IMG/VR virus record: IMGVR_UViG_3300042387_001124
Span: 1 to 36,759 of that record
Length of the DNA stretch: 36,759 nucleotides
Strand: one strand, 5' to 3'
DNA from: a virus
Positions 1-36,759 of the stretch are shown here, piece after piece (position 1 is the stretch's first letter; the number at the start of each line of letters is the position of its first letter). The position numbers were made by a program, and so were the translations under genes. The notes beneath the pieces were generated by a model. The model was given only the letters and a program-made list of their open reading frames with translations, was not told where the DNA came from and ran no database searches.

Positions 1-984
1 GCTAAAGTTAAAAAACTTGGTGTGGTTACTAATATTATAATGAATATTTTTGGTAATGTAGGAACAGTAGATGGTGGATATATTGAAGGACTCGGAGTCG
101 ATGAAAACGCAGGTAGCACTTTTATTTCTGACCTAATGGCCGTAGAAAAAGTAAACGTCAGCGGGTTTGAATTAGAAGTCCTCGGCAGTAACATTAAATT
201 AAAGACAGGCGATGGTTCTGGAATCTATAAAAATTGGTTAGAATTATTGGATCAACATCCTGGAAAATATAGATCAGGATTAAGCAAAGTATATCTATAT
301 CAAAATGATGGAACAGAAGTAGTAGGTTACATAAGTTTAAGTCCTTTAGACAACAGCATTATGGTATCCAATTGGGACGAAGATACTTTCCCTACGAATG
401 ATACAATAGCAGGACCTAGTAGAGCACAAGCTAGTTGGGGATCATTTGATGCTGTTATAGATCCTACTACTACAGGGCCTAACAGTGGGTTAACACCTAT
501 AGCAGGATCAAGATATCTAATATTAGAAAATATTGGCGGCGGAATAATAGATACCTTTGCTGCTACTGCTCGTGTGGCTAGAATTAACACAGGAATAGAG
601 TTTGATCGAGTGTATGAATTTTCTTTGTACGTGAATGGTGTAGAAGTAGCAGCCAGCAGTTTAAACAAAGATGACAGTTTTTACATAGTTCCGAGCAGTG
701 TCATTTCTGTAGGGTCTACAATCACATATACGCTAAATTTAAATGACGATGGTCCTGACGCATGGAAAAACTCTGACAATTCGGAATTTATAGCATTTGC
801 CAATGATATCATAGAATGGGATGGATCGAATTGGCATGTAGTATTTTCGGCCAGAGAGTCTGCTGAAGAATTAATTTGGCAAACTAATTTATATACATTA
901 GCACAGTATAAATGGAATGGTATAAGTTGGGTTAAAAGTTTTGAAGGCGAGTATAAAGAAGGCGAATGGAGACTAGAATTGTAG
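1..984 (+). CDS. Probable virion structural protein, 3' part (start outside window)
   Basis: The reading frame is open from the first base, so the true start lies upstream of the window; the GTG at 22 is only an internal codon. About 327 residues are visible. They are rich in Gly, Asn, Thr and beta-type segments, with no enzyme motif that I recognise. The last 60 residues contain two Trp-containing strands (WDGSNW and KWNGISWVKSFEG) and end in GEWRLEL. This looks like the closing domain of a phage neck, tail or baseplate-type structural protein. The Nudix gene overlaps its 3' end by 19 bases, so the two are probably co-transcribed. Which T4-like structural gene it matches cannot be decided from the sequence alone; the assignment to the virion rests on composition and context. 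Confidence 0.5.
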   Translation, partial: AKVKKLGVVTNIIMNIFGNVGTVDGGYIEGLGVDENAGSTFISDLMAVEKVNVSGFELEVLGSNIKLKTGDGSGIYKNWLELLDQHPGKYRSGLSKVYLYQNDGTEVVGYISLSPLDNSIMVSNWDEDTFPTNDTIAGPSRAQASWGSFDAVIDPTTTGPNSGLTPIAGSRYLILENIGGGIIDTFAATARVARINTGIEFDRVYEFSLYVNGVEVAASSLNKDDSFYIVPSSVISVGSTITYTLNLNDDGPDAWKNSDNSEFIAFANDIIEWDGSNWHVVFSARESAEELIWQTNLYTLAQYKWNGISWVKSFEGEYKEGEWRLEL

Positions 985-1409
985 AAATAGACTGTTCGGG
1001 TGCATTGATATGTGCTAAAAGTACTCACAGGTTTATTTTTTTACAAAAAAAGCAAGGTAAGCATAAAGGACACTGGGGATTAGTCGGCGGTACTAATATA
1101 ACCGGTGAAACAGCTTGGCAGGGATTACAGAGAGAGATACACGAAGAATTAGGATTTATTCCGGATATCAAAAAAACAATCCCATTAGAAAAATTTGTCA
1201 GTAATGACAGTCTTTTTCAATTCCATACTTTTTTTTGTGTTGTAGAAGAAGAATTCATACCAAATTTAAGTGACGAGCATTTAGGTTGGGGGTGGTTTTC
1301 TTTAGATTTGCCGCCTAAACCTTTACACAAAGCACTAGATTTAAGTCTACGTAACAAAATAATTCAAACTAAAATTCAAACTATGTTAGATATTATTGAT
1401 AGTCTTTAA
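966..1409 (+). CDS. Nudix (MutT-like) hydrolase
   Basis: This 147-residue protein carries a complete Nudix box: G42, then five residues, E48, then seven residues, and REIHEELGF at 56-64. The EE pair in REIHEEL is the Mg2+-binding core of the family, which cleaves nucleoside diphosphates linked to another moiety. The length is normal for a single-domain Nudix enzyme. A GGHW-like segment (GHWGLVGG, 35-42) precedes the box as usual. The substrate cannot be told from the sequence; candidates are damaged (d)NTPs, ADP-ribose-type molecules, NAD, or sugar nucleotides as used in the nearby accessory genes. The ATG at 966 lies inside the upstream structural gene in another frame, giving a 19-base overlap. 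Its 3' end is 4 bases from the convergent amidinotransferase gene, with no clear terminator between them. Confidence 0.93.
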   Translation: METRIVEIDCSGALICAKSTHRFIFLQKKQGKHKGHWGLVGGTNITGETAWQGLQREIHEELGFIPDIKKTIPLEKFVSNDSLFQFHTFFCVVEEEFIPNLSDEHLGWGWFSLDLPPKPLHKALDLSLRNKIIQTKIQTMLDIIDSL

Positions 1410-1413
1410 AGTT

Positions 1414-2400
1414 TTATTCTCTGATTAGATCTAACGTAACACAATGAAATCCGCCGCCTAAGGTTCTTTGTTGTCTTCCAGGCAGCATAGCACAGTCAAT
1501 TCCGTGCTTTTCTAATTGTTTTCTTAAATTGTGTTGACCGTCTAAAAGAGCAACAAGACGAGGATTAACACTAAACAAGTTTATGTTTAACCACGGACTT
1601 GCATTGCAGTATCCTGGGTAGTGTCCAATATTTTCAGGTTCAGCTGCCCATATTACATCCCAAGTTTGTAATTTTTTAGGCAATTGATCAATGCTTTTTA
1701 TGCGACTAGGATTTAACAAAATTAATCCTTCTCTCAAAAAGGCCATAGTACTATCTAAGTGCATAAAACTATAGATATCTTTTAGTTTATGAACAGTTGC
1801 TTTATTTCCAACTAAATCTTGTAGATAATCTGCTCCTAGTTCATTACCACTATTACTCACGAGATAATAAAGATCGTCATTAGCACGTAAAATATTTGCT
1901 GCATCAAAACAGGGTTCGGCTTCTGTTAGAGCAAGTATATTTTTATTACCAATACAATTTGTATTGTATAACTCATCATTTCTATTAATTGTTTTTGAAA
2001 GGTATTTGATACCAAATTTCGTATAATCTTTGAATATATTATCCATTGCCAGATACTCATCTTTTCGAGATCGCAATGGTTGAGGAGTTGCTAATATTAA
2101 ATCATCATATATTAATACACTATCTCTTGGACAATAATTATAATATAAAGGCTTGACAGTTTTGTCAGGGCGAATAACTTCTACATTTTCTTTCTTTAGA
2201 AAATTACAAAAAATTTCTAAATCTTCATTCGCTTCGTCTATCACTTGTTGAGGGTAAGCACCTTGAGGAATTAACGATTCGCTTTCGAAGTGTGCATAAT
2301 TTACTACTCTTAGACTAGTATCAACAAGTGGAATTGTAGCATCGTCTGCTACACCAACTATTACTTTTTTAAGTGTACTCCACTCGTTCTTAGAAAGCAT
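1414..2400 (-). CDS. Amidinotransferase (glycine/inosamine-phosphate amidinotransferase family), copy 1
   Basis: This 328-residue protein belongs to the amidinotransferase family, which moves the amidino group of arginine to an amine through a covalent Cys-amidino intermediate. Visible landmarks are DEANEDLE (55-62), YCPRDS (89-94), EPCFDAANILR with the likely catalytic Asp166, VSNSGNELGA (181-190), MHLDST with the likely catalytic His214, and GGGFHC with the nucleophile Cys320. The length matches StrB-type and GATM-type enzymes. All three catalytic residues are present, so it should be active. The acceptor amine is unknown: the family includes both glycine and inosamine-phosphate enzymes. 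It overlaps the end of the aminotransferase gene by 11 bases, which suggests that the aminotransferase product is its acceptor. It is a distant paralogue of the amidinotransferase at 6021-7076. Confidence 0.9.
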   Translation of the reverse strand: MLSKNEWSTLKKVIVGVADDATIPLVDTSLRVVNYAHFESESLIPQGAYPQQVIDEANEDLEIFCNFLKKENVEVIRPDKTVKPLYYNYCPRDSVLIYDDLILATPQPLRSRKDEYLAMDNIFKDYTKFGIKYLSKTINRNDELYNTNCIGNKNILALTEAEPCFDAANILRANDDLYYLVSNSGNELGADYLQDLVGNKATVHKLKDIYSFMHLDSTMAFLREGLILLNPSRIKSIDQLPKKLQTWDVIWAAEPENIGHYPGYCNASPWLNINLFSVNPRLVALLDGQHNLRKQLEKHGIDCAMLPGRQQRTLGGGFHCVTLDLIRE

Positions 2401-2986
2401 GTTTAAATATATCCATTTTTCTTAAATCAGGATAATTTTTATACGACCATTTTGTCGGCGCCCTAGATTTAGCTTCAGGAAATTTTTCTAGCCCAAGCTG
2501 TGCTGTTTCGGGAGTCATATAGTAATGAAATCCTATAGTGTTTATATTTTGATCAGCCCAAGGAACTCCTCTTTCTCGGCCATCGTGAGCTATTTTTATC
2601 AAATGTTTATGTGCATATTGATCGTTTAGTAGAATCATTCCTCCACGACCAAGACTTAGATGTTTTTGGTGTTGAAAACTTAGACACATAAATTTTCCGG
2701 CAATGTAACTGTTAGCATTCCACAAAACTGCTGCATCTATAATGTCTGTATTGCCTAATTGATACCAATCTTTCCAGAGTTCATCGGTCCAATTCCACTT
2801 TATACCTAATTTTCTAAAAGTCATTGGAATTGACAAATAGGTATGACTAGGACAAGTTGATTCCCTAGTACCGTGCAATCGCAGACATAATTCGATGGCA
2901 TGTGTGCAAGAATCTGTGGCGACTGCATACGGAGCACCAAACCACTTAGCTATTGTTTCTTCAAATTGAGTAACTGTATTAAACAT
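2390..2986 (-). CDS. Short DegT/DnrJ/EryC1/StrS-type PLP aminotransferase
   Basis: This 198-residue protein matches the large domain of DegT-type sugar/cyclitol aminotransferases. Visible features are ATDSCTHAIELCL (23-35, the usual SGT-A-L region), CPSHTYLSIP (45-54), IIDAAV with Asp84 that would pair with the PLP pyridine, and SFQHQKHLSLGRGG with the likely PLP lysine Lys108. Family members are usually about 350-400 residues, so the C-terminal small domain is missing or strongly reduced. The frame is intact and ends inside the start of the amidinotransferase gene, so this looks like a compact form and not a recent frameshift. No Shine-Dalgarno sequence is visible, and a late-type box lies only 8 bases upstream of the ATG. 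By analogy with streptidine-type synthesis, it may make the amine that the downstream amidinotransferase uses. Confidence 0.82.
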   Translation of the reverse strand: MFNTVTQFEETIAKWFGAPYAVATDSCTHAIELCLRLHGTRESTCPSHTYLSIPMTFRKLGIKWNWTDELWKDWYQLGNTDIIDAAVLWNANSYIAGKFMCLSFQHQKHLSLGRGGMILLNDQYAHKHLIKIAHDGRERGVPWADQNINTIGFHYYMTPETAQLGLEKFPEAKSRAPTKWSYKNYPDLRKMDIFKHAF

Positions 2987-2994
2987 ATCAGGTA

Positions 2995-3002
2995 TATTTA
3001 TT
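2995..3002 (-). promoter_or_regulatory. Candidate late-type promoter box (AATAAATA) for the 2986 gene
   Basis: On the minus strand the sequence reads AATAAATA, one base off the T4 late consensus TATAAATA and fitting the NATAAATA form described for marine T4-like phages. Only 8 bases separate it from the ATG, so a transcript starting at the usual distance would be almost leaderless. It could be a real but unusual promoter or a chance match in an AT-rich gap. Confidence 0.4.
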
Positions 3003-3018
3003 TTAAAATATTAGTAGT

Positions 3019-3026
3019 AATAAATA
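3019..3026 (+). promoter_or_regulatory. Candidate late-type promoter box (AATAAATA) for the 3045 gene
   Basis: The plus strand reads AATAAATA 18 bases before the ATG at 3045, the spacing expected for a T4-type late promoter with a short leader. A strong Shine-Dalgarno sequence lies between the box and the start. The whole non-coding gap 2987-3044 is 58 bases and holds this box and an opposed one. Confidence 0.55.
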
Positions 3027-3034
3027 ATCGCAAC

Positions 3035-3039
3035 GGAGG
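3035..3039 (+). promoter_or_regulatory. Strong Shine-Dalgarno sequence (GGAGG)
   Basis: GGAGG lies 5 bases before the ATG at 3045. It decides the start of the small protein gene and contrasts with most genes of the neighbouring minus-strand run, which start inside the previous gene without a clear ribosome site. Confidence 0.8.
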
Positions 3040-3044
3040 ATTAT

Positions 3045-3323
3045 ATGCAACTTATGAACAGCGAAAGATTTGTAAAAGAATATAATGAATTAAAAACTAG
3101 AATAGCTGCGGTAACAGATATCAATGTGCATGATCAACTCAATAACTACTTGTCTCAACTAGTTAATGCAGTTAGAACACTTGACAGTCAACACCAAGAG
3201 TTGGTTTTTAATCCGAAATTGCCTGATTCGATTAACATCTTAAGGGAGACTATAAGAGACAATCGAAGAAAAATTACTCAAATGCTAGATTCATGGGAAA
3301 GAAAGTCTAAAAATAATGTATGA
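3045..3323 (+). CDS. Small helical protein of unknown function
   Basis: This 92-residue protein is predicted to be almost all helical. It is highly charged, with heptad-like spacing of Leu, Ile and Val through about residues 8-50 and again at 62-85, and contains no Cys. It has no signal peptide or membrane segment and no catalytic motif that I recognise. A GGAGG ribosome site and an AATAAATA box precede it, so it should be well expressed, probably late. Its last 8 bases overlap the start of the 2OG oxygenase gene in another frame, which suggests coupled translation. It might be a small virion, chaperone or partner protein; I cannot choose between these. Confidence 0.7.
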   Translation: MQLMNSERFVKEYNELKTRIAAVTDINVHDQLNNYLSQLVNAVRTLDSQHQELVFNPKLPDSINILRETIRDNRRKITQMLDSWERKSKNNV

Positions 3324-3897
3324 GCATAAGATAAATTATACAAATCTTTTTTTAGCGGGTTGGTATAATCCTGATATTACTATATGCGATGAATTGATAG
3401 AATATTATAAAAATTCTGAGTATAAAGCACCAGGAAAATCGTTTTATATTAATGAAAAGATCGTTGACAAGTCTGCCAAGGATAGTATCGATTGTATAAT
3501 ATCAGACAACGCACTTAAACAAAAATATATAGAATATCTTCAAAAAACAGTCGACTTATACATAACAAAATATCCTTATTGTAATTACTACGATCCATGG
3601 ACTATTGTCGAAAATATACAAATACAACATTATCCTATTGGCGGAGCATTTTTTTCTTGGCACACTGAACGTGGGACAGGAAAACGCTATTTAGATAGAC
3701 ATTTAGTTTTTATGACTTATTTGAATGATGTGACAGATCAAGGTGAAACAGAATTTTATCACCAAAATATTAAAATTAAACCTGAAAAAGGGTTAACTAT
3801 AATTTGGCCTGCTGATTGGACTTTTACTCACAGAGGGCTACCATCGCTTACACAAGAAAAATTTGTTGTAACTGGGTGGTTTAGTTATGTGTCTTAA
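3316..3897 (+). CDS. 2OG-Fe(II) oxygenase (prolyl-hydroxylase-like)
   Basis: This 193-residue protein has the double-stranded beta-helix core of 2-oxoglutarate/Fe(II) oxygenases in its C-terminal half. The pieces visible are YPIGGAFFSWHTE (106-118), RHLVFMTYLND (128-138), GETEFYHQ (143-150), GLTIIWPADWTFTHRG (159-174) and a final strand EKFVVTGWFSYV (181-192). The likely iron ligands are His116, Glu118 and His172, an HxE...H set in place of the commoner HxD...H, with Lys182 as a possible 2OG anchor. The N-terminal 95 residues are probably family-specific helices. It overlaps the small protein gene upstream by 8 bases and the convergent 3894 gene by 4 bases. The substrate is unknown; proteins of this kind are common in marine myoviruses and may hydroxylate a protein side chain. 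Confidence 0.85.
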   Translation: MYEHKINYTNLFLAGWYNPDITICDELIEYYKNSEYKAPGKSFYINEKIVDKSAKDSIDCIISDNALKQKYIEYLQKTVDLYITKYPYCNYYDPWTIVENIQIQHYPIGGAFFSWHTERGTGKRYLDRHLVFMTYLNDVTDQGETEFYHQNIKIKPEKGLTIIWPADWTFTHRGLPSLTQEKFVVTGWFSYVS

Positions 3898-4607
3898 TCA
3901 AAAGACTTTTTATTCCAAAATAATTTCTTATAGCCACCATACATAAACTGTTTAATAGCCATTGTAATTTTAAGTTGATTTTTTTCGTCGTGTTCCGATG
4001 CTTCCGATTGCCACGATTCTCGCTTAAACGGAATGATTTGATACATCGGTGTTCCTTTTTTAATTAGTCCAGAGAAATTTTCTTGTAAAAGGAATGGCAA
4101 ATTAGACCCGGCTTCTGATTGCTTAAATCCATCTGCATCAACTACACCAGCAAGTGTTTTAAATGGTAAAAGATCATGATTGAACGGATGAGTAATTATA
4201 CAACTATATCCCGGGGGTAGTTCAGGAAACCAAGGAGGATGCCAAGTAAAGTGATTCGTTAAATACCCATCAATTTTTGGATAAGAATTTGATACATGTT
4301 CTGAGCGTTCACTCATTATTTTAGGACCTGAGGCATAATAAAAAAGAGTCTTATCTTCTTTCTTTTCAATAACGATGTCGCACCATGTTTCTTGTATGTA
4401 CCCCATATGAAAAGAATCTAAAAAAGGCATACACAGTTTAAATGTAGCATTCGGTTTTCCATTCGCTGGGTTGAACTCTGGTTTTTTGGTGTAGAAAGGT
4501 GTTGCACTTTTATACCAATCTGGTATGTATTCAGAGGCGGGTTTTGGCGGATTAACCGTGTATTCAGATAGTTGATCTACAGGATTAAATTTTATTTTCT
4601 TTCTCAT
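3894..4607 (-). CDS. Conserved marine-phage-type protein of unknown function
   Basis: This 237-residue soluble protein has no signal peptide or membrane segment. Distinct stretches are PPKPASEYIPDWYK (20-33), HPPWFPELPPGYSCIITHPF (132-152 region), LAGVVDADGF (around 172-181) and GTPMYQIIPFKRESW (around 205-219). I recognise this pattern from uncharacterised proteins of marine phages and bacteria, possibly an existing DUF family (DUF6065 is a guess), but know of no function. Aromatic and proline content suggest a beta-rich fold. The ATG directly abuts the stop of the SGNH hydrolase gene, with no gap. It is the last gene of the long minus-strand run and meets the 2OG oxygenase gene tail to tail with a 4-base overlap. 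Confidence 0.75.
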   Translation of the reverse strand: MRKKIKFNPVDQLSEYTVNPPKPASEYIPDWYKSATPFYTKKPEFNPANGKPNATFKLCMPFLDSFHMGYIQETWCDIVIEKKEDKTLFYYASGPKIMSERSEHVSNSYPKIDGYLTNHFTWHPPWFPELPPGYSCIITHPFNHDLLPFKTLAGVVDADGFKQSEAGSNLPFLLQENFSGLIKKGTPMYQIIPFKRESWQSEASEHDEKNQLKITMAIKQFMYGGYKKLFWNKKSFD

Positions 4608-5516
4608 TTAAAATCCGATTGTTATACTTTTATCTTGTAAAGTTATTAGTTTATCTTCTTGTATTTTTTTCATTAAAATATTAGATAATGTAAAAAATTC
4701 TTCGGAAGAGTATTTTCCACTGTGTTTAAGTTTTTTAAATTTTTCAATTATAAAACTTCTAGAAGAGTCATGATTATACACGATATCGAGTAATGGTTTC
4801 AACTTCTCATTTAACCATAAATTGTGCATATAAGGAGTAGGATGCAAATCTACATAATTGTCTTTTTCGAATGTCCATATATCATTTTTATTTAATTTTA
4901 CAAACTCAAATAACGGATCGACCCATTTAGAATTTTCCCATATATGTTTTTCATAAATTCTGAATTCAGGAAATAGTTTCCAAATAGGCCATTCTTCAGA
5001 ATTTTTAATTATTTCAATTGCTGACTGATCTGACACTCCTATGTGTTCTCGTTTAGAAAATACTGTGTCATATCCTAAATTTCTAATATCCCCCAAGCTA
5101 GTCATAAGCCACGTGCAGCCAGCTGATTTAAGCAGTTCTTGAGCTAATATTATCATATTCAGAGTATGGAGTACAAACCCTCGTTCTGAAAATAATGCAT
5201 TTGCATGTTTTTTATTTTTATTGTAAAAACTTGAATCGTGATAAACAGCCCACCCATCTATTGCATTTTCTTTTTTGTTGAAGGTGTCTTTGTACCAATC
5301 ATTACGTATATGGCTTGACCATTGTATTATGACAACATCATCTTTGTTTATAACATTACGTGCATGACATTCTGATAATCTTTCTGCTATAGCTCTATTA
5401 CCTATCCCTGGTAATCCCCAATTTTGATATTCTTCGAACTCAAGAGATAAAAGATCTGCCCACGTTGGCCAATCGTAGTTTGTAAAACTACAACCAAAAA
5501 CAAATAACCTACTCAC
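4608..5516 (-). CDS. SGNH/GDSL-like hydrolase
   Basis: This 302-residue protein has SGNH-hydrolase blocks. FGCSFTN near the start places the likely nucleophile at Ser10. NWGLPGIGNRAIAERL (32-47) fits the Gly block, VVIIQWSSHIRNDWY (61-75) fits the block-III strand, and VDLHPTP (222-228) gives the Asp-His pair (Asp223, His225). The last 70 residues are Lys-rich and probably helical. Such enzymes remove or transfer acyl groups on sugars, lipids or proteins. In this context an O-acetyl esterase or acyltransferase acting on a glycan or on the product of the neighbouring enzymes is reasonable but unproven. Its start overlaps the end of the hydroxylase-like gene by 8 bases. Confidence 0.75.
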   Translation of the reverse strand: MSRLFVFGCSFTNYDWPTWADLLSLEFEEYQNWGLPGIGNRAIAERLSECHARNVINKDDVVIIQWSSHIRNDWYKDTFNKKENAIDGWAVYHDSSFYNKNKKHANALFSERGFVLHTLNMIILAQELLKSAGCTWLMTSLGDIRNLGYDTVFSKREHIGVSDQSAIEIIKNSEEWPIWKLFPEFRIYEKHIWENSKWVDPLFEFVKLNKNDIWTFEKDNYVDLHPTPYMHNLWLNEKLKPLLDIVYNHDSSRSFIIEKFKKLKHSGKYSSEEFFTLSNILMKKIQEDKLITLQDKSITIGF

Positions 5517-6021
5517 CTAATACTCCAGTTATCTGCATAGCATATCTCTTTTGAGTACTAAAATTGTAAAATGCATGAGGTGTATGGCCTGTCCACCCAA
5601 AACAATCACCTGCTTTCCAGAACGAATATACTTTATTTTCTATTTCTAATATTTGTCCTTCTATACCATCTTCTAACATCACAACTATTCTTATAATATT
5701 GTAATCGAAATTTAAATTATGAAGTTCTCTATATCTATCATATCTATCACTGTGTTTTGGAATAAACTGGCCTGGATTGAAAAGGTTGATTGCAATGCTT
5801 ATGTTTTTTAAGTACTGAAAACAAGGTTTGATATTTTCATACACACCTGCTGGCATAGGATTTGGTTCAAAATAATTATAAAGTGTTAAGGACTCGATAG
5901 AATGTCCTGCATCTACATATTTCTTGAGTAAATCCGATCCTCGGTATTCGGCACGTTTATAGTTTAAACTTTTGAAATCATCGATATTCCAAGCAGGGGA
6001 TATATGATTAAAAATTATCAT
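5509..6021 (-). CDS. Asp/Asn beta-hydroxylase-like oxygenase, copy 1
   Basis: I chose the ATG at 6021, which shares its A with the stop of the upstream amidinotransferase gene (TAATG), over an open extension to 6075 that would run 55 bases into that gene. The resulting 170-residue protein resembles aspartyl/asparaginyl-hydroxylase-type 2OG oxygenases. It has IPKHSDRYDRYR (87-98) with likely ligands His90 and Asp92, then IIRIVVMLEDG (109-119), GQILEIENKVYSFWKAGD (122-139), GHTPHAFYN with His149 or His146, and KRYAMQITG with Arg159 as a likely 2OG anchor. It lies directly after the amidinotransferase gene and shares motif order with the protein at 7952-8539, so the two are paralogues. The substrate may be a small molecule of the pathway or a protein residue. 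Confidence 0.72.
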   Translation of the reverse strand: MIIFNHISPAWNIDDFKSLNYKRAEYRGSDLLKKYVDAGHSIESLTLYNYFEPNPMPAGVYENIKPCFQYLKNISIAINLFNPGQFIPKHSDRYDRYRELHNLNFDYNIIRIVVMLEDGIEGQILEIENKVYSFWKAGDCFGWTGHTPHAFYNFSTQKRYAMQITGVLGE

Positions 6022-7076
6022 TATGAAAAGTAATCTTGTAACTCGCCGGTACGTTTTACATCTAAAGTAGCACAATGGAATCCTCCACTCATTGTCCTAG
6101 CTTGGCGGCAAGGCAATCCAATAGTTTCAATTCCGTGCTTATCTAGAATACGGCGCAATTCATTTTGTTCAATGTCGCATATTACTAGGTTTTCATTCAC
6201 GCTTAAAAAGTTTAAACCAATATATGGACTGCACGGAGCTACTCCAGTATTTGCGGCAGGCACATGTAATTGATCTCCAGTAACCCAAATTTTATCCCAA
6301 TCTTTAAAAATTGGTGGGTACCAATTTTCGTTTAATCTATCCGCATTAAACAACACTAATCCTGGTCGTAAAGGTAAAACAGTAGAATCAAAATGTGCAA
6401 AACTATAATATCGTTCAGCTACATGTAATTTATATCCTCTTGGTTCAAGTATACTCTTCAACCATTTAAATCCTAGCAGATTTCCGCTGTTAGATACTTG
6501 ACATAATAAATCTTTTCCTAATCTTACAACATTTGGCGCATCAAAAATAATTTCTTTATCAACTAAAGTTGCTTCGGTTCTGTCTTCTAACTGATAATTA
6601 TCGTCAGTTAAAATAGGTTTAGGAGCACAAATCCATTCTGTACCTTCCTGCATCCATTCGTATAAATGTTTATAGTATGCTCTAGTTTCAAAATATCTAG
6701 CCCTCATTGGACTTGGACATTCTATAATTAAATTGTCAAGGGGTAACAACAAATCTCTAGGACAGAATGTATACCACCCTGTAGTCTCCCACTCCGGGGT
6801 ACTGAATTTTTTCCTATGATCTATACTATCTGGTCGTCGTACTTTAACTCCTAGAGTTTTTAGAGTATCGGACAATCTTTCTAAATCTTCGTTAGCTTCG
6901 TCTTTTATCCACTGTTCGTGTTCAATGCCGTCAAATTGTTTTATGTCGTCATACTTTTCTCCGCCATAGATAAAACTGTGTGTGCTTTTATTCATTGTAG
7001 GATGCATACTAAAATCAGCAGTTCCTATTATGATTTCCTCAAGTGGATCCCAATCATTATGTGATTGTACGGGCAT
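6021..7076 (-). CDS. Amidinotransferase (glycine/inosamine-phosphate amidinotransferase family), copy 2
   Basis: This 351-residue protein is a full-length amidinotransferase that uses arginine as amidino donor. Landmarks are DEANEDLERL (59-68), FCPRDLLLP (104-112), MRARYFETRAYY (124-135), IIFDAPNVVRLG with likely catalytic Asp179, VSNSGNLLGFKW (194-205), FAHFDSTVLPLRPG with His228, and SGGFHC with nucleophile Cys335. The MRARYFE stretch and the length are closer to typical GATM/StrB enzymes than copy 1 is. Its start overlaps the upstream aminotransferase gene by 20 bases, the same gene order as in the pair at 1414-2986. The acceptor is probably the amine made by that aminotransferase, but its identity is not visible. 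Confidence 0.92.
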   Translation of the reverse strand: MPVQSHNDWDPLEEIIIGTADFSMHPTMNKSTHSFIYGGEKYDDIKQFDGIEHEQWIKDEANEDLERLSDTLKTLGVKVRRPDSIDHRKKFSTPEWETTGWYTFCPRDLLLPLDNLIIECPSPMRARYFETRAYYKHLYEWMQEGTEWICAPKPILTDDNYQLEDRTEATLVDKEIIFDAPNVVRLGKDLLCQVSNSGNLLGFKWLKSILEPRGYKLHVAERYYSFAHFDSTVLPLRPGLVLFNADRLNENWYPPIFKDWDKIWVTGDQLHVPAANTGVAPCSPYIGLNFLSVNENLVICDIEQNELRRILDKHGIETIGLPCRQARTMSGGFHCATLDVKRTGELQDYFS

Positions 7077-7959
7077 AATCTAGTCCTTTAATAAATTGTT
7101 TATGAAAACTTAATCTGTTAGTAGTGCTGCCACGATTGTATTGATTCCATTCTTCGCCGCCGATTCCAAACAAAACTGTTTTAGTAGGCTTTACAGATAA
7201 GACATTACAAAAATCGAGCTGTTTCTGCATGTATTTAGACGAAATATAATCTGGAGAGAAATTTTCTAGAAATTTCATACCTAAAGAAGCACCAATTTTA
7301 TTATTGTAACTTATTTTATGGTAAACAAACATAGTGTCGTCGTCGTCAATGCGTGTATATCTCATACCAATTCGGGCATATGCTACTGGAAATGTTTTAC
7401 TTAAACTAAAAGTTATGTCTGTAATACACGAATATGCAAAATCAAATTCAATATTTCTACAAATTCCAAAATATGCACAATCTACTAGTACAGGTACATT
7501 AAGTGAATTGCATTTTCTCATCAATTCGTGATAATTGAGATGTATGTCTCCTGTATCTGCAAATGGTAGACTAATAATTACTGCATCGTTAGGAAGAATA
7601 TCGTCGTCTTCTAACCATGCCCAATTATATTCCGCTCGCCATGCCAATTTATGATACATATATTCGCCTTTAAAACATCTAAATCTGCGATTATGATTTC
7701 TTAAATAAAATTTATCAAACCCTTCAGTTGTTCCATTACTGTAACACTTAAATTGAAACTGATCCAATCCAATCAAAGTGTTAGCTGCTGTGCTACGAAT
7801 CCAACGATCGTAGGTATGTAAGTATTCGTCAATAACAGTATTATTATGAACACATCGTAAGTCAAATGGCTCTCTTAAAATTTTTAAAGTTTCTGGATCT
7901 TCGATAGCGAATGCACTACCAAAGTCTAAGCTTCTTTTATCGTTAGGTATTTTATTCAT
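7057..7959 (-). CDS. PLP-dependent aminotransferase, fold type I
   Basis: This 300-residue protein has class I/II aminotransferase landmarks. CYSNGTTEGFDKF (72-84) fits the glycine-rich phosphate loop. VPVLVDCAYFG (155-165) has Asp160 in the place that pairs with the PLP nitrogen. DITFSLSKTFPVAYARIG (181-198) has Lys188 as the probable Schiff-base lysine and Arg196 as a phosphate contact. TTNRLSFH near the C-terminus may hold the substrate-carboxylate Arg. It is shorter than the usual 380-420 residues, so it is a reduced member. It differs clearly from the DegT-type protein at 2390-2986, so the two aminotransferase-amidinotransferase pairs use different aminotransferase classes. It overlaps its neighbours by 8 bases upstream and 20 downstream. 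The keto substrate is unknown. Confidence 0.8.
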   Translation of the reverse strand: MNKIPNDKRSLDFGSAFAIEDPETLKILREPFDLRCVHNNTVIDEYLHTYDRWIRSTAANTLIGLDQFQFKCYSNGTTEGFDKFYLRNHNRRFRCFKGEYMYHKLAWRAEYNWAWLEDDDILPNDAVIISLPFADTGDIHLNYHELMRKCNSLNVPVLVDCAYFGICRNIEFDFAYSCITDITFSLSKTFPVAYARIGMRYTRIDDDDTMFVYHKISYNNKIGASLGMKFLENFSPDYISSKYMQKQLDFCNVLSVKPTKTVLFGIGGEEWNQYNRGSTTNRLSFHKQFIKGLDYARTIT

Positions 7960-8539
7960 CTAAATATGATATTTGCATAGCAATTATATCGGATTTACCA
8001 AAATTACAAGTTCCATGCCATGCAAAACTTTCCCATGTATATACATCTCCGGCAGTCCAATTTCCTAATAATTCATTTCCTATCTGTATTACTTGTCCTA
8101 CGTCCCAGTCATTCATTAAAATTACAGACCTTTTAATCTTCTCAGCGTATTCAATCGTAAGATTTTTTCTATGAACGAATGTAGCATATGTATCAAAGTG
8201 CCACACTAACATATGCCCTGGAGTAATTTTTATAAAATTATAGCTCAATGTCTTATAAGGAAATTTGTCTAATATAGTTTTTAAATTTTCATTTAATGAC
8301 GGGCAGTGTGACATTAAATGCCAAGTACTTTGATCAGGAATTTTCCATTCTTTATGAATTTCTTCTAGGTCACGCTTCATATCAGTAGTAAAACTATCCC
8401 ACGGATCGTCATCAGGTACTTCCTTAGTTTGGACAGTTTCTATCCAATCAAAATTTAAATCGTTACTGGTCCATGTACAATCTATTCTAAATTTGACTGC
8501 ATTGTATTTTGTTAAATCTTTAAACTTCTCTAAGTCCAT
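7952..8539 (-). CDS. Asp/Asn beta-hydroxylase-like oxygenase, copy 2
   Basis: This 195-residue protein is a paralogue of the product of 5509-6021. Both share the order H-x-D strand, a VILMND or VVMLED turn, a GQVIQIGN or GQILEIEN strand, a W-x-AGD turn, a second His and a final AMQI strand. Here the likely iron ligands are His114 and Asp116 (VWHFDTY) and His175 (AWHGTCNF). The second part of the motif, GNWTAGDVYTW (159-169), is typical of cupin-like oxygenases of the aspartyl/asparaginyl hydroxylase group. The Arg that anchors 2OG in copy 1 is not obvious. The gene overlaps the radical SAM gene upstream by 20 bases and the aminotransferase gene by 8. The substrate is unknown, and a non-catalytic role cannot be excluded. 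Confidence 0.7.
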   Translation of the reverse strand: MDLEKFKDLTKYNAVKFRIDCTWTSNDLNFDWIETVQTKEVPDDDPWDSFTTDMKRDLEEIHKEWKIPDQSTWHLMSHCPSLNENLKTILDKFPYKTLSYNFIKITPGHMLVWHFDTYATFVHRKNLTIEYAEKIKRSVILMNDWDVGQVIQIGNELLGNWTAGDVYTWESFAWHGTCNFGKSDIIAMQISYLDE

Positions 8540-9470
8540 ATAAATGCCTTAAAATATATTCTTTATTTGGAATAGTTATATCATTTAATAATAATGAAAA
8601 TTGTGTCTTTTCCATTTCTGATAAATTTACAACATCTAATTTCTTAGGATATGTCAGTATATTGGTGTTCCAAACGTATTGATTTTGATTAATAAAATTG
8701 GCTAGATCTTTAACTCCGTGCCAATTATTGACATGTAATACTGAATTTATCTCTAAGGAAAAACTCGTCGACTTTAATTGTTCTAGGAACTTAATTATGT
8801 CAGACCATTTACTGCCTTTTCTTACTTTTTCATTTAGGTCTGCAACTCCATCAATACTTACGTAAATTTTAACGCTCTTGAATGCGTTTAAAACTAAAAT
8901 TTCTTTCTCGCTCAAAAGAAAAGTTCCATTAGTATAATAAATTACTGATACATTTTCAGGATTAGATATTTCTTTGAGAAAGCGGATATGCTTGTTAGTC
9001 ATTAACGGCTCTCCCCCTAAAAATAAAATTTTATCTATACTTTTAGGAAGATTTATAAACTCCGTCGTTGTTAAAATATTAATTTTTTTATTGGTAGGAT
9101 TTTTAATGTTAGCCCATGTAGAGCTCCATTCTTCCCAACATCCATCGCATGCCAAGTTACATATATTGTCAAAACCAATTTCTAAAAATTTTAATTCAAC
9201 TTTATTAGTAGAATATTCTTTATTAAATTTTTGTCTTAAACTTTCTTTTCCTTGATTTTCTTCAGTATAACATTTTTCGCATTCTGGAAATCGAACTCCA
9301 TTTAAAGAACCTTCTCTAAGTTTATTATATTCTTCAATATGTAAGACAGCACTTACATCTCCCGTAAAGGTAGCTATGGGTTGTTTAAATCGGCAACAAG
9401 GAAAAATACGATTTCCAGGGCGAATGTTAGTATGCACCCAAAATGCTGAACATTTACTCATGTTGGCCAT
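8520..9470 (-). CDS. Radical SAM protein with N-terminal cysteine (SPASM/twitch-like) segment
   Basis: This 316-residue protein has a radical SAM core placed after an N-terminal cysteine segment. The SAM-cluster motif is CNLACDGC (Cys104, 108, 111), followed by ILFLGGEPLM (about 148-157) and YYTNGTF (about 178-184), which are the usual SAM-binding features. The N-terminal part has Cys7, FPCCRFKQ with Cys25-26, and ECEKC with Cys64 and Cys67, which could bind an auxiliary Fe-S cluster as SPASM/twitch domains do; in most family members that domain is C-terminal. It differs from the four other radical SAM proteins in this run. Start: ATG at 9470, although ATG at 9461 is possible. It overlaps the upstream gene by 13 bases. 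It probably modifies a peptide or a small molecule through a radical; the substrate is not visible. Confidence 0.88.
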   Translation of the reverse strand: MANMSKCSAFWVHTNIRPGNRIFPCCRFKQPIATFTGDVSAVLHIEEYNKLREGSLNGVRFPECEKCYTEENQGKESLRQKFNKEYSTNKVELKFLEIGFDNICNLACDGCWEEWSSTWANIKNPTNKKINILTTTEFINLPKSIDKILFLGGEPLMTNKHIRFLKEISNPENVSVIYYTNGTFLLSEKEILVLNAFKSVKIYVSIDGVADLNEKVRKGSKWSDIIKFLEQLKSTSFSLEINSVLHVNNWHGVKDLANFINQNQYVWNTNILTYPKKLDVVNLSEMEKTQFSLLLNDITIPNKEYILRHLYGLREV

Positions 9471-10768
9471 TTCTCTGTAAGTGTTTTTATTACACGATAG
9501 TTATGTTCTAGTATAGGAGTCATTGATTGATACAAATTCCGAAGTGTCGTTATAGGTAAATTATCGATAAAATCAATAACTTTAAAAATTTTAATCAATC
9601 GCTTTTCATGATTTTCTTCTCTATCATACCCTTCATCCCAAAAATTTTCAAAGGTTTTAAAACCGTATTTTTTTAAGTATTCTAATGTATAAGGAGGAGC
9701 AACTAGTATAAAAGGTTTATGTCTATAAATTGCGTTTAATGTTTTCTCGCTAAATGTAGAAATCGGATGACTATATTTTGTTTCGTTTATAACGGCACAA
9801 AAACAACTATCATACTCGCTATTAGGAGCATAATCGAAGGACATTTCAAAATTAGGATTTGGGATAGCAGAATTCATTCCTATGACTAAAGACCCCATAT
9901 TATCTAATTTTTGTAAATTTGTTATCAACTTATTAAAAATTTTAAAATTATTTTTATGCCAGGACGATAAATCAAACCATAATTGATTTTTTAGGGATCC
10001 GTAAATAGATTTTTTTTGATCAAAAGACATTATTGAATTTTTATCTAATAGATATGCAGCGATTAAATGTCTTACTGCTTTATATTTTCCATTAGCAGAT
10101 AAAAATTTATGAGTTATTTGATTAGCAGTTCTTGGATGAATATAACTTATTGGTTTATCCAGTATTCTTTTAGCTACACTTACAACATACATATTCCTAA
10201 CAGCTAAATTCATTGTTGGATATTGTTTCTGTAAATATTTTTGAACATTATAATCTCCACAATAAACAGTGACATTATTGAGATTATTTTTGTCAATAAA
10301 CTGTTTTATACTGTCTAGTTCAAATGAATAAATTGTTTTTAAATTTTCTTGAGTGGATTCAAATCCTCTAATACTTGAACCATATTTTTTGTAATATTCA
10401 TTTGTACTTGCTTTTGTAGGAGGGCCTTCGAGATAGTTTTTTATTGTTGGACCTGTATTAAGATACAGATCCTCAAAGAGATAAATGCATAGGCCTTGTG
10501 TATTAAAAATCTTAATATGATCAGGTTCGCAAATTAAATCTTCTATTTGTTTTAAAGAACCGCATCCTGTACAAACAAAATGTGGTTTTGATTCTTCTGC
10601 CAAACATGTATCTTTAAAAATAGTATTATAAAAGTCAATAAAACTGTTTACTCCAATTACACTCAATGAAGATTCGCTGAAAATAGAACCGTTTTTTAAC
10701 AGTAACCTATTTTCAATAGCAGGATTCATAAAATTTTGAAAGACTACGTGACTAAAAAACTCATCCAT
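9458..10768 (-). CDS. Glycosyltransferase-like protein, copy 1 of a paralogous pair
   Basis: This 436-residue protein has no signal peptide or membrane segment. The C-terminal part contains FSEKTLNAIYRHKPFILVAP, then EYLKKYGFKTFENFWDEGYD, then a helix with ENHEKRLIKIF. This S/TEKT...PF...GF-TF...DE-YD pattern occurs in a family common in marine phages and bacteria and resembles the donor-binding half of GT-B transferases such as exostosin or fucosyltransferase types. In the middle, FLSANGKYKAVRHLIAAYLL takes the place of the N-R-R-x-R segment seen in relatives. The N-terminal 120 residues (CTGCGSL and ICIYLFEDLYLN-like strands) are family-specific. It is a clear tandem paralogue of the next gene upstream and overlaps it by 8 bases. 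The glycosyltransferase assignment is by motif resemblance only. Confidence 0.55.
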   Translation of the reverse strand: MDEFFSHVVFQNFMNPAIENRLLLKNGSIFSESSLSVIGVNSFIDFYNTIFKDTCLAEESKPHFVCTGCGSLKQIEDLICEPDHIKIFNTQGLCIYLFEDLYLNTGPTIKNYLEGPPTKASTNEYYKKYGSSIRGFESTQENLKTIYSFELDSIKQFIDKNNLNNVTVYCGDYNVQKYLQKQYPTMNLAVRNMYVVSVAKRILDKPISYIHPRTANQITHKFLSANGKYKAVRHLIAAYLLDKNSIMSFDQKKSIYGSLKNQLWFDLSSWHKNNFKIFNKLITNLQKLDNMGSLVIGMNSAIPNPNFEMSFDYAPNSEYDSCFCAVINETKYSHPISTFSEKTLNAIYRHKPFILVAPPYTLEYLKKYGFKTFENFWDEGYDREENHEKRLIKIFKVIDFIDNLPITTLRNLYQSMTPILEHNYRVIKTLTEKWPT

Positions 10769-12140
10769 TATACTTAAACTTTGAAATATTTTGTATTATA
10801 CGATAATTATGTTCTAAAATAGGTAACATCTTAATATATAGTTCTTTTAATTCGTCTATTGAAAAACTATTAATGTAATCTATAATACGAAATATTTTGA
10901 TTAGACGAGATTCGTGATTTTCTTCTTGATCATAACTTTCGTCCCAAAATTCGTCAAATGTTTGTATTCCGTATGATTGCATATATTCTAAAGTGCGTGG
11001 AGGTGCTACTAATATAAAAGGCCGAAACGATTTTATAGCATTTAATGTTTTTTCACTAAACTGCCCCATAGGGTATGCAAATCTTGCTTCCGTTATCACC
11101 GAACAAAAGCATTGTTGATAACTACTAACTGGCACTGGTAAAGATTCTAATGCTACTTCGCTTTCTATGTTTGTATCTATAGACAAAGAGTTTGGCATTA
11201 TATTAAGTTGATGTCTTATTTTAGAATAAATTTCAGGGCAATCAGTCTTCCATTTGTCTAAATCAAACCATAAATAATTTTCTAATTTACCCCAAATTGG
11301 TATAGATTTATCTTTCCTGTCGTCAAAAATAACAAATGGCGAATCTTCAATTTTAGTTTGATACGAGCATAATGCAGACATATTTAATAGATAGGCTGCT
11401 ACTAACTGACGATAACCGTCATACCTTCTATTTCCGCACCAAAATTTGTATAATATAGTTTCCGATGACGGTGGTGTGCTATAACTGTTATATTCGTATG
11501 ATGTAAATCTACTATCCGAATGTCTAAATAGCGAAGTTAGAAATATGTCTTGAGTAGCAAGTGTCATTTCTGGATACGAATTTTTGAAATGTTTTTCGAT
11601 ATTATAATCTCCAGTATACACAGTTACTTTTTTTAAGTTGTTTTTAATTATAAATTTTTTTAAATTTTCAAATTCGAAACAATACATTTTAGAAATGTTA
11701 TCATAAGTTGATTCAAATCCAACAACACTTGGTTTAATTATATTAAAAAGCTCTTCTCGAGAAGAATCAAATTTTAAAGAATTTACAAATGGACGTTTAC
11801 TATCGCTGATATCTATAAAAATAGTTTCATAAAGATATATTTCTAAACCGACTGTATTAAGATAGTTTTTGATATCTTCAGAATACATAATTTTGTCTAA
11901 GTGCGGCCAGCTTCCGCAGGCTGTAATAATTAAATAAGGAACATTATAATTTTTTAAAAAAGAATCAGAGTAATAATCTTTATAATAATCAAAAAACGTA
12001 TACTTGGGGTACCTATGATTATTTGATTCAGATAAAAATTTTCCGTCATGAAATATAATACGGTTTTCTCGGTCAGGTAATGACAAATTTTCGTATACGA
12101 TTCCAAAACAACTTTCTTCTTTTGTATCAAATATTTTCAT
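10761..12140 (-). CDS. Glycosyltransferase-like protein, copy 2 of a paralogous pair
   Basis: This 459-residue protein is a paralogue of the 9458-10768 product. It shares VTVYTGDYNIEKHF (versus VTVYCGDYNVQKYL), KFWCGNRRYDGYRQLVAAYL, FSEKTLNAIKSFRPFILVAP and a GIQTFDEFWDESYDQEENHE-like stretch. The NRRYDGYR segment is better conserved here than in the sister, fitting the R-rich site of the wider family, so this may be the more typical copy. The N-terminus (CFGIVYENLSLPDRENRI) also lines up with that of the sister. Its start overlaps the end of the upstream radical SAM gene by 14 bases. A role in adding sugars to a small molecule, glycan or protein fits the context but is inferred. Confidence 0.55.
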   Translation of the reverse strand: MKIFDTKEESCFGIVYENLSLPDRENRIIFHDGKFLSESNNHRYPKYTFFDYYKDYYSDSFLKNYNVPYLIITACGSWPHLDKIMYSEDIKNYLNTVGLEIYLYETIFIDISDSKRPFVNSLKFDSSREELFNIIKPSVVGFESTYDNISKMYCFEFENLKKFIIKNNLKKVTVYTGDYNIEKHFKNSYPEMTLATQDIFLTSLFRHSDSRFTSYEYNSYSTPPSSETILYKFWCGNRRYDGYRQLVAAYLLNMSALCSYQTKIEDSPFVIFDDRKDKSIPIWGKLENYLWFDLDKWKTDCPEIYSKIRHQLNIMPNSLSIDTNIESEVALESLPVPVSSYQQCFCSVITEARFAYPMGQFSEKTLNAIKSFRPFILVAPPRTLEYMQSYGIQTFDEFWDESYDQEENHESRLIKIFRIIDYINSFSIDELKELYIKMLPILEHNYRIIQNISKFKYNG

Positions 12141-13041
12141 TTTTTATTGCGATAACATTTTCTTTAGAATGTTTTATTGAAAAAAGTTTATTGTTATTAC
12201 ACATATCGCAAAGATCAATGTGTTTATTAGAAGTTTCTACAAAGTGTTTTAATTCAGTTACAGTAGGATTTTTTAAATTAAGTGCTTTATAATTTAAATA
12301 TTTTGACCAGTCGTTATCGTCGAGTTGATTTTTTATTTTTAAAATTTTAGGAAGAATTGCAAACCACGAACACTTGTATAATTTAGATTCGTATAGTAAA
12401 TGACAATTTGGCATCGAACATCCATTTTTATAAGATCCTTCGGGGTCATTTGTTGCAAAAGGTTTTATTTTATTTTCATTATTTGTATAATAACAGCTAT
12501 AAAAATATTCTGCGTCTGCTATTCTAACATTGAATGTGCTAGAAGAATATAATTCTACACTGTCTTGAACTACACCCCATTTAATTGTACTCTTTTTATT
12601 CATATGATTAGTTTCGAGGAATTTCTCTAGTGTTTTATGAAATTTCTTAGCTATGATGTCGTCTGAGAACAATTTAAAATGATTGGTGATATCAATCACG
12701 CAAGGGTGAAAAGTTTTGCAAAATTCTATTAGTTTATTCTGAAATTTATCTAGCAGTAGTCCGTTTGTACAGATTCCGATAGTGCTATTAGGAAATTTTA
12801 TTCTTATATGTTCGACAATCTTTTCTATAGAATCCCAATATAAAAATGCTTCTCCTCCCATCAGATCAAACTCATTTACATCGGCATAATTGGAAAGATC
12901 ATCGATACTTTCAAATATCGAATCTAATGTTGGATCGTGCTCGTAATTTTTTATAATGTCTGACGCCGAAGTGCATCCATTACAGGATAAATTGCATCGA
13001 TGTCCATAAAAAATTTCCACCATTGGCAGTGATATTTTCAT
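12127..13041 (-). CDS. Radical SAM protein with twitch/SPASM-like C-terminal cysteines (divergent fourth copy)
   Basis: This 304-residue protein has the SAM-cluster motif CNLSCNGC (Cys16, 20, 23), the SAM-binding turn MGGEAF (61-66) and a CTNGLLLD strand (91-98). The C-terminal part has Cys208, Cys213, Cys224 and a CDMC pair (Cys278, Cys281), the same layout as in the three downstream-type paralogues of the tandem set, and would hold an auxiliary Fe-S cluster. GGEAF replaces GGEPF, and the sequence between the motifs differs widely, so it has probably taken a different substrate or step. It joins the upstream radical SAM gene by a TAATG overlap and the glycosyltransferase-like gene by 14 bases. 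The family does radical chemistry on peptides or on sugars and cyclitols; the substrate is unknown. Confidence 0.9.
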   Translation of the reverse strand: MKISLPMVEIFYGHRCNLSCNGCTSASDIIKNYEHDPTLDSIFESIDDLSNYADVNEFDLMGGEAFLYWDSIEKIVEHIRIKFPNSTIGICTNGLLLDKFQNKLIEFCKTFHPCVIDITNHFKLFSDDIIAKKFHKTLEKFLETNHMNKKSTIKWGVVQDSVELYSSSTFNVRIADAEYFYSCYYTNNENKIKPFATNDPEGSYKNGCSMPNCHLLYESKLYKCSWFAILPKILKIKNQLDDNDWSKYLNYKALNLKNPTVTELKHFVETSNKHIDLCDMCNNNKLFSIKHSKENVIAIKNENI

Positions 13042-13898
13042 TAAAACTTTACCTTACTTTTTGACAATGGCCAAATTGGCTTAATAATTTTTCTTTCTGC
13101 ACATAGTTGACATTGTTTTATATAAGTTTGTATTTCATTAAAAAATTGTACCAGTTTATCTTCCGAATCAAATGGATCAGCGGGCACATATGAATTTAAA
13201 AGGTCTGCTCCTTCTTGTTCAAATTGAAATTGATTTGTCAGATCTGAAGCGATTGCGGTCAAATAGCATTTATATATTTTACCTTTCATAAAAAAGTGCG
13301 ATGGTCCACATTCTTGCATACAGAGGTCGTGTGCTTTAACTGGATCACTTCTTCTAAAGAAGGTTATTTTATTTTCTATTTTTTCTGTTGATGCTTTAAA
13401 AAAAACATAAGTGTTATATAGTTTTATTACATTTCGATCATTTAAAATATAATTTGTTACTGATCCATTGACAACTTTAGTTGCATTAATGAGGGCGGAT
13501 ATCTTGTTTATAGATAGTTCTATGCTATTTCTTAATGCAGGATCATGTACACATACATCAAAAGAAAATCCTTTGTTAATTATTTCTATAGCAAGGTCAA
13601 TATTATTCTGAATGTACGTTCCATTGGTGCTTATTCTAAAATTTTTAGTAGAAGTAAAGTATTTCGAAACTTGATTGACCCAATCAATTAATTTTGGATT
13701 TGCAAAAGGTTCGCCTCCTATTAAATTTATAGTATCTACATCTAACTTCTTACTCCATTCTATATAATAATCTTCATAATCTTTCCAAAATAAATGACCC
13801 TTAAAATTTCTATTGTTATAAGAATCACAATTTTCACATGTTAAATTACATACATGTGTTACATGAAAAAACATTTCTTTTAAGTAAATTTTTTTCAT
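13041..13898 (-). CDS. Radical SAM protein with twitch-like C-terminal cysteines (tandem copy 3)
   Basis: This 285-residue radical SAM protein has CNLTCENC (Cys17, 21, 24), IGGEPFANP (60-68) and ISTNGTY (89-95). The C-terminal cysteines are Cys193, Cys197, Cys211 and the CQLC pair (Cys263, Cys266), a spacing like the auxiliary-cluster site of twitch-domain enzymes such as BtrN. The tail PIWPLSKSK is shared with its two tandem neighbours. Conserved HDP (118-120) and RRSDP (182-186) segments among the three copies may be substrate-site elements. It starts inside the end of the preceding copy by a 4-base ATGA overlap. With 285-286 residues in each of the three, they are recent-looking duplicates that have kept every cysteine. 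Confidence 0.92.
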   Translation of the reverse strand: MKKIYLKEMFFHVTHVCNLTCENCDSYNNRNFKGHLFWKDYEDYYIEWSKKLDVDTINLIGGEPFANPKLIDWVNQVSKYFTSTKNFRISTNGTYIQNNIDLAIEIINKGFSFDVCVHDPALRNSIELSINKISALINATKVVNGSVTNYILNDRNVIKLYNTYVFFKASTEKIENKITFFRRSDPVKAHDLCMQECGPSHFFMKGKIYKCYLTAIASDLTNQFQFEQEGADLLNSYVPADPFDSEDKLVQFFNEIQTYIKQCQLCAERKIIKPIWPLSKSKVKF

Positions 13899-14755
13899 AC
13901 TAAGTTAGTTTTCAATTTAGATAATGGCCATATTTGTTTGACTGTGTTTGTCTCTGTACATAATCTACATTGTTCTATAGGATTTGGTAAATTTTCTATC
14001 CATTCTTTAATAATATGTTCTTCGTCGAATGGTGAACACGATTTGTATTTTAATAATAATTCTTTTGCTCGAGGTTCGACCTCGAATTGATTACATAGTG
14101 GTTTTGAAACTGCGGTTAAAAAACATTTATATAATCTTCCTTCCATAAATGTGTAACAATATCCACACTCTCCATGAGATTTAGATGGATCACTATCATG
14201 CATATAGATTATATTATTTTTTAAGCTACGAAGACTTTTTTTAGAAAACACATATTTTTTATCTAATTTTGCTATTTTTCGAGAGCCTATGTAAAAAATA
14301 TCACAATACTCACTACTTTTTTCTTTTCTGATATTTTTAAAAATTGAAAATATTTCTTTTAAATTTTCTTCTATTTCATGAAATAAGCTAGGATCGTGTA
14401 CATTAATGTCTAGCCATATATTTTGTCTTAATAACTCTTGACATTCTTTAATTTTGTGTTTTAGATATGTACCATTAGTTGCAATGTCAATTTCTTTAAG
14501 ATTGGGCCATAAGGATTTTATTGACATAGTCCAATCAATTAATTTTGGATTTGTAAATGGCTCGCCGCCTATAATAGTTAAACTGTTCAGTTCTAGTTTT
14601 TTACTCCACTTTTTAAAATATGCTTCGTAATCTTTGAAATAATAATGCCCTTTAAATTTTAAATTATTATAAGTAATACAATTTTCACATGTCAGATTAC
14701 ACACATTTGTTATGTATATTTGAACGTTTTCATCTAAACGATACATTGTTGTCAT
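13895..14755 (-). CDS. Radical SAM protein with twitch-like C-terminal cysteines (tandem copy 2)
   Basis: This 286-residue radical SAM protein is a paralogue of both tandem neighbours. The SAM-cluster motif is CNLTCENC (Cys19, 23, 26), followed by IGGEPFTNPKLIDW (62-75) and IATNGTYLKH (91-100). Auxiliary cysteines are Cys197, Cys200, Cys211 and CRLC (Cys263, Cys266). Where the sisters have an RRSDP segment it has MHDSDPSKSHGECGYC, so the first auxiliary pair is C-x2-C here and C-x3-C in the sisters. That small difference may reflect a changed substrate pocket or cluster site. It ends in IWPLSKLK as the sisters do. It is joined to both neighbours by 4-base ATGA overlaps, so translation of the set should be coupled and near-stoichiometric. 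Confidence 0.92.
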   Translation of the reverse strand: MTTMYRLDENVQIYITNVCNLTCENCITYNNLKFKGHYYFKDYEAYFKKWSKKLELNSLTIIGGEPFTNPKLIDWTMSIKSLWPNLKEIDIATNGTYLKHKIKECQELLRQNIWLDINVHDPSLFHEIEENLKEIFSIFKNIRKEKSSEYCDIFYIGSRKIAKLDKKYVFSKKSLRSLKNNIIYMHDSDPSKSHGECGYCYTFMEGRLYKCFLTAVSKPLCNQFEVEPRAKELLLKYKSCSPFDEEHIIKEWIENLPNPIEQCRLCTETNTVKQIWPLSKLKTNLV

Positions 14756-15612
14756 AACTCAATCTTCTTTTTAGCCAATGGCCATATCGGTACTATTATT
14801 TCTTTTTCTGGACAAAGTTGACAAGCATCGATATGATTGTCTAACTCCCTAAAAAATCTGTCTAGATTTTCTGTTGTATCAAAAGGATCTGCAGAATTAT
14901 ATTTTTTTAGCAAATTAATACCGCGTGTTTCGATTTTAAATTGTGACATTAAGTCTTTAGAAATAGCAGTAAAACTACATTTATATATTTTTCCTTTGTG
15001 AAAAACTACGTTAGGAACGCATGTACTCATGCAATATGTATGTGCTTTAACAGGGTCACTTCTTCTAAAAAATGTTGTTTTATTTTCTATTTTATACATA
15101 GAATTTGAGCGGAATACAGTGGCTTCCCAAATTCTTGCTATCTTTTTACCGTTCGCTTCAAAGATTATCGTTGTATTTGTTTTATATTTTTTAAAGTTAA
15201 AAACTGATAAAATATTTTCTAAAGTTTCTTCTATCTCATTTCTAAATGACGGATCGTGAATACTAATATCTAACCAGAATCCTTGTTTTATAATTTCTCT
15301 TGATAAATCTATATTGTGTTTTAAGTATGTGCCATTTGTGCTTATATTAAAATTTTCTACATCTTTAAAATGTGTTTTTAATGATTCAACCCATGTCATT
15401 AAATCAGGATTAGTATATGGTTCGCCGCCAAAGATGTTAACTTCATTTAATCGAATTTTTTTTGACCATTCGATATACATGTCTGCGTGATCTTTCCAAT
15501 AAAAATGATTTTTAAAATTTCTGTTACTATATACATCACAATTATTACACGTCAAATTACAAACATTTGTGATATGGAACACACCTTGTGTTCTGAAATA
15601 TTTTTTTATCAT
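14752..15612 (-). CDS. Radical SAM protein with twitch-like C-terminal cysteines (tandem copy 1)
   Basis: I chose the ATG at 15612, which overlaps the stop of the preceding gene as ATGA, over a TTG five codons earlier. The 286-residue product has CNLTCNNC (Cys18, 22, 25), FGGEPYTNP (61-69) and ISTNGTYLKH (90-99). Auxiliary cysteines are Cys194, Cys198, Cys212 and CQLC (Cys264, Cys267), again resembling a twitch domain. The tail PIWPLAKKK matches the other two copies. It is the first of the radical SAM genes in transcription order and directly follows two small beta-rich proteins, one of which could be its substrate or partner. The reaction cannot be told from the motif alone; peptide modification and cyclitol or sugar oxidation are both known in relatives. 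Confidence 0.92.
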   Translation of the reverse strand: MIKKYFRTQGVFHITNVCNLTCNNCDVYSNRNFKNHFYWKDHADMYIEWSKKIRLNEVNIFGGEPYTNPDLMTWVESLKTHFKDVENFNISTNGTYLKHNIDLSREIIKQGFWLDISIHDPSFRNEIEETLENILSVFNFKKYKTNTTIIFEANGKKIARIWEATVFRSNSMYKIENKTTFFRRSDPVKAHTYCMSTCVPNVVFHKGKIYKCSFTAISKDLMSQFKIETRGINLLKKYNSADPFDTTENLDRFFRELDNHIDACQLCPEKEIIVPIWPLAKKKIEL

Positions 15613-16106
15613 TTTTTGTAAAAACAAAAAATAGGAGAATCGGCATATGTTGCATTTATTTTTACAGAGTTTCCTGCCGCAATTCTTGTCGATGATAATT
15701 GATTTATAGAGATATCATTTATTGTTATTCCTGGAATCAAAGGTATAATTATTTTTTCGTTGTCGTCTATGTCTAATTTTTTTTCTGTTGTTACAGTTAT
15801 TATATCTGCTTCATATATGCTCTCGTCACTCGCTGCAAATGTAACTGCATAAAAATCTTCGGCGCCGGCTGTCCACTTGGTATCAATTCCTTTAATTGGT
15901 CTAAGGTCTGCTAAAACGTCTACAAAAATATCATAATTTCCTTCATACCCATTCATTGTATATTCTATTTTAACATTACCTGCTAATAAGTATAACCATT
16001 GTATTTCCTGTCTTTCTCCAGAATTTAAATATCCTGTTACTGTGTTTGCTGTTCCATGTATAAAAGAAACAGTGAAATCTCTAGCATGTTTTTTTGATAG
16101 TTTCAT
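15609..16106 (-). CDS. Small beta-rich, cupin-like protein of unknown function (paralogue A)
   Basis: This 165-residue protein is made mostly of short beta-type segments with many Ile, Thr, Asn and Asp residues, no signal peptide and a single Cys near the end. It shares WLYLLAGNVKIEY (38-50), a DLRP turn, and a final ISINQLSSTRIAAGNSVKIN-like strand with the protein upstream, which has WIYILEGELFIES and a PKGKSVKFK strand, so the two are paralogues. The arrangement recalls small cupin-type barrels, but no metal-binding His set is evident, so enzymatic activity is doubtful. A late-type box lies 27 bases upstream of its ATG. It is joined to the first radical SAM gene by a 4-base overlap, which makes it a candidate partner, scaffold or target of those enzymes. 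Confidence 0.65.
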   Translation of the reverse strand: MKLSKKHARDFTVSFIHGTANTVTGYLNSGERQEIQWLYLLAGNVKIEYTMNGYEGNYDIFVDVLADLRPIKGIDTKWTAGAEDFYAVTFAASDESIYEADIITVTTEKKLDIDDNEKIIIPLIPGITINDISINQLSSTRIAAGNSVKINATYADSPIFCFYKK

Positions 16107-16132
16107 AATAAATTTAAGTTAAAAATCCAAGA

Positions 16133-16140
16133 TATTTATT
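16133..16140 (-). promoter_or_regulatory. Candidate late-type promoter box (AATAAATA) at the head of the radical SAM genes
   Basis: On the minus strand AATAAATA lies 26 bases before the ATG of the 15609-16106 gene, in the only gap (16107-16141, 35 bases) inside the run of overlapping genes 17030-3894. No strong ribosome site follows it. It is a plausible internal late promoter that would drive the radical SAM and amidinotransferase genes as a unit. Confidence 0.5.
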
Positions 16141-16141
16141 C

Positions 16142-16645
16142 TTAAGTGTTTATCAATAGAATGTGATGAGAATTATTGTCAAGATTTTTAAACTTGACTG
16201 ATTTTCCTTTTGGTAGAATTACTATATTTTTAGTGCTTAATGGCTTGTCTGAATTTGTAAATTCTAAATTTTTGACCAGAGGCAGAATATACGAAATTGA
16301 TGTATCCGAAGAGATAATATTTGTATCTTTTAAATTTTTTACTGAGCAACAACATTTTGAAGAAAATATTAATAAGCAAGCACACCCAGTAATACCAGCG
16401 GTTATCTTAATAAATCCTTCCGAAAACGCTCTAAGATCGTTTAATTTATTATTAGTTACAAAACTTGTTAAATTTTTAGATTTTGCACTTTCTATAAACA
16501 ACTCACCTTCTAAAATATAAATCCAGGATAATTCTCCTTCGTCTATATCATCGATATTTAAAGCATTAATTTCTAATGATTCTTGTGAAAATAAACATAT
16601 ACGCTCTACTCGAATATTATCAATCTGATTTCTTTTGCGTATCAT
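16142..16645 (-). CDS. Small beta-rich, cupin-like protein of unknown function (paralogue B)
   Basis: I favour the ATG at 16645 over a TTG at 16663. The product is 167 residues and related to the next protein: it shares SWIYILEGELFIES, an NDLRAFSEGF turn and a final KGKSVKFKNLDNNSHHILLIN strand. It has a cluster of cysteines in GCACLLIFSSKCCC (five Cys in about 14 residues), absent from the paralogue. That could be a metal site, disulphides, or a modification site for the radical SAM proteins encoded downstream. No catalytic motif is recognised. It overlaps the end of the 16620-17030 gene by 26 bases. Its function is unknown; the pairing with its paralogue and the position before the radical SAM genes are the only clues. 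Confidence 0.6.
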   Translation of the reverse strand: MIRKRNQIDNIRVERICLFSQESLEINALNIDDIDEGELSWIYILEGELFIESAKSKNLTSFVTNNKLNDLRAFSEGFIKITAGITGCACLLIFSSKCCCSVKNLKDTNIISSDTSISYILPLVKNLEFTNSDKPLSTKNIVILPKGKSVKFKNLDNNSHHILLINT

Positions 16646-17030
16646 CGATATTGTCAATAACAATTTCTTCTAGAATTTCATCTACTATAGATGCATATTC
16701 TACTCTATGTTCTACTATTTGATCTGCTGTTTGTAACAACGTATCAACGTCAAATACTAACTCTTTTCCTATGTATTCTTGGTATTTTTTTGCCAAATCT
16801 GGATTATTTTTAAATTGTTCGTCTTTATCTTGTTTTTGTGTAACAGATATACCTGCTCTTGCAATATGTTCTATCACTTTTGCTGGATCTTGAGTATCAA
16901 ACATAGTTGGCTGAAATGCGGCAATAGGATATTCATCAATAGATTTTTGAGAATTTTCTGACGCAAATACTACAATTAAAGAATTACTTTCTTCTTCATA
17001 TTTTAAAATTTTCATTTTGATTAATGACAT
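16620..17030 (-). CDS. Small acidic protein, possibly tail-fibre-associated
   Basis: This 136-residue acidic protein begins after an AGGAG ribosome site (17036-17040), which supports the ATG at 17030 over the internal Met at codon 6. It opens with a beta-type segment (MKILKYEEESNSLIVVFAS) and continues with a YPIAAFQP-like stretch and a helical, charged C-terminal half (KDEQFKNNPDLAKKYQEYIG). It follows the glycine-rich adhesin gene at once, the position where tail-fibre chaperones or assembly proteins are often found. The QKQDKDEQF segment recalls similar genes next to fibres in other marine phages, but I cannot name a family. It is the first gene of the overlapping run that leads into the radical SAM genes. 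Confidence 0.6.
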   Translation of the reverse strand: MSLIKMKILKYEEESNSLIVVFASENSQKSIDEYPIAAFQPTMFDTQDPAKVIEHIARAGISVTQKQDKDEQFKNNPDLAKKYQEYIGKELVFDVDTLLQTADQIVEHRVEYASIVDEILEEIVIDNIDDTQKKSD

Positions 17031-17039
17031 GCTTTCTCC

Positions 17040-18032
17040 TTAACCTACATTTCCAAGTCTTGAGCCGGTAGCAGGGAAAGTAGCAAACGGATTCCCTACT
17101 ATGTATGCTCCTGCGCCGCCAGCACCACCACCAGCTGAAAAGTTGTTGGACGAAAGTGTATTTTGTCCGCCACCGCCGTTAGCACCGGCTCCACCGCCAG
17201 CACCTCCGCCACCGCCGGTGGCTGTACCGCCAGCACCTGTGGTTGATCCTCCGCCTCCGCCACCGCCATTCGTAGGAACGGAGCCTGCGCCGCCTGGGCT
17301 TCCTCCAGAAACGTTGAACGGGCCAAAGGCGCCGCCGCCTGCACCCCCGTTAGATATTCCTCGGCCGCCGCCGCCGCCACCACCACCAGAACATCCGCCA
17401 TTGGTGAAAGATGGAAAGGTATATGAACCGTCGCCTCCAAAGAACGAAGAGTTTACTCTAGCGCCTCCGCCTCCGCCGCCTCCTCCTCCTCCGCCCCACA
17501 GGTTTCCATTATTAGTTATAGTTGTCGGACGAGAAATTTGTAAAGCAGTTGAGCCGCCACCTCCAGTATTGCCATTACCTACGCCGCCTGGATTGCCATC
17601 ACCGCCTGGGCCTCCGTCACCGCCTCGTCCGAGAATTGTTCCGTTATTAACGATTCTTACAGTATCGCTAGCATTAAATTGGTTCGGAACTGTGAATGCT
17701 GCCGCAGTGCTGCCACTACTTATAATTACTCCTGGATTTATAGTAAATGTTATATCTGTTTTTCCTGGAAAATAAGTTGGCTGTCTATTATCCCATGCAT
17801 TATAATTTGAAGTACTGCCAGTAATTGTGACACTGATTACGTTTCGATTATTAGTTCCGTAAAAATTACCAATCGCTATTTGATTTGCTGTAGGAACTCC
17901 GGCGTTTGCTGGATAATTGCTAACTAACGGTCCTCCCCTATAAAATTCGTTTAGGGCGTGGGGTCTAGAGTCTCCGAATTCTACTCCAATCTGATCCATC
18001 GATAACGATGGTCCTGGTCCTGGTAATGCCAT
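17040..18032 (-). CDS. Glycine-rich distal tail fibre/adhesin
   Basis: This 330-residue protein has an N-terminal phage tail-protein segment: LPGPGPSLSMDQIGVEFGDS, then an ALNEFYRGG motif, and an IAIGNFYG turn. A beta-rich domain follows to about residue 130. The C-terminal 200 residues are dominated by Gly runs (up to about ten in a row, as around 178-187) broken by short loops of Asn, Ser, Thr and aromatics. Such Gly-rich blocks form polyglycine-II bundles in distal adhesins like phage S16 gp38, where the loops between runs contact the receptor. A GAGGAG ribosome site at 18041-18046 fixes the start. GGN codons make the region far more GC-rich than the rest of the window. It likely sits at the fibre tip and determines host range. 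Confidence 0.82.
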   Translation of the reverse strand: MALPGPGPSLSMDQIGVEFGDSRPHALNEFYRGGPLVSNYPANAGVPTANQIAIGNFYGTNNRNVISVTITGSTSNYNAWDNRQPTYFPGKTDITFTINPGVIISSGSTAAAFTVPNQFNASDTVRIVNNGTILGRGGDGGPGGDGNPGGVGNGNTGGGGSTALQISRPTTITNNGNLWGGGGGGGGGGGARVNSSFFGGDGSYTFPSFTNGGCSGGGGGGGGRGISNGGAGGGAFGPFNVSGGSPGGAGSVPTNGGGGGGGSTTGAGGTATGGGGGAGGGAGANGGGGQNTLSSNNFSAGGGAGGAGAYIVGNPFATFPATGSRLGNVG

Positions 18033-18048
18033 TTTATTTGCTCCTCAA

Positions 18049-18663
18049 TTACTTAAAAGGTGGTCCGCCCACCCATAATACTAATGATTTACGTACACCC
18101 TTTGTCACAGGAGTAACACGATGTAGTGCCCAGCTTGGAAAAAACCATGCTCTTCCTCTTTTTTGTTCTAAATTAATCGGAATGTCGCTATCGGTTTTTA
18201 CTTCAAACTCTCCACCTTCAAACTCTGAAGGATCACTTAACAACAATGACATACTGAGTTTTCTTGGAACATGCCTATCCATCATAGACATATCTGTATG
18301 CCACGTATAGTGTCCTTGATTAATCTTTTCTGAATCATATAAAGATAGCTGCATAGGCTCATACATTCCAGTTAAATCAAATTGAAAAAACTGGCTATTT
18401 ACTTCTGCAACTACTTTAGAAATAACATCCCATAATCCTGCATTACTTTCATTTAGATGCATCCATGCAATTTGACTCGTTCTTATTTCTGGTCTATTTG
18501 CTGCTGTATTGGGATCATTCTGACCACCAACAACACCATCTGCTAAATTATTCCATTCAGGCATTTGCAAGATAAGATCGATATGTTCTGGTTTGAGAAA
18601 ATCATCCCAGTATGCAACTAAATCTTTTCCTTTTGGATTTCTTGGAGGTATTGCGTAAATCAT
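18049..18663 (-). CDS. 2OG-Fe(II) oxygenase (prolyl 4-hydroxylase/PKHD-like)
   Basis: This 204-residue protein carries the prolyl-4-hydroxylase type oxygenase core. QGHYTWHTDMS places iron ligands at His122 and Asp124. LSMSLLLSDPSEFEGGEFE (136-154) is the typical strand and turn after them. GRAWFFPSWALHRVTPVTKG gives the distal His181, and RKSLVLWVGG gives Arg191 as 2OG anchor. The N-terminal part is family-specific. The gene lies between the S74 fibre gene and the glycine-rich adhesin gene and overlaps the next oxygenase gene by 4 bases, so the two are co-expressed with fibre genes. Hydroxylation of fibre or host surface residues is a fair guess; the substrate is not shown. Confidence 0.9.
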   Translation of the reverse strand: MIYAIPPRNPKGKDLVAYWDDFLKPEHIDLILQMPEWNNLADGVVGGQNDPNTAANRPEIRTSQIAWMHLNESNAGLWDVISKVVAEVNSQFFQFDLTGMYEPMQLSLYDSEKINQGHYTWHTDMSMMDRHVPRKLSMSLLLSDPSEFEGGEFEVKTDSDIPINLEQKRGRAWFFPSWALHRVTPVTKGVRKSLVLWVGGPPFK

Positions 18664-19244
18664 TTACTCTCCATTAGATAAGTTCGATTTTTCATAAAAG
18701 CCGGAGGTCGTCTATTCATAGCATCTCCAGCATGATTAGAATGTTCTCCATTTTTTCTTACATAATGTAAAAATAATTGTCCTGAATAATATCCTGGAGG
18801 ACCATCACATTTTTCCCTCCAATGTTCTACATCGCAGCCATGATACAAAACTCCGTCGCCTTCTGCTAAATCATAACGATCATTACCAACATAAATTGGC
18901 CATGAGTAGTGATGAGACCGACCTAATTGTATGGTTACACTTACTTCACACGCTGGCCTATCTATATGTTTTTCTAGTATATTTCCATTAGTGTATAATC
19001 TAGAAAATGCATACGTTGGTAAGAGCTCTTCGCCGACGATTGATTCCATAGTAGGCCATAATCTTTCTAACACAGTATCGAACATTATTTCATGATCTAA
19101 CCTAGCTAAACAATCCGGAACCTGAGGATCATGTTTTTTTGGTTTTAAACTTTGCATCATTAAAACGTGTGTGTAAAATTGACAAAATTCTTTTGGAAGA
19201 AGATTTGTTATCTTTGCCGAAAGTGCTTTGTTATTTCCGTTCAT
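18660..19244 (-). CDS. 2OG-Fe(II) oxygenase, second type
   Basis: This 194-residue protein belongs to another 2OG oxygenase group. SRLYTNGNILEKHIDRPACE places likely iron ligands at His93 and Asp95. EVSVTIQLG (100-108) is the strand that follows. AEGDGVLYHGCDVEHWRE holds the distal ligand, most likely His141, with Arg143 near. GQLFLHYV (155-162) is a closing strand. The pattern with LYHGC-x2-EHWRE is familiar from marine myoviruses. Its start codon shares one base with the stop of the S74 fibre gene, and its end overlaps the next oxygenase gene by 4 bases. The four genes from 20227 to 17040 thus form a fibre and oxygenase cassette. The substrate is unknown; a fibre or adhesin side chain is possible. 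Confidence 0.85.
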   Translation of the reverse strand: MNGNNKALSAKITNLLPKEFCQFYTHVLMMQSLKPKKHDPQVPDCLARLDHEIMFDTVLERLWPTMESIVGEELLPTYAFSRLYTNGNILEKHIDRPACEVSVTIQLGRSHHYSWPIYVGNDRYDLAEGDGVLYHGCDVEHWREKCDGPPGYYSGQLFLHYVRKNGEHSNHAGDAMNRRPPAFMKNRTYLMESK

Positions 19245-20227
19245 CAGTTGCCTTTCAATACATCTATTTCTTTTTTCAATTCAGCTATTGCAGCAAAAGC
19301 TAAGGCACTTAGTTTAGCATAATCAACAGCCAAACTGTCGTCATCACGTTTTCTTACAGCTTCTGGAAATGCGGATAACACATCCTGAGCTATTACACCG
19401 TAATCGTCTTTTAGAATAAAATATCCGTCAGCACCGCCTTTAGATTCTACATATTCGTCTGTCCAAGAAAATAATTTTCCGCCAATACTGCAAACTTTAT
19501 CTAGTGCATTTGGAATATCTCTAATATTTTCTTTAAATTTGGCGTCCGATGAAAAATACGCTACTACGTTGTTCGTTGCACGTACTTCTCCAGATGTACC
19601 TGATGCAGCAGTGCCTACACCTAATGAAGTAATTTGAGAGTTTCCGCTGTTAAGTGTATTAGCACTAAGCTGTCCTCCAATGCCTGCGCCTCCGGTAACT
19701 ATAAGAGCACCAGAACCTGTCCCGCTTGACGCAGTACTAGCTGTTACAGAAACTCCAGAAGCAGAAAATATACCGCTACTTGGTATGAATGATAACTTAG
19801 TCGATGCACGATAAAGTGTCTCAGAGGTTGTATTTGTTGTTACTTCCGTAAACAATGGATAATGTACACTTGTAGAAGACGTTTGATCTTGTACTCCTAA
19901 GTTCGCTGAAATCCAGGATAAATTACCGGCTCCATCAGTTGACAAAAATGTGTTATCGGAACCGTCAGCAGAAGGTAATGTCCATGTAACATTAGTCGAA
20001 ACAGTAGCAGGGGCTTTAAATCCTACCCAATTTGTAGAGTCGTTATCGGCTAATCTAAGTCTCGATCCTGCCTCTATTTGAAAATCTTTAGAAGATCGTG
20101 TTATCCCTGTACCGACTGGAGTTATAGTAATGCTGTTGTTGGTTCCACCAACTGTTAGAACACTACCATTAATAGATAAATCTCCAAAACCGGTTGGTAG
20201 AATACCCGCTGTTACTCGTCTTGACAT
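19244..20227 (-). CDS. Tail fibre protein with C-terminal intramolecular chaperone (peptidase S74)
   Basis: This 327-residue fibre protein ends in an endosialidase-type intramolecular chaperone domain. The domain begins at FSSDAKFKENIRDI (225-238), and DDYGVIAQDVLSAFPEAV (274-291) is the second signature. Family members trimerise, then cut themselves just before the Ser of the S-D pair, here Ser227-Asp228, releasing the chaperone. A terminal helix (AIAELKKEIDVLKG) fits the trimeric coiled coil. The N-terminal 220 residues are Gly, Ser, Thr and Asn-rich beta fibre, including a WTLPSADGSDNTFLSTDG segment common in fibre shafts. The start follows an AAGGA ribosome site. The domain is a strong indicator of a trimeric receptor-binding fibre. 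Confidence 0.9.
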   Translation of the reverse strand: MSRRVTAGILPTGFGDLSINGSVLTVGGTNNSITITPVGTGITRSSKDFQIEAGSRLRLADNDSTNWVGFKAPATVSTNVTWTLPSADGSDNTFLSTDGAGNLSWISANLGVQDQTSSTSVHYPLFTEVTTNTTSETLYRASTKLSFIPSSGIFSASGVSVTASTASSGTGSGALIVTGGAGIGGQLSANTLNSGNSQITSLGVGTAASGTSGEVRATNNVVAYFSSDAKFKENIRDIPNALDKVCSIGGKLFSWTDEYVESKGGADGYFILKDDYGVIAQDVLSAFPEAVRKRDDDSLAVDYAKLSALAFAAIAELKKEIDVLKGN

Positions 20228-20239
20228 TTTTATTATTCC

Positions 20240-20563
20240 TTAAGCTAATGTTGTAGTTTCGATACCAAATGCCACAGCGGAAACTCCGCTTGTATTGGTT
20301 CTAACTACAATTCTTTTACCTGCATCTAAAACAAGACCAGTTCTTTCAACCACACCGTTTGCTTGTAATAGAACATCATATTCTATCCATTCTGCATCTG
20401 TAGGTGCATCTAAAGCTGATATAGCTATTCTTGCCCTAATCTCGGTGCTGTTTCTATTAACTAAGTTTACTGTAGCTACCGTAAATGTTGTTGTTGGGCA
20501 AGTATATAACACTACATTACTTGTAGTTGTTAAATTTTGTGCCCCTAATCTTCCTGATGCCAT
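20240..20563 (-). CDS. Small beta-sandwich-like virion protein
   Basis: This 107-residue protein is made of short beta segments (NVVLYTCPTTTFTVATVNLV, IRARIAISA, WIEYDVLLQANGVVERTGL, KRIVVRTN) and has one Cys. It resembles in size and style the 110-residue product of 34886-35215, although identity is low by eye. Such proteins are common between fibre genes of marine T4-like phages and are usually annotated as virion structural proteins. A GGAG ribosome site precedes the ATG at 20563, and a weak late-type box (TATAAGTA) lies 20 bases upstream. It sits between the giant fibre gene and the S74 fibre gene, so a role as fibre collar, tip or linker is plausible. No enzyme motif is seen. Confidence 0.65.
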   Translation of the reverse strand: MASGRLGAQNLTTTSNVVLYTCPTTTFTVATVNLVNRNSTEIRARIAISALDAPTDAEWIEYDVLLQANGVVERTGLVLDAGKRIVVRTNTSGVSAVAFGIETTTLA

Positions 20564-20582
20564 TTTATTTCTCCATGTTGTA

Positions 20583-20590
20583 TACTTATA
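20583..20590 (-). promoter_or_regulatory. Weak late-type promoter box (TATAAGTA)
   Basis: On the minus strand TATAAGTA differs by one base from TATAAATA and lies 19 bases before the ATG of the 20240-20563 gene, with a GGAG site between. It overlaps the stop region of the giant fibre gene. The changed base lies in the part of the box that is usually constant, so it is less certain than the other boxes. Confidence 0.3.
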
Positions 20591-23500
20591 TTAAAAAGTA
20601 ATTTAATGCGATTGGAACTCCGATAATGCCGCCGCGGAAATCGAAAGTTGCATTCATTTGTATCGCGCCGCTAGTAATAGTTGTAATTTGATTACTATTA
20701 ATCAATATGCTACCTGCTGTTACACTATTTACATTTAACGCTGCACCACCTCCACCAATTTGTGATGCAATATATGCCTTAATAGCACGTTGTGTTGGTA
20801 CTACATTATCTGAGTCTGCACTAAAGAATGGATCTGTACTGAATTCAGTAATTGTTGCAGATCCGCCGCCTAATGTTACGTTACCCAAATTAAGTTCATT
20901 CAAGCCCGAAATGTTAAATGCATCCGCATTTAGTGTTGCAATACCAGTGCTTTGTTCAACTGCAAACAAATTACCTACTCTAAAGTTTCCGTCCTGGTCT
21001 GTACTTGTAAAGAATACTCTTCCACCGCCGTTTTCAACAACTTCGTCTGCCGGGTCTGGTGCTATTAAAGGTGTTCCTGGGTAGTTGCTACTAGTAAATC
21101 CGCCGGTGCCAATATCTAAGAAATCGTGTCCTGTTAATCGAACTTGCGAATATCGAATCCTTGTTTCTAAACTTACACCGTTTTCTGGTGCTTCATCTAT
21201 AGAGAATGTCGGACTTATTTGGAAGAACGCCTTATAAGATCCGTCAATTTCTCCCAAGAATGTCAACACATTGACTAGCTTAAACACTCTATCTGGTAAG
21301 TGCGAGAATACAATGTTTGAACCAGCTACAGGTCTTTGTGTTAATCTTCTAATCGCAATGACACCGGTTGCTTGATAATTATCAGCGAAACCGTCAAGGC
21401 CTGATAGATTAGCCGATCCTGTAACATACGACGATCCTCTATTTGTAAAGGTAGGATTGGCTAATACTCCGCTGCCTACTCTTACTGTGTGCGGAACATC
21501 ATAAATTACACTAGGATCTGTTACAGTCATAGTAGGCACAGTATCATAACCTGACCCTGGCTCAGTAATAATAATCTGGAACACTTTTTCGTCTGCTACA
21601 GACGCTCTGCCTTTTGCAGTCGCTCCAGTTCTAACACGCACAGTATGTGAACTAACTTGCTCACTTAGAACTGCCCAGTACCCGTTACGGTCTGGAGTTC
21701 CAAAAGCAAGTGCATTATATCCAGCGACGACTGCTGCACTAGGTCCTGGAAGACCTCTAGCAGTCCAAACTATACCGTCTTCGCTAGTAACTACGAAAGA
21801 ATAATCTTCAACTGCTGAATTATATACCGTGGCCATAAATAATCCTTGGCCATAACTGACTTTTTCGTAACCGGCCACAGAACTACCATCTGGCGATGTA
21901 GTAGTCATCGAGCTCCATGTTGTTCCGTTTAAGCTGTAAGCACCATCGTTTGAATTACTAGCTAAGGCAACAAACTTATTATTACCATATGTCACCGTCG
22001 TCCATGTTGATGCTGCTGGCAACACTCTTGTTGCCCAGGTTTCTCCGTCAGTGCTCGAAGCTGCTACTGTAGTTCCGCTTCTTACAGCTACAAATAATCC
22101 TTTTCCATAAGTTATAGCATTGTAACCGGTAGTAGCCAATGTACCGGTTATATCCCAAGTGATTCCGTCTAAGGACACTGCGACTGTAGTCGTATCCAAT
22201 GCAATTGCTACCCAGCGGCCGTTTCCGTATGTAACACTGATCCAGTCAGCTGATTCTGGCATTGTGGTTGCATCCCAATTTATGCCATCTTCTGAATATG
22301 CTGCTTGATTTGTTCCGGATGCTACTGCTACAAATATTCCGGTGTTTTGAATAGAAGAAACATCGTCTACTTGTGCCGCTGCTACTGAAGTCCAAGATTG
22401 GTTACTTGGCATAGACATACTAGTCCATGTTATACCATCGTTACTATATGCACCCGAAGCTGCTGTTCGTATAGCAACATATCTTCCGCTGAATCCTGTA
22501 CCTACAAAATCAAATGGCACCGCTGGATTGAGTTCTTCGTCTTGTAATAATAATTCTCCGGTTATCGGATCTACGCTTGTAATAGTAATTACAATATCGT
22601 TCGCAGGACTTGCACCGCCTAAATCTGTTCCTGCTATAGTGATAGTTTGAAGACGCTCATAGCCGCTGCCGCCAGTTACTCCTGTTACTATATACTTCCA
22701 ACCGTTTCTGATTACATTAAAAGTAGCAGGTGTTACATTACCGTCACCGCTGTACGTTCCAGTTACATTAATATAAGTGCCTGTAGTTTGTCCGAACACT
22801 GCATCTGTCCATTGTGAAGATGCAATACTTGTTGATACAGTAGTAGTAAATCCTGGTGAACTAAATTCTACAGTTGGTTCAATAGTATAAGTTGTAGATG
22901 CATCCGGAGACACAATAGCAGTCCCAGGAACAACATGATCCCAGCCAGCTGCACCAGTGCTAAACTTTTCTACAGTAGCTATCTTAGTACCAGAAGAGTA
23001 TGCTGTGATTCTTCCAATTTGGCCTGCACCAGTTCCTCCAGTTAATAAAACAGTCATCCCAACATACTGATCATCTGGGCTACCATCTGTTGCTGCAAGT
23101 GTTATCGAAGTTGAATCTCCAACCTGTGCTGTACTAGAAAAAGTTACGTAACCTAGACCTCCAAATTGCTCTGATTCTGCTTCGCCTTCTATTAATCGTA
23201 CTTGATATACACCGTCATCTCTGAACTCATCCTGAACAGCAGCTCCGTTGGAACCACCACCAGTAATTGTCCAAGTTGCAGTAGTATGATCGATACCAGC
23301 ATTGAGATATTCTGCACGTAACAATGAAGATCCGTCTGTTAAAATTTGAAACAGTTCTGGACTAAATCTAGTGATATTATCTACAATAGCAGTATTAGGT
23401 GTTTCTGTTAAATCTACACCTTCTGCTATAGCACCAAAAGAACCATAAGAATTGTTACCGTTAGTACCTCTAATACGGCCACCGTTTTCTGACAAGTATC

Positions 23501-26500
23501 CAATATGAGAATAATAAGTGAATACTGAAACTAATTCAGCACGACCGTTGTTAGTTACCCACGCACCAATACCATCGCTAATGACTTGAGTAAAGTCGTT
23601 AGACGTTATAGAATCGTTTCCTCCGTTGTGCAATGCTCCGTCGATTTTTTGTCCGATAGCAGCATTACCAAATGTAGTTAACCCTTGTACATAAGGAGAA
23701 CGGCTAATAATCCATGTTGTAAAGTCGGCTGGACCCCAACCTGGATCTAAGCTTGCATATGCACCAGCAGTTACTCTACTTGTTCCGTATGCATTAGGCG
23801 GTGTTAAGTCTCCGAATAATCCATCAAGAGTCATGTCTCTTAAACCAGTAGCATCTCTTAGATAGAACATATCTTCTTCTAAACTGCCTGTAACTGCATT
23901 TATATAATACCTTGCTGCATAACGAGATCTATAATTACCTGGATATCTTAAATCATATTTTAATGCATCGATGTAAGTATTCACATCTCTTAAACATAAT
24001 GCACTATCATATGCCAGCGACACACTCATGCTTCCTGACGATGAATTTAAATTAAAAATGGCACCAAATCTTGATTCTGATACCGAGAACTTAGTTGAAC
24101 TAATAATGTCTCGAACATAATATATTCTACCTGCTGTAATCCCTCCAAATACTGTTCCTGTAAATTTAATCCCAGCGTTTCTAGTTAACCAAGAAGTGCT
24201 TGAAATAGTAAACGAATCGTCGACAGTGTCTGAGGCTGTAGCTGTATCACTGAATGTCACGTCAATGTATGCTGTGGCTTCTGCAACTAAAAACTCTCTA
24301 TTGAGTTCTAATAAAAGTTCAGCATAATATCTGTTTCTTTCTTCTGTTTGGCAAACAGATCCTTCATTCGATGCACTAAAAATAATATTATTAATTAAGG
24401 GCATCAATACATTAATTCTAGTAATAGCAGTCGCGTTTGATGAGACATTTGCAATTGCTTGAGTTCGTACATATTCTAGTGCTGCTCTTGTAGCTGCTTT
24501 TTGATTTAAAGTATAAACTTCAGTTGCAGTTAGTCTCAAATACGAATGAGCAGCTTTAATAGACTGATAGTTACTGTTGAACATGAAATCATATCCAACT
24601 GCTTTTAATATTATACCAACATCTCTAGAGCATTTAGCATGATCATAAACTAAGCTACTATAAGTGTTTGTAATAAACTGTAAAGTTCCTTTAACAATGT
24701 CTGTTTTATTAGAAGCAATTATACCTGCTGCCGCTTGAATATCAGCAGCAGCCCATGTAATACTAGGAGCACTTTCTGCAACTAATCCACTTAAACTATT
24801 TGCGGTGATAACATTTTCGATATTACCTGCAAGAGTTGTCATTCTACCGCCTTCTGTTGCGGTAGCTGCTGTGCCACTAGTGTTCTGTCCTGGGTATAAT
24901 TCTTGTACAATGTCTGCACAAACTACACCAATTTGGGTATACATTGCTGCTGATGCTGCTTGTTGGCCTACAGGATAAACTGATACACCAGTTATATTAT
25001 TGAATAAGCTTCTAGCAATATTTCTAGTTGCCAGGTTTCCTCCATAGTTAACATCGTATGACAGTGCATCGATGCTATATCCTATATCGCGCTGACATTT
25101 TGCTTGCCCTTCTGGTCCTAACCCGACCCATACCGAATTATAATTAGTGTTTAACCAGTCACTGATTTCAGTGATAATAAATGCTCTGTTAGTTTGTAAT
25201 TGTTGTCTAGCATTAGTAAAATTAGCAGTTCCTGTATTTGTAAACACTAATGCATCTGCGTTTCCTACACCGTTTTCTAGAATATCAAGAATTTCGTTAT
25301 ATGTATTATGGCTTCTTGTTCTAGCTGTTGAGTAGCTTGTCAATAATGTATTAATTTCTGATTTAATAAAATTAACAGATCCTAACTCTTGTTGTAACTG
25401 TCCGGTAATAACAACTGCTGACTGTTGTCTATAATAAGAAATACCGTTTTGTACTGCCCAGAAATTTGATCCGAATGCTACATCATAATAACCAGCATCT
25501 ACTAAAAATCCTGCATCTCTTCTGCAAAGACTACTATTATAAGTAAAGGAACCAAAATTCGTATTGATATAATCAATGGTATTGTCTTTAATTGTTTCTA
25601 CTGCACTGTTTAATGTCGAATAAGCAGATATTAATGCAGTAGTTGATGTTACACCATTGGTTGCAGACGGATCAGTTAATGTGTAAACAGCATTTTCAGG
25701 ACCGTCGGTTACTAATTCAATTATAACATCCATGTTAGCACCAATAAAGGTACGTGCGGCTACTGATCCTGCTGTACCAGTATATCTACTTATGGCTGTT
25801 TGCAACGGAGTAATAGTGTCGTTGGTAGATAAACTTTGCATCCTTTCTTTTAAAAAGTTTATAGATGCAAGAGTCGCTACTCTAATTGATGTTGGAATCT
25901 GAGGACCAGAATTATCGTCGCCGTCCCAATATGCTAAACCTGCTTTTACACTCATAGCGTTACCGCCATAAGTTAAATCATAAATGATAGCATCAATTAA
26001 GTAACCAGTGTCACGTCTGGTATCTGTTTTTCCATATGCTAGAGTTGGATAGTTAGCAGCAAGGTATGAAATTACTTCTTCTTGCAGCCATTTTTTATTA
26101 TATTGTATTAATTTTCTAGCATCACCGTAGCCTACAAGATATGAAGAATTGTACCCAACAGGATCTGTGAGTGTAGCTGTATACATTGTATTAAGAGAAA
26201 AATCAATTTGATTTCTCATCATCTGTACAAGATCAGTTAATACAGTTGCTTCTGCTGTGTCACCATATGGATATTGATCTACTTGTGGAATAGTATTACC
26301 AGATGTTGGTGTAACATTTGTTCCTACTACTAATTGACCAATAACAGTACTTAAACGGTCAAGTGTTCTTATACTGTAATAAGAATCTTCTAGATTGACT
26401 AGACTTCCTGCAGGTCCTGCATTCGTCGAACGTAATTCGTCGCCTTGAATACATGTTCCTGCTGGTACAATTATAGGAAGTGTTTCTCTATATCTTCCTG

Positions 26501-28775
26501 TAGCTGCTCTAATTAAATTATTTGGAACTACTCTTTCTGGAATATCCGCAGTGTCCCCAGATACTAATACAGTTGTAATAACTCCGACTAGTTCTTGAAC
26601 GATTGGTAAAGCACCAGGTTCTGCACTTACAATAGTGCTTACAAAATTTTGTGGAGCAATTGCAGTCGAATCATCTCCTACATTTTGATATAATGTTGCA
26701 GGCGGTGTTTGATTCAATACTGCTTCTATAACTTCAAGCATATAATTATATGCTGCTGCTGATTGTTGTCCTTCTGCTGCTAAGTTATTATATGGGCCGG
26801 TACCATTGTTTTCTTCTGCTGTTGAAAAAGGTCCGTCATCTAGTGCATTCAAGAATGTTTGAGCTGCTGCACGAATCTTTAAATTGCCACCATGTGTTAG
26901 ATCATATACTGTTCTATCTATAATAAATCCAACATCTCTTTCGCATTTAGCAGTTTCATAAGTGAAATTATACCAAATACTTGAAATTGTTGCATTATCA
27001 ATCTGGTAACGAATCCATGCTGTTACTTCTCTTTGAATAAACGCTCTGTTAATTTCGATTAGCTGTCGAGCATTTGGATAACGAGCACCGTTTAAGACTT
27101 GTTCTGCTGCATATCTAATAGTTTTGAATGGTTTATCTAAAGTAACTCCGTGTGTTGGAGCAGGAAGATCTGTTCCTGTAGCACTGTTGACATAATAGGT
27201 AAAATCTGATTGACCTAAAGTTGCCCACTCTGGGAATCCAGCATCGCTTACACGTAATATTTGTCCTTCTGTTCCGATAGGTAGTCGTGCTGGCCCAACG
27301 CCTTCACTATAGTAAACTAAGTCGCCGCCACGGGTTAATACTTCTGTTTCTGTACCTACTGCAATAACGTTCCAATAAGTACCTGATATGTCTTGGTCCG
27401 GGCGACTCAGTGCTGCGCCGCCACCGGTATTAATAATCGACGAACCGTCGTCTGCTTCTGATCTATGTTTTTTAATACAAAGATAAGAATTAGTTCCGAA
27501 CTGTACTGCATCGCCGACTTCATACTCCCGGTCGTCTTGCCATGTACCTTGCCAACTTATACCGCTGTTTAGTCTTGCAAAATATGATGTGTTAGTAGGA
27601 TGCGCTGCAACTGTTGCTGTCATTAGGCCTGACGCAGTAGTTGGAGTAAATTCTGAACCGTCTTGGTCATCGTTAATTGTAAACTCGTCTACTTCCTCTA
27701 CTGTATCGATATAATAAGTTGCATTTGTGAACACATTACCGAATGTTGTACCAGTAAATTTAACAGCCATTCCTGACACAAGTCCTTCTGTTGTATTAGC
27801 TGTAAATATTCTTGTACCTGCGTTTGTAGCAGAAACAGTAACTTGTGTAGAAGGAGAATCGGCAATCGCCAAATATGTATATCCGTTAACACGAACTACA
27901 TCTCCAATTCTATAATCTTGTGTAATTACCCAGTCACTTGACCAATTTAAACCTTCGGCGAATAACCTCCAGTCCGATGTAGCAGTAGTAGGCACTAAAC
28001 CGGTATGATTAGTTAGTGCCACATATTGATTTCCGCCGTAGCGTACTATATCTCCGATTTGATATAAAGTTAGATTACTCCATTCGTCTTGATATTGTAA
28101 ACCGTTGGTAAAAGTTTCCCAATTTGATTCGTCTGATTCGAAAGTAGTAGAAGTATGATCTGATACGCAAATATATAACCCGCCGCCGTACTTTACTACA
28201 TCATTTACTTTATATCTAACTGAAGTTAGCCAAGCTGTCTTATACTCTAATCCTTGATTAAATTCATCCCACTTTGATTGATCTGCTTCTAATCCTAACG
28301 AAACAGTTGCAGCCGATGTATGGCCTACATTAGCTACATATGTGTAGCCGCCGTATTTTACTACGTCATTGATCTTATAACGAGTCGATGTTGTCCACTC
28401 ATTTTTCCAGTCAAATCCTTCTCCAAATAAATCCCATTTGTTTAAATCTGCTTCTAGTCCTAATGTACTAGTAGCAGCTGATGTATGGCCTAAGTTGGCA
28501 ATATAAAGATTACCGCCATATTTTACTATATCTCCAATTTTATATACAGTACCAGTGGTCCAACCACTTCTCCAATCTTGGCCGTTGGACATTACATTCC
28601 ACTTAGAAGGTGTAAATGTCAAATCAACATCAAATGACGCATTCGATGTATGATTAACCATACATATATAGGTTTTACCGCCGTATCTTACAACATCGTC
28701 TTTGTAGTAAACAGTGCCTGCATTCCAGGTGTCTTTCCATACAAATCTAATTCTACCAAGGTTAAATTCTGCCAT
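20586..28775 (-). CDS. Giant modular tail fibre/adhesion protein (2729 residues)
   Basis: Domains in order: residues 10-470 hold seven W-x-Y-x-x-GD-x-V-x-Y-G-G-x-x-Y repeats like carbohydrate-binding module 5/12 units. Residues 475-560 form a linker (GTEGQILRVSDAGFPEW) and the start of a pectin-lyase-like region (DKPFKTIRYAAE). From about 590 to 1610 there are six diverged copies of a C-x-RD-x-G...YD-x-x-x-GGN repeat, near 610, 918, 1085, 1228, 1382 and 1594. Residues 1610-1800 are a beta-helix-like block (DGALHNGG, NGNNSYGSFG). Residues 2090-2340 hold about six Asp-box units (S-x-DG-x-x-W), probably a propeller. The C-terminus has GHDFLDIGTGGF and TSTDQDGNFRVG motifs of T4-like marine structural proteins. 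A GGAG site and an AATAAATA box precede the start. It is a paralogue of the 28804-34488 product and probably binds host polysaccharide. Confidence 0.85.
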   Translation of the reverse strand: MAEFNLGRIRFVWKDTWNAGTVYYKDDVVRYGGKTYICMVNHTSNASFDVDLTFTPSKWNVMSNGQDWRSGWTTGTVYKIGDIVKYGGNLYIANLGHTSAATSTLGLEADLNKWDLFGEGFDWKNEWTTSTRYKINDVVKYGGYTYVANVGHTSAATVSLGLEADQSKWDEFNQGLEYKTAWLTSVRYKVNDVVKYGGGLYICVSDHTSTTFESDESNWETFTNGLQYQDEWSNLTLYQIGDIVRYGGNQYVALTNHTGLVPTTATSDWRLFAEGLNWSSDWVITQDYRIGDVVRVNGYTYLAIADSPSTQVTVSATNAGTRIFTANTTEGLVSGMAVKFTGTTFGNVFTNATYYIDTVEEVDEFTINDDQDGSEFTPTTASGLMTATVAAHPTNTSYFARLNSGISWQGTWQDDREYEVGDAVQFGTNSYLCIKKHRSEADDGSSIINTGGGAALSRPDQDISGTYWNVIAVGTETEVLTRGGDLVYYSEGVGPARLPIGTEGQILRVSDAGFPEWATLGQSDFTYYVNSATGTDLPAPTHGVTLDKPFKTIRYAAEQVLNGARYPNARQLIEINRAFIQREVTAWIRYQIDNATISSIWYNFTYETAKCERDVGFIIDRTVYDLTHGGNLKIRAAAQTFLNALDDGPFSTAEENNGTGPYNNLAAEGQQSAAAYNYMLEVIEAVLNQTPPATLYQNVGDDSTAIAPQNFVSTIVSAEPGALPIVQELVGVITTVLVSGDTADIPERVVPNNLIRAATGRYRETLPIIVPAGTCIQGDELRSTNAGPAGSLVNLEDSYYSIRTLDRLSTVIGQLVVGTNVTPTSGNTIPQVDQYPYGDTAEATVLTDLVQMMRNQIDFSLNTMYTATLTDPVGYNSSYLVGYGDARKLIQYNKKWLQEEVISYLAANYPTLAYGKTDTRRDTGYLIDAIIYDLTYGGNAMSVKAGLAYWDGDDNSGPQIPTSIRVATLASINFLKERMQSLSTNDTITPLQTAISRYTGTAGSVAARTFIGANMDVIIELVTDGPENAVYTLTDPSATNGVTSTTALISAYSTLNSAVETIKDNTIDYINTNFGSFTYNSSLCRRDAGFLVDAGYYDVAFGSNFWAVQNGISYYRQQSAVVITGQLQQELGSVNFIKSEINTLLTSYSTARTRSHNTYNEILDILENGVGNADALVFTNTGTANFTNARQQLQTNRAFIITEISDWLNTNYNSVWVGLGPEGQAKCQRDIGYSIDALSYDVNYGGNLATRNIARSLFNNITGVSVYPVGQQAASAAMYTQIGVVCADIVQELYPGQNTSGTAATATEGGRMTTLAGNIENVITANSLSGLVAESAPSITWAAADIQAAAGIIASNKTDIVKGTLQFITNTYSSLVYDHAKCSRDVGIILKAVGYDFMFNSNYQSIKAAHSYLRLTATEVYTLNQKAATRAALEYVRTQAIANVSSNATAITRINVLMPLINNIIFSASNEGSVCQTEERNRYYAELLLELNREFLVAEATAYIDVTFSDTATASDTVDDSFTISSTSWLTRNAGIKFTGTVFGGITAGRIYYVRDIISSTKFSVSESRFGAIFNLNSSSGSMSVSLAYDSALCLRDVNTYIDALKYDLRYPGNYRSRYAARYYINAVTGSLEEDMFYLRDATGLRDMTLDGLFGDLTPPNAYGTSRVTAGAYASLDPGWGPADFTTWIISRSPYVQGLTTFGNAAIGQKIDGALHNGGNDSITSNDFTQVISDGIGAWVTNNGRAELVSVFTYYSHIGYLSENGGRIRGTNGNNSYGSFGAIAEGVDLTETPNTAIVDNITRFSPELFQILTDGSSLLRAEYLNAGIDHTTATWTITGGGSNGAAVQDEFRDDGVYQVRLIEGEAESEQFGGLGYVTFSSTAQVGDSTSITLAATDGSPDDQYVGMTVLLTGGTGAGQIGRITAYSSGTKIATVEKFSTGAAGWDHVVPGTAIVSPDASTTYTIEPTVEFSSPGFTTTVSTSIASSQWTDAVFGQTTGTYINVTGTYSGDGNVTPATFNVIRNGWKYIVTGVTGGSGYERLQTITIAGTDLGGASPANDIVITITSVDPITGELLLQDEELNPAVPFDFVGTGFSGRYVAIRTAASGAYSNDGITWTSMSMPSNQSWTSVAAAQVDDVSSIQNTGIFVAVASGTNQAAYSEDGINWDATTMPESADWISVTYGNGRWVAIALDTTTVAVSLDGITWDITGTLATTGYNAITYGKGLFVAVRSGTTVAASSTDGETWATRVLPAASTWTTVTYGNNKFVALASNSNDGAYSLNGTTWSSMTTTSPDGSSVAGYEKVSYGQGLFMATVYNSAVEDYSFVVTSEDGIVWTARGLPGPSAAVVAGYNALAFGTPDRNGYWAVLSEQVSSHTVRVRTGATAKGRASVADEKVFQIIITEPGSGYDTVPTMTVTDPSVIYDVPHTVRVGSGVLANPTFTNRGSSYVTGSANLSGLDGFADNYQATGVIAIRRLTQRPVAGSNIVFSHLPDRVFKLVNVLTFLGEIDGSYKAFFQISPTFSIDEAPENGVSLETRIRYSQVRLTGHDFLDIGTGGFTSSNYPGTPLIAPDPADEVVENGGGRVFFTSTDQDGNFRVGNLFAVEQSTGIATLNADAFNISGLNELNLGNVTLGGGSATITEFSTDPFFSADSDNVVPTQRAIKAYIASQIGGGGAALNVNSVTAGSILINSNQITTITSGAIQMNATFDFRGGIIGVPIALNYFLI

Positions 28776-28793
28776 TCTATGCTCCGATTGTTG

Positions 28794-28801
28794 TATTTAT
28801 T
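28794..28801 (-). promoter_or_regulatory. Candidate late-type promoter box (AATAAATA) for the giant fibre gene
   Basis: On the minus strand AATAAATA lies 18 bases before the ATG at 28775, with a CGGAGC ribosome site between. Position and sequence match the other late-type boxes in this window, and the 28-base gap between the two giant fibre genes holds little else. Confidence 0.6.
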
Positions 28802-28803
28802 TC

Positions 28804-31800
28804 TTAAAAATCTGAACGTTCTCTAAAGGACGAATAAAAGAACGTTTGTGCGATAATTGTTCCTGCAACTATTGATGTTGGTGTAAAGTTGGCTTGAACT
28901 GGAATTACAATATTTAAATTTGCTGTATTTGTAATTAGTTGCGGTCCTACTGACACTGTTCCCGCAATAAAACTTGACGTAGCGATTTCTGATCCGCCCA
29001 CTGTTAATCTGCCTGAAAGATATCTAGCTATAGCACGTTGAGTAGGAACCACACTATTCGAATCTGCTGAGAACAATACATCTGTTGAGAACTCTCGAAT
29101 AATTGCGCCTGTTCCTCCAATTCTAATGCCGCCTAATCGTAATTCACTAAGACCTGCTAAATCAAAAAAGTCTGCACTTAATGTTACAATACCAGTGGCC
29201 TGTTCTACCTGGAATAACTCTCCTACTCTAAAGTTACCCAGTTGGTCGGTGGATGTATAGAAAACAACACCACCATTTAGATAATCAATTTCATTTTCTG
29301 GATCAGGAGTAAACAATCCTGTTGAGTATATTTCAGGATAATTTGTCTGTTCAAAATTGCCAGTGCCTATATCCAAGAAATCGTGTCCAGTTAGTCGTAT
29401 TTGGCTGACTCTTTCTCTAATTAATACAGGCTGGTCATGGAAGAATGCATCTCTTACACGTAATTCTGGGCTAATACGGAATCTAGCAGTGACACCGCTG
29501 AAATCCTCGCTTAATTGTGTACGTGTTACAATAGTGTAAATTGTATCGTCACCCACAAATTCAATTTGAGCACCTAATATAGGTAATCTTTCTAATCTGC
29601 TGATTGAAATATTTTTTCCTACAGGAACAACATCTGCGACGCCGTCACCTGTAATTGTAGCAGTAAGTGTGTTAGAAAGATAGCCAATTCCTCTATTACT
29701 CCAGCTTGGATTAGCGAGAACTCCGTCTGAAGTTCTTATTGTAAACACTGCTGGTTCTGAAAGGCTAGGTGATATTAAAGTTACTGTAGGAGTTGTAGTA
29801 TATGCAGAGCCCGGATCCCAAATTTTAATAGACGAAACTCTACCACCACCAATTAAACAACGTCCTAAAGCTCTTTTACCTGCTCTTATTTTACTAATTC
29901 TGTTAGTTGTTCCGCCCACTGCTACCCATATTGGAGTATTAATACCTAACGATGATGTCACTGGAGAAAGATCAGGATTACCAAATCCGATATTATTCCA
30001 AGGTAAACTAGAAGTTAATGTTTCTTCAACCCATTGCACACCGTTTTCTGATTTAAATATTTTCTCTGTTGCAGATCCTGCTTGGGTAGTACCGATAGCT
30101 AGAAAAACTCCTTGTGCATACTTAATAGATTTAATTTTCACCGGATTTAGCTGAGCATCTAGTATCTGAACTCCATCGAACCAAAATGTTGGATTAAATC
30201 CATATGCAGTTTTTCCGTTACTAGCCACTGCTACGAATTTACCGTTGCCGTAAGCAATACCAACCCAATCATTACTGGTTGTAGAAATGCTTATATCAGT
30301 TCCTGCCCACGTTATTCCGTCATCTGAATATGCTACTGCATCTATACTGTTAGCAATAGCGACGAATTGTCCGGCACCGTAAGTAATATCTACCCAAACA
30401 TGGTCTGATGAGTCTAGACTAACGATCGTAGAAGAATCCCAGTCTATACCGTTTTCAGAATATGCTGCATTTGATGTTCCTTGTGCTACTGCTACAAATT
30501 TACCATCACCATATGTAACTGCACTCCAACTTTCTATACTTGGCATAGCAGTCGTTGTCCAATCTATGCCGTTATAAGAATATGCTGCTGCATTTACAGT
30601 TACAGCGTCAGCTTTTATTGCCACAAATAGCACTGCCGACGACGTCGGTGCTATTACCGGTAGTAATCCTTCTCCGGCAGCAACATTGGTCCATTGTCCG
30701 GACGACGGTAAAACAGAAGCGGTCCAATTTTCTGCATCGTAAGAATATAAAATTTGATCACTGTTTTGAGGAAATACTACGAATACACCGCTAGATGCTA
30801 CTCCGCTTACTGTAAAGTCTACGATTGAGTTCGTACTATCGTCTGAAACTTCAGTTACTGTGATTATTAAATTATTTTCAGATGTTACACCGTCTAATAA
30901 AGCACCTGATGCAGAAATTACATCTCCTACTGCATATCCTGCACCACTTTCATTTAATGTAGCCGAGTAAGTTCTTCCTGTTTTGATAACATCAAATGTT
31001 GCTACTAATGGAGTCAATCCGTCTTGTGTTTCTACTTCACCTGTTCCAAATTGTGTAGGAATATTGAAATATTGTCCTGATGTTTCACCGTATATAACAG
31101 CTCCCCATTCGTCGGTAACAGGCACAGTTATTTCTTCACTTTCAAATCCTGGATCTGAGAATATCACACGGGGTTCGATTCTATAAGTAGTACCTGTGGT
31201 AAATGATGTAAGAGGATATCCTGGTATAATATGATCCCATCCTGGTTGATCATCTGATTCTCTTGAAACTAGAACTTCCTTACTAGTTGTATTATATTCT
31301 GTTATATACCCGTACTGGCCAGCACCTGGACCACTAAGAACTATTATTCTCATACCAAGATATTGTGCTTCGGTTCCGTCGTCATTAACAGCAATAGTAA
31401 TTCCTGTATCATCCCCTCCTGGTGTAGAATGCGGCTGAGCATTACCTTGGGTTTCAGTATAACCTGCACCGCCAATTGTTTGATTAATTACTTGATTCAG
31501 CGTTGAAAAATCGTCTGCTTCAGTGTCAATAGGTTTTACATCAAATATAGCATTATCTCTAAAATCTTCAAATATAGCGTTAGCACCGGCACCTGATCCA
31601 ATAAGTGTAAGAGCTGCATTTGTATAACTCTGTCCTGCATTATTAAATTCTAATAATAAGATAGCTCCGGTAGGAGAAACGATATTTCCAGCAATGGTTG
31701 CTTCATTTAATCTATTATTTAAAGTACCGGAGATAGGAGTTTCTGTATTATCTCTACCGTCTGCTACTGAACCAAAATTACCGTAAGAGTTGTTACCGTT

Positions 31801-34488
31801 TGTAGCTCTAATGATTCCGCCATTAGTAGCAAGATAACCTACATTAGCATAATAAGTAAAGACGGAAACTAATTCAGCGCGGCCGTTGTTAGTTACCCAA
31901 GCACCGTAACCGTCGGATATGAGCTGTGTAAAGTCGTTTGATGTTATAGATTTATTGCCGCCGTTGTGCAATGCTCCGTCAATTTTTTGTCCTACAGCAG
32001 CATACCCTTGTGTTGTAACTCTTTGTATATAAGGAGAGCGATTTATAATCCAACATTCTTCATGAGCTGGACCCCATCCTGGATCTAAACTAATATAAGA
32101 TGGTCCAACAGTATCTTGGTATCGCACAGGCTGTGCTGTAATAGTACCAACTAAGCCGGCTAAAGTCATATTCCTTACACCTGTAGCGTCTCTACAATAA
32201 AACATGTCTTCGCCCGATGACCCTAATACAGCGTTTTTGTAGTATCTAGCGGCCATCAACGATTTATAATTACTAGAATACTTCAGATCACTCATTATTG
32301 CTCTAATATATTCTCTTACATCACGTTTACAGGCATCACCATCAAACTGAAATGCTGGATAATTTATTCTTACAAATTCAACTGCTTCCTCTGCAAGGAA
32401 ATTTTTATTTGCATCTAAAATATAAGTTGCATTAATAAATCCTTCGTTTGTAGTTAAAGAATTACTTCCGTAAAATGCCGGAGGATCTCCATCTTCGTCA
32501 ATATATGAATCAAGATATTCTATAATTTGATCGAACAAAGTAAGAGCAGCAATACCAGCAGGACCTGTTCCAACAACATCTATAAAATCTGTATCAAATA
32601 TTTCTTCACCAGTTTCAATGATGTACTGTGGAGGAGTAAAGGATACTTGTACAGGTTTTTGTCCTACTAAAACTTGATCTAAAGTATTTGTGGTAGTTTT
32701 AGTAATAGGATTTCCTAAAATAACATTTTCAATAATTTCAATTAATCTACTTAGAGCTATTCTAGTATATACATAATCTCCTTGTAAAGCAGCTACAGGA
32801 CCAGCAGCCCTTACAAGTGTTGATCTTAATTCTGATCCAAGCACCACTGTGTTTTTTGGTATAACTATAGGTAATACTTCCTCGTATACGCCAACTCCTA
32901 CACTTATAGTACTATTTCCATTAAAATTATCATCTAGACGACTAGCAGCAAATCTTATAGTTCTCCAAGGTTTAAACGGACTAATGCCGCGTTCTGGATC
33001 TGTATCATCGTCTACACCATCTGTTCCTACATGGCGTAATCTGCTGACAACTCCCCATGTTTTATATTCTAATTTTTTTTCTAATGCGAGAATTACATCT
33101 ACTGGTGGAGGAGGATCTGGTTCGGTAACGAGTTCGGCTAGTCCAATATTTAAAAGTTGTCCTGGAGTTCCTATCTCAACATTAATAGGTTTTAATGCAT
33201 CATAGTTCCCGTAATCAAGCGGATCAAAGCCGTAGGTTAGTAGATCGCCCTCGATTTGTAAACCTGTATTAGGGCCTGCTTTTAATACTAATTCCCAATA
33301 AGTAGGGCCTGCCGGAGTGTTAGGTGCATTAGTTAATAAAGGAACATGTTCGACTAATGCTCTGTAAGTATTACCAATAAATCTTACAATATCTCCAGCA
33401 CCGTATGTTCTTAAGATTTCTCCAGGCTCTCCTGTAGGAGTAACTTCTAGCCAGTTACCTGCATAATTATATCCGGTGGTTAATAGTTCCCAATTTGAAG
33501 TATCCAAATAATCTAAACTACTACCATCTTCGGTTAAGGTAGTATCTATTAACGCCACATATAAACTTCCGCCGCGCCGTACTACATCACCTGCTTTATA
33601 CTCACTCGAAACGTTCCATGTTCCTGCAAAATTAATACCTTTATATAATATCTGCCAATATGCTGTATCACTTGGTGATAAATCATAAATTGATGCATTA
33701 GGTAGTTCATTAAAATTATTAGTAAGAGAATAATATAGATATCCTCCATACTTAACAATATTTCCTACACTGTAATAAGTTGCTGGATCCCAATCGCCTT
33801 GATATAGTTGTCCTGGAAGTTCGATGGCCCATTTTGTCTCGTCAAAAACGTGAGTGGAAGTATATGCAGTAGTACATCTTAAAAGAGTTGCTTTATATAA
33901 AACTAGATCATTTATTTTGTACTTTATATATCCTGTGAATTCGCCTCTGTATTCTACCCCTGAATAGTATACTTCCCAACTCGCAAGGTTCGCTTCTAGA
34001 CCAGCAGCATTATTACTAGAAGTATGTTTATTAATACAAAGATATACTGTGCCGCCATATCGTACAATGTCATTTAATTCATAATTTGTATTTTGAGTCC
34101 AATCTTGTCTAAACTTTGTAGAATCTACGTATGTTTCCCAGTTACCGTCAGCCGGATTGAAGTTCGCTCCGCTGGTATGATTTGTCACACAGATATAAAC
34201 ATTGCCGTTTAATTTAACAATATCGCCTATTTTATAGGCAGTGGTCGATTCCCAGTCTCCGGTCCATACATATCCTTCGGTCATTTTAACCCAATAAGGT
34301 GTTGGAACGTTATTAACTAAGTCTTGTTTTAAATATTCTGCGTAAAAGTTATTGGTAGAAGTATGAGCTACTATACAAACGTAACTAGACCCATTGTAAT
34401 GGACTATGTCATCTTTGATATATGCGGTAGTGCCGCTCCAGTTGCCTTTCCACTTATACTTAAATCTACTTAATCGAAATTCAGCCAT
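28804..34488 (-). CDS. Large modular tail fibre/adhesion protein (1894 residues)
   Basis: This is the shorter paralogue of the giant fibre protein, with the same plan. Residues 10-405 hold seven carbohydrate-binding-module-like repeats (for example YKIGDIVKLNGNVYICVTNH). A pectin-lyase-like region follows near 496 (PFKPWRTIRFAAS), with a GSELRST turn also seen in the sister. Only one copy of the C-x-RD repeat is present (near 720), against six in the sister. Next come the beta-helix-like block (DPGWGPA near 804, then DGALHNGGN), about six Asp-box units (1243-1440 region) and the GHDFLDIGTGNF (about 1703) and TSTDQLGNFRVG motifs. The two proteins both begin MAEF. The gene has a CATAAATA box 30 bases upstream. 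It is likely a proximal or accessory fibre that binds polysaccharide; no lyase catalytic set is evident. Confidence 0.83.
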   Translation of the reverse strand: MAEFRLSRFKYKWKGNWSGTTAYIKDDIVHYNGSSYVCIVAHTSTNNFYAEYLKQDLVNNVPTPYWVKMTEGYVWTGDWESTTAYKIGDIVKLNGNVYICVTNHTSGANFNPADGNWETYVDSTKFRQDWTQNTNYELNDIVRYGGTVYLCINKHTSSNNAAGLEANLASWEVYYSGVEYRGEFTGYIKYKINDLVLYKATLLRCTTAYTSTHVFDETKWAIELPGQLYQGDWDPATYYSVGNIVKYGGYLYYSLTNNFNELPNASIYDLSPSDTAYWQILYKGINFAGTWNVSSEYKAGDVVRRGGSLYVALIDTTLTEDGSSLDYLDTSNWELLTTGYNYAGNWLEVTPTGEPGEILRTYGAGDIVRFIGNTYRALVEHVPLLTNAPNTPAGPTYWELVLKAGPNTGLQIEGDLLTYGFDPLDYGNYDALKPINVEIGTPGQLLNIGLAELVTEPDPPPPVDVILALEKKLEYKTWGVVSRLRHVGTDGVDDDTDPERGISPFKPWRTIRFAASRLDDNFNGNSTISVGVGVYEEVLPIVIPKNTVVLGSELRSTLVRAAGPVAALQGDYVYTRIALSRLIEIIENVILGNPITKTTTNTLDQVLVGQKPVQVSFTPPQYIIETGEEIFDTDFIDVVGTGPAGIAALTLFDQIIEYLDSYIDEDGDPPAFYGSNSLTTNEGFINATYILDANKNFLAEEAVEFVRINYPAFQFDGDACKRDVREYIRAIMSDLKYSSNYKSLMAARYYKNAVLGSSGEDMFYCRDATGVRNMTLAGLVGTITAQPVRYQDTVGPSYISLDPGWGPAHEECWIINRSPYIQRVTTQGYAAVGQKIDGALHNGGNKSITSNDFTQLISDGYGAWVTNNGRAELVSVFTYYANVGYLATNGGIIRATNGNNSYGNFGSVADGRDNTETPISGTLNNRLNEATIAGNIVSPTGAILLLEFNNAGQSYTNAALTLIGSGAGANAIFEDFRDNAIFDVKPIDTEADDFSTLNQVINQTIGGAGYTETQGNAQPHSTPGGDDTGITIAVNDDGTEAQYLGMRIIVLSGPGAGQYGYITEYNTTSKEVLVSRESDDQPGWDHIIPGYPLTSFTTGTTYRIEPRVIFSDPGFESEEITVPVTDEWGAVIYGETSGQYFNIPTQFGTGEVETQDGLTPLVATFDVIKTGRTYSATLNESGAGYAVGDVISASGALLDGVTSENNLIITVTEVSDDSTNSIVDFTVSGVASSGVFVVFPQNSDQILYSYDAENWTASVLPSSGQWTNVAAGEGLLPVIAPTSSAVLFVAIKADAVTVNAAAYSYNGIDWTTTAMPSIESWSAVTYGDGKFVAVAQGTSNAAYSENGIDWDSSTIVSLDSSDHVWVDITYGAGQFVAIANSIDAVAYSDDGITWAGTDISISTTSNDWVGIAYGNGKFVAVASNGKTAYGFNPTFWFDGVQILDAQLNPVKIKSIKYAQGVFLAIGTTQAGSATEKIFKSENGVQWVEETLTSSLPWNNIGFGNPDLSPVTSSLGINTPIWVAVGGTTNRISKIRAGKRALGRCLIGGGRVSSIKIWDPGSAYTTTPTVTLISPSLSEPAVFTIRTSDGVLANPSWSNRGIGYLSNTLTATITGDGVADVVPVGKNISISRLERLPILGAQIEFVGDDTIYTIVTRTQLSEDFSGVTARFRISPELRVRDAFFHDQPVLIRERVSQIRLTGHDFLDIGTGNFEQTNYPEIYSTGLFTPDPENEIDYLNGGVVFYTSTDQLGNFRVGELFQVEQATGIVTLSADFFDLAGLSELRLGGIRIGGTGAIIREFSTDVLFSADSNSVVPTQRAIARYLSGRLTVGGSEIATSSFIAGTVSVGPQLITNTANLNIVIPVQANFTPTSIVAGTIIAQTFFYSSFRERSDF

Positions 34489-34518
34489 GTTTTTGTCTCA
34501 AATTAGTAATAATTACAA

Positions 34519-34526
34519 TATTTATG
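34519..34526 (-). promoter_or_regulatory. Candidate late-type promoter box (CATAAATA) for the 34488 gene
   Basis: On the minus strand CATAAATA lies 30 bases before the ATG at 34488 and overlaps the stop of the 34522-34875 gene. It fits the NATAAATA late-type form. A GAG-containing weak ribosome site follows. Confidence 0.5.
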
Positions 34527-34875
34527 CTCCGTTAGAATATGTGTATTTTTGATTTATCCGTACAACTAATTCTCCCTCTGCATTTACATAGTAATATAAA
34601 TCACGTGCTTCCCATTTATATTGAGGGTATTTTAAATTTTCTTTCAAGGGCTCATGATCTTCGTCAATTCCGTCAAAATAATTGGTTCCAAAAGTAAAAT
34701 CTTCGTAGTTTGAATCTACATCGCCTATGTTATTAATCGTAATAGGCTCACCTGATATTTGATTTACCCTAGCAAAATACAAGTTTCCTTCTGTGTCTCT
34801 ACGCAGTGCGTAAAAGAACTTAGGAATATCTCCCAAAACTTGTTCTTGTGTATTACCTAAAAAATAGTTGCTCAT
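34522..34875 (-). CDS. Small virion structural protein
   Basis: This 117-residue acidic protein is rich in Tyr, Asn and Asp. Segments are FYALRRDTEGNLYFARVNQI (21-40), YKWEARDLYYYVNAEGELVV (about 86-105) and an INQKYTY end. The R-x-LYYYVN-x-EGELVVR-NQ stretch is familiar from small structural proteins of T4-like marine phages, usually found next to fibre genes; I know of no defined function. An AAGGA ribosome site fixes the start at 34875. It lies between the other small structural gene and the large fibre gene, in the same direction, and the late-type box of the next gene overlaps its stop. Confidence 0.65.
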   Translation of the reverse strand: MSNYFLGNTQEQVLGDIPKFFYALRRDTEGNLYFARVNQISGEPITINNIGDVDSNYEDFTFGTNYFDGIDEDHEPLKENLKYPQYKWEARDLYYYVNAEGELVVRINQKYTYSNGA

Positions 34876-34885
34876 ATCATTTTCC

Positions 34886-35215
34886 TTATACTATTTCTGC
34901 ATAACTTATCACAGCATCAACACTGGATTCAGTATCTGCTACAATCCTTAGACCGCACTGTTCTGCTAAAATAAGTTTTTCTCCATTTGTAATCACTTTC
35001 ACACTACTATTAACAGGAATTTTAAGTCCTTTGACATAATATCCTACTACGCTAGATGAATCTATTACAAATATATCAATGTATACATCGTCTATGGTAG
35101 TATTTGCTAAATTGCATCCAATAATAGTAAACCTATTATTATCAACTGTTTGTAGCGCATCTACTGCGGTTGTTCCAATATTTGTAACTACTTTTGTTCT
35201 AAAAAATGTTGCCAT
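34886..35215 (-). CDS. Small beta-rich virion protein
   Basis: I chose the ATG at 35215, which gives MATFFRTKVVTNIG and lies just after the stop of the fibre gene at 35220, over an open extension to 35251. The product is 109 residues, nearly all beta-type: RFTIIGCNLAN, DVYIDIFVID, GYYVKGLKIPVNSSVKVI and AVISYAEIV. It has the same general form as the 20240-20563 product, with a strand-rich sandwich of alternating hydrophobic residues. Similar small proteins recur among fibre genes of marine T4-like phages. The ribosome site is weak (GGATAA). A structural role in the tail or fibre is inferred from style and position. Confidence 0.65.
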   Translation of the reverse strand: MATFFRTKVVTNIGTTAVDALQTVDNNRFTIIGCNLANTTIDDVYIDIFVIDSSSVVGYYVKGLKIPVNSSVKVITNGEKLILAEQCGLRIVADTESSVDAVISYAEIV

Positions 35216-35219
35216 GTTA

Positions 35220-36759
35220 TTATCCAAAAATGAGTGCAGAGGATACTGCAATATCTTGAGCTGTTGCAGCAGTAATACCCGATCCAGTTCCTGCTACAGT
35301 TCCCCAAGTTAAACCATTATATATTTCTACTAATTCTAATTCAGTATTAAATCTCATCATGCCTAATTGAGGGCTTCCAGGTCTTTCTGAGATTAATCCG
35401 GACGGAATAACTACTGCATTGGTTCCTACAATATGATAATATCCTGAACCTGTTGACCTAAATTCTGTTACTGCACCAGAATTAGTATTAGTTATAGTAT
35501 TAGTAGTAATTCTAAACCCATCAATTACTACTGCGCCAGTTCCATTAGGTCTTAATTCTAGATTAGCATTCGATGAAGATGTGCGAATAATATTGCCGTC
35601 GATCTCAATATTATCGATTGACAACTTATTTACATTAAATTCAGTTGAATTAAGAGTCGCTGCTAAAGAACCGCCAGCATAAAAATATAATGTGTTTTCG
35701 TTTGATCCTGGACTTAATTCAGGAATAATATAAGTATCCCTGTTTAAATCAGTAATACCTCCAAAAGGTATCCAATATGTTCCATTGTAACCTTCATAAG
35801 CATTGATAGTACTATTGAATCTGATCATACCCGACAATGGCGACACTGGTCGTTCTGCATCTGTTCCTACAGGAATTCTTAATGCTTGATCAGTGTTAAT
35901 TCTTACGATACCTGTACCGCTAGGAGTTATATCAATAGTTTGTCCTGGAACTATATTACTAATTGTACTTTGTTGAACATTAAAATTTTCAAAAATTACA
36001 CTACCTGTACCATTGGCTCTTAACTCTAAATTACTATTACTTTGTGTAGTTCTAATAACATTTCCAGATATTTGAATATCCCCGGTATTAAAAGTACTTG
36101 CTACAATTGGATTGTTTACAGTTAGATTTGTAGCACTTAGTGATCCTGTTACAGTAGTATTTTGTAATGATGTGGTTCCGTTAACTGTGAGATTATTATC
36201 AACTACCGCACTATCTTGTATATTAACTATACCAGTTCCATTGGCACGTAATTCTAAATTAGCATTTGAACTAGTAGTTCTAATGTAGTTGTCATTAATT
36301 TCTATACTGTCAATATTTGCAGAAGAACTTACTGTGATAGAACTGGCAACTAAATCTGTACTGTTTAAAGTACCCGTTATATTAGTGTTCTGTAACGAAG
36401 TAGTCCCGTTAACTGTGAGATTATTATCAACTACTGCGCTATCTTGTATATTAACTATACCGGTTCCATTGGCACGTAATTCCAAATTAGCGTTAGAACT
36501 AGTAGTTCTAATATAGTTATTATTAATTTCTATGCTGTCAATATTTGCAGAAGAACTTACTGTGATAGAACTGGCAACTAAATCTGTACTGTTTAAAGTT
36601 CCTGTTACTGTGGTATTTTGTAATGATGTAGATCCGCTTACTGTAAGATTATTATCAACTACTGCGCTATCTTGTATATTAACTATACCAGTTCCATTGG
36701 CACGTAATTCTAAATTAGCATTTGAAACTGTGGTTCTTATATAATTGTTGCTTATTTCT
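35220..36759 (-). CDS. Repeat-containing tail fibre protein, C-terminal part (start outside window)
   Basis: The frame stays open to the window edge at 36759, so the N-terminus is missing; the TTG at 36485 is only an internal Leu codon. About 513 residues are visible. The upstream part is built of 76-residue repeats, with the motifs NLELRANGTGIVNIQDS, VVDNNLTVNGTTSLQN and a SSANIDSIEINDNYIRTT-like strand. After the repeats come a TDAERPVSPLSGMIRFNST...GYNGTYW domain, another diverged repeat, a second SERPGSPQLGMMRFNTE...YNGLTWG domain and a final GSGITAATAQDIA segment. ERP-x-x-P-x-x-GM-x-RFNT modules are common in fibre and tail structural proteins of marine T4-like phages. The next two genes follow at short distance, so this is likely one late transcription unit. 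Confidence 0.8.
   Translation of the reverse strand, partial: EISNNYIRTTVSNANLELRANGTGIVNIQDSAVVDNNLTVSGSTSLQNTTVTGTLNSTDLVASSITVSSSANIDSIEINNNYIRTTSSNANLELRANGTGIVNIQDSAVVDNNLTVNGTTSLQNTNITGTLNSTDLVASSITVSSSANIDSIEINDNYIRTTSSNANLELRANGTGIVNIQDSAVVDNNLTVNGTTSLQNTTVTGSLSATNLTVNNPIVASTFNTGDIQISGNVIRTTQSNSNLELRANGTGSVIFENFNVQQSTISNIVPGQTIDITPSGTGIVRINTDQALRIPVGTDAERPVSPLSGMIRFNSTINAYEGYNGTYWIPFGGITDLNRDTYIIPELSPGSNENTLYFYAGGSLAATLNSTEFNVNKLSIDNIEIDGNIIRTSSSNANLELRPNGTGAVVIDGFRITTNTITNTNSGAVTEFRSTGSGYYHIVGTNAVVIPSGLISERPGSPQLGMMRFNTELELVEIYNGLTWGTVAGTGSGITAATAQDIAVSSALIFG
36145..36759 (-). repeat. 228-base tandem coding repeats
   Basis: Units begin near 36145, 36373 and 36601, exactly 228 bases apart; the third is cut by the window edge. 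The phase is in frame (76 codons), and the sequence around CAAGATAGCGCAGTAG on the minus strand is almost unchanged between copies. More diverged single units lie near 36010 and 35550. They encode the shaft repeats of the fibre protein and allow unit gain or loss by recombination. Confidence 0.85.

Follow-up and report, generated by a model that had tools for sequence, protein, structure and literature searches.

What does a phage make with radical SAM, aminotransferase, amidinotransferase and glycosyltransferase-like genes that lie beside its tail fibres, and do these genes act in one pathway? We studied this question in the window, by which we mean the whole stretch of 36,759 nucleotides that was analysed (IMG/VR record IMGVR_UViG_3300042387_001124). 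The window is a fragment of a T4-like phage, and the island of enzyme genes lies between neck and tail-sheath genes on one side and tail fibre genes (among them S74) on the other. For 3894-17030 ORF calling returned 16 genes, the number given in a first-pass annotation of the sequence; every one lies on the minus strand, and 14 of the 15 junctions are overlaps or abutments with a sole gap of 35 bp. The overlapping one-strand run and its fibre neighbours were thus confirmed. A second aminotransferase/amidinotransferase pair, which the annotation had missed, lies at 1414-2986, 0.9 kb beyond the range it had described. Table 1 gives the positions of all features.

Table 1. Positions, strands and supporting evidence for the genes of the island and its flanks.
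Feature	Position	Strand	Evidence
AT2, second StrB1-like amidinotransferase, cassette B	1414..2400	-	1BWD 3.4e-66
mini-DegT aminotransferase, 198 aa, cassette B	2390..2986	-	NCBIfam sugar aminotransferase models, best 5e-10
phrog_7084 family protein	3894..4607	-	phrog_7084 4.6e-38
SGNH-like protein	4608..5516	-	GCSF motif
AspHa, second AspH-like 2OG oxygenase	5509..6075	-	Asp_Arg_Hydrox 0.03; HxD...H in alignment
AT1, StrB1-like amidinotransferase, cassette A	6021..7076	-	1BWD StrB1 5e-88; conserved catalytic motifs
AmT, fold-type I PLP aminotransferase, cassette A	7057..7959	-	family alignment, PLP residues kept
AspHb, AspH-like Fe(II)/2OG oxygenase, cassette A	7952..8539	-	invariant H114, D116, H175
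TwiRS, radical SAM, N-terminal twitch-type Cys region, cassette A	8520..9470	-	NF033640 N_Twi_rSAM
GTa, GT-B-like putative glycosyltransferase	9458..10768	-	39% identical to GTb
GTb, GT-B-like putative glycosyltransferase	10761..12140	-	model pLDDT 73; Foldseek mostly GT-B enzymes
RS1, radical SAM, C-terminal CxxC region	12127..13041	-	Radical_SAM 1.6e-9; alignment
RS2, radical SAM paralogue	13041..13898	-	Radical_SAM 2.5e-7
RS3, radical SAM paralogue	13895..14755	-	Radical_SAM 9.5e-9
RS4, radical SAM paralogue	14752..15627	-	Radical_SAM 3.7e-11
Small beta-rich protein 1	15609..16106	-	ORF; no family match
Small beta-rich protein 2	16142..16663	-	ORF; marginal match to protein 1
136-aa phage protein	16620..17030	-	phrog_30444 7e-4
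Gp38-like tail-fibre adhesin, flanks island	17040..18032	-	PF05268 4e-8
Tail fibre protein	20586..28775	-	phrog_9851 1.6e-168

The one amidinotransferase reported for the range, AT1, was recovered. Its best solved relative is StrB1 of streptomycin synthesis (1BWD, 5e-88), ahead of HsvA (8e-60) and AGAT (about 1e-57), and by sequence both AT1 and AT2 are closer to StrB1 than to AGAT, HsvA or SxtG, which supports the guanidine chemistry proposed earlier. A creatine-type (glycine) amidinotransferase identity was rejected because StrB1 scores far ahead of AGAT. Annotators label the enzymes of this gene set as glycine amidinotransferase or MoaA. The tree resolves AT1, AT2, and StrB1 with bacterial sequences as three separate supported clades (98/95 for the AT1 phage clade and 100/100 for the AT2 phage clade); the phage enzymes stand beside the StrB1 clade and not inside it. 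Catalytic motifs are kept, with the HxDST-type motif in 152 of 153 AT1-clade proteins and GxHC in 141 of 153, and in some members of the family the Asp of the catalytic Asp/Glu-His-Cys set is replaced by Glu.

The two amidinotransferases are paired with aminotransferases of two unrelated families. AmT, the only PLP aminotransferase in the range first described, has no Pfam match, yet its 16-member family alignment keeps D160, S187-K188 (SxSK, with the PLP lysine) and R196, and we found 369 viral relatives. The earlier count of one holds within that range; mini-DegT lies just outside it. At 198 aa mini-DegT falls short of the full DegT/DnrJ/EryC1 fold of ~370 aa, its phage relatives are equally short, and its PLP lysine K108 (in CLSF..xK.LS..RGGMI) is invariant in the three sequences aligned. 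Both oxygenases that had been described as hydroxylase-like are AspH-like genes, and the HxD...H iron triad is invariant across the 16 sequences of the joint AspHa and AspHb alignment. AspHb alone gave no Pfam match, and the profile searches with AmT and AspH returned no useful solved relative. The true start of AspHa is probably an internal ATG.

All five radical SAM genes that had been counted score above the Pfam Radical_SAM cut-off. RS2 is 40-50% identical to RS3 and RS4, and RS1-RS4 share the C-terminal CxxC region in the alignment. The conserved enzyme TwiRS is assigned by sequence to NF033640 (N_Twi_rSAM, 208.7 bits against a cut-off of 170). Its AlphaFold model (pLDDT 88) resembles BlsE, anSME and viperin in the fold comparison. 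The suggested relation to BtrN was not borne out: we obtained a weak core-domain match (3e-4) for one radical SAM set only, and BtrN was missing from the profile search of TwiRS and did not rank among the 50 best fold matches of that enzyme. The cores resemble radical SAM maturases and stand next to AspH-type oxygenases and fibre genes, as would be expected if the enzymes acted directly on the side chains of a fibre or peptide by 2OG hydroxylation, radical SAM oxidation, transamination and amidination. We consider this improbable, since a fold-type I aminotransferase acting on a protein residue would be an unusual step, the kin of StrB1 use small molecules, the sugar-nucleotide genes described below would be left without explanation and the overlapping run has no space for a separate precursor gene. 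A RiPP maturation cluster is also disfavoured, there being no gap for a precursor gene within the 3894-15627 run; elsewhere the ORFs screened were those of 60 aa or more.

For the remaining genes the earlier labels stood in part. The pair of glycosyltransferase-like proteins is present, but the glycosyltransferase identity is weakly supported: GTa and GTb have no relevant Pfam or PDB profile match, and the best Foldseek matches of GTb are mostly GT-B enzymes with E 6e-3 at best. The protein called an SGNH hydrolase shows the motif but no family match; relatives of it occur in two cassette-B loci (L180, L181). Both small beta-rich ORFs exist, and their paralogy is marginal (50 residues, E 6e-4 in a two-sequence comparison).

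In order to quantify co-occurrence we clustered the amidinotransferases into groups at 90% identity and counted partners within 4 kb for well-flanked groups. Across the 28 such groups of the AT1 clade we observed an aminotransferase in 26, AspH in 25, a GT-like gene in 23 and any radical SAM gene in 22, and 20 of the 28 had the aminotransferase, AspH and radical SAM genes all together. For the AT2 clade (7 groups) the numbers were 6 for DegT, 6 for AspH and 3 for radical SAM. With AmT as the anchor, AT1 was found within 4 kb in 35/40 groups. Anchoring on a radical SAM family, we detected an aminotransferase in 9/9 groups with an amidinotransferase versus 5/31 without (Fisher 7e-6). One lineage (L194, L195, L247) lacks AmT and the amidinotransferase together and keeps the neighbours, and in L202/L208 cassette B is contiguous as DegT-AspH-radical SAM-AT with three GT25-like genes adjoining. 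RS1 and the Gp38-like adhesin, each used alone as a query, matched only near-identical or few contigs. The AT2 clade repeats the recipe of the AT1 clade with an unrelated aminotransferase, and the distant Campylobacter phages repeat it again. As this combination of genes is found again in many phages that are unrelated to one another, the gene set of the island is not a chance assembly; the co-occurrence that the first-pass annotation had named as its check was found, and a single co-inherited pathway of amidinotransferase, aminotransferase, 2OG oxygenase and radical SAM enzyme is supported across many phage lineages.

Loose cargo without a common pathway, brought together by the exchange of modules at a hot spot for cargo, would fit the variable neighbour genes and the uneven GC content of the island (0.27-0.295 for the radical SAM and GT genes, 0.33-0.37 for AT1, AmT, DegT and AT2), and the Campylobacter version has been termed an interchangeable module (Timms et al., PMC2853527). 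We nevertheless judge it highly implausible: the aminotransferase-amidinotransferase linkage persists over many contexts and with both aminotransferase families, and purifying selection acts on the four core genes (dN/dS 0.03-0.21).

The most likely product of a shared pathway is a guanidino sugar, and we infer the order of the steps, the sugar and the acceptor as follows. In cassette A (TwiRS, AspHb, AmT and AT1) the 2OG oxygenase and/or the radical SAM enzyme would ready one carbon of a sugar or of a sugar nucleotide, by way of a hydroxyl and then a ketone, AmT would convert the ketone to an amine and AT1 would transfer the amidino group of arginine to that amine, much like the bacterial route to streptomycin. 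Cassette B (mini-DegT and AT2, with AspH and radical SAM genes in relatives) may perform the same chemistry at a related position or on a related sugar. The neighbouring GT-like enzymes would then link this sugar to its acceptor; since the island sits in the tail module, a fibre protein or another protein of the virion is the most plausible one. We hold this whole reading, from two guanidinylation cassettes to an attached sugar, to be about evenly balanced between right and wrong. The sugar is suggested by neighbouring genes, which adjoin only part of the groups and are absent from this window: a nucleotide-sugar epimerase near 12/30 AT1 groups, a UDP/GDP-sugar dehydrogenase near 7/30 AT1 and 5/9 AT2 groups, and a GT25-like gene near 4/9 AT2 groups. 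These neighbours favour nucleotide sugars over cyclitols, and no cyclitol genes were seen beside the phage enzymes.

The guanidino sugar may end up on the virion fibres, on the host surface or as a free compound. Of the 30 AT1 groups, 18 have a fibre-like gene no more than 8 kb away, most of them on one phage backbone and hence not independent. In the L018/L030 lineage the cassette sits among PRPP/NAD, MetK, FolE and QueE genes rather than fibres, mini-DegT occurs in a surface-glycan-like cluster of Flavobacterium phage immuto, and on a contig of a Bdellovibrionota MAG, where no phage genes were seen, AspH, AT1 and AmT occur with a GTb-like gene, which disfavours a purely virion role. These settings are what one would expect of a guanidinylated glycan or small molecule made for the infected host, for example surface sugars against superinfection, an osmolyte or an inhibitor. 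Such a product appears unlikely to us, as the genes adjoin the tail fibres on the same strand here and the island contains no clear membrane protein, flippase, polymerase or exporter.

Another conceivable product is a guanidino-bearing base in the phage DNA: phages hypermodify DNA using radical SAM and PLP enzymes, and FolE and QueE lie near the cassette in some carriers. That proximity is confined to one backbone, the island has no recognised base-modifying gene, and QueC, which deazaguanine bases need, was not found in several large carriers (G003, G004 and G005, 145-217 kb, records possibly incomplete). The absence of QueC lowers the likelihood of deazaguanine modification, and DNA hypermodification as a whole seems to us very unlikely. 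The search on expression timing gave zero matches to the T4 late promoter TATAAATA, and the sigma-70 and terminator scans yielded nothing above chance.

Returning to the guanidino sugar, the pathway is conserved under strong purifying selection in two clades, with 34 and 12 amidinotransferase groups respectively; its carriers are dozens of unrelated aquatic phages, and the present phage holds two cassettes. Phage 'auxiliary' genes are mostly interpreted singly, while here they form a multi-enzyme pathway that was assembled with unrelated aminotransferases. Such a pathway should yield a guanidino compound, so far unseen, within infected cells or on virions, and it would tie antibiotic-type chemistry to the structure of the phage or to its takeover of the host. 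We put forward only tentatively, as rather doubtful, the broader proposal of a dedicated route by which many aquatic phages furnish a sugar with one or two guanidino groups before joining it to fibres or other virion proteins, giving a positively charged virion glycan. To our knowledge none has been described for any virus, and we found no report of guanidinylated phage glycans in the open literature. The cultured carriers Synechococcus phage S-SCSM2R and Campylobacter phages CP220/CPt10 are available for testing.

Among known systems, the streptidine pathway of Streptomyces performs an aminotransferase step followed by an arginine-dependent amidinotransferase step twice. The phage genes share this pairing and have StrB1 as their best solved relative, but they differ in their separate clades, the lack of visible cyclitol genes and their radical SAM/2OG partners. 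BtrN (butirosin) and BlsE (blasticidin S) are radical SAM enzymes whose substrates are amino-cyclitols or sugar-nucleosides. The predicted TwiRS fold has BlsE among its best matches (TM 0.48), whereas TwiRS differs from BtrN in that its extra conserved cysteines precede the core rather than come after it. In the cultured T4-like Pelagibacter phage Mosig EXVC030M the tail fibres are immediately preceded by genes for Asp/Arg hydroxylases, an AmT-like aminotransferase, a carbamoyltransferase and MoaA-like radical SAMs, but its AmT is only 22% identical and an amidinotransferase was not found. Nishimura et al. (2017, PMC5332604) described, among marine viruses rich in radical SAM genes, an environmental T4-like genome that has 12 such genes as well as an A-type Fe-S carrier; in the parts of that source available to us no amidinotransferase cassette was seen. 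The open literature yielded no description of the wider cassette, although Timms et al. (2010, PMC2853527) noted a module of radical SAM and amidinotransferase genes for the Campylobacter phages CP220 and CPt10. It comprises some five radical SAM genes together with a single amidinotransferase gene and GT-like genes, and phage WX1 combines an amidinotransferase with radical SAMs and with a class I/II aminotransferase; identities to the Campylobacter modules are 26-31% with long tree branches, and the AspH-AmT-AT1 core was not found in CP220. S-SCSM2R (PQ898602), for whose cluster we found no paper in the open literature, has no cassette A as far as seen. Its run of mini-DegT, radical SAM, 2OG oxygenase, inosamine-type amidinotransferase and several GTs corresponds to cassette B, with 57% identity for mini-DegT and 46% between AspHa and the oxygenase beside its amidinotransferase.

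The phage-borne guanidinylation pathway is real and conserved, and the guanidine chemistry proposed in the first-pass annotation was right. The amidinotransferase AT1 matched StrB1 at 5e-88, with HsvA, AGAT and SxtG far behind, and AT2, a second amidinotransferase beyond the range annotated at first, matched it at 3e-66. A tree of 44 proteins contained three distinct clades: the relatives of AT1 (support 98/95), those of AT2 (100/100) and StrB1 with its bacterial homologues (100/96). The branch joining these clades against AGAT and HsvA had a support of only 85/95, and the Campylobacter and Enterococcus proteins sat on long branches with unsure placement. Together with AT2, a 198-aa mini-DegT enzyme whose kin are sugar aminotransferases makes up a further aminotransferase/amidinotransferase pair, which belongs to another clade; AmT, the PLP aminotransferase of the sixteen-gene island, retains the fold-type I PLP residues. 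The jumbo phages L066 and L067 showed a single distant AT1-like gene (37%) with no nearby cassette partners.

Coordinates of the features, in the window or in contigs of relatives (L-handles)
Feature	Location	Strand	Remark
Mini-DegT/AT2 pair	window 1414-2986		just beyond the island
AT2	window 1414-2400		
2OG oxygenase	window 3316-3897	+	phrog_61; between cassettes A and B, orientation opposed to island
Island	window 3894-17030	-	
AT1	window 6021-7076	-	
SAM synthetase-like gene	L030:11265-12365		immediately after AT1
A-type Fe-S carrier-like gene	L015:11653-12003		adjoining TwiRS
B12-type radical SAM enzymes, very large protein	L180:13557-20968		with carbamoyltransferase
B12-type radical SAM enzymes, very large protein	L181:13430-18958		
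Bdellovibrionota cassette	L076:521-4890		

The radical SAM enzyme TwiRS belongs to NF033640. Its model (pLDDT 88) was closest in Foldseek to SkfB, SuiB, MoaA, BlsE, viperin and anSME, all at a query TM below 0.5. The link to BtrN drawn in the first-pass annotation was unsupported. RS1-RS4 group together as one family, sharing CxxxCxxC and, at the C terminus, a CxxC region. On reading the sequences, we encountered a SAM synthetase-like gene in one lineage and an Fe-S carrier-like gene in another, which would fit the demand of radical SAM enzymes.

We scanned IMG/VR from AT1 (65 loci), AmT (369 relatives, loci of 80 taken) and the RS family. All three scans converged, and on co-occurrence the first-pass annotation was right. 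Within 4 kb of AmT, 40 well-flanked groups contained AT1 (35/40), AspH-like oxygenases (33/40), glycosyltransferase-like (GT-like) genes (30/40) and TwiRS (26/40). The pooled AT1 clade comprised 34 groups; the 28 well-flanked ones had an aminotransferase in 26, AspH in 25, GT-like genes in 23 and any radical SAM gene in 22. For the AT2 clade (12 groups, 7 well flanked) we found DegT in 6/7, AspH in 6/7 and radical SAM in 3/7. With the RS family as neutral anchor, an aminotransferase occurred in 9/9 groups with an amidinotransferase versus 5/31 without (p 7e-6, indicative as the groups are not fully independent). In L194, L195 and L247 AmT and the amidinotransferase were both missing, and TwiRS, GT-like and RS genes kept their usual order. 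dN/dS ranged from 0.03 to 0.21; AT1 had the lowest value, and some of the synonymous rates approached saturation.

All 16 annotated genes were present, with 14/15 junctions overlapping or abutting. The near-identical contig L009 extends the 36,759-bp IMG/VR virus fragment leftward with a tail sheath family protein, a virion structural protein, a head-tail adaptor and a dNMP kinase; right of the island lie a Gp38-like adhesin, two 2OG oxygenases, an S74 chaperone protein and two very large fibre genes. The island is thus embedded in a T4-like phage tail module. The T4-type late promoter core TATAAATA had 0 matches on both strands of the window (shuffling expectation 8.6, sd 3.1).

The cassette adjoins fibre genes in the window phage, the L015/L022 lineage and a large lineage that carries an Mtd_N fibre-type gene. 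The cultured Pelagibacter phage Mosig EXVC030M has a like island directly before its tail fibres, but without amidinotransferase: Asp/Arg hydroxylases, AmT-like and ArnB-like aminotransferases, TauD, radical SAMs and a carbamoyltransferase. Two settings count against a fibre destination. In the L018/L030 lineage the cassette sits among metabolic genes including MetK, and AspH, AmT, a GTb-like gene and an amidinotransferase of the AT1 clade occur together on a Bdellovibrionota MAG contig with uvrC and uniform GC, apparently as a bacterial copy of the cassette. Fibre decoration is therefore the leading yet unproven destination of the product.

The substrate is likely a sugar. NAD-dependent epimerases lie near 12/30 AT1 groups, UDP-glucose/GDP-mannose dehydrogenases near 7/30 AT1 and 5/9 AT2 groups, and GT25-like genes near 4/9 AT2 groups; in L215 cytidylyltransferase and GT8 genes flank the cassette. 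Mini-DegT also occurs in glycosyl clusters of Flavobacterium phage immuto and, judging from its sequence, huge phage LR756502. The glycosyltransferase identity first proposed for the GT-like proteins is unproven. StrB1 acts on an amine formed from a keto group by an aminotransferase. The phage pathway would proceed from hydroxylation and/or radical oxidation through transamination to amidination.

The same recipe is present three times: in cassette A (TwiRS-AspHb-AmT-AT1), in cassette B and in Campylobacter phages. Cassette B (DegT-AspH-RS-AT2) is uninterrupted in L202/L208, whereas in cyanophage S-SCSM2R its genes are dispersed among glycosyltransferases. The cassette-B phages L180 and L181 also encode proteins of 1842-1970 aa; that of L180 had no Pfam or PHROGs match. 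The phage-like contig L079, binned as a Chloroflexi MAG, carries an amidinotransferase, mini-DegT and, by eye, carbamoyltransferase-like and halogenase-like genes. The Campylobacter phages combine radical SAMs with an amidinotransferase, in WX1 also with a class I/II aminotransferase. CP220 and CPt10 have unrelated clusters, each of five radical SAM genes and one amidinotransferase, named an interchangeable module and proposed to serve host fitness rather than assigned a chemistry (Timms et al., PMC2853527). Both StrB1-type chemistry and a module in Campylobacter phages had been known before, so the phage pathway is a variant of a kind already known.

Follow-up and report, generated by a model that had tools for sequence, protein, structure and literature searches.

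Why a marine virus of bacteria should carry three radical SAM genes of nearly equal length side by side, and what reaction their products might catalyze, is the question raised by IMG/VR virus record IMGVR_UViG_3300042387_001124, of which positions 1 to 36,759 (36,759 nucleotides; hereafter the window) were analyzed.

Three radical SAM paralogues and their cysteine plan

The three genes (A, B, and C; Table 1) are adjacent on the minus strand and encode paralogues of 285–286 residues, as a first-pass annotation made from the DNA alone had described. The ATG at 15612 was taken as the start of A (286 aa); in the list of open reading frames, it appears in a longer, TTG-initiated form whose end is at 15627. 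In a profile search, A, B, C, and two further proteins (D and E) exceeded the cut-off of PF04055. Pairwise identity was 50% for A–C, 43% for A–B, and 41% for B–C. The motifs CNLTC-x-NC, GGEP, HDP, and SDP ascribed to the trio are real in the alignment, and TNG is also common to all three. The joints A–B and B–C, as well as that between A and the gene upstream, are 4-base ATGA overlaps; the annotation had extended this to all joints, but the C–D joint is a 1-base TAATG.

A, B, and C were found without a single difference in four further IMG/VR contigs (L006–L009) and are thus intact in five contigs. Because the copies are identical there, the tandem is not an assembly artefact, and for the same reason no pN/pS could be obtained. 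Rough dN/dS values among A, B, and C were 0.23–0.43 with dS near saturation, suggesting purifying selection and that each copy is kept functional. The annotation had read the three intact copies as implying separate substrates or steps; the dN/dS values speak for retained function but do not imply differing substrates, and separate substrates or steps may nevertheless be what the copies serve.

The N-terminal CX3CX2C (C18, C22, and C25 in A) and the C-terminal C194, C212, C264, and C267 (A numbering) were invariant in 85/85 distinct full-length viral relatives, as were GGE, one Asn, and one His (H119), the only His of the family that is invariant although HDP occurs in A, B, and C. Of the five C-terminal cysteines previously pointed out, four are therefore conserved and the fifth is variable. 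The twitch pattern (CX9-15GX4C, a gap, then CX2C) is exact in A and C. In B, a 4-residue deletion makes the first ligand spacing 4 residues shorter (CX8GX4C), and in D, Ser replaces the Gly. The N_Twi_rSAM profile (NF033640; cut-off 170 bits) was reached by E only; C scored 25.4 bits, and A and B were absent among the listed matches.

A model of A was built with AlphaFold2 from a 37-row alignment (two GenBank-record rows left out) and was confident nearly to the C terminus (pLDDT 95.2, pTM 0.91). In VIA-align, the best match was SpeY (PDB 7wzv, 7wzx, and 7x0b; Z 20.4, 248 residues, 3.0 Å), a twitch radical SAM dehydrogenase of spectinomycin biosynthesis, followed by BtrN (Z 14.7, 211 residues, 3.9 Å), whereas SuiB, viperin, SkfB, MoaA, and anSME all scored 11.8 or less; the overall fold of A is thus of the SpeY/BtrN type. 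SpeY was also first in Foldseek (1.8e-10 vs 4.8e-5 for the next match) and, among PDB sequences, matched the family profile best (5e-16). The alignment to SpeY spans the whole chain and that to BtrN nearly the whole chain, and, at the level of the fold, nothing speaks against a C-terminal domain that could place the four cysteines, which stand in twitch order, around a cluster. These results make it almost certain that A, B, and C are twitch radical SAM proteins, with a predicted auxiliary Fe-S cluster. The likeness to BtrN noticed earlier holds for the fold, but the nearest solved structure is SpeY, and A is not recognizable as a BtrN orthologue, given a profile E-value of only 0.035, 15% identity, and Pfam searches of the window that showed no DOI synthase.

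A gap-free block of fourteen genes

The tandem continues into a fourth related copy, D, which shares the same cysteine plan, and A–D belong to a gap-free block of fourteen minus-strand genes running from 16106 down to 3894, in which 12 of the 13 joints overlap. The order is the 165-aa protein, A, B, C, D, the 459-aa and 436-aa paralogues, E, a suspected Fe/2OG protein, and a PLP-type protein, followed by a StrB-like amidinotransferase, an Asp-hydroxylase-like protein, a suspected SGNH hydrolase, and the 237-aa protein. The best VIA matches of the 459-aa model were nearly all glycosyltransferases, mostly GT-B (Z 8–10.3); Foldseek alone gave nothing below 1e-3 with this model. The PLP and Fe/2OG assignments are weak. 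A second StrB-like gene lies beyond the block. When StrB was set against AGAT, HsvA, or SxtG, both amidinotransferases proved much nearer StrB than AGAT, and by similarity both are StrB-type enzymes, for which inosamine phosphate is the predicted substrate.

Table 1 Genes of the radical SAM island in the window.
Feature	Position	Strand	Description	Evidence
165-aa protein	15609..16106	(-)	First gene of the gap-free block	ATGA overlap with A
rSAM A	14752..15612	(-)	286 aa, SpeY/BtrN-like twitch radical SAM protein	PF04055 3.5e-11; model; invariant Cys
rSAM B	13895..14755	(-)	286 aa, paralogue branching apart from A + C	Alignment; tree; PF04055 9.5e-9
rSAM C	13041..13898	(-)	285 aa, sister of A (99/96)	Alignment; tree; PF04055 2.5e-7
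rSAM D	12127..13041	(-)	304 aa, distant copy with the same C-terminal cysteine plan	26% identity to A; best PDB sequence match SpeY, 2.8e-6
GT copy 1	10761..12140	(-)	459 aa, GT-B-like glycosyltransferase, unnamed family	Model pLDDT 77.5
GT copy 2	9458..10768	(-)	436 aa, GT-B-like paralogue	39% identity to copy 1 (alignment)
rSAM E	8520..9470	(-)	316 aa, radical SAM protein of another family, with an NF033640-type twitch domain	208.7 bits, cut-off 170
Fe/2OG	7952..8539	(-)	195 aa, suspected Fe/2OG oxygenase-like protein	No Pfam match; residue pattern only
PLP	7057..7959	(-)	300 aa, probable PLP aminotransferase-like protein	Weak match to NF006967 (valine-pyruvate transaminase), 0.0014
StrB-like	6021..7076	(-)	StrB-like inosamine-phosphate amidinotransferase	1bwd StrB 5e-88; AGAT about 9e-58 (8e-60 in the comparison with AGAT, HsvA, or SxtG)
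Asp hydroxylase-like	5509..6021	(-)	Asp/Asn beta-hydroxylase-like protein, ATG at 6021	PF05118 0.032, under its cut-off; TAATG joint
SGNH	4608..5516	(-)	Suspected SGNH-type hydrolase	No Pfam match; family from reading the sequence; beside GT-like genes in L098–L101 too
237-aa protein	3894..4607	(-)	Last gene of the gap-free block	No Pfam match
DegT	2390..2986	(-)	Short DegT/StrS-type aminotransferase (mini-aminotransferase)	PF01041 2.4e-17
StrB-like 2	1414..2400	(-)	Second StrB-like amidinotransferase	1bwd StrB 3e-66 vs AGAT 4e-36

No cyclase was seen within the window, which is itself a fragment, and a scan for promoters and terminators returned sites no more numerous than in shuffles. The island is flanked by tail-fibre-like and T4-like structural genes, as seen in a longer contig of this virus. 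Two very large tail-type proteins (28804–34488 and 20586–28775) have repeated N-terminal segments; the 1894-aa tail-type protein is seemingly a paralogue of the larger one (41% over ca. 1190 residues against contigs with the larger gene). The two proteins upstream of A (15609–16106, 165 aa; 16142–16606, 154 aa) share a weakly similar 50-residue stretch (36%), and the searches matched neither to a family.

Relatives and their neighborhoods

A first scan of IMG/VR found 214 relatives, and a second scan added more. In the tree, A and C pair as sisters (99/96) within a clade of 11 rows that also holds B and members from L010, L012, L013, L016, and L017; two family copies are present in several of these. 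B branches elsewhere in this clade, and its position fits a divergence of roles; D lies on a long branch and its placement is unsure. The remaining 24 rows consist mostly of single genes, many of them near iscU and iscA. No close relative was found in GenBank phages (best full-length match 24%), and a pattern scan for cellular relatives gave only weak N-terminal matches, so that there is no bacterial operon from which to read function.

The gene iscU lies within 700 bp in ca. 46 of 77 relatives' loci. In one locus (L024:9508–11187), iscU, the radical SAM gene, and iscA follow one another with overlapping ends, as if the phage brought its own Fe-S assembly for the radical SAM enzyme. The idea that the family always travels with cyclitol genes was rejected, as most relatives are single genes without them. 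Besides a family member, L010 encodes a StrB homologue, a DegT-type enzyme, and an EEVS-like cyclase whose best PDB match is 4p53 (5e-77). A RuBisCO-like protein, the EEVS-like sugar-phosphate cyclase, a nucleotidyltransferase, and a fructosamine-kinase-like protein stand in a row there (L010:2109–6449), and this row is conserved in L147, L148, L151, and L152. In L152, the cassette of cyclase, StrB, and DegT genes occurs without the family radical SAM gene at that spot; therefore, the radical SAM gene is not obligatory to the cassette. The amidinotransferase loci L091–L101 are likewise mostly without a family member. A short DegT-type aminotransferase and a StrB-like amidinotransferase are recurrent near neighbors (L091, L095–L097, L100, L101, and window 1414–2986), and in marine phages this pair often comes with an Asp-hydroxylase-like gene.

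Candidate pathway and known systems

BtrN oxidizes an aminocyclitol alcohol via hydrogen-atom abstraction, and its fully ligated auxiliary cluster is the likely electron acceptor (PMC9012708, PMC6231123); twitch similarity as such is a poor guide to function (PMC6231123). We propose, as a plausible but tentative assignment, that A, B, and C, together with D, are dehydrogenases oxidizing a C–OH group of a sugar or cyclitol that is later aminated, guanidinylated, and transferred. By analogy with BtrN, these enzymes would cleave SAM at the N-terminal [4Fe-4S] cluster, and the 5′-deoxyadenosyl radical would take a hydrogen from the OH-bearing carbon; the second electron would pass to the four-cysteine auxiliary cluster, and a ketone would result. 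In this operon, the likely substrate would be a sugar, amino-sugar, or cyclitol. The ketone may be aminated by the PLP-type enzymes, the product guanidinylated by the StrB-like amidinotransferases, with hydroxylation by the Fe/2OG-type proteins, and the two GT-B-like glycosyltransferases would transfer it, the acceptor probably being a glycan of the virion or host surface. Each of the three copies may act on a different position or intermediate.

The sugar or cyclitol substrate is proposed from the operon content and from two other phage islands, those of Synechococcus phage S-SCSM2R and L010; against it, most relatives are single, lack cyclitol genes, and often stand beside iscU or iscA. The cyclase cassette that does without the radical SAM gene (L152) and the many solitary relatives therefore temper our confidence in the explanation as a whole.

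Alternatively, the three enzymes might act, in the manner of SPASM/twitch maturases, on a protein or peptide of the phage or its host (from the tail, the baseplate, or elsewhere), at three sites or on three targets, with the glycosylation genes decorating tail fibres independently. The location of the island between tail-fibre and T4-like structural genes, the single-copy relatives whose neighbors are structural and nucleotide-metabolism genes but no sugar genes, and the many known twitch/SPASM enzymes that work on peptides (PMC6231123) agree with such a role, but A has no N-terminal peptide-binding domain (the first strand starts at residue 5 of the model), SuiB, SkfB, and CteB reach only Z 11–12 against 20 for SpeY, and no precursor-like small ORF was recognized. 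We consider it rather unlikely. It is improbable that the copies are a redundant amplification for dosage, all catalyzing the same reaction: their equal length, their adjacency, and the sisterhood of A and C would suit it, but not an identity as low as 41–50%, the near-saturated dS under purifying selection, or the separate branching of B. DNA hypermodification in phages draws on radical SAM and PLP enzymes, and viperin-like enzymes appear in the structure list (Z ca. 11), but with lysine 2,3-aminomutase at only Z 7.8, no hydroxymethylase or base kinase noticed in the window, and a glycosylation-type operon, a nucleotide or nucleobase product for hypermodification or as a nucleoside antimetabolite is very unlikely.

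The dehydrogenase reading has oxygen-sensitive iron-sulphur enzymes placed beside sugar-attaching and guanidine-adding ones, which hints at a virus that makes an unusual, decorated sugar. Its fullest form is that marine phages encode a pathway, akin to aminoglycoside-antibiotic chemistry, to an unusual oxidized, aminated, and guanidinylated sugar or cyclitol, in which tandem SpeY-like dehydrogenases each oxidize a different position before transfer to a virion or host glycan; taken whole, this is unlikely. If true, it would bring aminoglycoside-type sugar chemistry to tailed phages, and anaerobic-type radical chemistry is unexpected in marine phages. The structural placement next to SpeY and BtrN, in a block whose genes are translationally coupled and include StrB-like and glycosyltransferase-like ones, offers a concrete, testable pathway.

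SpeY and BtrN, the best fold matches of A, are both twitch dehydrogenases of aminocyclitol antibiotics. SpeY shares with A the whole-chain fold, CX3CX2C, a similar length, and C...GX4C ahead of the C-terminal cluster site. However, the identity is 16%, and the active sites differ, because the invariant H119 aligns with Tyr in SpeY. BtrN (PDB 4m7t), the 2-deoxy-scyllo-inosamine dehydrogenase of butirosin biosynthesis, likewise has a four-cysteine twitch site with CX2C. The gene block at 230–236 kb of Synechococcus phage S-SCSM2R encodes a SpeY-like radical SAM protein (best PDB sequence match SpeY, 5.7e-7) along with glycosyltransferases, a DegT-type enzyme, a 2OG oxygenase, and a protein annotated as an inosamine amidinotransferase; unlike the window, it has a single radical SAM gene, whose product is 24% identical to A, and different glycosyltransferases.

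Marine T4-like genomes carry up to 12 radical SAM genes plus iscU or A-type carrier genes (PMC5332604), whereas no Isc gene is present in the window; in the section consulted, the radical SAM genes are given neither an enzyme type nor a link to a StrB-like pathway. In Campylobacter phages, an exchangeable module of five radical SAM genes and an amidinotransferase was described in 2010 with no function known (PMC2853527), and CP220, CPt10, and F379 have, as here, adjacent radical SAM genes, an amidinotransferase, and NDP-sugar transferase-like genes, there beside baseplate genes (PMC2853527). The Campylobacter proteins were rejected as members of the same family; they fall into other groups, mostly SPASM-like, and match the profiles weakly or not at all. 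In the open-licence papers searched, no report linked a phage radical SAM protein to SpeY or BtrN. Phage modules of multiple radical SAM genes with an amidinotransferase were thus already known; new are the assignment to the SpeY/BtrN type, the expansion in tandem, and the coupled operon.
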